64,000 nucleotides of DNA from Lutibacter sp. HS1-25 (GTDB lineage Bacteria; Bacteroidota; Bacteroidia; Flavobacteriales; Flavobacteriaceae). Location: positions 62,001 through 126,000 of the forward strand of contig NZ_RHLN01000001.1 in assembly GCF_004121075.1 (NCBI RefSeq), in the 5' to 3' direction. The notes beneath the pieces were generated by a model that was not told the origin of the DNA, did no database searches, and saw nothing but the letters and a program-made list of their open reading frames with translations. Position 1 is the first letter of the stretch. The number at the start of each line of letters is the position of its first letter. Positions 1-64,000 of this stretch are shown here, in pieces. A program made the position numbers and the translations under genes.

Positions 1-144
1 GATTTTAAAGTAATCAAAATATTATGTAATTATTAAGAATTGTTGCTTGAAAAAAGATTGTTTTATAATATCCAAATTTTTGGGTCTATTATAATACAAT
101 TGTAATATGTTGATAAACAGTAATATAAGTGTATTTTTAAAAAA

Positions 145-188
145 CTTAATGTAAACTTAACGTTAACAAAACGTAAAATGAATGTAAA
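145..188 (+). promoter_or_regulatory. Pho-box-like array of four 11-bp direct repeats
   Basis: Four consecutive 11-mers begin at 145, 156, 167 and 178: CTTAATGTAAA, CTTAACGTTAA, CAAAACGTAAA, ATGAATGTAAA. The GTAAA/GTTAA core recurs at 151, 162, 173 and 184, exactly one helical turn apart. Direct repeats with 11-bp phasing are the hallmark of OmpR/PhoB-family sites, and the cyanobacterial Pho box is a CTTAACCT-like 8-mer with 3-bp spacers. A TAATTTTA element close to the Bacteroidota -7 box (TAnnTTTG) follows at 194-201, about 40 bp before the ATG at 244. The repeats are seen; the identity of the regulator is inferred. Confidence 0.5.
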
Positions 189-243
189 TTAGGTAATTTT
201 AAACTATCAAAATAAAAGGAATGTTCATTTAAAAATCTTAGAT

Positions 244-591
244 ATGAAAAAATTAATTTTAGCAGTTGTTTTAATGTTTAGTATAACTGCATTTGCACAA
301 GAACAAAAAGTAGCGTACAAAAAATTGGATAACAATTTAACGCAGGTAACGTATTATTTTGCTGATAATAGTGATATAATACAAAGAGAAGGTTTTTTTA
401 ATGCTGATGGAAAACTGCAAGGAACCTGGATTAGTTATGATGTTGATGGTAATAAAATAGCCATTGCAAATTATAACAATGGTGTAAAAGAAGGTGTTTG
501 GATGTATTTTAAAGAAGATAAAGTAAATGTAGTTACATACAATAATAACAAAATTACCAATGTTGAAGAAAAAGCATTGGTTGTAAATTAA
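244..591 (+). CDS. Secreted YwqK/MORN-repeat-like small protein
   Basis: A 115-residue protein with a signal peptide (about residues 1-18, ending AFA-Q). The mature part carries MORN/YwqK-like repeats: GKLQGTWISYD near residues 56-66 followed by NYNNGVKEGVWMYF near 76-89, the alternating G-x-W/Y pattern of this family. Such short proteins are common in Flavobacteriaceae, are often labelled YwqK-family antitoxin without evidence, and have no known biochemical role. It is a single-gene unit with a phased repeat array in front and a strong bidirectional terminator behind. The same kind of array stands before the TonB receptor and the small gene at 4863-5246, so co-regulation with them is the best clue to function. 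Confidence 0.8.
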   Translation: MKKLILAVVLMFSITAFAQEQKVAYKKLDNNLTQVTYYFADNSDIIQREGFFNADGKLQGTWISYDVDGNKIAIANYNNGVKEGVWMYFKEDKVNVVTYNNNKITNVEEKALVVN

Positions 592-609
592 ACCCTAAAT
601 TCTTTAATA

Positions 610-646
610 AAAAAAGGGATGCTAACAACGTTAGCATCCCTTTTTT
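610..646. terminator. Bidirectional intrinsic terminator
   Basis: A perfect 11-bp stem (GGGATGCTAAC at 616-626 and its complement at 630-640, 3-nt loop) is flanked by an A-tract on the left and six T on the right. It lies between two convergent genes and should stop transcription from both sides. Confidence 0.9.
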
Positions 647-662
647 GGTTTTGTAAATAATG

Positions 663-1862
663 TTAGTTAACTGTCCAACCAGCTCCCCAAGTTGCATAAT
701 CAGTTCCTGTTCCATTACCAATACCTGAAACCAAATCAGCTTCAGTAAAAGTAGCAGCAGTTTGATTTACTACTTTTGTAGTTACATTGTTAAAAGTAAT
801 GTCGTTTAAGTGTAATGTTTTGTCAACAGCCCAAGTACCAGTTGGATTGTCTCCACCATCACCTTTTAATTCAGTTCCTTTTCCAAAATCATTTAATACA
901 ATATTTGTAAAAATTCCTTTTGTACCTGCTCTTAATCTAATAGCTTCACTAGTAGCAATATCTGCTGCAAAACCATAAACTGTTGCATTTGTAATAGTTG
1001 GTGCCGACCAAAATTTAGGACTAGCATTGTTACCTATATCAGTATTGTAACCATCAGCTTCAAAAGCTTTATCGTGATCTACACCTTGTTTAATGTATGC
1101 GTTTGTTACGTTACCACTAAAACCTTCTGTCCAGTCAATTGAATCATCTTGTGCATTGATTACAGAAACGTAATTTACATTTACAGTTCCACCAAAAAAC
1201 TCTAAACCATCATCTAAACCTTCAAACATTTGAATGTATTCAACAGTTGTTCCATTTCCTACTCCATAAAAAGAGAAACCGTTGTTTTCAGATTGTCCAT
1301 CAGCTTTTCCTCCTGAATATTGTACACGAACATAACGAATAGTTCCTGAGTTATCTGCAGCATTGGTACCACCGTAAGGTAAACCTCCAATTTCTGAAGT
1401 TGAAGTTCCTGAAGAAACCGAGTTGATTGGTGCTTTACCTAATAAAATCAATCCACCCCAGTCTCCAGCTTTTGGAGCAGTTGAGTTTGATGTCATAACA
1501 ATAGGTGCGCTTGCAGTTCCGTTAGCTTCAATTTTTGCACCTTGAGCAATGGCAATATAAATATCAGAACCTGAAGCCAATGCATTAATAGTTGTACCTG
1601 CTTCAATAGACAATGTTGTACCACTTGCCATTACCAATGCGCCATTTAAAATGTAATTGTTTTTGGCTAATAAATCTAAATTTGAAGTGTAAGTACCAGA
1701 AATATAAATAGTTTCTGCACCTGGATCTGTTGATCCGCCACCGTTAACGATGTTTGTTACAGAATTATCTGTATTGTTAATAATAATATCAGCAGTATCA
1801 TCTTCACCGCAAGATATAAATAGCGTTGAAGCTATTGCTAAAGTTAAAAATGTATTCTTCAT
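663..1862 (-). CDS. Putative surface lipoprotein with beta-helix-like repeats, partner of the TonB receptor
   Basis: 399 residues from the ATG at 1862; the frame extends 11 codons further upstream, but this ATG gives a clean lipoprotein signal ending FISC (Cys18). The residues after Cys are GEDD, an acidic patch like the lipoprotein export signal that sends Bacteroidota lipoproteins to the cell surface (known for the phylum; its use here is inferred). The body is rich in G, N, T and V and resembles right-handed parallel beta-helix proteins, with segments such as GDWGGLILLGKAP near 145-157. It starts 38 bp after the stop of the TonB receptor and is very likely cotranscribed. A receptor-lipoprotein pair is the usual layout of a SusCD-like importer, but this is not a SusD homologue. 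The ligand is unknown. Confidence 0.8.
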   Translation of the reverse strand: MKNTFLTLAIASTLFISCGEDDTADIIINNTDNSVTNIVNGGGSTDPGAETIYISGTYTSNLDLLAKNNYILNGALVMASGTTLSIEAGTTINALASGSDIYIAIAQGAKIEANGTASAPIVMTSNSTAPKAGDWGGLILLGKAPINSVSSGTSTSEIGGLPYGGTNAADNSGTIRYVRVQYSGGKADGQSENNGFSFYGVGNGTTVEYIQMFEGLDDGLEFFGGTVNVNYVSVINAQDDSIDWTEGFSGNVTNAYIKQGVDHDKAFEADGYNTDIGNNASPKFWSAPTITNATVYGFAADIATSEAIRLRAGTKGIFTNIVLNDFGKGTELKGDGGDNPTGTWAVDKTLHLNDITFNNVTTKVVNQTAATFTEADLVSGIGNGTGTDYATWGAGWTVN

Positions 1863-1900
1863 TGTTTTTAAATTATTTAAATTAATTGAGTTCATAATTG

Positions 1901-4729
1901 TTAAAAGTTATATTTTAATTGTAATCCTAAGTTCATTCCTTGTTTGTAGTTTTCTAAAACTACTTCTTGGTTATTTGTAATTTCTCTTATTATTTTGACA
2001 TTTGGATTTAGTAAATTTTTTGCTCTAAAGTTTAGTTGAAAATGTTCCCCTATTTGATTTTCCCAAACAAAGTCTAATGTTGAAAATCCTTTTTCAATTT
2101 TATTACCTAACTGACCAGAACCTAAAGCAAAAATCCTATCTGAAAAGTAACTGTACACTAAGTTTAAAGTTGGAGAAACCTTTGTTCCAAAATTTGGTTT
2201 ATAGTTTAAATCGGCATTAATTAATAATGGTGAAGCTCCTTGTAATTGTTCTGTTTTACGATTGAATGACGTACTGTAAACTCCTTGAACTGTTGAAAAT
2301 AAATCTTGTTCAGTATACATATAAGAAACATTAAAACCTGTTGAAAGTAAGCTGTTACCTAAATTATTGTCTAGTATATTTTTTCTAACCTCTAATTCTA
2401 AACCAGCAATTTGGGCTTTGTCACCAGTTCTAAAATAACGTTGAGTACCTGTTGCATCATTGGCAACTACTAAGTTTACAGGATTTTTAATTTGTTTTGC
2501 AAAAGCACCTAATGAAATAATTTCATCAGAGCTTATAAACCATTCGTATTTTAAATCAAGGTTTAAAACATCAGAATATGAAACATCTTTTACGTTTACA
2601 TAGTTTACACCTGTTTGGTGACCTAATATATCTGGATTTCCACCAACTCTTTGGGTAACACCTTCATATACATAAGGAGCCATTTCTTTAAATTCAGGAA
2701 AAGAAACTGTATTGCTATATGAAAAACGCAAGTTCATTTTATCGTTTAAAGCATATCTAACATTTACACTTGGTAAATACAGGTTTTCGGTAACTTCAAT
2801 AGATCCTGGATTTACAATTAGGTTAATTACATCGTATGAAATACTTTGGTTAAACCATTCGGTTCTAACAGCTGGTACAATTAACCATTTTCCAAAATTT
2901 AATTCGGCTGAAGCATAACCAGAAAATACTGTTAAATCTGCATTGTAAGTGTTTTCTAGTAACCCTGGATTGTTTGTTGGGCCTATAAAAAATACGCCTT
3001 CACCTTCTGGATATATTGGTCTAAATACATCTGTTTCGTACAAACCATCAGCCCAGTTTTTAGCATTAAAAATGGCATTAAAGTCTTTTGGATTGATATT
3101 GAAATTTGGATCTATATTTTTGTATCCGTAACGAATGTTTTCAAAATTACGTGTTTTGTAACGGTCTGTAGCGCCTAAGTTTAGCGTAAATTCGTCTGAA
3201 ACAATTAGTTTAGCATTAAACCTTCCGTTAAATTCTTCATCTATAATTCGTTCAAAATAACGTTGGTTGTCAAATGAATTGTTTGAATAAAACGATGGCG
3301 ATGTATTTGGGTCGTTGTCTAAATAATTATAATATTGCTCTAAAGACAAACGTTTTCTGTCTGGTTCGTGAGAAAATACATTGTTATAACCCAATCCCCA
3401 GTCTATAATTAACTGATCGTTATTTACTTTATGTGTTCCCATCAATTGATTTACAAAAACCATATTTTGGTTAAATTGCGAATTCATTTGATAAAAACCT
3501 GCATCAGAATTGATCATTGCATCTCGGTTTGTACCTAAACCTTTTACGCCATAATACCCAACTTCATCTTTACCACTATTTATAAATAACGAATTGTATG
3601 ACAATTTATGTTGGTCGTTTATTTTGTAAATTAAGTTTCCCATTACTGTTGAAATTGTTGAATAACTGTATTTATCAACATTTGGAAATGATTTTTTTAG
3701 CACATTGGTATAATCTGCTTCTGAACCTTGTAAAAAAGAATATTGGTTTTGAAATGAACCTGTAAGAAAAAAGCTAAACTTTCCTTTTTCACCAACATCA
3801 AATGATTTTCCGCCTGAAGCGCTAATACCTGTATTTATTGGAGCATATCCTTTAATAGGATCTGGACCGTGACTTATTACAATAGCAAACGGATTGTGGT
3901 CATATCGGCCATAAAAACCAAAGAAACCTGTACCGCCATTTTTTACAAAATTTTGATCAACAGCATTTGTGTTTATGCCAGATTCTAGAGCGACTTCAAT
4001 AAAACCGTTTCCGGTATATTCTTTTGAATTTACATTTACATTTCCTGCAGCAAAATCTGCATAAAAATTAGCTGAATAAGCTTTACTTACATCAATATTT
4101 TGAATAATGTCTGAAGTAAATAAATTTAAATCTATGTTCTTTTTATTGATATCGTTTGAAGGCATAGTTAAACCATTTAACGATGTACTAATGTAGCGAT
4201 CGCCTAAACCTCTAACATATACGTTACTTGTTCCTTCTTTAGAAATTCCTGAAATTTTGGTAACAGCTGCTGCTGCGTTGCTAATTCCTTTACGAGTTAA
4301 CTCTTCACTACCAATACTTTGCTTAATTTCAACCGCCTTTTTTTGTTCAGTTAATAAAGCGCTAACAGACTCTTTATTGGTAGAACCTGTTATTTGTATT
4401 TCACTAAGTGAAACACCTTCGCTTGCACTTAAAGTTTTATTTAATACAATATTTTGTCCTGCTTTTACAACAACATTTTTTTCTTCAATAGTTTTGTAAC
4501 CAATAAAACTAAAAACAACGGTGTAAGTTCCTGGGTCAACTTGTAAAGTGTATTTTCCTTCAAATTCTGTTGTAGTTCCAATGCTTGTTCCTTTAATGTA
4601 TACATCGGCATAAGGTAAAGGCGAATTGTCAAATTCCTTATCTAAAATAGTTCCCGAAATAGTTCCTTTAGATTGGCTAAAAGCAACTGTATTTATCAGT
4701 AGTAAAAGTGCTATATAAATTTTTTTCAT
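1901..4729 (-). CDS. TonB-dependent receptor with N-terminal carboxypeptidase-like domain
   Basis: 942 residues from the ATG at about 4729; a TTG at 4753 would add eight residues but the signal peptide MKKIYIALLLLINTVAFSQ favours the ATG. Order of domains: signal peptide (1-19), carboxypeptidase-D-regulatory-like domain (about 20-105, with GTISGTILD and SFIGYKTIE), plug domain (about 115-235, with YVRGLGDRYISTSLNG), then a 22-strand-type beta barrel ending in the aromatic signature KYNF. It should import a scarce nutrient across the outer membrane using TonB energy. It heads an operon with the beta-helix lipoprotein. Six phased GTTAA-type repeats lie 40-99 bp upstream. Substrate is not readable from sequence; repeat type suggests phosphate limitation. 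Confidence 0.92.
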   Translation of the reverse strand: MKKIYIALLLLINTVAFSQSKGTISGTILDKEFDNSPLPYADVYIKGTSIGTTTEFEGKYTLQVDPGTYTVVFSFIGYKTIEEKNVVVKAGQNIVLNKTLSASEGVSLSEIQITGSTNKESVSALLTEQKKAVEIKQSIGSEELTRKGISNAAAAVTKISGISKEGTSNVYVRGLGDRYISTSLNGLTMPSNDINKKNIDLNLFTSDIIQNIDVSKAYSANFYADFAAGNVNVNSKEYTGNGFIEVALESGINTNAVDQNFVKNGGTGFFGFYGRYDHNPFAIVISHGPDPIKGYAPINTGISASGGKSFDVGEKGKFSFFLTGSFQNQYSFLQGSEADYTNVLKKSFPNVDKYSYSTISTVMGNLIYKINDQHKLSYNSLFINSGKDEVGYYGVKGLGTNRDAMINSDAGFYQMNSQFNQNMVFVNQLMGTHKVNNDQLIIDWGLGYNNVFSHEPDRKRLSLEQYYNYLDNDPNTSPSFYSNNSFDNQRYFERIIDEEFNGRFNAKLIVSDEFTLNLGATDRYKTRNFENIRYGYKNIDPNFNINPKDFNAIFNAKNWADGLYETDVFRPIYPEGEGVFFIGPTNNPGLLENTYNADLTVFSGYASAELNFGKWLIVPAVRTEWFNQSISYDVINLIVNPGSIEVTENLYLPSVNVRYALNDKMNLRFSYSNTVSFPEFKEMAPYVYEGVTQRVGGNPDILGHQTGVNYVNVKDVSYSDVLNLDLKYEWFISSDEIISLGAFAKQIKNPVNLVVANDATGTQRYFRTGDKAQIAGLELEVRKNILDNNLGNSLLSTGFNVSYMYTEQDLFSTVQGVYSTSFNRKTEQLQGASPLLINADLNYKPNFGTKVSPTLNLVYSYFSDRIFALGSGQLGNKIEKGFSTLDFVWENQIGEHFQLNFRAKNLLNPNVKIIREITNNQEVVLENYKQGMNLGLQLKYNF

Positions 4730-4750
4730 TTGTTCGTTAATTTCTTGCAG

Positions 4751-4758
4751 CAAAGAAA
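4751..4758 (-). promoter_or_regulatory. Possible -7 element of the TonB receptor promoter
   Basis: Read on the minus strand this is TTTCTTTG, one base off the Bacteroidota consensus TAnnTTTG. It sits 10 bp downstream of the repeat array and about 22 bp before the receptor start codon, the place expected for an activator-dependent promoter. Confidence 0.35.
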
Positions 4759-4768
4759 TGTTAGTAAC

Positions 4769-4828
4769 GTAAATGAAAAGTTAAGCAGTGGTTATAAAAA
4801 GTTAATGATAGTGTTAATTAAAGGTTAA
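4769..4828 (-). promoter_or_regulatory. Pho-box-like array of six phased repeats upstream of the TonB receptor
   Basis: On the plus strand GTAAA or GTTAA/GTTAT begins at 4769, 4780, 4791, 4801, 4813 and 4824, so spacings are 11, 11, 10, 12 and 11 bp. In the direction of transcription the units read TTAAC (or TATAAC, TTTAC). Consecutive repeats on one face of the helix are typical of PhoB/OmpR-type response regulators, and TTAAC resembles the cyanobacterial Pho box. No activator gene lies nearby. This is the longest of three such arrays in the first 5.3 kb. Confidence 0.6.
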
Positions 4829-4862
4829 CAACTAAAACCTTTAATAAAATGACTTTGTTAAC

Positions 4863-5246
4863 TTATTTTAATTGAGAAATTAACACAGGCATTTCAGGCG
4901 TTAAAGCATTCAAAAATTGTGTGTTAGTTGCAATTGAATTTGGTTGTACTTCAATGTTTTTAACTTCAATAGTTTCATAACCAATAAAACTGTAAACCAA
5001 TGTATAAATACCTGGTTTTAGGTTAAATGAATACGAACCGTCTATGTTTGAAGTAGTTGAGATATTGGTGTCTTTTATTTCAATAGTAACAAATGCCAAA
5101 GGTTCATTATTGGCTTCGGTATCTATTATTGTTCCAGATATTGTTCCGTTTTTGGTTTGTTCAGCAATTAAAGAACCTACTTTAAATGTTTGACTGTAAG
5201 TTGTTAAACCAACTAATAACACTAAAATTACCAAAATTCGTTTCAT
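4863..5246 (-). CDS. Small secreted protein: free-standing carboxypeptidase-regulatory-like domain
   Basis: 127 residues from the ATG at 5246 (an upstream in-frame extension of 11 codons lacks a signal peptide and is dropped). Signal peptide about 1-18 (ends TYSQ). Residues about 30-110 form one carboxypeptidase-regulatory-like beta-sandwich: GTISGTIIDTEANNEPLAFV, then YSFNLKPGIYTLVYSFIGYE. This is closely similar to residues 20-105 of the neighbouring TonB receptor (shared GTISGTI, the P-G-Y-T-V/L-V core, and SFIGY-TIE-KN), but no plug or barrel follows. It therefore looks like a duplicated receptor N-terminus that became a separate gene. It has its own phased repeat array upstream. Function unknown; it could bind in the periplasm to the receptor's partner or act as a decoy. 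Confidence 0.78.
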   Translation of the reverse strand: MKRILVILVLLVGLTTYSQTFKVGSLIAEQTKNGTISGTIIDTEANNEPLAFVTIEIKDTNISTTSNIDGSYSFNLKPGIYTLVYSFIGYETIEVKNIEVQPNSIATNTQFLNALTPEMPVLISQLK

Positions 5247-5289
5247 AATATACCTTGTATTTTTAATATTACAAATCACGAGATTGTAT

Positions 5290-5338
5290 GTTAACTGAAG
5301 GTTAATTATAAGTAATTAAAATGTGTTTTTAAGGTTAA
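5290..5338 (-). promoter_or_regulatory. Pho-box-like array upstream of the small secreted gene
   Basis: Plus-strand GTTAA occurs at 5290, 5301 and 5334, with GTAAT at 5312 and a weaker GTGTT at 5323, all on an exact 11-bp register. In the direction of the gene at 4863-5246 the units read TTAAC. The array lies between that gene and divergent dgt; the orientation matches the former. A TTTG-ending element at 5272-5279 could be the -7 box. Confidence 0.5.
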
Positions 5339-5442
5339 TTTTTATAAATCTAATTAAAAGTATTTTGAAGTGTAAAAATAAAATTGCTAAAAATATTTTT
5401 GCTGAAAAAGAATTATCTTGCGACAAATTATTTAAAATGAAA

Positions 5443-6774
5443 ATGAATTGGAGCCAACTGTTATCTCTTAAAAGATTTGGAGATACTGAACCAAGATTAA
5501 GAAAAAATCAAAACGAAACTAGAATTGCTTTTGAAGTAGATTATGACCGAATTATTTTTTCGGATTCGTTTAGAAGTTTGCAAGATAAAACACAGGTGGT
5601 ACCACTTTCTAAAACCGATTTTGTGCACACCCGTTTAACGCATAGTTTAGAGGTAAGTGTGGTGGCGCGCTCGTTGGGTAGAATTGTAGGTGAAAAAATA
5701 CTGCAAAAATACCCCGATTTGGTTGAACAAGGTTATGGAATTAACGATTTTGGTGCTATTGTGGCTTCTGCAGCCTTGGCGCATGATATTGGAAATCCGC
5801 CATTTGGACATAGTGGAGAAAAAGCCATTGGAGAATATTTTAAAAATGGAAACGGACAACAATATAAAAATCAAATTACTGATAAAGAGTGGCAGGATTT
5901 AATTGATTTTGAAGGCAATGCAAACGGATTTAGAATTGTAAATGAAAGTAAGCAGGGTATGGAAGGCGGTATCCGTTTGTCGTACGCAACTTTGGGTGCT
6001 TTTATAAAATATCCAAAAGAATCGTTGCCAAAAAAACCAACAACTCATATTGCCGACAAAAAATATGGTGTTTTTCAGTCCGATTTGCCTTTTTTTAATG
6101 AAGTAGCTCAAGAATTGGGATTGATTTCAACAGGAAGCAAAGGAAATACTGCGTTTAAAAGGCATCCATTAGCGTATTTGGTTGAAGCTGCCGATGATAT
6201 TTGTTATACCATTATCGATTTTGAAGATGGTATTAATCTAGGTTTGATTGATGAAGAATTTGCGCTGGAATATTTGATAAAACTAGTAAAAAACAATATC
6301 GATTCTAAAAAATACCATCAGTTGGCATTTAAAAAAGACAGGTTAAGTTATTTAAGGGCTTTGGCTATTGGAACACTTATTAATGAAGCTGCAGCTATGT
6401 TTTTGGCTCATGAAGATGAAATTTTAAGTGGTAATTATTCTTTTTCATTATTAGATAAATGTAATTATGAAGCGCAAATAAATGACATCATTAAAATTAG
6501 TGTCGAAAAAATATACCAAAGTCGTGAAGTTGTTGAAAAAGAGCTGGTTGGTTACTCAATTATAGCCGCTTTACTTGATGTGTTTGTTTCAGCAACCAAC
6601 CGAAAATTTGAAAACAATTTAACAAACTACGATAAGTTAATTTTAAATTTATTGCCTGAAAGTCTTCAAGAACCAAAAGAAACTTTGTACTTAAGAATTT
6701 TAACAATGTGTGGTTATGTGGCAAGTTTAACCGATGGTTTTGCATTGCAATTGTATAAAAAGATAAAGGGATAA
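5443..6774 (+). CDS. dgt: Deoxyguanosinetriphosphate triphosphohydrolase
   Basis: 443 residues from the ATG at 5443 (an ATG two codons earlier is equally possible; longer upstream reading is implausible AT-rich leader). An HD-superfamily dNTPase that splits dGTP into deoxyguanosine and triphosphate, controlling nucleotide pools. The metal and substrate motifs are intact: HTRLTHSLEV near 62-71 and AHDIGNPPFGHSGE near 113-126, containing the HD pair (about H114, D115). Length fits the type 1 dGTPase of Bacteroidota. It is monocistronic or leads into the T9SS protein 23 bp downstream, with which no functional link is evident. Confidence 0.9.
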   Translation: MNWSQLLSLKRFGDTEPRLRKNQNETRIAFEVDYDRIIFSDSFRSLQDKTQVVPLSKTDFVHTRLTHSLEVSVVARSLGRIVGEKILQKYPDLVEQGYGINDFGAIVASAALAHDIGNPPFGHSGEKAIGEYFKNGNGQQYKNQITDKEWQDLIDFEGNANGFRIVNESKQGMEGGIRLSYATLGAFIKYPKESLPKKPTTHIADKKYGVFQSDLPFFNEVAQELGLISTGSKGNTAFKRHPLAYLVEAADDICYTIIDFEDGINLGLIDEEFALEYLIKLVKNNIDSKKYHQLAFKKDRLSYLRALAIGTLINEAAAMFLAHEDEILSGNYSFSLLDKCNYEAQINDIIKISVEKIYQSREVVEKELVGYSIIAALLDVFVSATNRKFENNLTNYDKLILNLLPESLQEPKETLYLRILTMCGYVASLTDGFALQLYKKIKG

Positions 6775-6797
6775 ATAAGATCTCAAATTTAAAGACT

Positions 6798-9700
6798 ATG
6801 AAAAATAAATTTCCCCAATTTTTATTAGTGTTGTTTATAGCAGTTTTAACAACTACTTTCTTTTATTTTCAAAACGAAAAAAACACAAATAATTTAACTG
6901 AAATAATCAAACTAAGGCAGCAGTATCAAAATTATTTGGATAATAGTCCGTTTAAAAAAACTTTACAACTTTCAAAAGCTGAAAGAAAAGCATTGGGCAT
7001 ACCCCCTAACAAATACTACGAACGTGAGTGGGAATTAACTATGAATCCTGCAACAGGTTTTCCAGAGCCAAACAAAGTTTTAGACATTCAAAATAAACGA
7101 AATAGTATTAAAAATCGTGCACCTGGTGATGGAGACGTAACCAATAATTGGGTTGATAGAGGTCCAAACAATGTTGGTGGCAGAACTCGTGTTATTTTAT
7201 TTGATCCCAATGATGCCGATAAAAACCGAGTATTTGCAGCTGGTGTAAGTGGCGGATTGTGGGTAAATGAAGACATTACTAAAAACACTTCGTGGACTTT
7301 GGTTGACGGTGTTCCTGGAAATATGAATATTTCATGCATTACTGTAGATCCTAACAATTCTCAAATTTGGTATTTAGGAACTGGAGAACAATATACTTTT
7401 GGCGCTGCAGTTGGAAACGGTGTTTATAAAACAACCAATGGTGGTGCTAATTGGGTAAATGTACCAGTTCAATTGGCAGGTGGGGTTACTTCTGGTAGTA
7501 ATTTTGCAGGTTTGTATTTTATCAACGACATTATTGCTTGGGACAATGCAGGTTCAACAGTGTTATTTTTAGGTGTTGGCTCTCATATTTATAACGACGC
7601 TTCAAGTCCGTCAAATTGGTTAGGTTATCAAAATGCAGGTTTATACACTTCAACCAATAATGGTGAAAACTGGATTAGATTAGAGAACGAAGATTTAAAA
7701 TTAGACGCAAATAGTAGTTATTTTACCATTCCAAACGATTTTGAAATTGGAGCAGATAATACATTGTGGATGGGAAGTATTGAAACCTACGGAACAGGTA
7801 AAGGTAGAGGCAAGGTTTTTAAATCTTCTAATGGAGTTGATTGGAGTTTGGTAACAACTTTGGCAAGTTCAAATAGGGTAGAGTTGGCAGTTTCTTCAAC
7901 AAATAAAGATAAATTATATGCTTTAACTCAAGGTACAACATCTTCAGATCCGCCACATATTTATGCAACTACCGATGCTTTTGCAACTGTAATTGAGTTG
8001 GCAAAACCCGATGCTGCCGATACAGATATAAATTCATCTGATTTTACACGTGGACAAGCGCATTACAATTTAATGATTGAAGTTGATCCAACAAACGATC
8101 AAATTTTTTATGTTGGTGGTATCGATTTGTTTAGAACAACTCAAGGTATAGATATAACTTCAGCAACTGACTGGGAACAAATTTCAAAATGGTCTAACAA
8201 TAACAATATGGCTACACTTACCTGTTCTAAAGTACATGCAGATCAGCACGTTTTTACTTTTAGACCAAACAAAAACAATGAAGCTGTAATTGGTTGTGAT
8301 GGGGGTGTTTATTATGCTTCAGATTTAGCAAATGCCAAAAATAACGATGTTTTTTCAGTAAGAAATAAAAATTACAATGTTACACAGTTTTACGCCGGTA
8401 GTTATGGTCAAGATCCGCTAAACGAACTAATATTAGCGGGTGCACAAGACAACGGTACTCCGTTTATAAAAGCAGCCATACCTGGGGCAAATTCAAGTAT
8501 TGATATAACTGGTGGTGATGGTGCTTATAGTGTTATTGATAAAGATGGTGACTATATGATTGTCTCTTATATTTACAATGAACATTACTATTATAAATTG
8601 CCTTATAATGGCACTTTTGAATATGAAATAGACAGTGGTAGTCCGCAACAAGGAGATTTTATCAATCAAGCAGGTTTAGATCATAATCTGAACATTATGT
8701 ATTCTAATGGTGGGAGCGGAAAAATTAACAGGTATATTTTAGGTATAGATGCGGTAGTTAAAAAACAATTGTCAGATCCATTATTTACTGGTTCTGCAAC
8801 AGCATTTAAGGTTTCGCCTTACACAACAACAAGTACTACTTTATTGGTTGGAACAGACAGTAGCAAATTGTTTAAAATAACAAATGCAAATAATAGTGGT
8901 GTTGGTAGCATTGGATGGACGCAATTTACGGTTCCTTTTGTTGGAAGTGTTTCTGACATTGAATTTGGTACAACTGAAAACGAAATTTATGTAACCATGC
9001 ATAACTACGGAGTTACAAGTGTTTGGTATACTGCTGATGGTGGTGTAACTTGGGAAAATAAAGAAGGCAATTTACCCGATATGCCAGTAAAATGTATTTT
9101 GCCAAATCCGTTGGTTGCCAATGAGGTTATTATTGGAACAGAATTGGGTGTTTGGTCTACCAAAAATTTTAACGATGCTTCGCCAACTTGGGTAAGTTCT
9201 TATAACGGAATGCGAGATGTTAAAGTAGTGGATTTAGATTTAAGAACTGCCGATAACAGTATTTTAGCAACCACACATGGTCGCGGTGTGTTTACAGGTA
9301 AGTTTTTAGCTGCTGAGTTTAGTATTTCGACCGAAAATGAGGTTGTTACAACTTGCGCTTCAACAGCTATATTTAACTTAGATTTTAATACATATCCAAG
9401 TTATAATACAAAAACTACTTTTACTGCTACTAATTTCCCTGCGGGTGTTACCGTTAATTTTAGCCCAACATCATTAAATGCTGCAGGTTCTTTTACTATG
9501 GAAGTAAGTAATATTAGTTTGCCAATTGGAGAATATCCTATTACTATTGAAGGTAGCGGATTGGGGACTTATACCGCAAACATTATTTTAAAAGTAGTAG
9601 ATCCTTCAACAATAAATACAGTAATGCCAACAGCGCCATTAAACGAAGCTACAGCTGTTGAAATTGATAATGTTGATTTTACTTGGGATGCTATTGCTAT

Positions 9701-10946
9701 GGCAACTTCATATAATTTTGAAATTTCAACAAATGCCGGATTTACTTCAACAGTTGAAACGGCTAATGTTAAAAATAACAATTACACATTAAAATCTGTA
9801 TTAAATCCAGGGACAGTTTATTATTGGAGAGTGAATGCTGTAAATAGTTGTGTAACAGGTATTTTTTCTGAAGTTCAAAGTTTTCAAACGGCTATTAATT
9901 GTAATGTTTTTAGTAACAATACTGCAATTGCCATTCCCGATGGTTTGGGTGCAAATGTAGATGGTTTACCAGCAATTTCGGTAATTAATGTTCCTTCAAA
10001 TATTTTAATAAGTGATTTAAATATTACCTTAAATATTACACATACTTATCCGGGAGATTTAAAAATTATGTTAAAATCACCTTCAAATACTGAAATTATA
10101 TTGTATCAATACAATTGTGGTGATGAAGACAATATTCTTGTAAATTTTGATGATGCTGGTTCAACAACTTATAATTGTGGAAGTTTTATTCAAACCACAG
10201 TTAAACCTGTACAAGCATTGTCTGGGTTTGCTGGAGAAAATGCACAAGGAAACTGGACTTTAAAAATAGTTGACAATTACAATGGTGATGTTGGAAATTT
10301 AAATTATTGGTCTATTGAAGTTTGTGAAAATAAAACAGTTACAGCATCGAATCTTGTAAATAATCCAATTACCGTTGGAACAAATAGTAGTTATATTATT
10401 ACAAATAACGATTTAAAAGCCGAAAGTATTGGTTCAACAACAAGCCAACAAGTTTTTATGCTTACACAATTACCAGCAGTTGGAATTTTAAAATTAAATG
10501 GTAATGCTCTTTTAGTTGGTGAAACTTTTTCTCAAGCCGATATTGATGCTAATTTATTATCATATGTAAATAGCAGTTTTACTTCAACTGCCGATAGTTT
10601 TAAGGTTGATATTACCAATGCAACTGGCGGATTTTTACCAAATCAACAAGTTGATATTACCATAGATTCTGCATTGAACTTAAGCGATGATTTTTTAACT
10701 AAAGCAGGTATTTTAATTTATCCAACAGTGTCTAACGGTTATTTTTCAATAGCTTCAACAAAAGCAATAGGTAAAACAACTGTTGAATTATTTGCGGTAA
10801 GTGGTCAAAAGGTATTTTCAGAAAAATTGGATTTTTCATTTGGCAATGTAAGTCATATTGGCGCTAGCCAATTAGCGCCAGGAGTTTATGTTTTAAAATT
10901 AACTTCGGAAGAAATTGTGGGCACTAAAAAAATTGTAATAAAGTAA
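6798..10946 (+). CDS. Large T9SS-secreted protein with VPS10/BNR-like propellers, P-domain and type A sorting domain
   Basis: 1382 residues. An N-terminal hydrophobic signal (about 8-25) leads into a long region (about 110-860) of repeated S/T-x-D-G-G/N-x-x-W motifs (TNGGANWVN, TNNGENWIRL, TADGGVTWEN), typical of sortilin/VPS10-like and BNR beta-propellers. A fibronectin-like module follows (about 970-1050), then a proprotein-convertase P-domain (about 1055-1180: ITHTYPGDLKIMLKSPS, WTLKIVDNYNGD), and a C-terminal Por-secretion type A domain (about 1310-1382: IYPTVSNGYFSI, ending GTKKIVIK). The C-terminal domain directs export through the type IX system and anchoring or release at the surface. 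No protease triad is evident, so a binding or adhesive role, or a glycosidase-like one, remains open. Confidence 0.88.
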   Translation: MKNKFPQFLLVLFIAVLTTTFFYFQNEKNTNNLTEIIKLRQQYQNYLDNSPFKKTLQLSKAERKALGIPPNKYYEREWELTMNPATGFPEPNKVLDIQNKRNSIKNRAPGDGDVTNNWVDRGPNNVGGRTRVILFDPNDADKNRVFAAGVSGGLWVNEDITKNTSWTLVDGVPGNMNISCITVDPNNSQIWYLGTGEQYTFGAAVGNGVYKTTNGGANWVNVPVQLAGGVTSGSNFAGLYFINDIIAWDNAGSTVLFLGVGSHIYNDASSPSNWLGYQNAGLYTSTNNGENWIRLENEDLKLDANSSYFTIPNDFEIGADNTLWMGSIETYGTGKGRGKVFKSSNGVDWSLVTTLASSNRVELAVSSTNKDKLYALTQGTTSSDPPHIYATTDAFATVIELAKPDAADTDINSSDFTRGQAHYNLMIEVDPTNDQIFYVGGIDLFRTTQGIDITSATDWEQISKWSNNNNMATLTCSKVHADQHVFTFRPNKNNEAVIGCDGGVYYASDLANAKNNDVFSVRNKNYNVTQFYAGSYGQDPLNELILAGAQDNGTPFIKAAIPGANSSIDITGGDGAYSVIDKDGDYMIVSYIYNEHYYYKLPYNGTFEYEIDSGSPQQGDFINQAGLDHNLNIMYSNGGSGKINRYILGIDAVVKKQLSDPLFTGSATAFKVSPYTTTSTTLLVGTDSSKLFKITNANNSGVGSIGWTQFTVPFVGSVSDIEFGTTENEIYVTMHNYGVTSVWYTADGGVTWENKEGNLPDMPVKCILPNPLVANEVIIGTELGVWSTKNFNDASPTWVSSYNGMRDVKVVDLDLRTADNSILATTHGRGVFTGKFLAAEFSISTENEVVTTCASTAIFNLDFNTYPSYNTKTTFTATNFPAGVTVNFSPTSLNAAGSFTMEVSNISLPIGEYPITIEGSGLGTYTANIILKVVDPSTINTVMPTAPLNEATAVEIDNVDFTWDAIAMATSYNFEISTNAGFTSTVETANVKNNNYTLKSVLNPGTVYYWRVNAVNSCVTGIFSEVQSFQTAINCNVFSNNTAIAIPDGLGANVDGLPAISVINVPSNILISDLNITLNITHTYPGDLKIMLKSPSNTEIILYQYNCGDEDNILVNFDDAGSTTYNCGSFIQTTVKPVQALSGFAGENAQGNWTLKIVDNYNGDVGNLNYWSIEVCENKTVTASNLVNNPITVGTNSSYIITNNDLKAESIGSTTSQQVFMLTQLPAVGILKLNGNALLVGETFSQADIDANLLSYVNSSFTSTADSFKVDITNATGGFLPNQQVDITIDSALNLSDDFLTKAGILIYPTVSNGYFSIASTKAIGKTTVELFAVSGQKVFSEKLDFSFGNVSHIGASQLAPGVYVLKLTSEEIVGTKKIVIK

Positions 10947-10998
10947 ATAAAATACAGGCACAATGTATATCAATTGTACCTTTAATAAAAAAATTGAA

Positions 10999-12165
10999 AT
11001 GGGTTTTAAATTAAAAATTATTGTGATTTTTTTATTTTGCAATACTATTTTTGGGCAAGAAATAGCAACTATTCAAAAAATAAAAATTAATTCAAAAATA
11101 TTAAATCAAGAAAGAGAAATATTGATTTATACACCGCAGAGTTACACTGAAAACACCTTGGTTTTTTATGATGTTATTTATGTATTTGATGCTCAAAACA
11201 GGGAGTTTTTTGATTTTACACACGCTGCAATAAGTTTTATATCAAATGCAACAAAAAAATATATTGTAGTTGGAATAACGTCTCCTTATATTGAAAATTT
11301 GGATTATGCTAGAAATAATGATATGTTACCACTTCCAAAGCATGAAAATCAAAAAGAATTTTATAATGGATATAATGGGAATGCAGATAATTTTTTGAAT
11401 TATATTAAAAATGAAGTTATGCCATTTGTTAATTCAAATTTTAGAACAAGGCCTTATAACTTAGCAATTGGGCATTCATTAAGCGCTTCTTTTATTTTGT
11501 ATTCAATGTTTAAAGAACCAAATTTATTCAATGACTATTTTGCGATTTCACCTAATTTGGCTTATGATAAAGAGAGTTTGGCAACTATGTTTTTAGACTT
11601 TAATTCTCAAAATATTAATAATCAAACATTTTTGTATTTAAGCAATGCAAATGAAGGTGAAAATTATTGGAAAGAATGGCTTACAGCCAGAAATAAGGTT
11701 TATTCCTTTTTGGAAAAGACTAAAGATTTAGATCAAATTAATGTCGTAATTAAAAAATTTCCAAACGAAACGCATTGGTCTACATTTGCTCCAAGTTTTA
11801 TAGCTGGTTTTTCTGAATATTTTAAGTATTTAGAAAATAAAAAAATTAAATATTCAGATGAAACTTATGAAATTACTTTATTGGTTAAAGTACTTAATAA
11901 GGATGATGAAGTTTTTGTGACAGGAAATCAAAAAGCCCTTGGAGATTGGAATCCAAATTCAATTAAAATGAATTATAAATCTGAATTTGAGCGAGAAATT
12001 AATTTAAAAGTAAAGACACCGTTAGAATTAAAATTTACAAGAGGTTCTTGGGAAACAGAAGGTTTGGTTAAAAACATAAACGATTACGTTAATTTATATA
12101 TTAACCCAATAAAGCAACATAAATTTGAATTTGAAATTTTAGAGTGGGCTGACCAAATGGAATAA
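10999..12165 (+). CDS. Secreted alpha/beta-hydrolase (esterase D-like) with C-terminal starch-binding-like domain
   Basis: 388 residues from the ATG at 10999, chosen because it gives a signal peptide (KLKIIVIFLFCNTIFGQ); the frame opens 12 codons earlier. Residues about 25-285 are a putative esterase fold: IYVFDAQ near the oxyanion strand, nucleophile elbow GHSLSAS, and a His in ETHW that could complete the triad. Relatives include ferric enterobactin esterase and S-formylglutathione hydrolase; the substrate cannot be told. Residues about 300-385 resemble a CBM20-type domain (VTGNQKALGDWNP is the diagnostic stretch), which suggests attachment to a glucan or polysaccharide. It follows the T9SS gene by 52 bp and converges on dxs. 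Confidence 0.75.
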   Translation: MGFKLKIIVIFLFCNTIFGQEIATIQKIKINSKILNQEREILIYTPQSYTENTLVFYDVIYVFDAQNREFFDFTHAAISFISNATKKYIVVGITSPYIENLDYARNNDMLPLPKHENQKEFYNGYNGNADNFLNYIKNEVMPFVNSNFRTRPYNLAIGHSLSASFILYSMFKEPNLFNDYFAISPNLAYDKESLATMFLDFNSQNINNQTFLYLSNANEGENYWKEWLTARNKVYSFLEKTKDLDQINVVIKKFPNETHWSTFAPSFIAGFSEYFKYLENKKIKYSDETYEITLLVKVLNKDDEVFVTGNQKALGDWNPNSIKMNYKSEFEREINLKVKTPLELKFTRGSWETEGLVKNINDYVNLYINPIKQHKFEFEILEWADQME

Positions 12166-12205
12166 AATCTAAGTTGAAAAGCTCAACGAATCGTTTATAA
12201 AAATT

Positions 12206-13981
12206 TTAATTCATCAACTCAAAAAGTAAGTTTTTAATAGCTTCTTTAGATAAGTTAATACTTTCAAATAGCTGATTTACAGTTCCTTGCTCTATAAAAT
12301 TATCGGGTATGCCAAGGTTTCTAATGGTTTTGTTATGGTAATTATTTTCTGAAGCAAAACGCACAATAGAGCTTCCAAAGCCGCCAATAACACTACCATC
12401 TTCAACAGTTATAATGGTGTCAAATTTTTTGAAAATATGGTGTAACAGTTCAGTATCTAAAGGTTTTATAAAACGCATATTGAAATGTGCAACTGCATTT
12501 TTTGGTAACTCTTTTTGAAGTTCAATAATGGTGTTTCCTATAGTTCCAACACTTAAAACAGCAATTTTTGAACCTTCAGAAATACAAGTTCCTTTTCCAA
12601 TTTTAATGGTAGAAAAAGGTTGTTTCCAATCAGTTGTAGTTCCTCTACCACGTGGATATCGAATTGCCAACGGAAAATCAATACCCAATTGTGCGGTGTA
12701 CATCATATTTCGCAATTCAATTTCATTTAAAGGAGCAAAAATTACCAAATTCGGAATGCAATTTAAATAAGCAATATCAAAAACACCGTGATGTGTTGCG
12801 CCATCTTCACCCACAATTCCGGCGCGATCTATGCAAAAAATAACAGGTAAATTTTGTATGGCCACATCGTGAATAATTTGGTCGTATGCACGTTGTAAAA
12901 AAGTAGAATAAATAGTACAAAAAGGCATCAAACCTTGAGTTGCCATACCAGCAGCTAAAGTAACCGCATGTTGCTCGGCAATACCAACATCAAAAGCTCT
13001 TTCAGGAATTTGATCTATCATTAATTTTAACGATGATCCGGTTGGCATTGCAGGTGTAATTCCCACAATTTTTTTATTTTTTAAAGCCAGTTCAAGAATG
13101 GTTTTACCAAAAACATCTTGATATCTTGGCGGTAAAATTTCATTGCTTTTAGCAGCTAGTTCTCCTGTAATTTTATCAAATTTTCCGGGCGCATGGTATT
13201 TTACCTGATCTTGTTCGGCTTTTTTAAGTCCTTTTCCTTTGGTGGTAATTATATGTAAAAACTTTGGACCTTTTATGGTTTTTAAACGCTCTAATTCGGC
13301 CAATACAGCTTCAATATTATGACCGTCAATTGGGCCAGAATAATTAAAATTTAAAGCTTCAATAATGTTATTTTTTCTAACTTTTTTACCCAATTTAACA
13401 TTGGTAAAATAATTTTTTAAAGCACCAACACTTGGATCAATTCCCATAGCATTGTCGTTTAAAATAATCAGCAAATTGGCATCGGTTACACCCGCATGAT
13501 TTAAACCTTCAAAAGCCATTCCGCTGGCAATTGAAGCATCTCCAATTACAGCAATATGTTGTTTTTCTAAATCTCCATTAATTTTTGAAGCAATTGCCAT
13601 TCCTAAAGCAGCCGAAATGGATGTTGAAGAATGTCCTGTTCCAAAAGCATCATATACACTTTCGGTTCTTTTAGGAAAACCAGAAATACCACCCAATTGT
13701 CTGTTGGTATGAAATAAATCTTTGCGTTCGGTTAAAATTTTATGTCCGTAAGCTTGGTGACCAACATCCCAAATTAACAAATCATTGGGTGTGTCAAACA
13801 CATAATGCAGTGCAATTGTTAATTCAACTACGCCTAAACTAGCGCCTAAATGACCTTCTTTAGTAGCCACAATATCAATAATAAAATCGCGCAACTCTTT
13901 AGCAACTTGCTTAAGCTGGTTTTTAGAAAGTTTCCTAAGATCTTTCGGATTGTTGATTTGTGCTAATAAATTGGTTTTCAT
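12206..13981 (-). CDS. dxs: 1-deoxy-D-xylulose-5-phosphate synthase
   Basis: 591 residues from the ATG at 13981 (a TTG three codons upstream is disfavoured). A thiamine-diphosphate enzyme that condenses pyruvate and glyceraldehyde 3-phosphate, the first step of the MEP isoprenoid pathway. The N-terminal TPP domain has GHLGASLGVVELTIALH near 46, IWDVGHQAYGHKILT near 73 and the TPP motif GDASIASGMAFEGLNHAG at about 147; the pyrimidine domain shows AEQHAVTLAAGMA and DRAGIVGEDGATHHGVFD; a transketolase C domain ends the protein. GDA replaces the more common GDG at the metal motif. Slightly shorter than the enterobacterial enzyme, as usual in this phylum. Confidence 0.96.
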   Translation of the reverse strand: MKTNLLAQINNPKDLRKLSKNQLKQVAKELRDFIIDIVATKEGHLGASLGVVELTIALHYVFDTPNDLLIWDVGHQAYGHKILTERKDLFHTNRQLGGISGFPKRTESVYDAFGTGHSSTSISAALGMAIASKINGDLEKQHIAVIGDASIASGMAFEGLNHAGVTDANLLIILNDNAMGIDPSVGALKNYFTNVKLGKKVRKNNIIEALNFNYSGPIDGHNIEAVLAELERLKTIKGPKFLHIITTKGKGLKKAEQDQVKYHAPGKFDKITGELAAKSNEILPPRYQDVFGKTILELALKNKKIVGITPAMPTGSSLKLMIDQIPERAFDVGIAEQHAVTLAAGMATQGLMPFCTIYSTFLQRAYDQIIHDVAIQNLPVIFCIDRAGIVGEDGATHHGVFDIAYLNCIPNLVIFAPLNEIELRNMMYTAQLGIDFPLAIRYPRGRGTTTDWKQPFSTIKIGKGTCISEGSKIAVLSVGTIGNTIIELQKELPKNAVAHFNMRFIKPLDTELLHHIFKKFDTIITVEDGSVIGGFGSSIVRFASENNYHNKTIRNLGIPDNFIEQGTVNQLFESINLSKEAIKNLLFELMN

Positions 13982-14087
13982 TTCATGCAAAACTACATTT
14001 TTTTGAATTTAAATGTCACTTAGTTTATAAAACTTATATGGCTTTAAAAAAAATATTGGTGTAATTTTAAACTATCAAACTTTTAAA

Positions 14088-14097
14088 GGGTCTAAAA
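14088..14097 (+). promoter_or_regulatory. GGGTCTAAA element, first of three in the sigma-factor cluster
   Basis: GGGTCTAAAA stands 39 bp before the sigma-factor ATG. The same core recurs at 14696-14703 and 15225-15233, each upstream of the next gene. TCTAAA resembles the -10 regions used by some ECF sigma factors, so it may be the factor's own promoter element. A -7-like TAAGTTTG at 14112-14119 could serve as the housekeeping promoter. Confidence 0.4.
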
Positions 14098-14111
14098 TTA
14101 TTACAAGCGGT

Positions 14112-14119
14112 TAAGTTTG
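14112..14119 (+). promoter_or_regulatory. Candidate -7 element (TAAGTTTG) of the sigma-factor gene
   Basis: Exact match to TAnnTTTG, 17 bp before the start codon. No TTG -33 box is found at the usual spacing, so support is partial. Confidence 0.35.
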
Positions 14120-14135
14120 GAAATAGGTTTAATTT

Positions 14136-14696
14136 ATGAAAAACGAATCTGAATTTATTGGAAAATTATTAAGTGCCAATCAAAGGGATGAGGCATTTAA
14201 AAAATTATTAGACTTGTATCAAAAGCGTTTGTATTGGCATATTAGAAAAATAGTAATTACCCATGAAAATGCCGATGATGTGCTTCAAAATACTTTTTTA
14301 AGAGTTTATAAAAGCTTGCCAAATTTTCAGCAAAAAAGCACTTTATCTACCTGGATGTTTAGAATTGCTTATAACGAATCACTGCGTTTTTTAGAGCAAA
14401 ATAAAAATAAATATTACGATTCTGTTGAAGAAGTTCAGCAAAAATATTTGAATAATTTAGTGTCAGATTCTTATTTTGAAGGAGATGAGGTGCAATTAAA
14501 ATTGCATCGTGTATTGGCTCAATTACCTGAAAAAGAACGACAGATTTTTCAAATGAAATATTACGATGATTTAAAATTTAGGGAAATTGCCGAAATTACA
14601 GAAATAGCAGAAGGAACCATAAAAACACTTTATTATAAGTCGGTTGGTTTTATTGAAAAACAAATGCTAGATGCAGAACTTTTAGTTAAAAATTAG
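14136..14696 (+). CDS. ECF-type RNA polymerase sigma factor
   Basis: 186 residues. Region 2 lies at about 22-90 (LYQKRLYWHIRKIV, ADDVLQNTFLRVYKSL, STLSTWMFRIAYNESLRF) and region 4 at about 123-175 (LAQLPEKERQIFQMKYYDDL, then a helix-turn-helix with EGTIKTLYYKSV). No regions 1 or 3 are present, as expected for sigma-70 family ECF factors. It is followed by a one-span membrane protein, a Spy-like periplasmic protein and an outer-membrane-like protein, so an envelope-stress circuit is the likely setting. The shared GGTCTAAA element before each of the first three genes may be its recognition sequence. Identity as a sigma factor is firm; its signal is unknown. Confidence 0.93.
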   Translation: MKNESEFIGKLLSANQRDEAFKKLLDLYQKRLYWHIRKIVITHENADDVLQNTFLRVYKSLPNFQQKSTLSTWMFRIAYNESLRFLEQNKNKYYDSVEEVQQKYLNNLVSDSYFEGDEVQLKLHRVLAQLPEKERQIFQMKYYDDLKFREIAEITEIAEGTIKTLYYKSVGFIEKQMLDAELLVKN

Positions 14697-14703
14697 GTCT
14701 AAA
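14696..14703 (+). promoter_or_regulatory. GGTCTAAA element, second copy
   Basis: GGTCTAAA begins in the stop codon of the sigma gene, 32 bp before the next ATG. See the first copy at 14088. Confidence 0.35.
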
Positions 14704-14734
14704 TAGTAGCTAAACAATTTAAAAAATCAAAAAA

Positions 14735-15187
14735 ATGGATTCAAAAGAAAAAAATATAGATAAAATACACAAAAAAGAGCTTGGCTTTGATTTGCCCGAA
14801 GACTATTTTTTAAAGTCTAAAAACCAAATTTTATCTAAAGTTTCAACAAATAAAGAGACCAAAATAATTGCTTTATTAAAGCATAAAATGGTTTGGTTTG
14901 CTGCAGCTGGTATTGCATTGATTTTTGCTATAGCAGTTTATAAACAACAAGCAATTCCTTCAATAAAAAATATGCCAGTATTAGTTTTAGATACTTTAAA
15001 TACTGATAAAAATTTGAATATGGCTAACTATTCTTTTTTTGAAGAAGACGTTTTAATTGCTTCACTTTTTGTAAGTGATAACAATGTTGAAATTTTTGTA
15101 AGCAATGCTTTTATTGAAGATGTTGTGACCGATGAATATTTAGACGAATTTATAGTTGAAGAACTAATGAATGAGGATTTATTTTGA
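14735..15187 (+). CDS. Single-span membrane protein, possible anti-sigma factor
   Basis: 150 residues with a charged N-terminal half (about 1-46, facing the cytoplasm), one transmembrane segment (about 50-66, VWFAAAGIALIFAIAVY) and an acidic C-terminal part outside the membrane. This cytoplasm-membrane-periplasm layout directly after an ECF sigma gene is that of an anti-sigma factor. No zinc-binding ZAS motif (HxxxCxxC) is visible, so the assignment rests on context and topology. The segment LGFDLPEDYFLKSKNQIL near the N-terminus is a candidate sigma-contact region, by inference only. Confidence 0.65.
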   Translation: MDSKEKNIDKIHKKELGFDLPEDYFLKSKNQILSKVSTNKETKIIALLKHKMVWFAAAGIALIFAIAVYKQQAIPSIKNMPVLVLDTLNTDKNLNMANYSFFEEDVLIASLFVSDNNVEIFVSNAFIEDVVTDEYLDEFIVEELMNEDLF

Positions 15188-15224
15188 AATTAAATACTTC
15201 AACTAAAACTTTTTAAAACCAATA

Positions 15225-15233
15225 GGGTCTAAA
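15225..15233 (+). promoter_or_regulatory. GGGTCTAAA element, third copy
   Basis: GGGTCTAAA stands 49 bp before the ATG of the Spy-like gene, in a context (AAAACTTTTTAAAACCAATA before it) reminiscent of the sequence before the first copy (AAACTTTTAAA). Confidence 0.4.
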
Positions 15234-15281
15234 CAATAGAACGTTCAAAATAATTAAAATTAACAATTAAAATAATATAAA

Positions 15282-15839
15282 ATGAAAACTTTAAAATTAA
15301 TAGCAGTTATAGTAGTTGTTTTACTAACAGGAATTTTTACTGTTGAAGCTCAAGAAGATAACAGAGCAGATATGCAGCCTTTAATGAAAAATTTGACTGA
15401 GCAGCAAAAAACACTTTTACAAGAACAACAAAATTTAATGAAAGAACAAAGAGAGGCTTTTAAAGCAACTTTATCGGCTGAGCAATTGGCGATTTTAGAA
15501 AATCAGGAACTTTCAAAAGAAGAAAGAACACAAGCTTTAAGAAGTACTTTTACCGATGCTCAAAGAGAGTTGATGACTCAAAACAGAGAAAGAACACAAG
15601 TTTTAAAAGAACAGTTTAGAAACTCAATTACTTCAGAGCAACGCCAACAATTACGTATGAATATGCGTGCAAATAATGGTTCTGAAACTGGTAACGAATT
15701 AAGACAAAGAGTAAGAGAACAACGCCAAACAAAAAGTGGTGGCAATGGCGGAGGTACTGGTACTGGTAGTGGTGCAGGAAACGGTGGCAGTGGTAGCGGA
15801 GCTGGAAATGGAGCTGGAAACGGAAATGGTTCTCGCTAA
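15282..15839 (+). CDS. Spy/CpxP-like periplasmic protein with glycine-rich tail
   Basis: 185 residues with a signal peptide (about 1-23, ending VEA-Q). The mature part (about 30-130) is helical and very rich in Q, E, R and L, with repeated L(T/S)-x-E-Q motifs (LTEQQKTLL, LSAEQLAIL, FTDAQRELM, ITSEQRQQL), the pattern of Spy/CpxP-type LTxxQ periplasmic chaperones. From about residue 146 the chain is almost only G, N, S, A and T, ending NGNGSR; this low-complexity tail is unusual for Spy and could be a flexible spacer. Its place after a sigma and candidate anti-sigma gene suggests an envelope-stress effector or feedback sensor. Family placement is by pattern, not by strong homology. Confidence 0.65.
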   Translation: MKTLKLIAVIVVVLLTGIFTVEAQEDNRADMQPLMKNLTEQQKTLLQEQQNLMKEQREAFKATLSAEQLAILENQELSKEERTQALRSTFTDAQRELMTQNRERTQVLKEQFRNSITSEQRQQLRMNMRANNGSETGNELRQRVREQRQTKSGGNGGGTGTGSGAGNGGSGSGAGNGAGNGNGSR

Positions 15840-15859
15840 TAAAGAATAATATTTATAAT

Positions 15860-15897
15860 AAGTGGTTAAGATTTCTTAGCCACTTTAAATTTTTTTA
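15860..15897 (+). terminator. Intrinsic terminator abutting the next start codon
   Basis: Stem AAGTGGTTAAGA (15860-15871) pairs with TCTTAGCCACTT (15874-15885, one G-U pair), followed by a T-run. The next gene's ATG begins at 15899, so the structure also serves as its leader. Confidence 0.75.
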
Positions 15898-15898
15898 A

Positions 15899-16789
15899 AT
15901 GAAAAGGTTACTTGTTTTTCTCTGTTTTTTTTCAAGCATTTTTTTGGCGAATTCTCAAGAAATTCCTTTTGAAAAAAATGAAGTTGATGAAATTGTAGAT
16001 GACCTTTTAATTGAAGATTCATTCAACGATTTGTTGATTTCTTTAACAAATTTTCATTTTTTATATTTTTCATTAAACTACAGCAGTGATACTTATTTTT
16101 CGGGGCGCGCTATTGATGTAGATCAATTCAATCTTACACCTCAAATTACGTATATGAATTCCAAAGGTTTTTACGCCAGTATTTCAAGCATTATTTACAG
16201 CGAATTTATACCACATTGGGATGTTACCAACGCAACTGTGGGTTATGGAAAAAATGTTGGAAAAGATAAAATATTTAGATTTTACGGTTCTTTATCGGGT
16301 TATTTATATTCAAATAATGATGTTGAAGGCTTGTACAACGGCACTGCAAATGCAGGAATTGGAATTCAAAATAAAAAGAGAACGTTGGGTACCCAAATTT
16401 CAGGTTCATATTATTTTGGCGGAGAATCAACCTTTCAAATTGTATCTCGCAGTTATGCCAGTTTAAAATTACTTAAAACACCCAAACACAGTTTAAAATT
16501 TAGGCCGCAATTAAGCTTTATAACCGGTACGCAATTGGTTGATATTGGTAGTTTACCACTTCAAAAGGAAGCTTTAATAAAGGAAACTCAGGCCAACGAT
16601 GTAAATTTAACAAGCAATGTATATGCCTTAATTTACACACAATTAAATTTTCCGTTGCAATACAATTACAAGTCGCTAGACTTTGAAGTTGGTTATAATT
16701 TAAATATTCCAAACGCATTAGAAAACGAAACAGATTTAAAAAATACTGGTTTTTTTAATATTGCCATTGGCTATTTAATTGATTTATAG
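15899..16789 (+). CDS. Putative outer-membrane beta-barrel protein of unknown function
   Basis: 296 residues with a signal peptide (about 1-19, ending ANSQ). The rest is made of alternating amphipathic strands rich in Y, F, S and N (for example FYASISSIIYSEFIPHWDVT, FYGSLSGYLYS, LGTQISGSYYFGG) and ends near IAIGYLIDL. This is the look of an 8-12-strand barrel, though no named family is recognised. The ATG lies directly behind a terminator hairpin, so either the terminator is leaky or expression is attenuated. It may be the outermost element of the sigma-factor locus. Function is not assigned. Confidence 0.65.
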   Translation: MKRLLVFLCFFSSIFLANSQEIPFEKNEVDEIVDDLLIEDSFNDLLISLTNFHFLYFSLNYSSDTYFSGRAIDVDQFNLTPQITYMNSKGFYASISSIIYSEFIPHWDVTNATVGYGKNVGKDKIFRFYGSLSGYLYSNNDVEGLYNGTANAGIGIQNKKRTLGTQISGSYYFGGESTFQIVSRSYASLKLLKTPKHSLKFRPQLSFITGTQLVDIGSLPLQKEALIKETQANDVNLTSNVYALIYTQLNFPLQYNYKSLDFEVGYNLNIPNALENETDLKNTGFFNIAIGYLIDL

Positions 16790-16881
16790 CAGATAACTTA
16801 TTTTTTTAAGCTTCTTACTTTTTAAGTACAAGTTTTATTTTTATGATTGTTCATTGAAATAAAAAAAATTACTTTTGAAGT

Positions 16882-17331
16882 ATGATGAATCCTTTTGATG
16901 ATATTTATTTTATGAAGCGTGCTTTGCAAGAAGCGCAAATGGCTTTTGATAAAAATGAAGTTCCGGTTGGGGCTGTTATTGTAATTAACAATCAAATAAT
17001 TGCACGCGCCCACAATTTAACCGAAACTTTGAATGATGTTACAGCACATGCCGAAATGCAGGCTTTTACCGCTGCAGCCGACTTTTTAGGAGGTAAATAT
17101 TTAAAAGAATGTACCTTATATGTTACTTTAGAACCTTGTCAAATGTGTGCCGGAGCAAGCTACTGGACACAGATTGGCAAAATTGTATACGGTGCTTCTG
17201 AAGAAAAAAGAGGTTTTATAAACCTAAAAACCACGTTACATCCAAAAACAATTGTTTTAGGTGGTGTTTTGCAAAAAGAATGTAGTGAGTTGTTAACTCG
17301 TTTCTTTATTGAAAAACGAAATTTAAATTGA
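16882..17331 (+). CDS. tadA: tRNA-specific adenosine deaminase-type nucleoside deaminase
   Basis: 149 residues, cytidine-deaminase fold. Zinc ligands and catalytic Glu are visible: HAEMQ (about 55-59) and PCQMCAGA (about 86-93). The spacing and the N-terminal MKRALQEAQMAFDKNEVPVGAVIV fit TadA, which converts A34 to inosine in tRNA-Arg(ACG). A guanine deaminase role is less likely given the length and motifs. Two adjacent Met codons (16882, 16885) are both possible starts. It appears to be a single-gene unit. Confidence 0.88.
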   Translation: MMNPFDDIYFMKRALQEAQMAFDKNEVPVGAVIVINNQIIARAHNLTETLNDVTAHAEMQAFTAAADFLGGKYLKECTLYVTLEPCQMCAGASYWTQIGKIVYGASEEKRGFINLKTTLHPKTIVLGGVLQKECSELLTRFFIEKRNLN

Positions 17332-17488
17332 TTTTAGGTTAAATTTTAAGATGTTTTAAAAGTCCATTTTTATTGCTAAATAGTTACATTTAGCAGTAGC
17401 TACAATCAATAAATTGCAATTCAGTTAAAAAACAAATGCTCAGCCACTAACAACCAAATAGCAAAAATCAAATTATTTTTCAGGCTAT

Positions 17489-17496
17489 TATATTTG
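17489..17496 (+). promoter_or_regulatory. Candidate -7 element (TATATTTG) of the TPR-DUF4292-EnvC operon
   Basis: Exact TAnnTTTG match 15 bp before the ATG at 17512; no TTG at the expected -33 distance. Confidence 0.4.
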
Positions 17497-17511
17497 TATA
17501 TTGCGCAAAAT

Positions 17512-18498
17512 ATGAAGAATAGGTTTTTATATGGTTTATTGTGTTTGGGAATTTTAGTAATTTCTAAGGTTTCTTATGCGCAAGAATTAGATTCAATAAT
17601 GGCTTTTTCTCAAAATAAATCATCAAAAAAGGAAGATAATTCTTTAAAATTTCAGACTTATTTTTTTGAGGCTTTAAAACAAAATGCCATTAATAATCAT
17701 AGCAAAGCCATTGAAAGTTTGGAGCAATGTATGGCAATTGACAATAACAATACAGCAGTTCACTTTGAATTTTCAAAAAATTATTTTGGCTTAAAAAAAT
17801 ACAATGAAGCTCAAATATTTATTGATAATGCTTTAAAAAACGAGCCTGAAAACGTTTATTTATTAAATTATAAAGTGCTTATTTTTAAAAGACAACGTAA
17901 TTTTACTGACGCAATTGTTGTTCAAAAAAAATTGATTAAAATAAATCCAAAATATTCAGAAGATTTGATATTGTTGTATTTGCAAAATCAAGAGTACGAA
18001 AATGCTGAAAAAATGATTGTTGAAGTTGAAAAAAAAGCCTTGGGAAGCACCAAAATTATAGGATATAAAAAATATTTAGACCGAAAATTAATTGGGGCAG
18101 ATACCTTAAATGTGGCGCAAAATGAAACAGAAAATAATGTAGATTTGGCAACATTAAAAAAGCAATTCAACCTTAAAAAAGATTATAAAGTTTTGGTCAA
18201 TATTTTAAATTATGAAGCCGAAAACAACTTGTTTGAAATGTTAGTAACCGATAGTGCAAATGGTTTAGAATTTTATCCTTCTCAGCCTTTTTTGTATAAA
18301 ATGAATGGTTTGGCCTTAAATAAGTTAGCAAAATATAATGAGGCAATTGCCGTTTTAACTATTGGCATTGATTTTGTAATAGATAACAATGTGTTGGAAG
18401 CCGATTTTTATGAGCAGCTTGCAATTAGTTACCAAGGTTTAAACAATAAAAATGAAGCTTTAAAATACCAACAAAAAGCTGCAGAATTAAGACGTTAA
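17512..18498 (+). CDS. Secreted tetratricopeptide-repeat protein
   Basis: 328 residues from the ATG at 17512, which gives a signal peptide (about 1-24, ending SYAQ). TPR motifs run through the protein: KAIESLEQCMAIDNNNTAVHF, YNEAQIFIDNALKNEPENVYL, FTDAIVVQKKLIKINPKYSED, and at the C-terminus YNEAIAVLTIGIDFV and NKNEALKYQQKAAELRR. It is a scaffold for protein contacts, probably periplasmic. It heads a tight operon with the DUF4292 lipoprotein (7 bp gap) and the EnvC-like activator (1-bp overlap), a gene set I recognise as recurring in Flavobacteriaceae; cell-envelope assembly or division is the inferred role. Confidence 0.82.
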   Translation: MKNRFLYGLLCLGILVISKVSYAQELDSIMAFSQNKSSKKEDNSLKFQTYFFEALKQNAINNHSKAIESLEQCMAIDNNNTAVHFEFSKNYFGLKKYNEAQIFIDNALKNEPENVYLLNYKVLIFKRQRNFTDAIVVQKKLIKINPKYSEDLILLYLQNQEYENAEKMIVEVEKKALGSTKIIGYKKYLDRKLIGADTLNVAQNETENNVDLATLKKQFNLKKDYKVLVNILNYEAENNLFEMLVTDSANGLEFYPSQPFLYKMNGLALNKLAKYNEAIAVLTIGIDFVIDNNVLEADFYEQLAISYQGLNNKNEALKYQQKAAELRR

Positions 18499-18505
18499 AA
18501 ATAAA

Positions 18506-19282
18506 ATGAGATATAAATTACTAATATTAATAGTTGTTTTTTTAGCAATTACGGGGTGTAAATCTAAAAAAAATGCCACTGATACTAATGCTATTGAAGT
18601 GGTTTCAGCAAAAAAACTGATAAACGATCATTATGCACATGCTTTTGATAAAAAAACCCTTTCAGCAAATATAAATGCTAAATATGCCGATACAAAAGCT
18701 TCGGTTTCCATAAATATTAAATTGCGTTTGGAAAAAGACAAAACCATTTGGATGAGCGCTACAAAAATGGGTTTTCCAATTGCTAAAATTTTGATTACAC
18801 CAAAAAGTGTTCAATATTATGAAAAATTAGAAAGAACTTATTTTGATGGAGATTTTTCGTTGTTAAGTAAATGGTTAGGAACCGAGTTGGATTTTAAAAA
18901 GGTTCAGGATTTATTGGTTGGGCAAGCTGTTTTAAATTTAAAAGACGAAAAATATGATGTTAAAATTAGCAATAATTCTTACGAATTAAGACCAAGACAC
19001 GCCAATGATTTATTTGCTATTTTATTTTTTATGAACCGAGAAAATTATAAATTAGACAAGCAAGAAATTAGAAACCCTAAAAAAGCCCAAATGCTTGATA
19101 TTTCGTATCCATCATATACTGAAATTGAAGGGGAACAATTTCCAAAAAACATTGATATTGAGGTAATTGACATTGATAAAAAAACCTTGGTAAACATAGA
19201 GTATAAGTCGGTTGAGTTTAATAATAAATTAACTTTTCCTTTTGAAATTCCTTCAGGATATAAAAAAATTAGTTTAAAATAA
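18506..19282 (+). CDS. DUF4292 family lipoprotein
   Basis: 258 residues with a lipoprotein signal ending ITGC (Cys18). The residues after Cys are KSKK, so no acidic surface-export signal is present and a periplasm-facing outer-membrane anchor is likely. The body (about 45-255) is a beta-rich fold with AKYADTKASVSINIKLRLEKD and IWMSATKMGFPIAKILIT, the pattern of DUF4292, distantly similar to LolA/LolB-like lipid-binding proteins. That relation and any lipoprotein-carrier function are inference. It lies between a TPR gene and the EnvC-like gene, sharing one base with the latter (TAATG). Confidence 0.82.
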   Translation: MRYKLLILIVVFLAITGCKSKKNATDTNAIEVVSAKKLINDHYAHAFDKKTLSANINAKYADTKASVSINIKLRLEKDKTIWMSATKMGFPIAKILITPKSVQYYEKLERTYFDGDFSLLSKWLGTELDFKKVQDLLVGQAVLNLKDEKYDVKISNNSYELRPRHANDLFAILFFMNRENYKLDKQEIRNPKKAQMLDISYPSYTEIEGEQFPKNIDIEVIDIDKKTLVNIEYKSVEFNNKLTFPFEIPSGYKKISLK

Positions 19283-20502
19283 TGCAGTTGAAATTTAAGT
19301 GTGTCATTCTTTTTTTAGCAGTTGTTTTTAGTGCAAATCTGTTTGGACAAACATCTAGAGAGGCATTGGAAGCCCGTAGAATTCAACTTCAAAAAGACAA
19401 AGTATATATCAATGCTTTGTTATCTAATACAAAAAGAGATGAGAAAAATTTATTGTTAGAGTTAATAGATATTAATAAAAAAATTGCCACTAGCGAGAAA
19501 ATTATTGCAGTTATAGATAAAGAATCTAAAATGTTACGCAATGAAATTTACACAAATCAACTAACAATAAATCAAAATAAACGTGATTTAGAAGCTTTAA
19601 AAAAGGATTATGCTGATATGATTTATAAATCGTACAAAAGCAAATCTCAAAATAGCAGAATCATGTTTTTGTTGTCTTCTGAAAACTTTTTTCAGGCGTA
19701 TAAACGATTTCAATATATGAAACAATACACGTCTTTTAGAAAAATGCAAGGCGAAGAAATTCAATTAAAAACACAAGAATTACAATCCTTAACCGATTCT
19801 TTAACAATTAAAAAGAAACAAAAAGAAGCACTTTTAAACGATAAAAAAGGAGAGCAGGCAATTGTTGAAAAGGAGAAAAAAGAGCAACAAATTGTTTTAA
19901 ATCAGGTTAAAAAGAAAGAAAATAAGTACGAAAGACAGTTAAAAGAGTTTTTTAAAGAAGAAGCGCGTATTGATGCTCAAATTGATAAGATAATTAGAGA
20001 TGCAATTGCCGCTTCTAACAAAAAAAGTGGAACAACTACAACGGCATCTGGCACTTTTGCGCTGACTGCAGAAGCTAAAGAATTGGCTTCGCAATTTGTG
20101 TCTAATAAAGGAAAGCTACCTTGGCCTGTTGAAAAAGGTTATGTTTTTTTATATTACGGTAAACAGCCGCATCCAATTGTAAAAACGGCAACTATTGAAA
20201 GTAATGGAGTGCGAATTGAAACCAGTGCAGGTAGTAAAGCAAGAGCTGTTTTTAAAGGAACCGTTTTGGCTGTTCAGGTAATGTCGGGTAATAAAAAGGC
20301 TGTTTTAATTCAGCATGGTAATTTTATTACAGTGTATAAAAATTTAGAAAATGTTACTGTAAGTACTGGCGATAATGTCGATACAAAACAAGAAATAGGT
20401 ACTATTTTTACCGATAAAGTAACCGGAAAAACAATTTTAGGTTTTGTGCTATCTAAAAATACAACAACTGAAGATCCAGCTTTGTGGATATATAAAATGT
20501 AA
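19282..20502 (+). CDS. EnvC-like murein hydrolase activator (degenerate M23/LytM)
   Basis: 406 residues: signal peptide (about 1-22, ending LFGQ), a long coiled coil (about 23-250, heptads rich in E, K and L) and a LytM/M23 domain (about 275-400). Metal ligands of active M23 peptidases are lost: the HGxGxxTxYxHL block reads HGNFITVYKNL, the G-x-D-I block reads NGVRIET, and no terminal H-x-H is seen. This is the state of EnvC, which activates amidases at the septum rather than cutting itself. Its stop codon touches the stop of the convergent thioesterase gene with no gap. Confidence 0.88.
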   Translation: MQLKFKCVILFLAVVFSANLFGQTSREALEARRIQLQKDKVYINALLSNTKRDEKNLLLELIDINKKIATSEKIIAVIDKESKMLRNEIYTNQLTINQNKRDLEALKKDYADMIYKSYKSKSQNSRIMFLLSSENFFQAYKRFQYMKQYTSFRKMQGEEIQLKTQELQSLTDSLTIKKKQKEALLNDKKGEQAIVEKEKKEQQIVLNQVKKKENKYERQLKEFFKEEARIDAQIDKIIRDAIAASNKKSGTTTTASGTFALTAEAKELASQFVSNKGKLPWPVEKGYVFLYYGKQPHPIVKTATIESNGVRIETSAGSKARAVFKGTVLAVQVMSGNKKAVLIQHGNFITVYKNLENVTVSTGDNVDTKQEIGTIFTDKVTGKTILGFVLSKNTTTEDPALWIYKM

Positions 20503-21012
20503 TTAGGTAAACAACGCTTTTAGTTCAGTAGCATCTTGCGGATTCATTTTTCCCGAAAGTATCAAACTTAATTGTTTTCTGCGTAATGCACCATCATAAC
20601 GTGCTATTTCTAAATCGGTTTCGGGTTTTATTTGCGGAATTTCAACGGGAGTTCCAGATTTGTCAACAGCTACAAAAGTGTAAATACCTTCATTTACTTT
20701 TGTAATTTCTTGAGTTTCTCGGTCTTCAACCCAAACATCAGCATAAACTTCCATAGACGATTTAAAGGCGCGAGATACTTTGGCTTCAATAGTTACAACA
20801 CTTCCAAGTTTAATGGCTTTGGTAAACGCTACATGATTTACGGTGGCTGTAACTGCTATTTGGCGTGAGTGTCTTCGGGCAGCAATGCTGCAAGCTCTGT
20901 CCATTCTTGCCAACAATTCGCCACCAAACAAGTTTCCTAGCGGATTTGTTTCACCAGGTAAAACAACATCTGTTAAAATAGTTAAAGATTCTTTGGGTGA
21001 TTTTACCAACAT
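20503..21012 (-). CDS. Acyl-CoA thioesterase, hotdog fold
   Basis: 169 residues of the cytosolic acyl-CoA hydrolase (YciA/BACH-like) hotdog family: GETNPLGNLFGGELLARMDRACSIAARRHS near 20-48, with the family D/N-G-E substrate residues, and VTATVNHVAFTKAIKLGSVVTIEAKV near 51-77. It hydrolyses acyl-CoA to free acid and CoA. The gene is convergent with the EnvC-like gene and abuts it directly, and no terminator fits between them, so read-through antisense transcription is possible. The substrate chain length is not readable. Confidence 0.9.
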   Translation of the reverse strand: MLVKSPKESLTILTDVVLPGETNPLGNLFGGELLARMDRACSIAARRHSRQIAVTATVNHVAFTKAIKLGSVVTIEAKVSRAFKSSMEVYADVWVEDRETQEITKVNEGIYTFVAVDKSGTPVEIPQIKPETDLEIARYDGALRRKQLSLILSGKMNPQDATELKALFT

Positions 21013-21229
21013 AAAAATGCGTTTTTTGTAAATATAATGCTATTATTTGAAAAAAGTAAAATTATAAAAACAGGCCATTGTTTCATGTTAAAATGCGGGT
21101 ATTTATTTTAGAAAATTAACAAATAAATTAAATTTGAAGGATTAACTAATTAAATGTTCCAATAAGTTTGAAGACCTTCACAAATAACACTAATTTTAAT
21201 AAATAATTAGAGACATTGACTTTTTACAA

Positions 21230-23860
21230 ATGGCAAACTATCAAATTCTTTCTACAAAATTAAACCGACCAACATGTTTTCACCAGTACTTTAAAAGAGA
21301 ACGATTAGATCATCTTTTAGAACAAGGCAGTCATAAAGTAGCTACAATTATTTGTGCAGGTGCAGGTTATGGTAAAAGTACACTTGTGAGCCAATGGGTT
21401 AAAAATAAGGAAGCAATTTGGCTGAGTTGTGATGCTGATATGAATGAATTGCCAGTTTTTTTAAGTTATGTTGTTCACGGATTTGCAAAAGAAAAGGTAA
21501 ATCCATTTGCCGAAACTTCAAAATTACTAGCTTCTCAAAATACCATTTCAGACGATTTGTTAATCAATACATTTATTTCTGAAACCAATAACACAACCAA
21601 AAAAGTATTTGTTGTTTTTGACGATTTTCATTTATTAAAAAATCCTTATATAATTAAGTTAGTAGAGACGTATTTAACTTTTCCGCCTCAAAATATTCAT
21701 GTAATTATTCTTTCTAGGCACGATTTAATTTTTTCATTTCCAAGGTATCGATTAAACAATGCCATATTAGATATACGGATGAAAGATTTAAATTTGACAT
21801 TAGACGAACTTAAAATGTATGCTAAAACCTGTTTTGATTTAGCATTAAGCAAAGAGCAGCTAAATTTAATTTTACGTAAAACTGAAGGTTGGTTTTTAGG
21901 CGTAAATCAAATATTATATGCTTATAAAGAATTAAATGCACCATTGGCAAATAAAAATGATGTTTTAAGTCAGCACCAGTTTAGTGATTATTTTAGAGAT
22001 GAGGTAATTACATTGCAATCTGAAGATAGCCAAAAGGTGTTGTTTATATGTTCGTTATTTAGTCAGTTTAATAAAGAACTTGTTGATTGTATTTTAAATA
22101 CCATTGCGCCAGAAATATCTCAAACTACTATTAACAATACCTTAGTTAATAAAAATAATTTTATTATTGGGTTAGATTCTGTAAATCAATGGTATAGATT
22201 TCATCATCAGTTTCATGAGGCATTAAATCTTAATTTTAAAAATCATCCGTTTAACATTTTTCGTTCAGAATGTCTACAAATAGGAGGTGAGTGGTTGATA
22301 AAACACCATTTATACGAGGATGGAATTATAAAAACCATAGAATCGGGTAAAATAAAACTAGCTGTAAAACAGTTACATAAGTTAAGATACAAACTTTTAA
22401 ATACAGACCAATACGGGCGATTGGCAAATATATTATCGTTATTTCCGCTAGATATTCAGGATAGTGATACAGAGCTACTGCTTATTAAAGCATTTGTTTT
22501 AGAAAATCAGGGTAAAAACGATGTTTTAGAGATTTTATTAACCAAATTAAATCCTGTGGTTGCTAAAAATTCATTAACCAAGCAGCAATTAGGTGAGTAC
22601 AAAGTTTTAGACGGACTTTTAAATAACTTTTCAGGAAACTATAAAAAAGCGCTAACACAATTTAATGAAGCTTTAGAACTGCTAAAACCAAATGCCGAAT
22701 CTATTATAACTTTTGCTTGTGGTCAAAAGGCCTTGGTGCTAAATTCGTTAAATAAATACAACCAATCTTTAAGTTTTTTAACAACACGTTTAAATGCTCT
22801 TAATAAAAATCAACATCAAAGTATTGTAAGGATTCTTACTTCAAAAATGTTGATTTATGGTTTTAGAAGTGATTTAAGAAATATGCAAGGAATTATTCCT
22901 GAGATTATTAAAAAAAGTGAAAAACATGGTTTTCATGAAACACATGGAATGGCATTGTATTATCAAATAGAACTAAATTACAGAACAGGAAAATACAAGC
23001 AATGTGATGTTTTATTTGAAGAAGGTCGTAAATTACGTTATTTAATGCGTCCGGGATGGTATGGCTATTTAATGTGTGCCCAAGTTTATTGTGATTTGTA
23101 TTCAAACAAAGAAAAACTTCAGGAGAGTTTAAATGAATTTGAAGCTTTTTCGAGAGAAGAAAATGCAGAAAATATTTTTCAACTTCAAAATATACTTTTA
23201 ATAGAAATTGCATTAAAAAACAAAAACTATAAGGAAGTACTTCAACTTCATGAGCAAACCAATTACCATATAAACCCACCTATTTTATTTCATTTTTTAC
23301 CTCAGGTAACCCAGTTAAAAGTACTATTGTACGTAAATGAGACTCATAATTTTGATGAATTTTATACAGCTTCAAAAAAATTATGGGATTATGTAAATAG
23401 TCAATCGCAAGTTAACTTATTGTTGAAGTTAAATATTATAACTTCAGTTGCAGCTTTTATGCAGCATAAAAAAGAAGAAGCATTTAACTATATGAATGCT
23501 GCATTAACTATTTCTGAAGATACAGGTGATTTAACGGTATATGTTGAGTTTTCTCAACACGTTTACGAAATATTGTCGACTATAACAGTAGATAAATCGT
23601 TGGCGCATCATTTAAAAGATGTATTGTCTTTTTTTGAAATGCTAAACGATAAAAAAGTAAATGGAATTGTTTTTAAAGAACGAGATATAAAAATATTAGA
23701 ATTGGTTGCAAAAGGACATACAAATGGTCAAATAGCAGATGAAATGTTTTTATCGCCAGAATCTGTGAAAAAATATTTGTATCATATTTTTCAGGATTTA
23801 GATGTTAAAAGTAGAATGAATGCTGTTTTAGAAGCAAGGCGTCTTGGTTTAATACATTAA
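21230..23860 (+). CDS. MalT-type LuxR-family transcriptional regulator (STAND ATPase)
   Basis: 876 residues. N-terminal NTPase with Walker A GAGYGKST (44-51) and a Walker B-like VFVVFDDFHLLKNP (about 125-138). A long helical sensor of TPR-like repeats occupies about 340-790. A C-terminal LuxR helix-turn-helix lies at about 810-870 (FKERDIKILELVAKGHTNGQ, then SPESVKKYLYHIF and DVKSRMNAVLEARRLGLI). MalT relatives bind ATP and an inducer, oligomerise and activate transcription. It sits upstream of a small gene and a serine hydrolase in the same direction, its likely targets. Its long 217-bp upstream region holds no other gene. The inducer is unknown. Confidence 0.9.
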   Translation: MANYQILSTKLNRPTCFHQYFKRERLDHLLEQGSHKVATIICAGAGYGKSTLVSQWVKNKEAIWLSCDADMNELPVFLSYVVHGFAKEKVNPFAETSKLLASQNTISDDLLINTFISETNNTTKKVFVVFDDFHLLKNPYIIKLVETYLTFPPQNIHVIILSRHDLIFSFPRYRLNNAILDIRMKDLNLTLDELKMYAKTCFDLALSKEQLNLILRKTEGWFLGVNQILYAYKELNAPLANKNDVLSQHQFSDYFRDEVITLQSEDSQKVLFICSLFSQFNKELVDCILNTIAPEISQTTINNTLVNKNNFIIGLDSVNQWYRFHHQFHEALNLNFKNHPFNIFRSECLQIGGEWLIKHHLYEDGIIKTIESGKIKLAVKQLHKLRYKLLNTDQYGRLANILSLFPLDIQDSDTELLLIKAFVLENQGKNDVLEILLTKLNPVVAKNSLTKQQLGEYKVLDGLLNNFSGNYKKALTQFNEALELLKPNAESIITFACGQKALVLNSLNKYNQSLSFLTTRLNALNKNQHQSIVRILTSKMLIYGFRSDLRNMQGIIPEIIKKSEKHGFHETHGMALYYQIELNYRTGKYKQCDVLFEEGRKLRYLMRPGWYGYLMCAQVYCDLYSNKEKLQESLNEFEAFSREENAENIFQLQNILLIEIALKNKNYKEVLQLHEQTNYHINPPILFHFLPQVTQLKVLLYVNETHNFDEFYTASKKLWDYVNSQSQVNLLLKLNIITSVAAFMQHKKEEAFNYMNAALTISEDTGDLTVYVEFSQHVYEILSTITVDKSLAHHLKDVLSFFEMLNDKKVNGIVFKERDIKILELVAKGHTNGQIADEMFLSPESVKKYLYHIFQDLDVKSRMNAVLEARRLGLIH

Positions 23861-23939
23861 TTACTTATCTTTTTTAATAGAACAATCTTTACAATAACAC
23901 TTTAAAAATCATTTTTTTAAAAGTGTCAACTTTAGTGGA

Positions 23940-23970
23940 TTGTCTATTTTTTCATGCTGCTGTAATTTAG
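23940..23970 (+). promoter_or_regulatory. Possible promoter of the small-protein/serine-hydrolase unit
   Basis: TTG (23940-23942), 20-bp spacer, TAATTTAG (23963-23970, one base off TAnnTTTG), ending just before the ATG at 23975. It would give an almost leaderless mRNA. Confidence 0.35.
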
Positions 23971-23974
23971 CAAT

Positions 23975-24226
23975 ATGAAAAATACAACACAACATAGCAA
24001 TAGTTTTTCTTCACCAGCATCTTATGCATTAATGGTTTTTCGTGAATTACCGTTAGCGCAATCTGAATGGTTAGTTACTGAAAATTTACAAATTTTTGGT
24101 AAGGAAGAAAATGGTACTATTTATTCATTAAAAGAAACATTTAAAGATCAAACGCATCTTTTAGGTTTTATAGATAAATTAAATGAAGATCATTTTACCA
24201 TAATTTCAATAAACAAAATTCAATAA
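23975..24226 (+). CDS. Small protein of unknown function
   Basis: 83 residues, no signal peptide or membrane span. The sequence includes ASYALMVFRELPLAQSEWLVTEN and ends in a short DHFTIISINKIQ; no family is recognised. It lies 115 bp after the LuxR-type regulator and 62 bp before the serine hydrolase, in the same orientation. The coding look (clean ATG, plausible promoter, normal composition) supports it as a real gene. A role as an inhibitor, chaperone or sensor for the hydrolase would be guesswork. Confidence 0.6.
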   Translation: MKNTTQHSNSFSSPASYALMVFRELPLAQSEWLVTENLQIFGKEENGTIYSLKETFKDQTHLLGFIDKLNEDHFTIISINKIQ

Positions 24227-24287
24227 GTTTTTTTAAAAAAAAGCAAATAATATTAATTCATTATATAAACATTTAAATTTCAACATC

Positions 24288-25559
24288 ATGAAAAATCAAG
24301 AAAGAATCAACGATATGTTAAACATGGAAACGGGCATGTCAAAATGGAAAAAACCACAACCTTTAGACTTTGTATATGGCGCAACTAGTCGTTATAGCTT
24401 TGTAAACTGGCAAACAGGAAATGATGATTCAATTTACTACAACTTAAATCTTCCAGCATTTTTTAAAACACAGGTAGTGATGCCTCCAGCAGAAACAAGC
24501 ATTTTGGAAAGAGACTATCATCCAGAATTATTGGACTTGAGCTTTGATAATTTAGATGGAACTAAAAACCCAACTTTAGAGGAATATATCAAAGGCCCAA
24601 AACAGGTGCAAGCTATGATAATGGCACACAAAGGGAAAATAGTGTTTGAAACCTCTCCTGGAATGAGAGAAGGCGCACCACACGTATGGATGTCGGCTTC
24701 TAAAACAACGGTAAGTTTAACAGCTACTATGCTTTGGGAAGAAGGAAAATTAGATATTGAAAAGCCAATCACACACTATGTGCCAGATCTTAAAGGAACC
24801 GCTTGGGATGCAGTTTCTGTAAAAAATGCGATGAACATGTCATCAGGTTTAGATGTGGAAGAAACATTTGAAAGTTTGACCAATCCAGAATCATTTATTG
24901 CAGGTTTTATGACACGATCATTTGAAAGTAGTCATAGCAGTTGGCGTGATTGGGCTAAATCAGCGCAACCAATACCAGGAGAAAAGCCAGGTGATAGATT
25001 CCGTTATTCTACTTGTATCACGTTGATTTTAGTGGTAATGGTAGAGAATATTACCCAAATGCCTTGGCACGAATACTGGGGACAACGCGTATGGTCTAAA
25101 ATAGGTGCAAGATCTCCGTTTAGCGTTGCGCTTGCTCCAGATGGTACACCTGGGGCTGCAGGACTTAACATCACTACTATTGAAGATATGCTTCGTTATG
25201 CTTTATTGTATACACCTAGCTGGAATAAAGTTGCTAAAGAACAAGTAATTTCAGACAAGATGTTGAAATTCATCCAAAATTTTGGAAATCCAGATGCCTA
25301 TGTAGGTTGTGGTGAAGAAGCTATGGGTAAAAGATGGTTTGGTGAAACACCTTATACCAATACAGCACAATGGGATCATTCATTTAAAGATGGCGCTATG
25401 TTTAAGCACGGTAACATGGGGCAAGGTATTTATGTAGATCCTGCTCGTGATTTTTGTGGTTGTTATTTTGGTTTAGCTACCAACGATGAATCTATTTCAG
25501 GCGTGGATCATTCACCAGGTTATTTAAGAGCAGCAGCTAAAATGTTAAATGGAGAATAA
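24288..25559 (+). CDS. Class C beta-lactamase-fold serine hydrolase
   Basis: 423 residues. Serine beta-lactamase/esterase fold with the SxxK motif SASK (S136, K139), a Tyr motif RYST (about Y240) in place of YxN, and a C-terminal HGNMGQG block near the KTG position. Closest in pattern to 6-aminohexanoate-dimer hydrolase and EstB-type esterases; penicillin-binding or true lactamase activity is not implied. No signal peptide is seen, so it probably acts in the cytoplasm. Several stretches (for example around 24661-24720) are visibly richer in GC than the neighbours, a hint of foreign origin. It is the last gene of the regulator cassette and ends in a good terminator. Confidence 0.85.
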   Translation: MKNQERINDMLNMETGMSKWKKPQPLDFVYGATSRYSFVNWQTGNDDSIYYNLNLPAFFKTQVVMPPAETSILERDYHPELLDLSFDNLDGTKNPTLEEYIKGPKQVQAMIMAHKGKIVFETSPGMREGAPHVWMSASKTTVSLTATMLWEEGKLDIEKPITHYVPDLKGTAWDAVSVKNAMNMSSGLDVEETFESLTNPESFIAGFMTRSFESSHSSWRDWAKSAQPIPGEKPGDRFRYSTCITLILVVMVENITQMPWHEYWGQRVWSKIGARSPFSVALAPDGTPGAAGLNITTIEDMLRYALLYTPSWNKVAKEQVISDKMLKFIQNFGNPDAYVGCGEEAMGKRWFGETPYTNTAQWDHSFKDGAMFKHGNMGQGIYVDPARDFCGCYFGLATNDESISGVDHSPGYLRAAAKMLNGE

Positions 25560-25595
25560 TTAAAATAAATAAATATATGTGTAAATGAATGTAAA

Positions 25596-25636
25596 ATAAA
25601 AAGGATACTGTAAGTGAAGTGCAGTATCCTTTTTTA
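25596..25636 (+). terminator. Intrinsic terminator of the serine hydrolase unit
   Basis: AAAAAGGATACTG (25598-25610) pairs perfectly with CAGTATCCTTTTT (25622-25634) around an 11-nt loop; the T-run continues the stem. Confidence 0.88.
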
Positions 25637-25742
25637 AATTTTATAAAAATATTTTGTTGAAACAAATCAACAAGATATTTTTTGTTTTTGCTAAGATTTT
25701 AATATTAAGGTAATAAGTCAAAAACAGTGTGAAATGGCTTTA

Positions 25743-26675
25743 CTAAAACTCCTGAACCAATAACCAAGCGTCTTTAGACTCTGTTTTATGAATGGCATTT
25801 AAAGTGTTAATGGCATCATTTTCAGAATGAAAACTTTCGTAAGCAACTTGCGTTAAATTCCATTTATTAACACCCAATATTTTTGCTTTATAGCCTTTTT
25901 CAACCAATTCTTGTAGCTTTTTTTCAGCGTTTTCAGGTTCTCTAAAAGCACCAGCAATAATATGGTAATTAAAGGTTTCTTTAGCAACATTCAAAGTAAT
26001 TGCAGGAAGCGGATTGCTAATAACAAAAGTAGCTTCTTGTATTTTTTTCTCAATTTTTTGTTGTTCTATAGCTGCTTTAGCAACTAAAGTATTGTATTGG
26101 TAATTTTGATATTGATTCCATCCAACAGAACCCAAAGCAAAAACAATTGCAGCAGTAGCCGCATATTTAAGAAAAGCAGGAGCTTTGCGTTTGTTTTCTT
26201 CCGAAGGAATTATAGGCGCAATGGTTTCAAGTTTTCTAACATTTTCTTTATAAACTTCACGTTTCACAGCTGGTGAAACATAAGAACTCAATCCAAATGA
26301 AGAAGTTAAATAATTAACCGAATTACTTGGTTCAAAAATATACTTACCTTCATTATTTAAATGAAAACAGCCAATATTTTCTAATTCAATAGTTTCATTT
26401 TTTATTGAAGCTTTCCAAGAAGCAACTTCATTTTCAATAAATTCAGCAGCGTTTGCATACGAAATATTTTTTGCTGAAGCTACATAATTAACCAACAAAC
26501 CATCATTGCTTTGCAAATGAGCATTAAAAGTTAACTGTTTAGTTGGTGCGTAAAAAGTATGCGTTGTGCTGTTTATTTTTGCCGAAATTTCGTTGGTTAC
26601 AAAGCCGCCAAAATTTGGTACAATTACACACTCGTATCGGTATAATAAATCTCCTATGTATTTTGCTAATGTCAT
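25743..26675 (-). CDS. Membrane protein joining HU-like domains to a SPOR domain
   Basis: 310 residues. The N-terminal part (about 1-135) begins IGDLLYRYECVIVPNFGGFV and has the features of the bacterial HU-CCDC81 tandem domains, which are related to HU/IHF DNA-binding proteins. A basic linker and one transmembrane segment (about 168-185, LKYAATAAIVFALGSVGW) follow. Residues about 232-310 form a SPOR domain (NYHIIAGAFREPENAEKKLQ, then AKILG), which binds denuded septal peptidoglycan. This layout suggests a link between nucleoid or cytoplasmic partner and the division septum, an inference. The gene is divergent from dprA across about 95 bp. Confidence 0.85.
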   Translation of the reverse strand: MTLAKYIGDLLYRYECVIVPNFGGFVTNEISAKINSTTHTFYAPTKQLTFNAHLQSNDGLLVNYVASAKNISYANAAEFIENEVASWKASIKNETIELENIGCFHLNNEGKYIFEPSNSVNYLTSSFGLSSYVSPAVKREVYKENVRKLETIAPIIPSEENKRKAPAFLKYAATAAIVFALGSVGWNQYQNYQYNTLVAKAAIEQQKIEKKIQEATFVISNPLPAITLNVAKETFNYHIIAGAFREPENAEKKLQELVEKGYKAKILGVNKWNLTQVAYESFHSENDAINTLNAIHKTESKDAWLLVQEF

Positions 26676-26680
26676 CAGAA

Positions 26681-26688
26681 CAAATATA
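26681..26688 (-). promoter_or_regulatory. Candidate -7 element (TATATTTG) of the HU-SPOR gene
   Basis: The minus strand reads TATATTTG 5 bp before the start codon. No TTG at -33 spacing. It would give a near-leaderless transcript. Confidence 0.35.
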
Positions 26689-26769
26689 GCAGAAATACAA
26701 GCTAAAAATAAAGAGTTTTCATAAATTTTATTAACATAATTTTATATATTGAACCTCAAATTGTTAAAT

Positions 26770-27873
26770 ATGCTAGAAGAAGATTTGTTGTACGTTTTGG
26801 CGTTACAGCGTGCCAAAGGCGTTGGAGATATCAACGCCAAAAAGTTGATTTCGCACTGTGGAAGTGCAAAAAATGTGCTAAAAGAGAAACATTTTAGGCT
26901 CGAAAAAATATATGGATTTGGTAAATCAACCATTCAATCGTTATTGGATGTTGAAAATTTAAAAGCTGCTGAAAAAGAATTAAAATACCTTCAGCAAAAC
27001 AATATTGAAACACTTTATTTTGAAGCTGAAAATTATCCCGAAAAATTAAAACATTGCATTGATGCGCCCATTTTATTGTTTAAAGAAGGTAATTTTGATT
27101 TAAAAAAAGGACCTATTATAAGTGTTGTTGGTACCAGAAACATTACAACTTATGGTCGTGATTTTTGTGAAAAATTTATTTCCGATTTAAAAGAATACCA
27201 TCCAACTATAGTTAGTGGTTTTGCTTATGGGGTTGATATTTGTGCTCACAAGGCTGCTGTAAAAAACGGCCTGCAAACTATTGGTGTTTTGGCTCATGGC
27301 TTTGAAGAAATTTATCCAAAATCGCATAAAAAGTATGTCGCTGAAATTCATAAAAATGGTGGTTTTTTAACCGATTTTTGGCATGATGAAATTATTATTC
27401 GTGAAAACTTTTTAAAAAGAAACAGGGTTGTGGCTGGTATTTCTGAAGCCACAATTATTATTGAATCTGCCGATAAAGGCGGGTCGTTGGTTACTGCAGA
27501 TATTGCCAACTCTTATAATAGAGATGTGTTTGCGGTGCCCGGAAGAACAACAGACAATTATAGTAAAGGCTGTAACGACTTAATTAAAAGAAATAAAGCG
27601 GCTGTTTTAACTTCAGCAATTGATTTAATTGAAATGTTGAATTGGGATGTTAAACAAAAAGTTGCTAAACCAATTCAAAAGCAATTGTTTGTAGAATTTA
27701 ATGAGACTGAACAACAGGTTTATGATTTTTTGTTTCAAAATGGCAAAGAATTATTAGATATTATTGCAATGAGTTGTGATATTCCAATCCATAAAACCAC
27801 TACAATTTTATTTAATTTAGAAATGAAAGGCGTGGTAAAACCTTTGCCCGGTAAATTGTTTGAAGCCATATAA
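26770..27873 (+). CDS. dprA: DNA-processing protein DprA
   Basis: 367 residues from the ATG at 26770; a TTG at 26749 is disfavoured. An N-terminal helix-hairpin-helix (VGDINAKKLISHCGS) precedes the Rossmann-like DprA core with VVGTRNITTYGRDF (about 119-132), SGFAYGVDICAHKAA and a SADKGGSLVTADIA block. A winged helix (about 300-367) closes the protein. DprA protects incoming single strands and loads RecA during natural transformation; in Bacteroidota the gene is kept widely even without proven competence. Length is normal and no break is seen. Confidence 0.95.
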   Translation: MLEEDLLYVLALQRAKGVGDINAKKLISHCGSAKNVLKEKHFRLEKIYGFGKSTIQSLLDVENLKAAEKELKYLQQNNIETLYFEAENYPEKLKHCIDAPILLFKEGNFDLKKGPIISVVGTRNITTYGRDFCEKFISDLKEYHPTIVSGFAYGVDICAHKAAVKNGLQTIGVLAHGFEEIYPKSHKKYVAEIHKNGGFLTDFWHDEIIIRENFLKRNRVVAGISEATIIIESADKGGSLVTADIANSYNRDVFAVPGRTTDNYSKGCNDLIKRNKAAVLTSAIDLIEMLNWDVKQKVAKPIQKQLFVEFNETEQQVYDFLFQNGKELLDIIAMSCDIPIHKTTTILFNLEMKGVVKPLPGKLFEAI

Positions 27874-27910
27874 AGTTTGTTAAAATCCTTCAAAAAAAAC
27901 AGATTATCAG

Positions 27911-27918
27911 TACTTTTG
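27911..27918 (+). promoter_or_regulatory. Candidate -7 element (TACTTTTG) of the HAD gene
   Basis: Exact TAnnTTTG match 20 bp before the ATG at 27939; the -33 box is not evident. Confidence 0.35.
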
Positions 27919-27938
27919 CATCTTAATAAAAAATAAAG

Positions 27939-28535
27939 ATGATAGAAATACCAAAAAATGCAAAAGGATTGATTTTTGATTTAGATGGAACAGTAGCAAA
28001 CACTATGCAAAATCATTTTGAAGCTTGGAGAGCTGCAGTTACACCATTTGGAGTTGATTTTACAGGCGAAGTATTTTTGCAATTAACAGGTATGCCAAAG
28101 GCAGCAACCATTATTAAACTGAATGAAATGTTTGGTACAAATATGAATACTGATGAAGTGGGAAAAGCCAAAGCAGATTTTTATAAAAAATTGGTTGCTG
28201 AAACACAGGAAATTAAAGTAGTTACAGATGTTGTTAGAAAATATCACAATATACTGCCAATGTCAATCGGTACAGGAAGTACGCAAATTGGTGCACGTAG
28301 AACTTTATCAATTTTAGGTTTAGAGCATTATTTTAACCCTATTATTACTGCCGATGATGTTTTAAATTTTAAACCATCACCTGATACTTTTTTAAAATGC
28401 GCCCAATTAATGGGTGTTGAACCAAAAGATTGTGTGGTTTTTGAAGATGGTATTTTGGGTATTCAAGCAGCAGAAACCGCAGGAATGATGGTAATTGATG
28501 TTAACAACTATTTTAAAATGGAGTTTACATTTTAG
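27939..28535 (+). CDS. HAD-superfamily phosphatase, beta-phosphoglucomutase-like
   Basis: 198 residues. The nucleophile motif is IFDLDGTVANT (D14, D16), with a helical cap (about 20-85), motif II GTGS, Lys in FKPSPDTFLKC and the acidic motif FEDGILGIQAA. The beta-PGM/Gph-type subfamily acts on sugar phosphates or phosphoglycolate; the exact substrate cannot be read. It is a single gene. Its stop codon overlaps the left edge of an AT-rich repeat patch that extends to 28857. Confidence 0.85.
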   Translation: MIEIPKNAKGLIFDLDGTVANTMQNHFEAWRAAVTPFGVDFTGEVFLQLTGMPKAATIIKLNEMFGTNMNTDEVGKAKADFYKKLVAETQEIKVVTDVVRKYHNILPMSIGTGSTQIGARRTLSILGLEHYFNPIITADDVLNFKPSPDTFLKCAQLMGVEPKDCVVFEDGILGIQAAETAGMMVIDVNNYFKMEFTF

Positions 28536-28857
28536 GGAATTTTTGGCGGATGAGCGTAGCCCAAGCCTACTATTAGCAATGTGCAATTACTAATTTTTAA
28601 ATCTTTCAGTTTTTGAATAAAAAATGTAATTGTCCTTTCAAATCTTTCGGCTACACGCTCAAGGCAGGTTGTAGGGTAAATCAGATTGACTGAAGCGTTG
28701 GGATTCCTCCGTTGTCGGAATGACAAATTAAATAAAGGAGGAATAATTGCAATGTGCAGATAGCTTCGTTGTGAAAAACTCCCTGTCTGCCCAATAGCAG
28801 GCTCACTATAGCGTTTCAGTAAAAAAAGCTTAAAAGCAAATTCCACCTTTTGGGAGA
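28536..28857. repeat. 322-bp intergenic patch with dispersed-repeat character, no gene
   Basis: No convincing gene is present. The patch holds GGATTCCTCCGTTGTCGGAATGACA (28693-28717; ATTCC and GGAAT form a hairpin), a sequence type commonly scattered between genes in Flavobacteriaceae, plus two copies of GCAATGTGCA (28579 and 28750) and GC-richer islands unlike the flanks. A 104-codon reading frame crosses it on the minus strand, but its product (many R, S, P, no family) looks like translated repeat. It is probably a mosaic of short interspersed repeats. Confidence 0.55.
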
Positions 28858-29721
28858 TTACCTATTCTTATGCGAACTATAACTTTCAATAATAACTGTT
28901 GAAAGGATCAACACACCGCCAATAATGGTTTTTGAAGCAGGGATTTCACCTAAAAAAAGCATTCCGAAGAGGATACCGTAAATGGGTTGTATGCTACTAA
29001 TAATACTGGCTGTTCCAATCGAAAAATATTTCATACTTAATACAAAAAGCGTATGTCCAACAGCAGTAGTAAAAAGGGCTAAAGCACCTAAAGCATACCA
29101 ATCGTTTGAGGTTGGAGTTGCGTTAAAAATAAAAAGTACAGGCCATAAAAACAATGTTATAACAGCCATTTGATAGAGCATTAACATAGAACCGTGATAA
29201 TTTGTGGTTTTTTTCTTCATTAAAATATTTCTTAAAGAATAAAAAACTGCTGAAATAATACCCGATAAAACGCCTAATGAAACATTGTTTTCAATGGTTA
29301 ACTCTGGTGTTAAAAAGTATATACCAACTAAAACCAACAAACCTAAAAATACATGTTTTAGATTTAGTTTGGTTTTAAAAAAAAGTGGTTCTAAAAAAAC
29401 GGTAATTATTGGGTAGGTAAACATTGATAACATTCCAATCGCTACATTTGACAGTTTTAATGCGTAAAAATAAGTTACCCAGTGGGCGCCCATAAAAAGT
29501 CCACTTAATAAAATAGTTGACAAATCTCTTTTGGAGTTTACCTTCAAATTTATTTTTTTTCGCCAAACAAAAATTCCTAAAAAAACAGCTGCCAATGCAC
29601 TACGCCACCAAATAGTAACTGGTGGTGGCATTGAAATATAACGACCCAAAACGCCCGATGTGCTTATAAACATCATGGCAATATTTAACTCAATAAGATA
29701 CTTTAAATGTTGGTTTTTCAT
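28858..29721 (-). CDS. EamA/DMT-family transporter
   Basis: 287 residues with ten predicted membrane spans in two EamA repeats (about 5-140 and 150-280). Typical stretches are MMFISTSGVLGRYISMPPPVTIWWRSALAA, YFYALKLSNVAIGMLSMFTYPIIT and the second-repeat SIISSIQPIYGILFGMLFLGE. Members export amino acids or other metabolites; the substrate is unknown. The start codon lies one base after the mfd stop, so the two are cotranscribed, but no functional link is known. Confidence 0.9.
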   Translation of the reverse strand: MKNQHLKYLIELNIAMMFISTSGVLGRYISMPPPVTIWWRSALAAVFLGIFVWRKKINLKVNSKRDLSTILLSGLFMGAHWVTYFYALKLSNVAIGMLSMFTYPIITVFLEPLFFKTKLNLKHVFLGLLVLVGIYFLTPELTIENNVSLGVLSGIISAVFYSLRNILMKKKTTNYHGSMLMLYQMAVITLFLWPVLFIFNATPTSNDWYALGALALFTTAVGHTLFVLSMKYFSIGTASIISSIQPIYGILFGMLFLGEIPASKTIIGGVLILSTVIIESYSSHKNR

Positions 29722-32700
29722 TTATATTTTTTGAAGTTCAGTCAAAGCTTTTTTAACCGAAGTAATGTGAATAAAAGTTAATAATAAACGCAATCCACTC
29801 TTGGTTTCTTTTTCTTTCATAACACAAGTTTTTGGGTTTTGTTTAACAAACTGAAGCACTTGTGTAAATGCAGATGAATTGTAAAATGAACTTTGTTGGT
29901 CTGAAAGAAAATAGCAGACCATTCTTTTGTTTTTGATAATTAATTTTTCGATTCCTAAATGTTTGGCAATCCATTTGATACGAACACTATTAAGTAAATC
30001 TTCAACTTGAGTAGGAAAATCACCAAAACGGTCAATAATTTCCGATTCAAATTTTAGCAATTCAGCTTCTGTTTTAAGTTCTCCCAGTTTGTTGTATAAA
30101 TTCAACCGTTCTGAAATAACATTTACATAATCATCAGGAAATAAAATTTCAAAATCTGTATCAATTTGAATGTCTTTTACATACTCTTTTGGTTTCTCGT
30201 TTTCTTCTTTGTACAAGTCTTTAAACTCATTTTCCTTCAGTTCTTCAATGGTTTCACTCAAAATTTTCTGATAAGTATCAAAACCAATATCATTAATAAA
30301 ACCACTTTGCTCACCACCTAATAAATCACCTGCGCCACGAATTTCTAAATCTTTCATGGCAATGTTAATACCACTTCCTAAATCGGTAAACAGCTCTATA
30401 GCCTGAATTCTTTTTCTAGCATCATCAGTCATCATATGATAAGGCGGTGTGATAAAATAACAGAATGCTTTTTTGTTTGAACGACCAACTCTACCTCGCA
30501 TTTGGTGTAAATCAGACAGTCCAAAATTGTTGGCATTGTTAATAAAAATGGTATTTGCATTTGGCACATCTAAACCACTTTCAATAATAGTAGTTGCCAC
30601 CAAAACATCAAATTCGTTGTTGATAAAAGCCAGCATTAAATTCTCTAGTTTTTTACCATCCATTTGTCCGTGACCAATGCCAATACGAGCATCAGGGACC
30701 AAGCGTTGCAACAAACCAGCAACATCTTTAATATTTTCAATTCTGTTATGAATAAAAAATACTTGTCCTCCACGTTGAATTTCATATCGAATAGCATCGC
30801 GAATGGTTTCTTCAGAAAAACGAATCACATTACTTTCAATTGGCACCCTATTTGGTGGAGGTGTACTTATTACCGATAAATCTCGGGCAGCCATTAAGCT
30901 AAACTGCAAAGTTCTTGGAATTGGTGTTGCAGTTAAGGTTAATGTGTCAATATTTTCTTTAATGGTTTTTAATTTGTCTTTTACGGCAACTCCAAATTTT
31001 TGCTCTTCATCAACAATTAAAAGTCCTAAATCTTTGTATTTTATAGTTGCATTTGTTAGTTGGTGTGTACCAATAACAATATCAACGGTTCCTTTTTCTA
31101 ATCCTTCTAAAACGGCTTTTCGTTGGTTGGCAGTTCTAAATCGGTTTAAATATTCAACAGTAACAGGTAAGTCTTTTAACCGCTCACTAAAAGTTTTAAA
31201 ATGCTGAAAAGCCAAAATGGTAGTTGGCACTAAAACAGCCACTTGTTTGCCATTGTCAACAGCTTTAAAAGCAGCTCTAATTGCAACTTCGGTTTTACCA
31301 AAACCAACATCGCCACAAACCAAACGATCCATTGGTTGTTCTTTTTCCATATCGTTTTTTACATCTTGTGTAGCTGTTGATTGGTCTGGCGTATCTTCGT
31401 ATAAAAAGCTAGCTTCTAGTTCGTGTTGCAAATAACTATCTGGCTGAAATTGAAAGCCTTTTTGTATTTTTCGTTTTGCATACAATTCAATTAAATTGAA
31501 GGCAATATGACGAATACGAGTTTTTGTTTTTTGTTTGAGGGTTTTCCAAGCAGGCGAACCCAATTTGTATAATTTTGGCGGTTTGCCATCTTTGCCCGTA
31601 TATTTTGAAATTTTATGAAGCGAATGTATGCTAATGTATAAAATATCGCGATCGCCATAAATTAGCTTTATAGCTTCTTGTTTTTTACCGTCAACATCAA
31701 TTTTTTGTAAACCACCAAACTGACCAATACCGTGGTCTATATGTGTTACATAATCGCCAATTTCAAGATTTGTAAGTTCTTGTAATTTTATAGATTGCTT
31801 TTTTGAATAGCCATTTTTAAGTCTAAACTTATGGTAGCGTTCAAAAATTTGGTGGTCTGTATAGCAAACCAGCTTATTGTCTACATCTATAAAACCTTGG
31901 TATAACGGAAAAACAATGGTTGTATACTGAATTTTGGTGTCAACATCGTTAAAAATATCGTGAAAACGCTCAGCTTGTTTTTCAGAATCACAAAACAGGT
32001 AATTGGTGTAACCTTCTTCTGTATTTTGAAGAAAATTTTCAATCAATAAATCAAATTGTTTGTTGAAAGAAGGTTGTGGTTTTGTGTTAAATTGTACAAC
32101 TTTTGTTTCAGATGAATTTGAAATTTTTTTACCTGCAGCGGCATCTAGTTCAGCAGTACGAGAATTAACAATTTCAACCGAAGTAAAGTCTTTTAATTGT
32201 TTTTCAATCAATGCGCCATTGCAAAACAACTCAATAGGTTCAGCGTGATTAATAGCGGTTGATAATTTTTTAAATTCGTCTTCGGCCTTTGTAAAAAGTT
32301 TGTCTAAAGCGTTAAAAAGTAAGTCGGTATTTTTAGTAAAAACAACCGTTTTTGCCGAAATATACTTTAAAAAACTTTCTCTTTTTTCGTTCAATGTTTT
32401 GTTTTCAACATTGGGCATGATGCTAACTTTAGTCAGTTTTTCAGTCGAAAGTTGGGTTTCAATATCAAAAGTTCTGATACTGTCTACTTCATCACCAAAA
32501 AATTCTATACGATACGGTTCGTCATGTGAAAACGAAAAAACATCAATAATACCACCTCTAACCGAAAATTCGCCCGGTTCACTTACAAAATCTACCCTGT
32601 TAAAATGATATTCAAACAACACTTCGTTTACAAAATCCAAGCTTAAATTGTCGTTTAAACTTATTTTTAAAGTGTTTCTGTTTAATTCGGCTTTGGTAAC

Positions 32701-33096
32701 AACTTGTTCAAAAAGCGCATCGGGATAGGTAACAATTAAAGCAGGTTTTTTTTGCGAATTAATGCGGTTTAAAACTTCAGATCGCAACAATATATTGGCA
32801 TTGTCTACTTCTTCAATTTGGTAAGGTCTTCTATAAGACCCCGGATAAAAAAGCACGTCTTTACCGTTTAGCAACTGCTCTAAATCATTTAAATAATAGG
32901 CAGCTTCTTCTTTATCATTAAAAATTAAAAGGAAAGGTTTTTCTGCGCTTTTAAAACTTTCAGAAATCACAAAAGACAATGACGAGCCAACCAAATTCGA
33001 AATTTGAAAATGGTTTTTTTCTTTTGAAAGTAATGGAACCAACTGCTTTTTTAAAACAACTTGTTCGTAATTTTTTAGAATAGCTTGCTTACTCAA
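29722..33096 (-). CDS. mfd: Transcription-repair coupling factor Mfd
   Basis: 1124 residues. A superfamily 2 translocase that removes RNA polymerase stalled at DNA lesions and recruits UvrA. Order: UvrB-like N-terminal modules (about 1-350), CarD-like RNA-polymerase interaction domain (about 430-540, GDYVTHIDHGIGQFGGL), helicase with Walker A GDVGFGKTEV (about 595-604) and DEEQ (about 697), motif V/VI IIESGLDVPNANT and QMRGRVGRS, and a TRCF C-terminal domain (about 980-1080). The start is TTG: the first ATG lies far inside, and the product begins MSKQAILKNY as family members do. Length is normal for this phylum. Confidence 0.96.
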   Translation of the reverse strand: MSKQAILKNYEQVVLKKQLVPLLSKEKNHFQISNLVGSSLSFVISESFKSAEKPFLLIFNDKEEAAYYLNDLEQLLNGKDVLFYPGSYRRPYQIEEVDNANILLRSEVLNRINSQKKPALIVTYPDALFEQVVTKAELNRNTLKISLNDNLSLDFVNEVLFEYHFNRVDFVSEPGEFSVRGGIIDVFSFSHDEPYRIEFFGDEVDSIRTFDIETQLSTEKLTKVSIMPNVENKTLNEKRESFLKYISAKTVVFTKNTDLLFNALDKLFTKAEDEFKKLSTAINHAEPIELFCNGALIEKQLKDFTSVEIVNSRTAELDAAAGKKISNSSETKVVQFNTKPQPSFNKQFDLLIENFLQNTEEGYTNYLFCDSEKQAERFHDIFNDVDTKIQYTTIVFPLYQGFIDVDNKLVCYTDHQIFERYHKFRLKNGYSKKQSIKLQELTNLEIGDYVTHIDHGIGQFGGLQKIDVDGKKQEAIKLIYGDRDILYISIHSLHKISKYTGKDGKPPKLYKLGSPAWKTLKQKTKTRIRHIAFNLIELYAKRKIQKGFQFQPDSYLQHELEASFLYEDTPDQSTATQDVKNDMEKEQPMDRLVCGDVGFGKTEVAIRAAFKAVDNGKQVAVLVPTTILAFQHFKTFSERLKDLPVTVEYLNRFRTANQRKAVLEGLEKGTVDIVIGTHQLTNATIKYKDLGLLIVDEEQKFGVAVKDKLKTIKENIDTLTLTATPIPRTLQFSLMAARDLSVISTPPPNRVPIESNVIRFSEETIRDAIRYEIQRGGQVFFIHNRIENIKDVAGLLQRLVPDARIGIGHGQMDGKKLENLMLAFINNEFDVLVATTIIESGLDVPNANTIFINNANNFGLSDLHQMRGRVGRSNKKAFCYFITPPYHMMTDDARKRIQAIELFTDLGSGINIAMKDLEIRGAGDLLGGEQSGFINDIGFDTYQKILSETIEELKENEFKDLYKEENEKPKEYVKDIQIDTDFEILFPDDYVNVISERLNLYNKLGELKTEAELLKFESEIIDRFGDFPTQVEDLLNSVRIKWIAKHLGIEKLIIKNKRMVCYFLSDQQSSFYNSSAFTQVLQFVKQNPKTCVMKEKETKSGLRLLLTFIHITSVKKALTELQKI

Positions 33097-33204
33097 AAAA
33101 TATAAATTTTGCCAAAGGTAGTATTTTATAAAAAAAAGAAAAGTATTTCTTAATTATTTCCTTAAATTTATGTTTACTAACTAATAACTAAAAAAATTAT
33201 AACA

Positions 33205-33642
33205 ATGTCTATTTCAGATTTATACCCAACAGGCTTTCATCAACAAAATTTGGCGCACTTTGCCTCAATTGTAAAATTAGCCCTTTTTGACAATAAAATT
33301 GATTCAAAAGAAAAGCTTTTGTTAGAAAGACTTGCGATTAGATTGGATATTTCCAATGCTGAATTTGAAGAAATTTTAAAAGATCCTTCAAAGTATCCAA
33401 TAAGTTCGCCAATTAGCTACGACGATCGTTTAGAGCATTTGTACGACTTAACCCGAATCCTTTTTTTAGATAAAAATCCTACTATAGACAAAACATCAAC
33501 TATGGATAGAGTTGCGGTTGGTCTTGGTTTTCCGCCAGAAAATGCCAGAATAGTGGTAAAAGAAGCAATTAATTTTTTTATGAAAGAACCTGATATAGAA
33601 GATTTTAAAAAGGCGATTAAAAAAGTTAATAAATTAGCGTAA
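33205..33642 (+). CDS. TerB-like helical protein
   Basis: 145 residues, all-helical, no signal or span. Residues 15-60 (HFASIVKLALFDNKIDSKEKLLLERLA) match the TerB/tellurite-resistance-B fold, in which the D-x-K-I-D-x-x-E segment is a metal-binding loop. Despite the name, such stand-alone proteins are not shown to give tellurite resistance; they are thought to sense metals or membrane state. It is a single gene between mfd (divergent) and an outer-membrane protein. Function is not assigned. Confidence 0.75.
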   Translation: MSISDLYPTGFHQQNLAHFASIVKLALFDNKIDSKEKLLLERLAIRLDISNAEFEEILKDPSKYPISSPISYDDRLEHLYDLTRILFLDKNPTIDKTSTMDRVAVGLGFPPENARIVVKEAINFFMKEPDIEDFKKAIKKVNKLA

Positions 33643-33668
33643 TAAATAGTAGGTTTGCATTTTTATTT

Positions 33669-33696
33669 TTGATTTGAAATTAATCATGTAAATTTG
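33669..33696 (+). promoter_or_regulatory. Bacteroidota-type promoter of the barrel-only OmpA paralogue
   Basis: TTG (33669-33671), 17-bp spacer, TAAATTTG (33689-33696), both matching the -33/-7 consensus. The ATG at 33705 is only 8 bp further, so the transcript would be nearly leaderless. Confidence 0.6.
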
Positions 33697-33704
33697 CATT
33701 CGCT

Positions 33705-34355
33705 ATGGGGAACTCTCTAATAAAATATTTACTGCTTGTTATTGTATTAAATTTTATTTTAATACAAAATAGTTACGCTCAGGATAAAAATAATTTATGG
33801 TCATTTGGAATTGGAATTAATGCAATTGATTTTTATCCTACAAATGCTCCTAACACAGGTAATGAAGATGGTTTTTTTAATGAATTATTTAATATTAGAG
33901 ATCATTGGAACATTGGAGGTCCTCAGTTTTTAGTAACAAGACATTTAGTACAAAACCTTTCTATTGAAGGCTTGTTGGCAATAAATCAGGTTACAAAATA
34001 TGGAGATGTACAGTTAGATAAATCTACTTATTTTGGATTAGACCTTAACTTAAGATATAGTTTTATAGACACTACCAAAGACTTTACCATTTTTGTTTTG
34101 GCAGGTACAGGTTATACGTCTTTCAATCCAGAAACCGTTTGGATTGGTGGAACACCTATTAAATTTGGTAGCGGAGGAACAATTAATATTGGTGGTGGTG
34201 CTAATTATTGGTTTTCTAATACGCTTGGTTTAAATGTTGAAGCTTTATATAAATCTAGTGTGTCAGAGAAACTTCCATCGCATTTTTATTATGGTTTGAG
34301 TTTGGTTTATAGATTAAATCCTCCTGGAAAAAATAGCTGGAGAGATTGCTTCTAA
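33705..34355 (+). CDS. Outer-membrane beta-barrel protein, OmpA-N-terminal paralogue without the OmpA domain
   Basis: 216 residues with a signal peptide (about 1-25, ending SYAQ). It aligns with the barrel halves of the two OmpA proteins at 38892 and 40369: shared N-x-W-x-x-G-x-G-x-N-A-I/V-D-F-Y-P near residue 33, KDHWNI-like RDHWNI, and the FYYGLSLVY closing strand. Where those go on into TSP3 repeats and a peptidoglycan-binding domain, this one ends SWRDCF. The ATG is supported by a full promoter. It is either a truncated duplicate or a specialised small barrel; no frameshift remnant of an OmpA domain is seen downstream. Confidence 0.8.
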   Translation: MGNSLIKYLLLVIVLNFILIQNSYAQDKNNLWSFGIGINAIDFYPTNAPNTGNEDGFFNELFNIRDHWNIGGPQFLVTRHLVQNLSIEGLLAINQVTKYGDVQLDKSTYFGLDLNLRYSFIDTTKDFTIFVLAGTGYTSFNPETVWIGGTPIKFGSGGTINIGGGANYWFSNTLGLNVEALYKSSVSEKLPSHFYYGLSLVYRLNPPGKNSWRDCF

Positions 34356-34407
34356 TATTTCTATTTAAATTTAATATTTTGCTAACTTGCATTCTAATTT
34401 CTTTTGA

Positions 34408-37400
34408 ATGCAAAACACAAATTCATTTCAAATATACAATGCTTCCGCAGGTAGTGGAAAAACGTTTACATTGGTTAAAGAGTATTTAAAAATTCTTTTA
34501 TCAAGTGACAATGCGTTTAAATTTCATCAAATTTTAGCGGTAACTTTTACAAATAAAGCTGCCGGAGAAATGAAAGAACGTGTTATTGAAAGTTTGTATG
34601 CGTTTTCAACCAAAGAAGAAACGCCAATGCTTTCGCTAATTTGTGCTGAAACCAATTTACAACCATCAATAATTTTTAACCGATCTCAAAATGTTTTAAA
34701 TGCCATTTTGCAAAATTATTCAGCATTTAACATTACAACTATTGATAGTTTTACGCATAAATTAATTAGAACTTTTGCATACGATTTGGATCTTCCGCTA
34801 AATTCGGATGTAGAAATGGATACCGAAAGTTTGTTAAATGAAGCCGTTGATATTGTAATTTCTAAAATTGGCGATGATCAAAAGTTAACAGATTTGCTGG
34901 TAAATTTTGTGATTCAAAAATTAGACGATGATAAATCTTGGGACATTACCTTAGATTTAAAAAACTTTGCCAAAATTATTTTAAATGAAACCGATGCCAA
35001 TCATTTAAAATCACTCAATAAAGTTTCTATTGAAGCTTTTAAAACGCTCAAAGAAAACCTTCAAAAAGAAAATAAAAATATAGAAGCTGCTTTTAAAGAA
35101 ATAGGCAATAAAGGGCTTGAAATTATTGATAATAGCGGTGTAGAAAAAAACGAATTTGCTTATACAGGCGAAATGCCCAATCATTTTATAAAACTCAAAG
35201 ATTTAAAAATTGCTGACTTAAATTTTGAAGGTAGATTGGATAAAACCATTGCTCAAAATAAAAATTTTTATGCGGCTAAATGTAGCGCTTCATCAAAACA
35301 AATTATTGAGGGTATCGGGCAGGAATTGACTGCTTTGTATTACCAATCTAAAAATGTTTACAACGAGTTTTATAGTCAATATATTTTAAATCAATTAATT
35401 GTAGATAGTATCATTCCGTTGGCAGTTTTAAATTACATCAACAATGCACTTCAAGAGTTAAAAAAAGAAAATAACATTTTGTTAAATGCGGAGTTTAATC
35501 AGCTAATTAGCGATACCATTAAAGATGAACCAGCACCGTTTATTTATGAGCGAATAGGGGAAAAATTCCGTTATTATTTTATTGATGAAATGCAAGATAC
35601 ATCGGTATTGCAGTGGCAAAATTTAATTCCTTTAATTGAAAATGCCATTACTTCTGAAAACGAAATGGGTGAATCGGGTAAATTGTTGTTGGTAGGTGAT
35701 GCAAAACAATCTATTTATCGTTGGCGAGGTGGAAAAGCCGAACAATTTATTGGACTTTCAGCAAAAGAAAACAATGCAAATCCGTTTTTAGTTCATGAGA
35801 AAGTTGAAAATTTAGAGACTAATTTTAGAAGTTTTAGCGAAGTAATTAATTTCAACAATTCGTTTTTTACACATATTTCAAAATTTTTAACCAATCCAAA
35901 TTTTAGTAATTTATATGTTGAAGGCAATTGTCAAAAATTAAATTCAAAACAAGGTGGTTATGTGCAATTGTCTTTTGTTGAAAAAGAAAAAGATGATGAT
36001 GAAAAAGACTTGGTTTACGCTAAAAAAGTACTCGAAATAATTGAAAATTTAGATGCAAAATTTCAAAAAAATGAAGTTTGTGTTTTGGTGCGAACTAAAA
36101 AACAAGGAATTGAAGTTGCCAATTATTTAGCCGATAATAATATTGAAATCATTTCATCAGAAACTTTGCTGCTAAAAAACAGTAAAAAGGTCGATTTTAT
36201 AATCAATTTATTAAATGTAATTCAAAACCCAGCAGATAAAGAGTACAAAGTAAAACTCTTGTATTTTTTATATGAATTTTTGAAAATAGAGACAGATAAA
36301 CACGCTTTTTTAAGTGCGCATATCAATTTGCCAACCAATGCCTTTTTTGAAGAATTAAAACAATTTAGTACGCATTTTAATTATGATGAATTTATTCAGA
36401 TTCCTTTTTACGAAAGTATAGAATACATTATTAGAAGCTTTCATTTAGCGCCAGAATCCGACTCAAATATTCAGTTTTTTTTAGATATTATTTTTGAATA
36501 TCAGCAAAAAAAGCAAGTCTCTGTGGGTGGATTTTTAGAGCATTGGGAATTAAAAAAAGACAAGCTAAGTATTGTTGCACCTGAAGCTGAAAATGCAGTG
36601 CGAATTATGACCATTCATAAGGCAAAAGGTTTAGAGTTTCCAGTAGTAATTTTTCCGTATTCAATAGATATTTATCATCAAATTCAACCCAAAGTTTGGT
36701 ATCCTTATCAGCAATCAGCAGTTTTAAATTCGGTTTTAATCAACTATAGCGAAAAATTAAATGCCATTGGTACAGTTGGAGAAACGTTGTTTAGTGAACG
36801 AAAAGAAGAGTTAGAATTAGATAATTTTAATATTTTATATGTTGCTTTAACCAGAGCAGTAGAGCAATTGTATATAATTACCGATAAAAATATATTGAAA
36901 AGTGGTGAAGAAAATTTAAAACATACTTCGGGACTTTTTATCAATTATTTAAAAGAACAACATTTGTGGGATCCTGCACAGCCAGATTATGGTTTTGGTA
37001 ATAAAGAGCGCGGAGATTTTGAGCCGAAAGCTAAAAGCGATACCATTTCACAAACCAATTTTATTAGTAATTCTTGGAAAAATCATCAAATATCAATTGT
37101 TGCAAATTCTTCATTGTTGTGGGATACTGAACAAGGAAATGCCATTATTTACGGAAATTTAATTCATGAGATGTTGGCAAATATTAAAACCGAAAATGAT
37201 ATTTCTGAAGTCATCAATCAATATTTATTTAAAGGAATTATTACCAATGAAAATAAAAGTGAAATTGAGGCTCTTATATATAAGGTAGTAAAACATCCAA
37301 AATTAGAAGCGTATTTTAGTCAAAACAATGTTGTTTATAATGAACGTGAAATTTTAACTTCAGAAAATACGATTATAATTCCAGACAGATTGGTTGTTAA

Positions 37401-37563
37401 CAATAATAAGGTAACTATTATAGATTATAAAACAGGAAAACCCGATGATAAATATGCGCGTCAAATTAATGGATATGCCTATGTTTTAAAAGGGTTGGGG
37501 TTTTTTGTTGAAAAAAAATTATTGGTTTATATAGATTCAGAAATTACAATTGAAGAAATTTAA
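34408..37563 (+). CDS. AddA-like UvrD helicase/exonuclease subunit
   Basis: 1051 residues. Superfamily 1A helicase: Walker A NASAGSGKTFTLVKEYL (about 11-27), Walker B YFIDEMQDTSVLQWQNL (about 391), LLVGDAKQSIYRWRGGKAE (about 430), IMTIHKAKGLEFPVVIFPY (about 732) and LYVALTRAVEQLYI (about 813). A C-terminal PD-(D/E)xK nuclease follows with GNLIHEMLA (about 917) and PDRLVVNNN...IIDYKTGKPD (about 992). It corresponds to AddA or RecB and resects double-strand ends for recombination. Its probable partner is the gene at 41816-44557, 4.2 kb downstream, a separation that is unusual in other phyla where addB and addA are adjacent. Confidence 0.9.
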   Translation: MQNTNSFQIYNASAGSGKTFTLVKEYLKILLSSDNAFKFHQILAVTFTNKAAGEMKERVIESLYAFSTKEETPMLSLICAETNLQPSIIFNRSQNVLNAILQNYSAFNITTIDSFTHKLIRTFAYDLDLPLNSDVEMDTESLLNEAVDIVISKIGDDQKLTDLLVNFVIQKLDDDKSWDITLDLKNFAKIILNETDANHLKSLNKVSIEAFKTLKENLQKENKNIEAAFKEIGNKGLEIIDNSGVEKNEFAYTGEMPNHFIKLKDLKIADLNFEGRLDKTIAQNKNFYAAKCSASSKQIIEGIGQELTALYYQSKNVYNEFYSQYILNQLIVDSIIPLAVLNYINNALQELKKENNILLNAEFNQLISDTIKDEPAPFIYERIGEKFRYYFIDEMQDTSVLQWQNLIPLIENAITSENEMGESGKLLLVGDAKQSIYRWRGGKAEQFIGLSAKENNANPFLVHEKVENLETNFRSFSEVINFNNSFFTHISKFLTNPNFSNLYVEGNCQKLNSKQGGYVQLSFVEKEKDDDEKDLVYAKKVLEIIENLDAKFQKNEVCVLVRTKKQGIEVANYLADNNIEIISSETLLLKNSKKVDFIINLLNVIQNPADKEYKVKLLYFLYEFLKIETDKHAFLSAHINLPTNAFFEELKQFSTHFNYDEFIQIPFYESIEYIIRSFHLAPESDSNIQFFLDIIFEYQQKKQVSVGGFLEHWELKKDKLSIVAPEAENAVRIMTIHKAKGLEFPVVIFPYSIDIYHQIQPKVWYPYQQSAVLNSVLINYSEKLNAIGTVGETLFSERKEELELDNFNILYVALTRAVEQLYIITDKNILKSGEENLKHTSGLFINYLKEQHLWDPAQPDYGFGNKERGDFEPKAKSDTISQTNFISNSWKNHQISIVANSSLLWDTEQGNAIIYGNLIHEMLANIKTENDISEVINQYLFKGIITNENKSEIEALIYKVVKHPKLEAYFSQNNVVYNEREILTSENTIIIPDRLVVNNNKVTIIDYKTGKPDDKYARQINGYAYVLKGLGFFVEKKLLVYIDSEITIEEI

Positions 37564-37582
37564 AATATAAAAAACTATTATT

Positions 37583-38785
37583 ATGTACGGCAATATTAAA
37601 CAGTATTTACAAAAAGAGCTACAAGAAATTAAAGATGCAGGTTTGTATAAATCTGAACGTATTATTACAACCTCGCAAGATGCAGTTATTAAAATTAACA
37701 CAGGGCAAGAGGTGGTTAATTTTTGTGCAAATAATTATTTGGGTTTGTCTAACAATCCCGAAGTTATTCAAGCAGCAAAAGTTGCTATGGATACGCATGG
37801 TTACGGTATGTCCTCAGTTAGATTTATTTGTGGAACACAAGATATTCATAAAGAACTTGAAACAAAAATTGCTGAATTTTATCAAACTGAAGATACCATT
37901 TTGTATGCAGCTGCTTTTGATGCCAATGGCGGTGTTTTTGAACCGTTATTTTCAGATGAAGATGCGATTATTTCCGATGCTTTAAACCATGCTTCAATAA
38001 TTGACGGTGTTCGTTTGTGTAAAGCTGATAGATATAGATACAATAACAATGATATGGTTTCTCTTGAAGAGCAATTGATTGAAGCCAACAAACAACAACA
38101 CAGATTTAAAATTATTGTAACCGATGGTGTTTTTTCAATGGACGGTGTAGTGGCAAGTCTTGATAAAATTTGTGATTTAGCCGATAAATATGATGCGTTG
38201 GTCATGGTTGATGAATGTCATGCTGCCGGATTTATAGGCAAAACAGGTAGAGGTACCTTAGAACTGAAAAATGTTATGGGTAGAGTAGATATTGTTACAG
38301 GTACTTTAGGCAAGGCACTTGGAGGTGCAATGGGGGGCTATACAACGGGTAAAAAAGAAATTATCGAATTGTTGCGTCAAAGATCAAGACCATACTTATT
38401 TTCAAATTCTTTAGCCCCAGCAATAGTAGGGGCTTCATTAAAAGTATTTGAAATGCTTTCAAATAGTACTGATTTAAGAGATAAACTAGAATGGAATACA
38501 AATTATTTTAAAGAAAAAATGATTCAGGCTGGTTTTGATATTGTTAAGGGAGACTCGGCCATTGTTCCAGTTATGTTATATGATGCAAAACTTTCGCAGC
38601 AAATGGCAAACCAACTTTTAGAAGAAGGAATTTATGTAGTTGGCTTCTTTTTTCCTGTCGTTCCAAAAGGAAAAGCACGAATTAGAGTTCAATTATCAGC
38701 AGCACATTCAAAAGAAAATTTAGATAAAGCTATAAATGCTTTTGTTAAAGTTGGGTTAAACTTAAAGGTAATTGAGAAAAATTAA
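37583..38785 (+). CDS. kbl: Glycine C-acetyltransferase (2-amino-3-ketobutyrate CoA ligase)
   Basis: 400 residues, alpha-oxoamine synthase family (PLP fold type I). Features: GKxHxL-like N-terminus, [16 protein letters not shown] (about 46-61), [18 protein letters not shown], the aspartate block [18 protein letters not shown] (about 207-224) and the PLP lysine in [14 protein letters not shown] (K244). It converts 2-amino-3-ketobutyrate and CoA to glycine and acetyl-CoA in threonine breakdown. BioF or serine palmitoyltransferase are alternatives, but the R-F-I-C-G-T motif and length fit Kbl. It follows the AddA-like gene by 19 bp without clear functional link. Confidence 0.9.
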
Positions 38786-38814
38786 AAAAAAATACCATGT
38801 TTCATATTATTTTG

Positions 38815-38822
38815 TATTTTTG
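38815..38822 (+). promoter_or_regulatory. Candidate -7 element (TATTTTTG) upstream of ompA
   Basis: Matches TAnnTTTG, 69 bp before the ATG at 38892. No TTG at -33, so only half the consensus is met. Confidence 0.3.
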
Positions 38823-38891
38823 TTTAATATTTGCAGCTATAATTGGCTCGATATTTATTAACAAAAGAACATTTAATTTAAAATTTTGAAA

Positions 38892-40256
38892 ATGAAACAT
38901 TTAAAGGTAGCCTTATTGGCTTTGTTATTAGTTACAGGTTTCAGCAATGTAAACGCACAGGACCAAAACAATCCTTGGGCAGTTGGCTTTGGTGTAAACG
39001 CAGTAGATTTTTATCCTGCAAACCCTCAAACTGAATGGGGAGGAAACTGGATGAACGAGTTTATGAATGCTAAAGATCACTGGAATATTGTTCCAGCAAT
39101 TAGCCGATTAACTGTTGGAAGATATATTTCTGATGGATTTACCGTAGAAGTTGATGGTAGTTTTAATATAATCAAGAATATGGGAGATATGCCAGTAAGT
39201 GATTTATCTTTCTGGACTGTTGATGGTGTTGTAAAATGGTCTATTGCTAGTGTAGCTGAATTAGGTTTTTGGGAACCATACTTATTAGTAGGTGGTGGTT
39301 ATACTTGGTTAGATGATTTAAATACTGGTGCATTAAATGGTGGTGTAGGTATGAATTTCTGGATCAATGATAAAGTTGGTATTAATCTTGAATCTAAATT
39401 AAGAGAAACTTTCAAAAGTGATCTTGATGCTCATTTTCAACACAGTTTAGGTATTATCTTTAAAATGGGTGGTACAGATACTGATGGTGATGGTGTTTAT
39501 GACAAATTTGACGCTTGTCCAGAAGTATTCGGTTTAGCTGAATTTGATGGTTGTCCTGATACTGATGGTGACGGAATTATTGATTCATTAGATGCTTGTC
39601 CAGATGTTGCTGGTTTAGCTGAATTCAATGGTTGTCCTGATACTGATGGTGATGGTGTTCCAGATGCAAAAGATGCTTGTCCAGATGTTGCTGGTTTAGT
39701 TCAATTTGATGGTTGTCCAGATGCTGACGGTGATGGTACTCCAGAACCAAAAGACCAATGTCCTACAGTTGCTGGTCCAGTTGAAAATAACGGTTGTCCT
39801 TGGCCAGATCAAGATGGTGACGGTGTAGCTGATAAAGACGATAAATGTCCTACAGTTGCAGGTCCAGCTTCTAATCAAGGTTGTCCAGACGAATTAACTG
39901 TTGAGCATTCTGAGGCTTTAAAACAATTAGCAAGAACAGTATATTTTGAAACTGGAAAAGCTACATTCAAAGCTGAAACTATTGGTCGTTTAGATACTGC
40001 TTTTGGTATTATCAATGAATACCCAGTTTCTAAATTCCATATTGAAGGTCACACAGATAGTACTGGTAGTAATGCAATTAATGCTAAATTATCTACTGCT
40101 AGAGCTAACGCTGTAAAAGAATATTTAATTTCTAAAGGTTTCCCAGCTGATCATTTAACTTCAGAAGGTTATGGTTCTTCTCAACCAGTAGATTCTAACA
40201 AAACTGCTTCAGGAAGAGCAATGAATAGACGTGTGGAAATTAAATTAGTAAAATAA
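38892..40256 (+). CDS. OmpA family protein with TSP3 repeats, copy 1
   Basis: 454 residues from the ATG at 38892. Signal peptide (about 1-22, NVNAQ), N-terminal beta barrel (about 23-195), five to six calcium-binding thrombospondin type-3 repeats (about 198-330; repeated DTDGDG and D-x-C-P), and a C-terminal OmpA domain (about 340-452: [40 protein letters not shown]) that binds peptidoglycan. It anchors the outer membrane to the cell wall. Codon use is more regular and GC-richer than most neighbours, as for highly expressed genes. A strong terminator follows at 40280. The paralogue at 40369 has fewer repeats. Confidence 0.95.
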
Positions 40257-40279
40257 TTTATTCAACATATAAACAATTT

Positions 40280-40312
40280 AAAAGCCGTTCGCATAGCGAA
40301 TGGCTTTTTTTG
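40280..40312 (+). terminator. Intrinsic terminator of ompA copy 1
   Basis: AAAAGCCGTTCGC (40280-40292), loop ATA, GCGAATGGCTTTT (40296-40308, one G-U pair), then a T-run. Confidence 0.88.
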
Positions 40313-40368
40313 TATAGAATTATTTTGTGAATAAAAATATACACCTTAAATTAGACTAAATTTAATTG

Positions 40369-41694
40369 ATGAAAATGAAAAATTTAATAAAACTCACCTT
40401 AATTATTACCGTTTTAATTAGTGCAAATATAAAGGCTCAAGATAAAGACCATCAGTGGATGGTGACTTTGGGTACAAACGCTATTGATTATTACCCAACA
40501 AATATTAGTGGTATGCCAACTGATGATGGAGAAACTTTAGATTGGTTCGATCAATATTATAATTTCTCTCATTATAATTTTGGTTTGCAGTTTTCAGTAG
40601 AAAGGTATATTTCTGATAGTTTTAATGCTGAATTGTCTTTTTCATTTAATAAAATTAAAGAATTTGGAAGTATAACTTTAGATTCTAAAGTGCCTCTTTT
40701 TGTAATAGATTTAAATGCAAATTACAATTTAAATAAGTTGTTTGGTCCAACTGGTTTTTTTGAACCTTATATTTTAGCAGGTTTTGGTTATACTTCTCAA
40801 AATAGTTCTAATGATAAATATCCATTTAATAGCGCTATGAATTTAAATGGTGGTTTAGGTGCTAAGTTTTGGATTACTGAGAATTTTGGCGCAAGACTTC
40901 AGGTAGCATTAAAATATTTTACAAATGATGGGTCTTATCGTCATTTTCAACATTCAATTGGTTTAGTTTATAAATTTGGAAGTGATCAAGATTTTGACAA
41001 TGATGGTGTTCCAAATAGATTGGATAATTGTCCTGAGATATTTGGATTGGCTGAATTTAATGGTTGCCCAGATACTGATGGTGATGGAATAATTGACGAC
41101 CAAGATGCTTGTCCTACCGTTGCTGGTATTTTGGCTGAAAAAGGTTGTCCAGAAAGAGATAATGATGGTGATGGAGTTGTAGACAGTCTTGATAAATGTA
41201 AATATATTGCAGGAGCAGTTGAAAATAATGGTTGTCCTTGGCCTGATACAGATGGAGATGGTATTTTAGATAAAGATGATGAATGTCCAGAGTTATTTGG
41301 TTCTGTAGCTAAAAAAGGTTGTCCAGAAGCGGTTTCAGCTGAATCAATGAATACCTTGAAAGAATTGGCTAGGTCGGTTTATTTTGAGACAGATAAAGCT
41401 GTTTTTACAAATGAAGCAATAGGGCGTTTAGACTTAATGCTAGCTATTTTAAAGCAATATCCAACTGCCAAGTTTATTGTTGAAGGACACACAGATGATG
41501 ATGGTTCTGAATATTTTAATCAAATTTTGTCTGAAGACAGAGCCAATGCGGTTAAAAAATATTTCGTTTCAAAAGGTATCAATGAGCAAAATTTAACTGC
41601 TAAAGGATTTGGAAGTTCAATTCCTTTAGAATCTAATGCAACTGAAGCTGGTAGAGCAGTTAATAGACGTGTAGAAATTAAATTGGTTCAATAA
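40369..41694 (+). CDS. OmpA family protein with TSP3 repeats, copy 2
   Basis: 441 residues from the ATG at 40369 (a TTG one codon earlier is unlikely). Signal peptide (about 1-22), barrel (about 23-208), four TSP3 repeats (about 209-315, D-N/T-D-G-D-G) and OmpA domain (about 325-440: [44 protein letters not shown]). It is a tandem duplicate of the preceding gene with one or two fewer repeats and a lower-GC, less biased codon choice, suggesting lower expression. It has its own terminator-bounded unit. Confidence 0.93.
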   Translation: MKMKNLIKLTLIITVLISANIKAQDKDHQWMVTLGTNAIDYYPTNISGMPTDDGETLDWFDQYYNFSHYNFGLQFSVERYISDSFNAELSFSFNKIKEFGSITLDSKVPLFVIDLNANYNLNKLFGPTGFFEPYILAGFGYTSQNSSNDKYPFNSAMNLNGGLGAKFWITENFGARLQVALKYFTNDGSYRHFQHSIGLVYKFGSDQDFDNDGVPNRLDNCPEIFGLAEFNGCPDTDGDGIIDDQDACPTVAGILAEKGCPERDNDGDGVVDSLDKCKYIAGAVENNGCPWPDTDGDGILDKDDECPELFGSVAKKGCPEAVSAESMNTLKELARSVYFETDKAVFTNEAIGRLDLMLAILKQYPTAKFIVEGHTDDDGSEYFNQILSEDRANAVKKYFVSKGINEQNLTAKGFGSSIPLESNATEAGRAVNRRVEIKLVQ

Positions 41695-41757
41695 ATTTAA
41701 AAATTTTTAGTAAATAAAGGCAATTTATTAAACTGTTGCTTTTATTTAAAAATACTC

Positions 41758-41798
41758 ATAAAAAAGTCACTTCGTTTGAAATGGCTTTTTTATTTTTA
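41758..41798 (+). terminator. Probable terminator of ompA copy 2
   Basis: AAAAAAGTCACTTC pairs with GAAATGGCTTTTTT (one wobble, one mismatch) and a T-rich tail follows. Lies 18 bp before the next ATG. Confidence 0.65.
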
Positions 41799-41815
41799 TA
41801 GCTATATTCAATTTT

Positions 41816-44557
41816 ATGAAATCATTTATTTCAACCGTTGTTGATGACATTTTAATCAAACATACAAATTACACCAATTTAACATTTGTACTACCAAGCC
41901 AGCGTGCTTGCGTGTTTTTAAAGGAAGAATTGTTAAATAAAATTCCGTCATCTTCTTTTTTTCCTAAAATAGAAAGTATTGAAAATTATATTCAGGAGTT
42001 GGCTGATATTCATTTAATTGACAATACCCAACTGCTTTTTGAGTTTTATAGTATTTATAAAAATCACCTTCCAAAAAAAAATATCGAATCTTTTGAAATT
42101 TTTTCGCAATGGGCAACTATTGCTTTACACGATTTTAATGAGATTGATAATTATTTAGTAAATACCGAAGATTTTTTTTCAAATTTAAAAGATATTAAAA
42201 AACTGGAGACCTGGTTTCAAGATAAAAAACCTAGTCAGTTAGCATTAAATTATTTAGAGTTTTTCGAATATTTAAATATTTTATACACCCAACTTTATAC
42301 AAGTTTAAAAAACAACAAATTTGGTTATCAAGGTTTAATTTACCGTGAAGCAACTGAAAATTTAGAATATTATATCAACAATTCAACAGAAAGTAAAATT
42401 GTATTTATTGGTTTTAACGCATTAAATAAAGCTGAGGAATACATTATTCAAGAATTGTTAAATAATGGTTTAGCAAGTATTTATTGGGACGCAAACGAAT
42501 CCTTTTTTAACAAGTCAAACGAAGCAGGTGTTTTTTTAAGAAAGTATAAAAACAACTGGGCTTATTATAAAAATAACCCATTTTTGTGGAGCGAAACTTT
42601 ACTGCCACCGGTCCAAAAAATTCATATTGTTGGAGCTCCAAAAAACAATACGCAAATAAAATATGTGGGCGAGTTATTATCGGGATTTGAAAACTTTAAT
42701 GAAACTGCCTTGGTGTTGGCCGATGAAAATTTACTAAGTTTAAGTTTAAATTCGTTGCCAAATAATGTCCAAAATATCAATATTACAATGGGGTATCCTT
42801 TAAAAGACATTCCCTTAGCAAGTTTGTTTGATAAGTTGTTTAAAATGCATTTAAATCAGCAAAAATTTAATAAAGAAACCCAACAACAATTTTATTATAA
42901 AGATGTTTTAAGCTTGTTAAATGATTCTTTTTTAAATAAATTATTTAACAACCAGCTTCAACCAATTATTTTAAAAATTAAAAAAGAAAACAGCATATTT
43001 TTAACTGTTCAGGAAATTAAAAAGCATTGTAATGTTAACGAAGTTGAACAATTAGACGTCTTATTTTCATTGTTTAATTTTTCAACAAATATCAATGTCA
43101 TAATTAAGCAATGTATTTTTTTAATTGATGCGTTAAAACAATTTGTTGAAGGTGTTGAAAAAGAATATTTGTTTCGGTTTTACAATGTTTTTCAGCAATT
43201 AGCAACTTTAAATGCCAAATACAATCATATTGGCGATTTAAAAACACTGACTTTATTTTACAATCAGCTTTTAAAAAACGAAAAACTATCTTTTCAAGGT
43301 GAGCCTTTGCACGGTTTACAATTAATGGGAATGTTAGAAACACGCGCTTTGGATTTTGAAACGGTTATAATCACATCTGTAAATGAAGGTATTTTACCTG
43401 GAGGAAAAAATGATTTTTCCTTCATTCCTTTTGATGTAAAAAAATACTTTGGTTTGCCTACTTATCAAGAAAAAGATGCGATTTTTTCCTATCATTTTCA
43501 GCGTTTATTACAAAGAGCCAAAACAGTTTATTTGATTTATAATACAGAAACAGATGGCTATGGATCGGGAGAGAAAAGTCGTTTTTTAACCCAGCTCGAA
43601 ATTAAAAACCCAGCAATTTCAAAAACAGTTATCAGTCCAAAATTGCAGCAAAATAAAAATACGCTTCTCGAAATTGAAAAAACAGCAGCTGTTACAGAAA
43701 CACTAAAACAAGTTTTTACAAACGGAATTTCACCATCTGCATTGGCTACTTACATTTACAATCCAATTCAATTTTACGAGCAAAGGGTTTTAAAAATTAA
43801 GGAAGTTGATGAAGTAGAGGAGACCATTGCAGCCAATACTATGGGAACTGTAATTCATGATGTTTTGGAGCATATGTATAAACCACATATCAATAAATTT
43901 ATAACTAAATCTGCCATTGTTGAAATGCAAAAAAGCATTGATACATTGCTTTATAAATTTTTTGAAAAGCATTATTTAAAAGGAAACATTGAAACAGGTA
44001 AAAACAAATTAATTTTTGAAGTAAGTAAAAAATACATTCAAAATTTTTTAAAAGCCGAATTGAATGAAATAAATAATAATAAACAGTTAAAAATTATTGC
44101 TTTAGAAAAAAAATTAGAAACAATTTTAACGGTTGAAGGAGTTGATTTTCCTATAAAACTAAAAGGAACTGTTGATAGAATTGATGAATTGGATGGTGTT
44201 ATTAGAATTATAGATTATAAAACCGGAAAAGTTGAAGGTAAACAATTAAAATTAAGTGATTTTGAAATGATGCTTGGTGATTATAAATACACCAAGGCAA
44301 TGCAGGTAATGCTCTATTCGTATATGTTTTCAGTGACTTCTTCAAATAATTTAAACGAATTTCAAAGTGGCATTATTTCATTTAAAAATTTAAAAGAAGG
44401 GTTTTTAAAAATGAATTTTTCTGAAGAATTTAGAGGTAAAGACTTTCAGGTTTCACCAGAAAGAATTGAAGCATTTATGACTGTTATTGATCAGCTAATT
44501 TTAGAAATTTTAAATCCAACAATACCATTTAAACAAAACGAAAATTTACCATTTTAA
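41816..44557 (+). CDS. AddB-like PD-(D/E)xK nuclease subunit
   Basis: 913 residues. The N-terminal part (FVLPSQRACVFLKEELLNK near 20) has the fold of a UvrD-like helicase but lacks Walker A GKT, as in AddB/RecC-type subunits. The C-terminal nuclease domain is intact: GTVIHDVLEHMYKP (about 680), KGTVDRIDELDGVIRIIDYKTGKVEGKQ (about 783), with D and D/E-x-K catalytic residues. It is the probable partner of the AddA-like protein at 34408. It is followed directly by the alpha/beta hydrolase (9-bp gap). Confidence 0.87.
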   Translation: MKSFISTVVDDILIKHTNYTNLTFVLPSQRACVFLKEELLNKIPSSSFFPKIESIENYIQELADIHLIDNTQLLFEFYSIYKNHLPKKNIESFEIFSQWATIALHDFNEIDNYLVNTEDFFSNLKDIKKLETWFQDKKPSQLALNYLEFFEYLNILYTQLYTSLKNNKFGYQGLIYREATENLEYYINNSTESKIVFIGFNALNKAEEYIIQELLNNGLASIYWDANESFFNKSNEAGVFLRKYKNNWAYYKNNPFLWSETLLPPVQKIHIVGAPKNNTQIKYVGELLSGFENFNETALVLADENLLSLSLNSLPNNVQNINITMGYPLKDIPLASLFDKLFKMHLNQQKFNKETQQQFYYKDVLSLLNDSFLNKLFNNQLQPIILKIKKENSIFLTVQEIKKHCNVNEVEQLDVLFSLFNFSTNINVIIKQCIFLIDALKQFVEGVEKEYLFRFYNVFQQLATLNAKYNHIGDLKTLTLFYNQLLKNEKLSFQGEPLHGLQLMGMLETRALDFETVIITSVNEGILPGGKNDFSFIPFDVKKYFGLPTYQEKDAIFSYHFQRLLQRAKTVYLIYNTETDGYGSGEKSRFLTQLEIKNPAISKTVISPKLQQNKNTLLEIEKTAAVTETLKQVFTNGISPSALATYIYNPIQFYEQRVLKIKEVDEVEETIAANTMGTVIHDVLEHMYKPHINKFITKSAIVEMQKSIDTLLYKFFEKHYLKGNIETGKNKLIFEVSKKYIQNFLKAELNEINNNKQLKIIALEKKLETILTVEGVDFPIKLKGTVDRIDELDGVIRIIDYKTGKVEGKQLKLSDFEMMLGDYKYTKAMQVMLYSYMFSVTSSNNLNEFQSGIISFKNLKEGFLKMNFSEEFRGKDFQVSPERIEAFMTVIDQLILEILNPTIPFKQNENLPF

Positions 44558-44566
44558 AATTAAAAT

Positions 44567-45418
44567 ATGATTGCCAATAAAAATATACTTATTGAAAGTA
44601 AACACCATAAAAAACCAATTTTAACCGATGTTTTTTTTAATAAAAACACCCTAAAAAAACCGATTGTTATTTTTTGTCACGGTTACAAAGGTTATAAAGA
44701 TTGGGGCGCTTGGAATTTAATGGTTCCTGAATTTGTAAATAACAATTTGTTTTTTGTAAAATTTAATTTTTCGCACAATGGTGGAACTGTCGAAAATCCA
44801 ATAGATTTTCCAGATTTAGAAGCATTTGGTCACAATAATTTTATACTAGAATTAAACGATTTGGACACTGTTATAAATTGGATAATTACCAATCCCGATT
44901 TTAAAAATGAAGTGGATATTAAAAATATTACCTTAATTGGTCACTCTCGTGGTGGAGGTATTGTAACGCTCAAAGCTTCAGAGAATAACAAAATTTCAAA
45001 AGTAATTTCTTGGTCTGGAGTTTCAGATTTTGGAACACGTTTTCCTAAAGATGAGAACATTCTTCAATATTGGAAAAAAATGGGTGTTTCGTATATAGAA
45101 AACGCCAGAACCAAACAGCAAATGCCACATTATTATCAGTTTTATACTTCATTTAAAGAAAATGAAGAAAGGCTGACTATTAAAAATGCTGTTTCAAAAT
45201 TAACAATTCCTCATTTAATTATTCATGGTAAAGATGATGTTGTTGTCTTGCCAAAAGAAGCTGAAAATTTACACAGTTGGAATCCAAAAAGTAAATTGAT
45301 TGTAATTGAAAATATGAACCACCCATTGGGTTGTACGCAACCTTGGAAAGAACCTAAAATGCCAATTCATTTAGCAGAAGTAGTAAAATACAGTATTGGT
45401 TTTATTCAAAAAAACTAA
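44567..45418 (+). CDS. Alpha/beta hydrolase (dienelactone-hydrolase-like)
   Basis: 283 residues without a signal peptide, so cytoplasmic. The oxyanion strand is FCHGYKGYKDWGAWN (about 38-52), the nucleophile elbow GHSRGGG (S about 126), the acid GKDDVVVLP (about 220) and the histidine MNHPLG (about 247). All triad members are present. The substrate is unknown. It appears cotranscribed with the AddB-like gene upstream and 33 bp before the MATE transporter. Confidence 0.87.
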   Translation: MIANKNILIESKHHKKPILTDVFFNKNTLKKPIVIFCHGYKGYKDWGAWNLMVPEFVNNNLFFVKFNFSHNGGTVENPIDFPDLEAFGHNNFILELNDLDTVINWIITNPDFKNEVDIKNITLIGHSRGGGIVTLKASENNKISKVISWSGVSDFGTRFPKDENILQYWKKMGVSYIENARTKQQMPHYYQFYTSFKENEERLTIKNAVSKLTIPHLIIHGKDDVVVLPKEAENLHSWNPKSKLIVIENMNHPLGCTQPWKEPKMPIHLAEVVKYSIGFIQKN

Positions 45419-45451
45419 GCGTTTGTGTTGTATTACTTCAAATTAAAATAA

Positions 45452-46786
45452 GTGCATAAAACATCAAATATATCATTTAAGGCCATTAATAAATTAGCCA
45501 TACCCGCTATTATTTCGGGTATTGCAGAGCCGCTACTTTCTATAACAGATACTGCAATTGTTGGAAATATTCAACAACATCCTACTGAGGCTTTGGCAGC
45601 AGTTGGTATTGCAGGTTCATTTATATCTGCTTTGGTTTGGATTTTAGCCCAAACGCGCTCTGCAATTTCAGCAACTGTTGGTAAGTATTTGGGTGCTAAA
45701 AAACTCAATGAAATAGATTCATTGCCTGCACAAATTATTGGCTTTAATATTGTTGCAAGTGTGCTTATTTATTTTGTTACTTTATTTTTTGCTGAAGAAA
45801 TTTTTCAATTGTACAATGCCAATGGTTTGATTTTAAACTACTCGGTCGAATATTTTAAAATTAGAGCTATAGGTTTTCCGTTAACACTTTTTGTATTTTC
45901 TGTTTTTGGAGTTTTTGGCGGACTTCAAAATACGTTTTGGCCAATGGTAATTAGTATGGTTGGAGCAGGATTAAATATTGCTTTGGACTTTGTATTGGTT
46001 TTTGGTATTGATGGTTATTTAGCACCTATGAATATTGTTGGTGCAGCCTGGGCAAGTGTTATTGCGCAAATGGTAATGGCTGTTTTGGCATTTATTTTAT
46101 TGTTGAAAAAAACACCTTTTAGTTTAAAATTTTCGTTGCCTTTTAATAAAGAATTTAAAAAATTATTAACCATAAGTCTTAATTTGGCTATAAGAGCAGC
46201 ATCACTAAATGTTGCCTTGTATTTGGCCAATTCTTTTGCTACAAAATATGGCGATAATTACATAGCAGCACAAACCATAGCATTTCAAATATGGTTGTTT
46301 TTTGCTTTTTTTATTGATGGATATGCCAGTGTAGGTAATATTGTTTCGGGTAAATTATTAGGCGAACAGAATTATAAAAAACTTTGGAAATTAAGTATAA
46401 AATTATGCAAGTACGCAGTAAGTGTTGCAATTATTTTAGTGCTTATTTGTGTGCTGTTTTATTTTCCAATAGGAAGATTGTTTTCTAAAAACCAGTTGGT
46501 TTTACAATCGTTTTACGGTATTTTTTGGATTGTGTTATTAATGCAACCCATCAATGCCATAGCTTTTGTTTTTGATGGTATTTTTAAAGGGTTGGCTGAG
46601 GCTGCAACTTTGCGAAATCTGCTCATATTTGCAACGTTTTTTGGCTTTTTACCTGTTTTATTAGTAAGTGATTATTTTGATTTAAAACTAAACGGAATTT
46701 GGCTTGCCTTTTTTGTTTGGATGATAATTAGAGGAAGTGTTTTGGTTGGAAAATTTAGAAAAAATTATTTGCATAAAAACACGTAA
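45452..46786 (+). CDS. MATE-family efflux transporter
   Basis: 444 residues, twelve spans in two six-helix MATE repeats (about 15-225 and 235-440), with SITDTAIVGN (about 27-36) and the internal repeat ASLNVALYLANSFATKYGDNYIAAQ. Sodium- or proton-driven exporters of drugs or metabolites; DinF-like members lie closest. The start is GTG at 45452; no ATG occurs nearby and the protein begins HKTSNISFKAINKLAIPAI, a normal family start. The enoyl-CoA hydratase follows 12 bp later with a -7-like TAACTTTG overlapping this gene's stop. Confidence 0.88.
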   Translation: MHKTSNISFKAINKLAIPAIISGIAEPLLSITDTAIVGNIQQHPTEALAAVGIAGSFISALVWILAQTRSAISATVGKYLGAKKLNEIDSLPAQIIGFNIVASVLIYFVTLFFAEEIFQLYNANGLILNYSVEYFKIRAIGFPLTLFVFSVFGVFGGLQNTFWPMVISMVGAGLNIALDFVLVFGIDGYLAPMNIVGAAWASVIAQMVMAVLAFILLLKKTPFSLKFSLPFNKEFKKLLTISLNLAIRAASLNVALYLANSFATKYGDNYIAAQTIAFQIWLFFAFFIDGYASVGNIVSGKLLGEQNYKKLWKLSIKLCKYAVSVAIILVLICVLFYFPIGRLFSKNQLVLQSFYGIFWIVLLMQPINAIAFVFDGIFKGLAEAATLRNLLIFATFFGFLPVLLVSDYFDLKLNGIWLAFFVWMIIRGSVLVGKFRKNYLHKNT

Positions 46787-46798
46787 CTTTGTGTTCTT

Positions 46799-47554
46799 AT
46801 GAGCAACGGAAGTTTATATATAAATATTGAAAATAATATTGCTACAGTTCAATTTTTTCACCAGGCGAGTAATTCTTTTCCTGCAGAATTGTTAGAACGT
46901 TTGGCAAATGCATTTAACGAGTTGCATAAAAACAACGAGGTAAAAGTAATTGTTTTAAAAAGCGAGAAAGACACCACGTTTTGTGCTGGCGCTTCTTTTG
47001 ATGAATTGGTAGCAATTACCAATTTAACACAAGGAAAACAGTTTTTTTTAGGTTTTGCAAACGTAATTAATGCCATGCGAAATTGTTCAAAAATAATTAT
47101 TGGACGAATTCAAGGAAAAGCAGTTGGCGGTGGCGTTGGTTTGGCTGCAGCTTGTGATTATTGTTTTGCAACAGAACAAGCCGCAATTAAATTGTCTGAA
47201 TTAAGCATTGGTATTGGCCCATTTGTTATTGAGCCTGCAGTAACTCGTAAAATAGGAATTGCTGCTTTTGCCGAATTAACCTTAGATGCAACTAGTTGGA
47301 AAAATGCATATTGGGCAAAAGAAAAAGGTTTGTATGCCAAAGTTTTTGAAACTATTAACGAATTGGATGTTGAAGTTGATAATTTTGTTTTGAAACTTTC
47401 AAAATACAATCCAGAAGCACTTTTTGAATTGAAAAAAGTACTGTGGAAAGGTACAGAAAACTGGAATGTATTGTTAGAAGAACGTGCTGAAATTAGCGGA
47501 AAACTGGTGCTTTCAGAGTTTACTAAAAATGCACTTCAAAAATTTAAAAAATAA
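46799..47554 (+). CDS. Enoyl-CoA hydratase/isomerase family protein
   Basis: 251 residues, crotonase fold. The oxyanion hole is built by CAGASFDEL (about 62-70) and GGGVGLAAACDY (about 110-121); the first catalytic Glu of classic hydratases is not at its usual place, but ELSIGI lies in the second position. It may be a hydratase, an isomerase or another crotonase; a fatty acid or phenylacetate-type role cannot be chosen. The promoter-like TAACTTTG at 46784-46791 is just before the ATG. Confidence 0.87.
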   Translation: MSNGSLYINIENNIATVQFFHQASNSFPAELLERLANAFNELHKNNEVKVIVLKSEKDTTFCAGASFDELVAITNLTQGKQFFLGFANVINAMRNCSKIIIGRIQGKAVGGGVGLAAACDYCFATEQAAIKLSELSIGIGPFVIEPAVTRKIGIAAFAELTLDATSWKNAYWAKEKGLYAKVFETINELDVEVDNFVLKLSKYNPEALFELKKVLWKGTENWNVLLEERAEISGKLVLSEFTKNALQKFKK

Positions 47555-47557
47555 GTC

Positions 47558-47737
47558 ATGTTAGCAGGTTTTATAGCATTATTACAGCAAATTGATATAG
47601 AGGAGAAGTTAAAAGACGCTCCTTTAGATTACCAAATAACGTATTATATAACAAGCTATCTTCCTTTTGTTTTATTTGTAATTCTAGCTTATTTTATGTA
47701 CAATAAAGCGAAAAACAGAAAAGATTTAGACGATTAA
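47558..47737 (+). CDS. Small one-span membrane protein (59 residues)
   Basis: A 59-codon frame from ATG to TAA, 3 bp after the crotonase gene and 9 bp before queD. The protein begins MLAGFIALLQQIDIEEKL, has one hydrophobic segment (about 33-48, YLPFVLFVILAYFMYN) and ends in a charged KAKNRKDLDD tail, so it is N-out/C-in or a short membrane peptide with basic C-terminus. Tight packing between two genes in the same direction supports it as real; no family is known. Function is open. Confidence 0.7.
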   Translation: MLAGFIALLQQIDIEEKLKDAPLDYQITYYITSYLPFVLFVILAYFMYNKAKNRKDLDD

Positions 47738-47746
47738 TTTATAAGT

Positions 47747-48205
47747 ATGAGTAATATTAGAATAACAAAACAGTTTGATTTTGAAACTGGTCATGCATTA
47801 TATGGCTACGATGGAAAATGTAAAAATGTACACGGACATAGTTATAAATTATCTGTTACAGTAATTGGAACACCAATTAGTGACACTTCAAATGTAAAAT
47901 TTGGAATGGTGATTGATTTTGGAGATTTAAAAAAAATTGTTTTATCTGAAATTGTAGATAAGTTTGATCACGCTACTGTTTTTAATAAAAATACACCACA
48001 TGTTGAATTGGCAAAAGAATTGGAAAAACGCGGTCATAACGTTATTTTAGTCGATTATCAGCCAACCAGCGAAATGATGTTGATAGATTTTGCTGAAAAA
48101 ATTAAAAATCGTTTACCCAAAACAATTCAATTACATTCTTTAAAACTACAGGAAACAGGAACTTCACACGCAGAGTGGTTTGCTTCTGATAATAATCCCA
48201 TCTAA
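47747..48205 (+). CDS. queD: 6-carboxy-tetrahydropterin synthase
   Basis: 152 residues, T-fold enzyme of queuosine/7-deazapurine synthesis (also PTPS family). Zinc-binding histidines and the cysteine are visible: GHALYGYDGKCKNVHGHSYK with H16, C25, H29 and H31. A D-H pair (KFDHATVFN) and an E near SLKLQETGTSHAEW complete the site. QueD is preferred over eukaryotic PTPS because of the short length. Convergent with pth; the spacer forms a large inverted repeat. Confidence 0.9.
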   Translation: MSNIRITKQFDFETGHALYGYDGKCKNVHGHSYKLSVTVIGTPISDTSNVKFGMVIDFGDLKKIVLSEIVDKFDHATVFNKNTPHVELAKELEKRGHNVILVDYQPTSEMMLIDFAEKIKNRLPKTIQLHSLKLQETGTSHAEWFASDNNPI

Positions 48206-48286
48206 ATCTTCCCTAAGGGAAGACTTTTTTACAGTTAAACCTGAAAACAAATAGTTTCCTTCCCTTAGGGAAGGATTAAGGATGGG
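48197..48286. repeat. Large imperfect inverted repeat between queD and pth
   Basis: The left arm (48197-48222, CCCATCTAAATCTTCCCTAAGG and on) and the right arm (48258-48286, CTTCCCTTAGGG then AAGGATGGG) are inverted copies around a 35-nt loop. Both arms contain the palindrome CTTCCCTWAGGGAAG. The element lies between two convergent stops and may act as terminator, but its length and double palindrome are like an interspersed repeat seen in this family. Confidence 0.65.
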
Positions 48287-48289
48287 AAT

Positions 48290-48922
48290 TTACTTACCGT
48301 TAAAAGTATTCATGGTGTTATTTAAACCTGCAGTTCCAAAAGATTTTACAAGTTCGTAACCTTTTTCTAAGCGTTCTGGTAAAAGTTTTTCTTCATCGGT
48401 ATCCCATTCGCCCAATACATAATCAACTTGGCGACCTTTTGAAAATTGAGATCCTACGCCAAATCTATAACGTGCATATTGTTGGGTGTTTAAAGTAGCG
48501 TTGATATCTTTTAAGCCATTATGGCCACCATCACTACCTTTTGCTTTTACCCTAATTGCACCAAAATCAAGGTTTAAATCGTCGCAAATAACCAATAAAT
48601 TTTCAACAGGAATATTTTCTTTTTGTAACCAGTAGCTTACAGCTTTTCCGCTTAAATTCATATAAGTTGACGGTTTTAGCAAAATAAAAGTTCTTCCTTT
48701 AAATCTAAAAGTAGCTACACTACCCAATTTCTGACTTTCAAAAGTAATATCTTCTTTAGCAGCAATGTTGTCTAAAATTTTAAAACCAATGTTGTGGCGG
48801 GTGTTTTCATATTTTTCACCAATATTTCCTAAGCCAACAATTAAGAATTTTTTCATAATATCTTCTTTAGATTCTTTTTTTCTTGAACCAAATGCTAATT
48901 TTATCAATCTGAATATTTGCAT
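48290..48922 (-). CDS. pth: Peptidyl-tRNA hydrolase
   Basis: 210 residues from the ATG at 48922. The core FLIVGLGNIGEKYENTRHNIGF holds the catalytic His in TRHNIGF and the Asn; further motifs are KPSTYMNLSG (about 81-90) and DDLNLDFGAIRVKAKGSDGGHNGLKD. It recycles tRNA from dropped-off peptidyl-tRNA. A 22-residue N-terminal extension (RLIKLAFGSRKKESKED) is not conserved in Enterobacteria but is common in Flavobacteriaceae; the alternative start is 48856. Confidence 0.95.
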   Translation of the reverse strand: MQIFRLIKLAFGSRKKESKEDIMKKFLIVGLGNIGEKYENTRHNIGFKILDNIAAKEDITFESQKLGSVATFRFKGRTFILLKPSTYMNLSGKAVSYWLQKENIPVENLLVICDDLNLDFGAIRVKAKGSDGGHNGLKDINATLNTQQYARYRFGVGSQFSKGRQVDYVLGEWDTDEEKLLPERLEKGYELVKSFGTAGLNNTMNTFNGK

Positions 48923-49013
48923 TCTGCAAAAATAATAAAAAGTATGAAGTTTGTTTTAAAAGAAAAAGCGCTGCAAATTGCAACGCTTTTTAGATATAAT
49001 TTGATGTGAATTA

Positions 49014-49631
49014 TTATTCAGCAGCAGTTTCTTCAGCAGCAGTTTCTTCACCTTCTTCTTCATCTTCATCGTCATTTGAAGCAACAGCAGATCTTGAAGT
49101 TCTAACCTGTACAACAACAGTGTTTTCTGGGTGTAATATTGTGTAGCTTTCATTAGCTAAAGCTGTTACAAATAACTTCATTCCAATTTTTAATTTTGAA
49201 ATGTCAGCATTGATAAAGTCAGGTAAATCTGCAGGGAAAGCTCTAACGCTTAATTTACGCATTGCAAAACGTAAAGAACCACCATTGATAACACCTGGAG
49301 CAGTACCAACTAATTTTACAGGAATATTCATTGTTACCATTTTATCATCAAATAATTGGTAAAAATCAATGTGTAAAATTTTGTCAGATACTGGATGAAA
49401 CTGAATATCTTGCAAAATTGCATGGTATGAAGTTCCTTCTAATTCAATCGTTGCAGTATATACGTTACCAGTATACACTAATTGTTTGAACGAAGTTTCG
49501 TCAGCTGAAAAGTGTAATGGTTTATCCCCTCCGTATAATACGCAAGGTACCTTTCCAGCATTACGTAAGGCTTTAGAATTTACTTTGCCCACGCTTTCTC
49601 TTTTAGATCCTGTGATTGTAATTGATTTCAT
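49014..49631 (-). CDS. rplY: 50S ribosomal protein L25/general stress protein Ctc
   Basis: 205 residues. The N-terminal beta-barrel (about 1-92: [14 protein letters not shown] and [11 protein letters not shown]) binds 5S rRNA, and a C-terminal TL5 domain (about 100-180) follows, as in Ctc-type L25. The tail (about 186-205) is a run of D and E followed by two TAAE copies. It lies 23 bp after prs in the same direction, the usual prs-rplY-pth order of this group. Confidence 0.95.
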
Positions 49632-49654
49632 TTATTTATCTATTTATTAATTAT

Positions 49655-50596
49655 TTACATTAAAAATTGTCCACTTATAGATTTGTTATCCTGTACTTTA
49701 TGCATAACATCTGCGAACAAAGGGGCGCAAGTTACAACTTTTATTTTAGAACTTGCTCTTTTTAAAGGAATTGTATCAGAAACTATCAATTCTAATAATT
49801 TTGAATTTTCAATACGCTCATAAGCATCACCCGATAATATAGGATGTGTACATACTGCACGTACACTTAAAGCTCCCTTTTCAATCATTAAATCTGCTGC
49901 TTTTGTAAGTGTTCCTCCGGTATCAATCATATCGTCAACCAAAATTACATGGCGACCTTCAACTTCACCAATCAACTCCATAGTATCAATAACATTGGCT
50001 TTTAAGCGTTGTTTGTAACAAATTACCACATCACTTTCTAAGTATTTAGAATAGGCATAAGCGCGTTTTGAACCTCCCATATCAGGTGAGGCAACAGTAA
50101 CGTTGCTTAAATTAAGGTCTCTTAAATATGGTAAAAAAATTGTTGAAGCATACAAATGATCTACAGGTTTTTCAAAAAATCCTTGAATTTGATCAGCGTG
50201 TAAATCCATAGTCATTATTCTTGTAGCACCAGCAGCTTGTAATAAGTTTGCAACTAATTTTGCGCCAATAGCAACACGTGGACGGTCTTTTCTATCTTGT
50301 CGTGCGTAACCAAAATAAGGAATTACAGCTGTAATATGTCTTGCAGAAGCTCTTTTTGCTGCATCAAGCATCAAAAGCATTTCCATTAAATTGTCTGCAT
50401 TTGGAAAAGTAGATCCAATAATAAATATACGTCTTCCTCTAACTGAGTCAACTAATGCTGGTTGAAATTCTCCGTCGCTAAAATTAGAAATTTCAACATT
50501 TCCAAGCTCTATTCCGTAACATTCAGCTATTTTTTCGGCTAAATCTTTACTTTGTCTGCAAGCAAATATTTTAGGTGATAATTGATTATTTCCCAT
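49655..50596 (-). CDS. prs: Ribose-phosphate pyrophosphokinase
   Basis: 313 residues. Phosphoribosyltransferase fold: MLLMLDAAKRASARHITAVIPYFGYARQDRK (about 73-103), MDLHADQIQGFF (about 130) and the PRPP-binding VDDMIDTGGTLTKAA (about 217-231). It makes PRPP from ribose 5-phosphate and ATP for nucleotides, His and Trp. First gene of a prs-rplY-pth run with a recognisable promoter at 50652-50685. Confidence 0.97.
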   Translation of the reverse strand: MGNNQLSPKIFACRQSKDLAEKIAECYGIELGNVEISNFSDGEFQPALVDSVRGRRIFIIGSTFPNADNLMEMLLMLDAAKRASARHITAVIPYFGYARQDRKDRPRVAIGAKLVANLLQAAGATRIMTMDLHADQIQGFFEKPVDHLYASTIFLPYLRDLNLSNVTVASPDMGGSKRAYAYSKYLESDVVICYKQRLKANVIDTMELIGEVEGRHVILVDDMIDTGGTLTKAADLMIEKGALSVRAVCTHPILSGDAYERIENSKLLELIVSDTIPLKRASSKIKVVTCAPLFADVMHKVQDNKSISGQFLM

Positions 50597-50651
50597 TGTT
50601 TTTAGTTGTGTTTATTATTAGATATTTTTGCGTGTTGTTGTTTGTTGGGTG

Positions 50652-50685
50652 CAAATTTAAAATTATTTAAACAGTAATTATGCAA
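50652..50685 (-). promoter_or_regulatory. Bacteroidota-type promoter of prs
   Basis: On the minus strand TTG (50685-50683), 23-bp spacer, TAAATTTG (50659-50652), at the long end of the allowed spacing and 56 bp before the prs start. Confidence 0.5.
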
Positions 50686-50698
50686 CTATGTAAAGTTT

Positions 50699-50731
50699 TT
50701 GTGTTTTAGATGAAAAAAATTTATAAATTTG
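50699..50731 (+). promoter_or_regulatory. Promoter of tRNA-Leu
   Basis: TTG (50699-50701), 22-bp spacer, TAAATTTG (50724-50731), 17 bp before the mature tRNA 5' end. Confidence 0.6.
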
Positions 50732-50747
50732 CACACCATTACGAAAA

Positions 50748-50829
50748 GCCTCGATGGCGGAATTGGTAGACGCGCTGGATTCAAAATCCAGTTCTTTCGG
50801 GAGTGTGGGTTCGATTCCCACTCGAGGTA
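50748..50829 (+). tRNA. tRNA-Leu, anticodon CAA
   Basis: 82 nt, class II tRNA with a long variable arm. Acceptor GCCTCGA pairs with TCGAGGT (one G-U), discriminator A; anticodon stem CTGGA/TCCAG, loop TTCAAAA with CAA at 50782-50784; T-arm GTGGG-TTCGATT-CCCAC. CCA is not encoded. Reads UUG codons. Confidence 0.97.
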
Positions 50830-50835
50830 CTTAAT

Positions 50836-50873
50836 AAAAACCTGATAATAAGACGATTATCAGGTTTTATTTT
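50836..50873 (+). terminator. Terminator of tRNA-Leu
   Basis: AAAACCTGATAAT pairs with ATTATCAGGTTTT around a 6-nt loop, then a T-rich run. It confirms a single-gene tRNA unit. Confidence 0.88.
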
Positions 50874-51089
50874 TTATAATAATTCTGCTTTTTAACTTAA
50901 AGAAAGATAATTTTTGTGTTTTAAGGTTTAAATTTGATTGAATGCATAATTATATGCTAATTGAGAAATTAAAAAAATATCAAATCATTATAAATCATAA
51001 ATTAACAGCTGACCAGCTACATTAAGAAAAATTTAACATTTTAAAAGAAGGAAAAGGAGCTTTCAAACGACTTAATTAGTATTATTGCT

Positions 51090-51097
51090 TAATTTTG
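51090..51097 (+). promoter_or_regulatory. Candidate -7 element (TAATTTTG) of the DsbD-TlpA operon
   Basis: Exact TAnnTTTG match 30 bp before the ATG at 51128; no TTG at -33. The region 50874-51089 shows no gene or strong structure. Confidence 0.35.
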
Positions 51098-51127
51098 ACA
51101 ATTCTAAATAAAAGAAACCCTTTTAAA

Positions 51128-53095
51128 ATGAAAAAATTATTTTTAGTACTTTTTTTAATAGGAATAAGTATTTCCAATTACGCTCAAATTCACAATCCGG
51201 TTAAATGGTCTACAGCTGTTAATAAGGTTTCAGACACTGAGTACGATTTAATTATAAAAGCCCAAATTGAAGAAAACTGGCATTTATATTCTCAAAATGT
51301 GCCAGAAGATGGGCCAATTCCAACAAATTTTACTTTTGAAGTTGGTGAAGATTTTCAGTTAGTTGGAACTCCTTCTGAAGAAGATGGACATATTATTGAC
51401 GATCCTGTTTTTGGTATGAAAATAAAATATTTTGAAACCAGCGCTACATTTAAACAACGTATTAAAATTATCAATAAAAATGCTTCTTCAATTGTTGGCG
51501 AAGTTGAATTTATGGTGTGCGACGATTCTAATTGTTTGCCACCAACTTTTGTTGATTTAGAATTTTCAATTTCTTCAACAAAAACAGCTGGCACTATTTT
51601 AACCGACAAAAAGACGGTGGTTGAAAAAAAAAAACAATCCAATTCAGGTAGTAAAAGCTTATTAAGTATTTTTATTATTGCATTTTTCTCTGGTTTTGCT
51701 GCATTGTTAACGCCTTGTGTGTTTCCAATGATTCCAATGACAGTTAGTTTTTTTACCAAACAGAGTAAAAGTAAAGCTGCCGGAATAAAAAATGCCATTA
51801 TTTATGGACTTTCAATCGTTATTATTTACGTTTTACTAGGCTCATTGGTAAGTGCCTTTTTTGGTGCTGATGCTTTAAATGCCTTGTCTACAAACGTTTG
51901 GTTTAATGTTATTTTCTTTTTCTTATTAATTGTATTTGCAGTTTCCTTTTTAGGAGCTTTTGAAATTGTTTTACCTAGTTCGTGGGGAACAAAAGTTGAT
52001 GCGCAAGCAGATAGAGGTGGTTTTGTTGGTATCTTTTTTATGGCATTGGCATTGGCAATTGTTTCGTTTTCTTGTACAGGTCCAATTGTTGGAACGTTAT
52101 TGGTTCAAGCTGCAGCAGGTGGTAATCAAGTAGGGCCTATTGTTGGAATGTTAGGTTTCTCATTGGCTTTGGCAATTCCTTTTGCCTTGTTTGCCGCTTT
52201 TCCGGGTTGGTTAAATTCTTTGCCAAAATCTGGCGGATGGTTAAATACGGTAAAAGTAGTTTTAGGATTTTTAGAACTTGCTTTGGCGTTTAAATTTTTA
52301 TCAAATGCAGATTTGGTATTGCAATTACACTGGTTAGAACGCGAAGTATTTTTAGCTATTTGGATTGCTATTTTTGGAGTTTTGGCTTTGTATTTATTCG
52401 GAAAAATACAATTACCACACGACTCGCCTTTAAAACATATTTCTGTTGGTAGGTTAAGTTTAGGGTTGTTATCGCTAACTTTTACAATTTATATGATTCC
52501 TGGTCTTTGGGGAGCACCGCTAAATTTAATCAGCGCATTTCCGCCAGCACAGCATTATAGTGAAACACCGTATGGCGTTGGATTTACAAAATTGAGTAAC
52601 GACTTAGTGATTAATGGTACTCAAACTAAAATTCCTGAAGGAGCTCACTTAATGGCGCCTCATAATATTTTGGCTTTTAACGATTACGATTTAGGGGTTG
52701 CTTATGCTAAAAAAGTAAATAAACCCATAATGCTCGATTTTACCGGGCACGCTTGTGTAAATTGTCGTAAAATGGAACAACATGTTTGGCCAAATGATAA
52801 CATACTTGAGATTCTTAAAAACGATGTTGTTTTAATTTCTTTGTATGTTGATGATAAACGTGCACTTCCTGAAGGTGAAGAAATCGAATCAAAATTAAGA
52901 CCAGGTAAAAAATTACGTTATATTGGGCAAAAATGGAGCGAATTACAAACCATAAAGTTTGGTGCAAATGCGCAACCTTTTTATGTGTTAATGAATTTAA
53001 ATGAAGAAAATTTAAACGAACCTACCGCTTATACACCTAATGTTGATGAATACCATGCTTGGTTAAAAGAAGGAATCTCAAATTTTAATAAATAA
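51128..53095 (+). CDS. Thiol:disulfide interchange protein DsbD-like
   Basis: 655 residues from the ATG at 51128 (the earlier frame lacks a signal). Signal peptide (about 1-20, NYAQ), DsbD-alpha-like beta domain (about 21-150), eight-span DsbD core (about 175-455) with LLTPCVFPMIPMTVSFF and FSCTGPIVGTLL holding the two channel cysteines, and a C-terminal thioredoxin fold (about 510-655) with CVNC in FTGHACVNCRKMEQ. It carries electrons from cytoplasmic thioredoxin to periplasmic reductases. The next gene, a TlpA-like lipoprotein 5 bp later, is a plausible electron acceptor. Confidence 0.93.
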   Translation: MKKLFLVLFLIGISISNYAQIHNPVKWSTAVNKVSDTEYDLIIKAQIEENWHLYSQNVPEDGPIPTNFTFEVGEDFQLVGTPSEEDGHIIDDPVFGMKIKYFETSATFKQRIKIINKNASSIVGEVEFMVCDDSNCLPPTFVDLEFSISSTKTAGTILTDKKTVVEKKKQSNSGSKSLLSIFIIAFFSGFAALLTPCVFPMIPMTVSFFTKQSKSKAAGIKNAIIYGLSIVIIYVLLGSLVSAFFGADALNALSTNVWFNVIFFFLLIVFAVSFLGAFEIVLPSSWGTKVDAQADRGGFVGIFFMALALAIVSFSCTGPIVGTLLVQAAAGGNQVGPIVGMLGFSLALAIPFALFAAFPGWLNSLPKSGGWLNTVKVVLGFLELALAFKFLSNADLVLQLHWLEREVFLAIWIAIFGVLALYLFGKIQLPHDSPLKHISVGRLSLGLLSLTFTIYMIPGLWGAPLNLISAFPPAQHYSETPYGVGFTKLSNDLVINGTQTKIPEGAHLMAPHNILAFNDYDLGVAYAKKVNKPIMLDFTGHACVNCRKMEQHVWPNDNILEILKNDVVLISLYVDDKRALPEGEEIESKLRPGKKLRYIGQKWSELQTIKFGANAQPFYVLMNLNEENLNEPTAYTPNVDEYHAWLKEGISNFNK

Positions 53096-53100
53096 CAACA

Positions 53101-54114
53101 ATGAAAAAATTAATTTATGTTTTAAGTGTTGCCTTAGCAATAGCAGCTTGTAGTGAAAATGCTCCTAAAGATTATGTAACTTTTTCAGGAAAAATTACCA
53201 ATCAAAATTCAGACTCTTTAATTGTTCGTTCAAGAACATTTAGTAAAAAAATAATGGTAAATCCTGATGGAACTTTTTCAGATACTTTAAAAGTTGAAAC
53301 AGGTAATTACAACGTATACGACGGTACAGAAGGAACAACAATTTATTTAAAAAATGGATTTGAAATCCATATGACTATTGATACAAAAGAATTTGATGAG
53401 TCTGTGGCCTACACAGGTATTGGTGCTGAAGCAAGTAATTATTTGGCAAAAAAAGCATTAATGCAAGAAGCAGAATTAAGCAACGAATCTATGTTTAATT
53501 TAGATTCAGCAGCATACAAATTAAAAACAGCGACTATAATTGCCAAATTTGATGACTTGTTAAAAAATACGCAAAATCTAGACTCAACGTTTATTGCACA
53601 ACAAAATCAGCAATTAGAAAGTTTTAGCCAATATTTAACACAAGCTTATAGTGAAAAAATGTATTTAAATACAGTTTTAGGAAAAGGTGTAGCATCTCCA
53701 AAATTTGTTAATTATGAAAACTATAAAGGTGGCACAACATCATTAGATGATCTTAAAGGTAAATATGTTTATATTGATGTTTGGGCAACATGGTGCGGCC
53801 CTTGTAAGGCTGAAATACCATTTTTAAAAGAAGTAGAAGAAGCTTATCAAGGTAAAAACATTCAGTTTTTAAGTATATCTGTAGATAGAGCAAAAGATCA
53901 CGATACTTGGAAACAAATGATTGAGGAAAAAGAATTAGGTGGTATTCAGCTTTTTGCTGATAACGATTGGAATTCAGATTTTGTGCAAGCTTATAAAATT
54001 AATGGAATTCCTCGTTTTATTTTAATTGATCCTGCCGGAAATATTGTTTCATCAGATGCTCCAAGACCATCTTCAGATGAATTAAAAGTGTTATTAGAAG
54101 AATTAAGTTTATAA
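53101..54114 (+). CDS. TlpA-like thioredoxin lipoprotein
   Basis: 337 residues with a lipoprotein signal ending IAAC (Cys17). An N-terminal DUF4369-like domain (about 25-110, SGKITNQNSDSLIVRSRTF), a helical linker and a TlpA/AhpC-TSA-type thioredoxin domain (about 205-335) with WATWCGPCKAEIPF follow. It is a periplasmic disulfide reductase anchored to a membrane. Close packing after dsbD suggests that it receives electrons from it. The partner substrate is unknown. Confidence 0.9.
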   Translation: MKKLIYVLSVALAIAACSENAPKDYVTFSGKITNQNSDSLIVRSRTFSKKIMVNPDGTFSDTLKVETGNYNVYDGTEGTTIYLKNGFEIHMTIDTKEFDESVAYTGIGAEASNYLAKKALMQEAELSNESMFNLDSAAYKLKTATIIAKFDDLLKNTQNLDSTFIAQQNQQLESFSQYLTQAYSEKMYLNTVLGKGVASPKFVNYENYKGGTTSLDDLKGKYVYIDVWATWCGPCKAEIPFLKEVEEAYQGKNIQFLSISVDRAKDHDTWKQMIEEKELGGIQLFADNDWNSDFVQAYKINGIPRFILIDPAGNIVSSDAPRPSSDELKVLLEELSL

Positions 54115-54135
54115 AATCAAGTTGTTTTTTATTCA

Positions 54136-54174
54136 AAAAGATTCACTTTAATTGTTTTATTAGAGTGAATCTTT
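54136..54174. repeat. Near-perfect 16-bp hairpin between tlpA-like and aminotransferase genes
   Basis: AAAGATTCACTTTAAT (54137-54152) pairs with ATTAGAGTGAATCTTT (54159-54174, one G-U) around a 6-nt loop. It is followed by ACCTAAAA rather than T-run, so it is a poor rho-independent terminator and may be a leader structure of the next gene. Confidence 0.6.
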
Positions 54175-54231
54175 ACCTAAAAAATGAATATATACGAAGC
54201 CTTGCTTTTTAAAAATAAAGAAACAATATCA

Positions 54232-55722
54232 ATGAATTTTTATATTGAAAAACAGTCTGAATTGGAACAATATTTTCAACAATTTAGAGAAAATATTGTA
54301 GGTGTTAATCAAACATTTGAAGGGTTAAACGGAACGCAAAAAATTATTTATACCGATTGGACAGCAAGTGGTAGATTGTACCGACCTATTGAAGAAAAAA
54401 TGTTGAATGATTTTGGCCCTTTTGTTGCCAACACACATACTGAAACTGCTATTACTGGTTCGGCAATGACTTTGGCATATCACAAAGCACGTAGCATTAT
54501 AAAGCAACATGTAAACGCTGGTGTAGATGATGTTTTAATTACCGATGGTACTGGTATGACTGGGGTTGTAAATAAATTTCAGCGTATTTTAGGTTTAAAG
54601 GTAAATGAAAGTTTAAAAACATTTACCACTGTTCCAGAAGCTTTAAAACCTGTTGTTTTTATAACACATATGGAGCATCATTCTAATCAAACTTCTTGGC
54701 TTGAAACCATTGCAAAAGTTGAGATAATTCCTTGCGATGAAGCAGGTTTAATTTGTTTTGATAGTTTTCAAAATTTATTAGAAAAATACAAAGACCGACC
54801 AATAAAAATTGCTTCGGTAACAGCCTGTTCTAATGTTACTGGTATTAGAACTGATTATCATAAAATAGCTAAAATAATTCATCAACATGGCGGACTTTGT
54901 TTTGTTGATTTTGCCTGCTCGGCACCTTATGTGGAAATAAATATGCATCCTCAAGATGAAGAGGCTTATTTAGATGCTATTTTCTTTTCTCCACATAAAT
55001 TTTTAGGTGGTCCCGGAACTTCAGGTGTCCTTGTCTTCAACAAAAAATTATATAAAAATATTGTACCCGATAACCCAGGTGGTGGTACTGTAAATTACAC
55101 AAATCCTTGGGGAGATCACGATTATATTGATGATATTGAAACACGTGAAGATGGTGGTACGCCTGGATTTTTACAAACTATTAGAATTGCTTTGGCAATT
55201 CAGTTAAAAGAAAAAATGGGTATTGAAAATATCCTGAAGCGAGAGCATGAAATTAATGAAATAGTTTTTGAAAAATTGTCAAAAATCTCAAATCTTACAA
55301 TACTTGCAAATCAACATACAGATAGGTTGGGCATTTTTTCATTTTACATACACCAAGCGCATTATAATTTAATTGTAAAATTGTTAAACGATCGTTTTGG
55401 AGTGCAAACTCGTGGAGGTTGTTCTTGTGCTGGTACTTACGGGCATTTTTTATTGCATGTAGATCAACAGACTTCAAAAAATATAGAAAAGCAAATTATT
55501 GAAGGTTGTTTAACCGACCGCCCAGGATGGATTCGTATGTCTATTCATCCAACTATAACCAATGCTGAAGTGCTTTATGTATGCGATAGCATTAAACAAG
55601 TTGCTGAAAATCATAAAAAATGGGCAGAAGATTATTATTACAAGGCTGCTAAAAACGAGTTTGTGCATAAGTCAGCTCAACCAGTTGAAATAGATATTGT
55701 AAATAATTGGTTTAAGTACTAA
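54232..55722 (+). CDS. Class V PLP-dependent aminotransferase/cysteine-desulfurase-like enzyme
   Basis: 496 residues from the ATG at 54232; an in-frame ATG at 54184 would add 16 residues, and only the shorter form begins like the family. PLP fold type I: DGTGMTGVVNKFQRIL (about 105-120), THMEHHSNQTSWLE (about 145-158), FVDFACSAPYVEINMH and the PLP lysine in FFSPHKFLGGPGTSGVLVF. A TRGGCSCAGTYGHFLL block near 400 resembles the active-site Cys loop of cysteine desulfurases but has two Cys. Activity is not settled: selenocysteine lyase, desulfurase or aminotransferase. It is a single gene with no Fe-S assembly partner. Confidence 0.82.
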   Translation: MNFYIEKQSELEQYFQQFRENIVGVNQTFEGLNGTQKIIYTDWTASGRLYRPIEEKMLNDFGPFVANTHTETAITGSAMTLAYHKARSIIKQHVNAGVDDVLITDGTGMTGVVNKFQRILGLKVNESLKTFTTVPEALKPVVFITHMEHHSNQTSWLETIAKVEIIPCDEAGLICFDSFQNLLEKYKDRPIKIASVTACSNVTGIRTDYHKIAKIIHQHGGLCFVDFACSAPYVEINMHPQDEEAYLDAIFFSPHKFLGGPGTSGVLVFNKKLYKNIVPDNPGGGTVNYTNPWGDHDYIDDIETREDGGTPGFLQTIRIALAIQLKEKMGIENILKREHEINEIVFEKLSKISNLTILANQHTDRLGIFSFYIHQAHYNLIVKLLNDRFGVQTRGGCSCAGTYGHFLLHVDQQTSKNIEKQIIEGCLTDRPGWIRMSIHPTITNAEVLYVCDSIKQVAENHKKWAEDYYYKAAKNEFVHKSAQPVEIDIVNNWFKY

Positions 55723-55743
55723 TTTATAGGAAACATTTTTTTC

Positions 55744-55751
55744 TATATTTG
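55744..55751 (+). promoter_or_regulatory. Candidate -7 element (TATATTTG) of the HupE-like gene
   Basis: Exact TAnnTTTG match 22 bp before the ATG at 55774; -33 box not evident. Confidence 0.4.
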
Positions 55752-55773
55752 GACAACCAAAATTTTGAACCCC

Positions 55774-56358
55774 ATGGATAGTTTTTTGTTTTTTTTGAAA
55801 GCAGGTTTTTTTCACGTAATGGATTGGAAAGCCTACGATCATATTTTATTTTTAATTGCACTGGTAGTTGTATACGATTTTAAAAATTGGAAAAGTATCC
55901 TGTGGTTAGTTTCATTATTTACAATTGGACATACACTATCTCTTATTCTATCAGCTTATAAAGTTGTTTCTGTTAGTTCTTTATGGATTGAATTTTTAAT
56001 ACCTGTTACCATATTGGTTACAGCTTTGGTCAATATTTTTTACGCAGGTAATACAGCCAAACAAGCCAAAACCAATACCAATTTGTTTTTTGCTTTGTTT
56101 TTTGGATTGATTCACGGACTTGGTTTTGCAAGTGGTTTTAGAGGTATTGTAGGTACAAAAAGCAATAAATTTTTATCGTTGTTAGAGTTTGCACTTGGTA
56201 TTGAGCTGGCGCAAATTGCAATTGTAATTATTATTCTATTGCTTGGATTTATTTTTCAAAAAATATTTCGTTTTTCAAAAAGAGACTGGGTTCTTATTAT
56301 TTCATCAATAGTAATTGGAATGGTAATTCCTATGATTGTAAATGCCTATTTTTGGTAA
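55774..56358 (+). CDS. HupE/UreJ-family membrane protein
   Basis: 194 residues from the ATG at 55774 (the TTG three codons earlier is disfavoured). Six or so spans. The N-terminal DHILFLIALV and TIGHTLSLILSAY, plus FGLIHGLGFASGF, give the His-rich signature of HupE/UreJ nickel/cobalt-related permeases. No hydrogenase or urease gene is near, so a general metal transport role is possible. The next gene begins 52 bp later. Confidence 0.82.
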   Translation: MDSFLFFLKAGFFHVMDWKAYDHILFLIALVVVYDFKNWKSILWLVSLFTIGHTLSLILSAYKVVSVSSLWIEFLIPVTILVTALVNIFYAGNTAKQAKTNTNLFFALFFGLIHGLGFASGFRGIVGTKSNKFLSLLEFALGIELAQIAIVIIILLLGFIFQKIFRFSKRDWVLIISSIVIGMVIPMIVNAYFW

Positions 56359-56410
56359 AAATTTAACGTTCTGTGTATGATATTCTTAGTATTTTCGTAA
56401 GCAATTAAAA

Positions 56411-56839
56411 ATGATGAAAGAGAAAAAACAACTAAAATACGACCAGGCATACATGCGAATGGCGTTAGAATGGGCAAAATTGTCGTATTGTGAACGCAAA
56501 AAAGTTGGAGCATTAATTGTAAAAGACCGTATGATTATTTCAGATGGTTTTAATGGTACTCCTACTAATTTTGAAAACTGCTGCGAAGAAGAAGGCTATA
56601 CAAAATGGTATGTTTTACATGCCGAAGCCAATGCAATTTTAAAAGTTGCAGCGTCTACACAATCTTGTAAAAATGCCACGCTTTATATTACCTTATCACC
56701 CTGCAGAGAATGTAGTAAATTAATACATCAGTCTGGTATTAAGCGAGTTGTGTATTTAAATGAATACAAAGACACCACAGGAATTGATTTTTTAGAAAAA
56801 GCAGGTGTTGAATTAACTTATTTGAAAAGTATAGAATGA
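56411..56839 (+). CDS. dCMP deaminase-family protein
   Basis: 142 residues, zinc-dependent cytidine/deoxycytidylate deaminase fold. The ligands are HAEANAIL (about 76) and SPCRECSKL (about 97-105); DGFNGTP and the middle CCEEEGYTKW are typical of the ComEB/dCMP deaminase group. It supplies dUMP for thymidylate synthesis, or is a late competence-like protein; the former is favoured. Its last four bases overlap the start of the S41 protease gene, so they are cotranscribed. Confidence 0.87.
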   Translation: MMKEKKQLKYDQAYMRMALEWAKLSYCERKKVGALIVKDRMIISDGFNGTPTNFENCCEEEGYTKWYVLHAEANAILKVAASTQSCKNATLYITLSPCRECSKLIHQSGIKRVVYLNEYKDTTGIDFLEKAGVELTYLKSIE

Positions 56840-58464
56840 CAAAAAGAAATATATATCTGCCTCTGTTTATTGGTATAGCTACCGCAATAGGCGTATTTAT
56901 TGGCAGCCATTTAAATTTTAGTAACAATAAAGTTTTGTTTAGCTCAAACAGTAATGAAGCAAAATTAAAAAAACTGATGAACTACATTCAATATGATTAT
57001 GTTGATGAAGTAGATACAGATAGCTTGTTAGACAATGTAATTACAGATATGCTTGTGAAATTAGATCCGCATTCTGTGTACATTCCAAAAGAAGAATTAG
57101 AGCGTGTTACCGAAAATATGCAAGGTTCGTTTGTTGGAATTGGTGTGTCTTTTTTAATGCACAAAGATTCTATTGCCATAACAGGTGTTATTGAAGGAGG
57201 TCCAAGTGAAAAAATAGGAATCAAAGCAGGAGATAGAATTATTTTAGCAAATAATGATACCCTTACAGGTAATAATATGCTAAAATTGGCTGGAGTTTTA
57301 AGAGATGAAGAAGGAAGTTATATTGCCAATAGAAAAATTAGTGATGCTATTTTAAAAACTTTAAAAGGTGAACCTGGAACACTTGTAGACGTTACTGTTT
57401 ACAGACGTTCTACCAACGAAGTTTTAAAATTTCCTATTTCTAGAGGTGAAGTGGCAATTAAAAGTGTTTCAGCTTCAAATATGATAACACCAACATTGGG
57501 TTATATAAAAATAGAACGATTTGCACGAACTACTTACAACGAATTTAAAACTGACTTAGATGCTTTAATTGCTAAGGGAATGACTTCTTTGGTGTTGGAT
57601 TTAAGAGGTAATCCTGGTGGTTTTATGGATGTAGCCAATGCCATTATTGATGAATTTTTAGAAGACGGAAAACTCATAGTTTTTACCAAAAATAAAAATG
57701 GAGATGTTGATCAATCTTTTGCAACTGCTAAAGGAGATTTTGAAGATGGAAATGTATATGTATTGATCGATCAAAATTCGGCTTCAGCAAGTGAAATTGT
57801 TGCAGGTGCGCTTCAAGATAACGACAAAGGAACCATTGTTGGGCGTCGTTCTTTTGGAAAAGGTCTTGTACAACAGGAAATGGATTTAGGCGATGGTTCA
57901 GCGGTGCGTTTAACAACTTCACGTTATTATACGCCTACAGGTAGATCTATTCAAAAACCATATAGCCACACCAATTCTACAGATTATGAAAATGATTATT
58001 TAGAAAGAATTCATAACGGTGAACTAATTTCAAAAGACAGTATAAAAGTAGATAGTGTGTTAAAATATGTAACACCTAAAGGTAAAATTGTATATGGCGG
58101 CGGCGGAATTATTCCTGATGTTTTTGTGGCTGTTGATACATTAAATACCTATAGTAACAGGTTATTTGGAAATTTAAATGAGTTTGTTTTTGAGTATGTA
58201 GACAATCATAGAATTGAAATGGAAGCATGGAAATTAGATGATTTTGTGAAGAATTTTGATAAAAATAATGCTATTTTAAATCAGTATATCGCTCAGTTAG
58301 ATTTAAATGAGCCAATTTCACCTGAGTCTAAAAAAAATCTAAAACTCTATTTAAATGCTTTAATTGCACGTACTTTATTTGATGATGTTGGTTACTTTAT
58401 GGTAACTCAAAGTACTGATTCTATGATTTTAAAAGTGCTTGAATTAGATAAAAATAAAAACTAG
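56836..58464 (+). CDS. C-terminal processing peptidase, S41 family
   Basis: 542 residues. A signal anchor (about 8-25) is followed by an N-terminal helical part, a PDZ domain (about 95-190: GSFVGIGVSF, IEGGPSEKIGIKAGDRII) and the tail-specific protease domain (about 210-400). Catalytic Ser and Lys are in NSASASEIVAGAL and RSFGKGLVQ. It degrades or trims periplasmic proteins at their C-terminus. Its start overlaps the dCMP deaminase gene by 4 bp. Confidence 0.92.
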   Translation: MTKRNIYLPLFIGIATAIGVFIGSHLNFSNNKVLFSSNSNEAKLKKLMNYIQYDYVDEVDTDSLLDNVITDMLVKLDPHSVYIPKEELERVTENMQGSFVGIGVSFLMHKDSIAITGVIEGGPSEKIGIKAGDRIILANNDTLTGNNMLKLAGVLRDEEGSYIANRKISDAILKTLKGEPGTLVDVTVYRRSTNEVLKFPISRGEVAIKSVSASNMITPTLGYIKIERFARTTYNEFKTDLDALIAKGMTSLVLDLRGNPGGFMDVANAIIDEFLEDGKLIVFTKNKNGDVDQSFATAKGDFEDGNVYVLIDQNSASASEIVAGALQDNDKGTIVGRRSFGKGLVQQEMDLGDGSAVRLTTSRYYTPTGRSIQKPYSHTNSTDYENDYLERIHNGELISKDSIKVDSVLKYVTPKGKIVYGGGGIIPDVFVAVDTLNTYSNRLFGNLNEFVFEYVDNHRIEMEAWKLDDFVKNFDKNNAILNQYIAQLDLNEPISPESKKNLKLYLNALIARTLFDDVGYFMVTQSTDSMILKVLELDKNKN

Positions 58465-58471
58465 CAGTATT

Positions 58472-59218
58472 TTGATTGTTCAAAAAAAAATATACTTTGC
58501 CTCCGACCAACATTTTGGAGCACCAACTTTTGAAAAAAGTAAAATTCGAGAACAAAAGTTTGTAAAATGGCTAGATGAAATAAAAAACGATGCAGAAGTA
58601 TTGTTTTTATTAGGCGATTTATTCGACTTTTGGTTCGAATATAAAAAAGCAGTCCCAAAAGGATTTGTGCGTGTTTTGGGTAAATTGGCCGAATTAAAAG
58701 ACAATGGTGTGCAAATCCATTTTTTTGTTGGTAATCACGATTTGTGGATGCGCGATTATTTTGAAACAGAATTAAATATTCCGGTTTACAACAAACCAAA
58801 AGAGTTTACCTTCAACAATAAAACATTTTTGGTTGGTCACGGAGATGGATTGGGTCCAGGAGATAAAGGTTATAAACGCATGAAAAAGGTGTTTACAAAC
58901 CCAATTTCTAAATGGCTTTACAGATGGTTACATCCCGATATTGGAATTGGGTTAGCTCAATATTTATCAGTAAAAAATAAATTGATTTCAGGTGAAGATG
59001 ATGTTACTTTTTTAGGAGAAGAAAATGAGTGGTTGATACTTTATTGTAAGAAAAAATTAACCCAAAAAAAATACGATTATTTTGTGTTTGGTCACCGTCA
59101 TTTACCACTTGAAATTGTATTGTCAGACACTTCAAAATATATCAACACAGGCGATTGGATTCGCTATTTTACCTATGCTGTTTTTAATGGAGATGAAATG
59201 CTGTTAAAATCATATTAA
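58472..59218 (+). CDS. lpxH: UDP-2,3-diacylglucosamine diphosphatase-like metallophosphoesterase
   Basis: 248 residues. Calcineurin-like motifs are in order: SDQHFG (about 11-16), GDLFDFW (about 49-55), GNHDLW (about 89-94), GHGDG and GHRH (about 209-212). The combination with a hydrophobic lipid-binding helical insert points to LpxH, the step making lipid X in lipid A synthesis. The start is TTG at 58472; the nearest ATG would remove the first phosphoesterase motif. An unrelated metallophosphatase cannot be excluded. Confidence 0.82.
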   Translation: MIVQKKIYFASDQHFGAPTFEKSKIREQKFVKWLDEIKNDAEVLFLLGDLFDFWFEYKKAVPKGFVRVLGKLAELKDNGVQIHFFVGNHDLWMRDYFETELNIPVYNKPKEFTFNNKTFLVGHGDGLGPGDKGYKRMKKVFTNPISKWLYRWLHPDIGIGLAQYLSVKNKLISGEDDVTFLGEENEWLILYCKKKLTQKKYDYFVFGHRHLPLEIVLSDTSKYINTGDWIRYFTYAVFNGDEMLLKSY

Positions 59219-59333
59219 ACATCCAATTTTTCCTTATTTTTTAACCAATTTTTAACAAGATTTTAGAAAATATTTCTGCTATTTGCAGTGACAATAAAGC
59301 GTATTTAATTCAAGTGATTTAAAAACAAGAAAA

Positions 59334-60338
59334 ATGATTGAAAATAACAGTTCAGTAGACATTAGAGCTATTAATGAAAAAATAGAAAAAGAGAGTGCAT
59401 TTGTTGATTTGTTGGTAATGGAAATGAACAAAGTGATTGTTGGTCAAAAGCACATGGTTGAGCGTTTGCTAATTGGTTTGTTAGGAAATGGTCATATTTT
59501 GTTAGAAGGGGTTCCTGGTTTGGCAAAAACATTGGCAATTAATACTTTGGCAAAAGCAGTACAAGGTAAGTTTAGCCGAATTCAATTTACACCAGATTTA
59601 TTACCTGCCGATGTTGTAGGTACTATGATTTACAGCGTAAAAGACAACGATTTTACCATAAAAAAAGGACCAATTTTTGCAAACTTTGTATTGGCCGATG
59701 AGATTAACCGTGCACCTGCAAAAGTTCAATCTGCTTTGTTAGAAGCTATGCAGGAGCGTCAAATTACAATTGGTGATACCACATTTAAATTAGACGAACC
59801 ATTTTTAGTAATGGCAACTCAAAACCCTGTTGAGCAAGAAGGTACTTATCCGTTACCTGAAGCACAGGTCGATCGTTTTATGTTAAAAACGGTTATTGAT
59901 TATCCAAAATTAGAAGATGAACAGCAAATTATGCGTGCCAATTTAAATGGCAGTTTTGGTAAGGTCAATGCAGTGGCTTCAATAGAGCAAATTTTAAGAG
60001 CTAGAGCTGCAGCGAAAGAAGTTTATATGGACGAGAAAATTGAAAAATATATTTTAGATATTATTTTTGCAACACGTTATCCAGAAAAATACAACCTACC
60101 AGATTTAAAAGGTTTAATTAGTTTTGGATCTTCGCCTCGTGGTAGTATCAATTTAGCAATGGCAGCTAAATGTTATGCATTTATCAAAAGAAGAGGTTAT
60201 GTAATTCCTGAAGATGTTCGTGCTGTTGTACACGATGTATTGCGTCACCGTATTGGAATTACATACGAAGCAGAAGCTGAAAACGTAACTTCAGAAGACA
60301 TTATAAACCAAATTGTAAATCAAGTAGAAGTTCCATAA
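59334..60338 (+). CDS. MoxR-family AAA ATPase
   Basis: 334 residues. Walker A GVPGLAKT (about 60-67) with GHILLEGVPGL, Walker B NFVLADEINRAPAKVQSALL (about 117-136), sensor MATQNPVEQEGTYPLPEAQ (about 162-180) and the C-terminal lid with SFGSSPRGSINLAMAAKCYA. MoxR ATPases act as chaperones for VWA-domain partners; here the next genes are DUF58 and two VWA proteins. First gene of the Bat operon, which extends beyond the window edge. Confidence 0.93.
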   Translation: MIENNSSVDIRAINEKIEKESAFVDLLVMEMNKVIVGQKHMVERLLIGLLGNGHILLEGVPGLAKTLAINTLAKAVQGKFSRIQFTPDLLPADVVGTMIYSVKDNDFTIKKGPIFANFVLADEINRAPAKVQSALLEAMQERQITIGDTTFKLDEPFLVMATQNPVEQEGTYPLPEAQVDRFMLKTVIDYPKLEDEQQIMRANLNGSFGKVNAVASIEQILRARAAAKEVYMDEKIEKYILDIIFATRYPEKYNLPDLKGLISFGSSPRGSINLAMAAKCYAFIKRRGYVIPEDVRAVVHDVLRHRIGITYEAEAENVTSEDIINQIVNQVEVP

Positions 60339-60343
60339 CACCC

Positions 60344-60429
60344 TTTTAATTCCCCAAAGGGGAAATTTTAAGATAGATTATTAGATAATGTAATTAAAAT
60401 AAAAAGCCCTCTTTCCTTTGAAGAGAGGG
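60344..60429. repeat. Two hairpins in the moxR-DUF58 spacer
   Basis: Hairpin 1 (60344-60370) is TTCCCCAAAGGGGAA within AT flanks. Hairpin 2 (60407-60429) is CCCTCTTTCCTTTGAAGAGAGGG, ending 15 bp before the next ATG. They resemble short interspersed repeats common between genes in Flavobacteriaceae and may lower expression of the distal genes. Confidence 0.5.
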
Positions 60430-60444
60430 TTGGGAGAGAGGAAA

Positions 60445-61317
60445 ATGGATACTAAAGAAATACTTAAAAAAGTTCGTAAAATTGAGATCAAGACACGCCG
60501 TTTGTCTGATCACATCTTTTCAGGCGAATACCACAGTTCGTTTAAAGGACGTGGTATGACTTTTTCTGAAGTGCGACAATACCAGTATGGAGATGATGTT
60601 AGAGCAATTGACTGGAATGTAACCGCACGTTATAACGAGCCTTATGTAAAAGTTTTTGAAGAAGAACGCGAGTTAACCATGATGTTAATGGTTGATATTT
60701 CGGGCTCAGAGTTGTTTGGTACAACCCAGCAATTTAAACGCGATACCATTACTGAAATTGCTGCTACATTGGCATTTTCGGCAATTCAAAATAATGATAA
60801 AGTTGGATTGTTACTTTTTTCTGATGAAATAGAATTGTTTATTCCGCCTAAAAAAGGAAAAAGCCACGTGCTTAGAATTATTAGAGAATTGATTGAATTT
60901 CATCCTAAAAGTTCAAAAACAAGCATCAACGGGGCGTTAAAGTTTTTATCGCAGGTTATGAAAAAGAAAGCCATTGTTTTTGTGCTTTCTGATTTTATGG
61001 ATACACATTACGAACATACCTTAAAAATTGTTGGAAGAAAACACGATGTTACAGGTATTAGAGTGTATGATAAGCACGATGTTTCTATTCCAAATTTAGG
61101 AATGGTAAGTATGCTAGATGCCGAAACAGGAAAAACAATGTTGGTTAATACGGCTTCAAAAAGTGTAAGAAATGGCTATACAGAGCATTATTTAAAATCG
61201 GTAGATTATTTTGAAAAATCTTTTAGCCACAGTGGTGCAGGAACCATCAGTTCTAGAATTGATGAAAGTTATGTGAAAAAATTATTAGGATATTTTAAAC
61301 GTAAAGGCGCTCGATAG
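60445..61317 (+). CDS. DUF58 domain protein of the Bat operon
   Basis: 290 residues from the ATG at 60445; an upstream TTG frame would translate the hairpin and is rejected. DUF58 core: HSSFKGRGMTFSEVRQYQYGDDVRAIDWN (about 33-61) and the vWA-like MLMVDISGSELFGT with MIDAS D-x-S-x-S. Such proteins pair with MoxR ATPases. It is soluble, without signal peptide or span. The next gene begins 32 bp later. Role: assembly of an unidentified complex in oxygen or envelope stress, by family. Confidence 0.9.
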   Translation: MDTKEILKKVRKIEIKTRRLSDHIFSGEYHSSFKGRGMTFSEVRQYQYGDDVRAIDWNVTARYNEPYVKVFEEERELTMMLMVDISGSELFGTTQQFKRDTITEIAATLAFSAIQNNDKVGLLLFSDEIELFIPPKKGKSHVLRIIRELIEFHPKSSKTSINGALKFLSQVMKKKAIVFVLSDFMDTHYEHTLKIVGRKHDVTGIRVYDKHDVSIPNLGMVSMLDAETGKTMLVNTASKSVRNGYTEHYLKSVDYFEKSFSHSGAGTISSRIDESYVKKLLGYFKRKGAR

Positions 61318-61349
61318 CTTTTAATTTGAATGCAGTGAAGAAATTAAAA

Positions 61350-62279
61350 ATGAAGAAACTTATAGTTTGTATATTTTTTGTAGTTGGATTTGTTGGGTTT
61401 TCTCAAGAAAATCCGGTTTCGATACAGGTAGACACCACTTCTATTAGAATTGGTGAACAAATTCAATTTAAAATAATTGTAAATGAAAAAGCAAATGTTG
61501 TTTTTCCTACGTTGCAATTAGACAGTTTAAAAAAGGTTGAAGTTGTTGAAGCACTTCCAACAGACACTTTAAAAGAATATGTAGAAAAAAAATATTTATT
61601 AACCAGTTTTGATAGTGGTGTTTATGTAATTCCGCAGCAAACAGTATTGATTAATAATAAAAAATTTCTAACAGATTCTTTAATGGTTAGTGTGGCTACA
61701 GTAAAAGTAGATACTACCAAACAAAAAATGTTTGGGATTAAAGCCATACAAAGAGAACCAAAAACCTTCGACGATTACAAGCATTTATTTTGGTGGTTGA
61801 TTCCAATTTTTGTGCTAATTGCCATTATTTTGTATTTCGTCTTCAGAAAGAAAAAACAAATTGAAGCTCCAAAAGTATATGTGGCACCAATTGTAGAAGC
61901 ATTACAACGTTTAAAAGAACTTGATGAAAAAGAGTTGTTAAAACGTAACGAAATTAAAATTTACTATTCGGAATTAACAGATATTGTAAGAACGTATATT
62001 GAAAAAGATATCAATATACCAGCTTTGGAATCAACAACAAATGAGTTGATTGAAACCATACAAGATTTTAATGCATCTAGTAAATTGGGTATTTCAAAAG
62101 AAACAATTCAACAATTAAAAGAAGTGTTACAAAGTGCCGATTTGGTGAAATTTGCAAAATCAGCGCCTATTGTTGAAGAAATTAAAGGTCATAGAAATTT
62201 AGCCGAACGCATTTTGCAAAGTCTAAAACCTGTAAAAGTTGAAGAACCCTTAAAAGAGAAAGAAAATGAGGTGGAATAA
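61350..62279 (+). CDS. BatD-like or BatA-operon membrane protein
   Basis: 309 residues from the ATG at 61350, which gives a signal peptide (about 1-19, GFSQ); an upstream TTG start is disfavoured. A periplasmic beta domain (about 20-140, IQVDTTSIRIGEQIQFKIIV) is followed by one span (about 147-165, LFWWLIPIFVLIAIILYFVF) and a cytoplasmic helical tail. The layout fits the small protein between DUF58 and BatA in Flavobacteriaceae. Its last 14 bases overlap the start of the next gene. Confidence 0.78.
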   Translation: MKKLIVCIFFVVGFVGFSQENPVSIQVDTTSIRIGEQIQFKIIVNEKANVVFPTLQLDSLKKVEVVEALPTDTLKEYVEKKYLLTSFDSGVYVIPQQTVLINNKKFLTDSLMVSVATVKVDTTKQKMFGIKAIQREPKTFDDYKHLFWWLIPIFVLIAIILYFVFRKKKQIEAPKVYVAPIVEALQRLKELDEKELLKRNEIKIYYSELTDIVRTYIEKDINIPALESTTNELIETIQDFNASSKLGISKETIQQLKEVLQSADLVKFAKSAPIVEEIKGHRNLAERILQSLKPVKVEEPLKEKENEVE

Positions 62280-63273
62280 TTTTGAGTTTCTAAATCCGGA
62301 GTTCTTTTGGTTTTTAACAATTATTCCGGCATTGGTAATCTGGTATTTTTTGGTACGCAATAGAGATACTGCAAGCTTAACCATTACAAGCACAACTGGT
62401 TTTAAAGTAAAACCTTCAAAAGTTGCAAAGTTAAAACCAATATTAGCAGTTTTAAGACTGGCAGCACTTACGTTGTTGATAATTGCTTTGGCAAGACCAA
62501 GAATTGTTGAAGTTAGTTCGCATTCTAAAACCAATAAAGGTATTGACATTGTAATGGCAATAGATGTTTCGGCAAGTATGTTGTCTCGCGATTTAAAACC
62601 AAATAGGTTAGAAGCGCTAAAAAGTGTAGCAGGTGAGTTTATATCTCAGCGTCCAAATGATAGAATAGGAATTGTAGTTTACGCTGGAGAAAGTTTTACA
62701 AAAACACCCATTACAAGCGATAAACGCATTGTTAGAAATACCATTTCTGATATAAAATGGGGCGAATTAGATGGTGGTACAGCTATTGGCATGGGCTTAG
62801 GATCGGCCGTAAACAGGTTAAAAGGAAGTAAAGCAAAAAGTAAAGTAATTATTTTATTAACCGATGGTGTAAATAATACCGGTTTTGTAGATCCAAAAAC
62901 AGCAACCGAATTGGCTGTTGGCTTGGGTATAAAAGTCTATACAATTGGCTTAGGAACCAATGGTAATGCGCCATCACCTTATGCAAAAGATCCTAGAACG
63001 GGCGAATTGTTATTTAGAAATGCACCTGTTGAAATTGATGAGGATTTGTTAAAGTACATTGCCAATGAAACCGAAGGAAAATATTTTAGAGCAACTGACA
63101 ATACCAAATTAAAGGCCATTTACGAAGAAATTAACAAGCTAGAAAAAACAGAAATAGAAGAGTTTAAATATTACAATTACGAAGAAAAATACAGACTGCT
63201 GGTTATTTTAGCAGGATTTTTAATTTTAATTGAGGTGTTGTTAAAAAATACCATATTTAAAAGTTTTATTTAA
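62266..63273 (+). CDS. batA: von Willebrand factor A protein BatA
   Basis: 335 residues. Two N-terminal spans (about 12-30, 57-75), a VWA domain (about 88-290) with MIDAS D-V-S-A-S in IVMAIDVSASMLSRD, and a C-terminal span (about 310-330). It overlaps the preceding gene by 14 bp, so translation is coupled. Bat proteins were named for aerotolerance in Bacteroides; the molecular job is not settled. Confidence 0.92.
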   Translation: MRWNNFEFLNPEFFWFLTIIPALVIWYFLVRNRDTASLTITSTTGFKVKPSKVAKLKPILAVLRLAALTLLIIALARPRIVEVSSHSKTNKGIDIVMAIDVSASMLSRDLKPNRLEALKSVAGEFISQRPNDRIGIVVYAGESFTKTPITSDKRIVRNTISDIKWGELDGGTAIGMGLGSAVNRLKGSKAKSKVIILLTDGVNNTGFVDPKTATELAVGLGIKVYTIGLGTNGNAPSPYAKDPRTGELLFRNAPVEIDEDLLKYIANETEGKYFRATDNTKLKAIYEEINKLEKTEIEEFKYYNYEEKYRLLVILAGFLILIEVLLKNTIFKSFI

Positions 63274-63348
63274 AGAAATTAAATGCTTTACGAAAAGCAC
63301 AAATTAGCAATTAAACCATTCAACCTTTAAACTTATAAACAGAAGGAA

Positions 63349-64000
63349 ATGTATCAAATAGAAGAACCAACATATTTTATTTACTTAGCAATTATTCCAG
63401 TAATATTTGTACTGTTTTTGTTGGTGCTTTGGTGGAAAAAGCGAACACAAAAACAATTTGCAGACAGTGATTTAATTAACAGATTAAGTCCAGAAAAATC
63501 TACGTTTAAATCATTTTTAAAAATCTCAGTGCTTAGTTTAGGACTGGCTTTTTTAATAGTTTCATTAACAAACCCAAAAATGGGCACAAAATTAGAAACT
63601 ATCAAACGTGAAGGTGTAGATATTGTTTTTGCTTTAGACGTTTCTAAAAGTATGTTGGCTGAGGATATTGCACCAAGCAGGTTAGACAAAGCAAAGCAAA
63701 TTATTACTAAAATTATAGATAATTTGGGTAGCGACAGGGTTGGAATTATAATTTACGCAGGCAACTCTTATCCGTTATTGCCAATAACAACAGACCACGC
63801 TGCGGCAAAAATGTTTTTACAAAATGCAGATCCCGATATGGTTTCAAGTCAAGGAACTGCAATTGGTGGCGCCATTGATAGAGGTATTACTTATTTTGAT
63901 GATCAAGAGCAAACAAACCGATTTTTATTTGTTGTTTCAGATGGCGAAGATCATAACGAAAGTCCAGAAACATTGGCCAAAGATGCAGTTTCAAAAGGTA
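63349..64000 (+). CDS. batB: von Willebrand factor A protein BatB (cut by the window edge)
   Basis: Open frame from ATG 63349 to the end of the window (217 codons, no stop). N-terminal spans (about 8-27 and 60-78), then the VWA start with MIDAS D-V-S-K-S in IVFALDVSKSMLAEDIAPS, about 92-120, and a G-I-I-I-Y-A-G-N strand. It is the second VWA gene of the operon, 75 bp after batA, as in the canonical batA-batB order. The C-terminal half lies outside. Confidence 0.9.
   Translation, partial: MYQIEEPTYFIYLAIIPVIFVLFLLVLWWKKRTQKQFADSDLINRLSPEKSTFKSFLKISVLSLGLAFLIVSLTNPKMGTKLETIKREGVDIVFALDVSKSMLAEDIAPSRLDKAKQIITKIIDNLGSDRVGIIIYAGNSYPLLPITTDHAAAKMFLQNADPDMVSSQGTAIGGAIDRGITYFDDQEQTNRFLFVVSDGEDHNESPETLAKDAVSKG

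Follow-up and report, generated by a model that had tools for sequence, protein, structure and literature searches.

A TonB receptor and a non-SusD lipoprotein bordering a phosphate island are exchanged as a pair in Lutibacter

Introduction

What does a TonB receptor (TBDT) do when it is encoded next to a lipoprotein that is not SusD-like, and which of the surrounding genes belong with the two? The question is raised by a 64,000-nucleotide stretch of DNA from the marine bacterium Lutibacter sp. HS1-25 (the window), near the start of which four genes were predicted. A previous sequence-only reading placed all four in a possible nutrient-limitation uptake system with one promoter architecture and one regulator. 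New here is that a single Lutibacter slot holds one of four TBDT/lipoprotein pairs, which are swapped as a unit with the flanking genes not following.

Results

Organization of the locus

The four predicted genes at positions 145-5338 are real. They and the associated elements are listed below.

141-167, plus strand: conserved element AAAACTTAATGTAAACTTAACGTTAAC 5' of the MORN-like gene; its half-sites are related, but the strict Pho layout is missing
244-591, plus strand: MORN-like gene; small secreted protein, 115 aa; convergent to the TBDT/lipoprotein pair
610-646, no strand: hairpin with 17-nt arms (inverted repeat) between the convergent MORN-like and lipoprotein genes; judged from sequence, probably a bidirectional terminator
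663-1862, minus strand: lipoprotein gene, 399 aa; probable surface lipoprotein, β-helix-like
1901-4729, minus strand: TBDT gene, 942 aa; NTE domain, plug and barrel; probable partner of the lipoprotein
4751-4754, minus strand: TTTG of the predicted -10 of the TBDT promoter
4769-4784, minus strand: TTAAC-N6-TTTAC, the predicted Pho box of the TBDT; another TAAC half-site lies upstream
4863-5246, minus strand: NTE gene, 127 aa; small secreted free-standing CarboxypepD_reg-like protein
5272-5275, minus strand: TTTG of the predicted -10 of the NTE promoter
5290-5305, minus strand: predicted Pho box of NTE, TTAAC-N6-TTAAC
5437-6774, plus strand: dgt-like gene, its name assigned by eye from the sequence; flanks the cassette and lies outside the system

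The stop codon of the TBDT gene lies 38 bases before the ATG of the lipoprotein gene. The two genes make up a single unit that borders a phosphate island located just to the left of the window. The island contains pit (a Pit-type transporter), phoU, pstBACS, two porin-like barrels (porin O/P) and a TBDT of its own, which is 854 aa long and carries pf14905.

The TBDT of the window displays CarbopepD_reg_2, Plug and barrel domains, all above the Pfam cut-offs. It scores 145.9 bits against TIGR01782 (cut-off 310) and 47.5 bits against the SusC/RagA model TIGR04056, far below the cut-off of 368.25. CarbopepD_reg_2 is likewise above the Pfam cut-off in the NTE protein. The notion that NTE is a recent duplicate, or detached copy, of the TBDT domain is not favored given that it has an N-terminal stretch of its own, is found in 31 of the 33 Lutibacter cassettes and overall does not track the TBDT type. 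The MORN-like and dgt-like genes are each present in 29 of these cassettes. For the MORN-like protein, the family assignment is not upheld by profile, with a score of 10.9 bits against MORN_2 (Pfam cut-off 29.6) and matches at E≤1 in 8 of 22 members (best E 0.0095). The first match to its predicted structure (pLDDT 86) is SET7/9, a MORN-domain protein, which points the other way, with an E of 0.0013 that is also not below 0.001.

Exchange of the receptor and lipoprotein as a unit

Counting the window, 34 lipoprotein loci of Lutibacter were inspected, and the TBDT adjoins the lipoprotein in 33 of them; the lone exception is a second lipoprotein copy in genome G013 (C20), which has no TBDT beside it. 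A scan of the contigs of named genomes returned 79 loci. The two genes are adjacent and on the same strand in 72 of these as scored by script, and in 74 when two loci hidden by an overlap filter are added. Two myxococcal lipoproteins lack an adjacent TBDT. A lack of joint conservation, named in the sequence-only reading as a refutation, is not borne out; the dgt-like gene is present at 35 of the 77 named loci that were counted.

In Lutibacter the slot between the NTE and MORN-like genes is occupied by one of four TBDT/lipoprotein pairs, designated A, B1, B2 and C; L. oricola DSM 24956, for example, carries type A. The TBDTs of different types are 23-44% identical, the lipoproteins differ in domain number, and one pair type has the reversed gene order. 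Note that an earlier three-type grouping, on which the clade tests of pair type were performed, became four because the B1 and B2 TBDTs are merely 39-42% identical. There is no intermediate pair type among the 33 cassettes. Joint replacement of the TBDT and the lipoprotein can be seen at the DNA level, with the exchanged segment stopping just before the MORN-like gene, and on the best flank tree the pair type changes at least 10 times while the upstream region and the flanks are kept. Exchange of the whole pair, with flanks that do not follow, indicates that the TBDT and the lipoprotein are tied together.

Distance correlations were calculated over 28 of the 33 cassettes (all but G036 and the four without dgt). 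The value for TBDT and lipoprotein is 0.97, versus 0.43 for NTE and TBDT. Within type C, however, the correlation between NTE and TBDT rises to 0.95, and within type A that between TBDT and lipoprotein drops to 0.51 (partial 0.45, p 0.08). Co-inheritance of neighbors can come from linkage alone; the NTE and MORN-like genes are equally close and overall do not follow.

Another explanation, which we regard as possible but not favored, is that phages or bacteriocins using the receptor drive the exchange and that all four types share one substrate. Discrete types with preserved flanks would fit diversifying selection acting on the parts exposed at the surface. The differences in domain number and gene order suggest instead a functional difference between the types, and the comparable ragAB alleles are treated as a matter of substrate uptake in PMC11817032.

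Promoter layout and the link to phosphate

The genes for PstS, the neighboring porins, the TBDT and NTE carry the same promoter arrangement, the strict layout of which was defined as TTAAC-N6-TTAAC-N14-TTTG. It precedes 9 of 10 PstS genes, 10 of 12 barrel genes, 26 of 30 NTE genes and 18 of 21 TBDT genes of types A, B1 and B2, and is found before 3 of 173 background genes. It does not occur before the MORN-like gene (0/29 Lutibacter loci) or before the lipoprotein gene where this is second (0/21), the lipoprotein having no promoter box of its own. Hence the architecture formerly ascribed to all four genes holds for two of them, and predicted regulation in common with the pair extends to one of the two small secreted proteins, NTE. 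Counting against joint control, 13 of the 32 Lutibacter cassettes that could be read lack the strict box before the first gene of the pair, namely 3 of 21 that are TBDT-first versus 10 of 11 that are lipoprotein-first; seven of the latter ten fall short by one further mismatch.

A regulon of all four genes, the MORN-like gene included, would be in keeping with the TTAA-rich element upstream of the latter, which is conserved across 29 Lutibacter loci and passes a loose PWM in 28 of them. The missing strict layout argues against it, as does the outcome in other genera, where a PWM passes the MORN-like gene in 2 of 31 cases but the TBDT in 22/40, NTE in 11/14, PitA in 16/28 and the porin in 12/20, with 5% of controls passing. 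This test covered 46 of the 79 named loci, with four Lutibacter loci and most of the distant ones excluded, and the retention of the uncultured Lutibacter L117 makes "other genera" not quite pure. We consider the four-gene regulon rather doubtful.

The pattern TTAACN6TTAAC has 46 matches in the 4.18 Mb genome. Five of these fall within 10.8 kb of the phosphate island, upstream of pstS, both barrels, the TBDT and NTE (binomial 1.5e-7, for a stretch picked after the matches were known). For TAACN6TTAACN{13,19}TTTG there are 10 matches, and the four with a spacer of 14 precede pstS, both barrels and NTE. A genome-wide excess of the half-site pair was not seen, the reversed control pattern having 80 matches, and so weight is placed solely on local clustering and spacing. 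Among the literature matches listed, from a search that did not reach many journals, there is no published description of a Bacteroidetes Pho-box model; the layout provides a concrete, searchable one for the Flavobacteriaceae.

A PhoB model gave 38 matches in the genome, the best at 203.8 bits versus a cut-off of 296.2 that just 2 of 14 control genomes reach, and none of the matches listed lies inside the phosphate island; a candidate PhoB is encoded at G000:C9:62367-63038. Iron chelates, B12 and glycans are usual cargo of TBDTs, which would suit a unit for another nutrient, be it iron, another metal or a cofactor, that adjoins phosphate genes by chance. This we deem highly improbable: the unit shares its promoter layout with pstS and the barrels, a layout seldom found in the background, 38 of the 77 counted named loci have phosphate-transport genes in the stretch retrieved, and the relatives in F. 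johnsoniae are described in PMC8115612 as responding to phosphate depletion and not to a shortage of iron or nitrogen. On genomic grounds, the TBDT/lipoprotein pair looks like a member of the phosphate-starvation response, in agreement with the nutrient-limitation link first proposed, and specifically with phosphate.

The lipoprotein

No family in Pfam or NCBIfam matches the window lipoprotein at E≤1. A SusD-like partner is thereby rejected, as had been surmised. Three further family members have no Pfam match above cut-off either, and two matches in the PDB by sequence (E 0.22 and 0.69) are unconvincing. The predicted model has a mean pLDDT of 72, exceeds 80 in most blocks of 51-270 and is characterized by successive short strands. 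The Foldseek matches listed for it are mostly β-helix proteins but weak, with a lowest E of 0.0038 that falls short of the 0.001 threshold, and the 50 PDB matches listed are largely β-helix polysaccharide lyases, polygalacturonases and phage tailspikes. The proposed β-helix-like character receives tentative support from the model and from these weak structure matches.

Eight acidic residues, D217, D218, E221, D239, D240, D243, E268 and D270, are invariant in an alignment of 45 near members and 25 more distant ones. The alignment excluded 10 of the 79 loci (nine of 34 distant ones and L171) in which the protein is at least 560 aa long, and some of those classed as "distant" are Flavobacteriaceae with the type C gene order. 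These residues, together with the enzymes among the listed fold matches, would befit a lipoprotein that acts as an enzyme or that activates a secreted phosphatase, the role proposed for ElpS, with the TBDT importing the released product. Over-expression of elpS raised phosphatase activity in Caulobacter, but ElpS refolded from E. coli or immunoprecipitated had none, according to PMC2996285. No fold match reaches E≤0.001, and physical contact more readily accounts for the strict pairing with a single receptor type. An enzyme or activator is accordingly a tentative alternative, on balance unlikely.

The lipobox cysteine begins the sequence CGEDD, with acidic residues at +3 to +5. At least two acidic residues at +2 to +6 were taken as the export signal. 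The window lipoprotein has three, in keeping with the candidate signal noted previously, and at least two are found in 28 of 33 Lutibacter lipoproteins (four, all of type C, have one; one is unreadable) and in 44 of 45 named relatives (one unreadable) versus 7 of 35 lipobox control ORFs. In the minimal signal of C. canimorsus, as given in PMC5080379, a polar or basic residue precedes the acidic ones; type A departs from this, its Glu at +3 being preceded by Gly at +2. On the strength of this signal the lipoprotein is probably located at the cell surface.

Discussion

We place at roughly two in three the probability that the pair and NTE form a phosphate-starvation outer-membrane uptake unit in which the TBDT and the lipoprotein are matched to one another. 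Gene order, promoter layout, conservation and joint exchange are observed, and from there we infer induction, surface position, contact between the two proteins and the nature of the ligand as follows. When phosphate is scarce, a PhoB-like activator would bind the paired TTAAC half-sites 14 bases 5' of the -10 TTTG and would turn on NTE and the TBDT-lipoprotein operon alongside pst and the porins. The lipoprotein, once lipidated, would be exported to the surface, where it may capture a phosphorus-containing substrate too big for the porins, probably via the invariant acidic patch and perhaps through bound calcium. Its own TBDT would then receive the substrate and import it at the expense of TonB-transmitted energy. 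Being matched, the two would be exchanged between strains only as a pair.

A broader proposal, offered tentatively and with well under even odds, is that the phosphate-starvation receptor of the Flavobacteriaceae is a plug-in slot of at least four modules swapped whole by flank recombination, the Pho-controlled upstream region and the downstream border being fixed. Each module would be specific for a different phosphorus-bearing polymer, bound via metal ions on the invariant acid ladder, and the free-standing NTE would serve every one. Were this so, close relatives would divide phosphorus sources, or phage exposure, between them. The lipoprotein family is found in 189 of 199 Flavobacteriaceae genomes searched, yet its window member has no family match; it seems central to coping with phosphate shortage in these common bacteria. 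The paired exchange offers natural evidence on which lipoprotein belongs with which receptor and supplies four ready-made types for a comparison of ligand specificity.

A receptor-lipoprotein pair of non-SusD type, as the sequence-only reading had it, is indeed present, but such pairs are already in print: the low-phosphate FI/FII of Flavobacterium and CC0171/ElpS of Caulobacter, likened here by description. The F. johnsoniae FI/FII lipoproteins with their TBDTs (PUSIII, PUSIV) are non-SusD, are reported to be induced when phosphate runs low but not when iron or nitrogen does, and are reported kin of the Caulobacter lipoprotein, modelled as polygalacturonase-like (PMC8115612). As in the window, the TBDT adjoins the lipoprotein, and FII lies in a phosphate gene cluster. 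FII, however, is found with phoBR and FI with a FecR/sigma pair, whereas the window pair lies between dgt and the MORN-like gene beside pst; the TBDT adjoining FII has pf14905 in the table of that report, and the window TBDT has no such match.

ElpS of Caulobacter crescentus is an outer-membrane lipoprotein made upon phosphate starvation and encoded beside the TBDT CC0171; their co-occurrence was already read as a sign of interaction. Speaking against the starvation reading, cc0171 was reported to be constitutive, and deletion of elpS left phosphatase activity unchanged (PMC2996285). Both systems have a TBDT next to a lipoprotein, a likeness by description and not by alignment with CC0170; Caulobacter CC0170 and F. 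johnsoniae are both absent from the 79 loci returned by the contig scan. In two alphaproteobacteria, Sphingomonas and Indioceanicola, the window lipoprotein has homologues that show the lipoprotein-TBDT-gsp order published for elpS. Loci of the elpS type adjoin type II secretion genes, whereas near the window none was recognised by eye.

As in PusCD/SusCD, one operon encodes a TBDT and a surface lipoprotein; the window lipoprotein differs in having no SusD domain, and its TBDT in scoring far under the SusC model cut-off. Closest to the exchange itself is ragAB of Porphyromonas gingivalis, in which there are four alleles, discussed as substrate-uptake variants, whose identity to the reference is 58-97% for RagA and 47-100% for RagB (PMC11817032). 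Like ragAB, the Lutibacter slot holds one of several discrete receptor-lipoprotein alleles, but here the TBDT types are 23-44% identical to each other genus-wide, and domain number and, in one type, gene order change with them.

The Locus and Its Phosphate Neighborhood

The window covers positions 62001-126000 of contig C1 in a genome of 4.18 Mb and 164 contigs, and the closest named matches to its lipoprotein are from Lutibacter, such as L. oricola. The locus is arranged as follows.

4863-5246, minus strand: small detached N-terminal-domain (NTE) protein
1901-4729, minus strand: TonB-dependent receptor (TBDT) with NTE, plug and barrel domains
663-1862, minus strand: β-helix-like lipoprotein, starting 38 bases past the TBDT stop
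Between the lipoprotein and MORN-like genes: hairpin with 17-nt arms
244-591, plus strand: MORN-like secreted protein, convergent to the other three genes

To the left of the window, moving away and all pointing leftward, are a porin O/P (PF07396) and an 854-aa TBDT (OMP_b-brl_3), followed in the same direction by a 341-aa barrel protein (OMP_b-brl), pstS, pstC, pstA, pstB (these last three identified by eye), phoU, and a Pit-type transporter (PF01384). The porin O/P and the 341-aa protein are referred to here as the two barrels, or porins. Because these phosphate genes adjoin the window, the NTE-TBDT-lipoprotein locus closes off, on the right, a phosphate island which lay outside the view of the sequence-only reading. 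The Pit-type transporter of locus L061 (7757-9883) contains 708 residues, and the better of its two matched PHO4 stretches spans residues 1-297.

Elsewhere in the window, positions 6798-10946 encode a large secreted protein with a P-domain, a cadherin-like domain, and a type IX secretion tail, a relative of which lies 3' of the flank gene dgt in several Lutibacter loci. At 21230-25559, a LuxR-type regulator (GerE, with a MalT-like TPR region below the cut-off) sits beside a β-lactamase-fold serine hydrolase (PF00144); the two are possibly a separate small unit, and the GC content there, 28-34%, shows no clear deviation.

Conservation of the Pair

A lipoprotein homologue is found in 35 of 38 Lutibacter genomes and in 189 of 199 Flavobacteriaceae genomes. 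Neighborhoods were taken from 32 of the 34 other Lutibacter genomes (G016 and G024, where it lies on short pieces, were left out), which together with the window gave 33 cassettes. The TBDT adjoins the lipoprotein in all 33, the NTE gene is present in 31, and MORN and dgt in 29 each; three of the four cassettes lacking dgt stop at a contig edge. Genome G013 carries a second lipoprotein copy without a TBDT.

In loci from named genomes, a script scored TBDT and lipoprotein as adjacent on one strand in 72 of 79 cases, with the TBDT first in 55 and the lipoprotein first in 17. Of the seven remaining loci, contig ends truncate three (L112, L159, L168); in L155 and L169 the overlap filter had masked the lipoprotein, which does follow a TBDT. 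The last two, L156 and L164 from Myxococcota, have family members without a neighboring TBDT, and the family may play a different role there. In Pseudoalteromonas donghaensis (L190:821-12271), a 4.1-kb gene whose product contains a domain resembling this lipoprotein is flanked by an ExbB/ExbD/TonB set on one side and a TBDT on the other, perhaps a dedicated energizing unit.

Exchange of Whole Pairs

The 33 Lutibacter pairs fall into four types. TBDT identities are 64-95% inside A, B1, and B2 and 50-97% inside C, as compared to 23-44% between types.

Pair types occupying the slot between NTE and MORN in Lutibacter
Type A: n = 6 (including the window); lipoprotein of ~400 aa
Type B1: n = 7; double lipoprotein of ~740 aa
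Type B2: n = 8; double lipoprotein of 651 aa
Type C: n = 12; lipoprotein of ~410-430 aa, placed before the TBDT

The borders of the slot are visible in the DNA of G005 (type B1) and G017 (type C). The two are 87% identical across NTE, up to a point 20 bases (G005) or 40 bases (G017) short of the leading pair gene. Over the pair itself, the match is limited to two short NTE-domain pieces (65-67%), and 81% identity resumes ~35 bases before the MORN gene and continues onward. Flank trees (dgt+MORN+NTE, 31 rows; dgt, 29 rows) each require at least 10 type changes where the minimum possible is three. A single clade was rejected for each of A, B, and C (AU p of 0.003, 6e-95, and 0.0002, respectively); some rows are fragmentary, many forks are weak, and the starred branches alone force 2-4 changes per type. 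Over 28 loci, the correlation between TBDT distances and lipoprotein distances is 0.97, and again 0.97 with dgt held constant; the corresponding values are 0.43 for NTE-TBDT and 0.38 for TBDT-dgt. Two values run counter to this pattern: the NTE-TBDT correlation inside type C is 0.95, and the TBDT-lipoprotein correlation inside type A is 0.51 (partial 0.45, p 0.08). Mixed orders in the same slot also occur in Dokdonia (A-like in L142, C in L165 and L180) and Winogradskyella (A-like in L143, C in L178). On the basis of the DNA borders, flank trees, distance correlations, and mixed orders, we read the slot as one where recombination in the flanks would insert a matched pair downstream of a retained upstream region. 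In Aquimarina amphilecti (L171), a tandem of two TBDT-lipoprotein pairs, with a lipoprotein of 639 aa in the second, is a possible intermediate of exchange.

Judged by eye, an apparent hairpin lies between the lipoprotein and TBDT genes of type C cassettes (L085-L096); it would perhaps reduce receptor expression relative to the lipoprotein.

Predicted Promoter Boxes

Genome-wide, TTAACN6TTAAC has 46 matches versus 80 for the reversed control. Five sites fall in 10.8 kb of the island, upstream of pstS, both barrels, TBDT, and NTE (binomial 1.5e-7, for a stretch picked after the matches were seen). The pattern TAACN6TTAACN{13,19}TTTG has 10 matches versus 15 for its reversed control; a spacer of 14 occurs in four of them, which precede pstS, the two barrels, and NTE, while the remaining six are spaced by 13, 13, 16, 16, 18, and 19. 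The TBDT is missing because its nearest half-site is TTTAC.

A strict layout, TTAAC-N6-TTAAC-N14-TTTG, was scored in Lutibacter loci with at most two mismatches over the ten half-site bases. It precedes PstS in 9/10, the barrels in 10/12, PitA in 3/12, and unmatched ORFs in 3/173. The sequence-only reading had placed the receptor, the lipoprotein, and both small proteins under one promoter architecture. That sharing holds for NTE (26/30) and for TBDTs of types A (6/6), B1 (5/7), and B2 (7/8), but does not extend to MORN (0/29) or to the lipoprotein as second gene (0/21); dgt (0/29) and the TBDT as second gene (0/12) likewise lack the layout. The type C lipoprotein, as first gene, passes in 1/11. 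Given that seven of the ten failures carry three mismatches, and that NTE of type C loci passes in 9/10, transcription of type C pairs may start at the NTE promoter or at a box that differs slightly.

A looser matrix was built on 15 of 22 pstS/porin upstream regions (seven had no site), with a threshold passing 5% of 213 controls. In Lutibacter it detects NTE in 30/30, TBDT in 6/6 (type A) and 13/15 (type B), MORN in 28/29, PitA in 10/12, the lipoprotein in 8/11 (type C) and 6/15 (type B), and dgt in 3/29. In other genera the values are 22/40 for TBDT first, 11/14 for NTE, 16/28 for PitA, 12/20 for porin, 4/5 for lipoprotein first, 2/41 for lipoprotein second, 5/31 for dgt, 2/31 for MORN, and 0/2 for PstS. 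Since MORN fails the strict layout throughout Lutibacter yet passes the looser matrix there and seldom in other genera, it carries its own well-kept upstream element in Lutibacter and is at most a candidate member of the regulon.

The Encoded Proteins

The NTE protein is a free-standing CarboxypepD_reg domain, present with every pair type; our guess is that it aids plug or TonB contact. The MORN-like model displays eight strands (pLDDT 86), and among its PDB matches (best E 0.0013) are the MORN proteins SET7/9, junctophilin, radial spoke proteins, and Morn1.

The window lipoprotein has no Pfam or NCBIfam match at E≤1. Its model (pLDDT 72, pTM 0.77) shows short repeated strands, and the PDB matches listed, none at E≤0.001, are mainly pectate lyases, polygalacturonases, alginate-type enzymes, and tailspikes. 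Asp 217, Asp 218, Glu 221, Asp 239, Asp 240, Asp 243, Glu 268, and Asp 270 are invariant in 45 near members (including the window) and 25 more distant ones. Spaced in steps of 22 residues, these positions would stack along one helix face, likely a metal or ligand site. Acidic residues follow the lipid cysteine, resembling the export signals described in excerpts of PMC5080379; the basic or polar residue that precedes them in the minimal signal given there is absent from type A lipoproteins.

Comparison with Known Systems

According to excerpts of PMC8115612, TBDTs of F. johnsoniae and the adjoining hypothetical lipoproteins FI and FII are induced by phosphate depletion, and FI/FII are akin to a Caulobacter lipoprotein. 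Caulobacter ElpS, as described in part of PMC2996285, is an outer-membrane lipoprotein produced in phosphate starvation and adjoining the TBDT CC0171, an interaction having already been inferred by those authors from the co-occurrence. In Indioceanicola and Sphingomonas, genes homologous to the window lipoprotein share the lipoprotein-TBDT-gsp order published for elpS. The TBDT-lipoprotein pair most likely belongs to a known kind of phosphate-starvation system. Among the literature matches listed for such cassette exchange, no title concerned this phosphate locus. One locus with several receptor-lipoprotein alleles is already known in ragAB (excerpts of PMC11817032); what this analysis adds is the slot-like exchange of pairs, the exact layout of the box, and the spread across the family.
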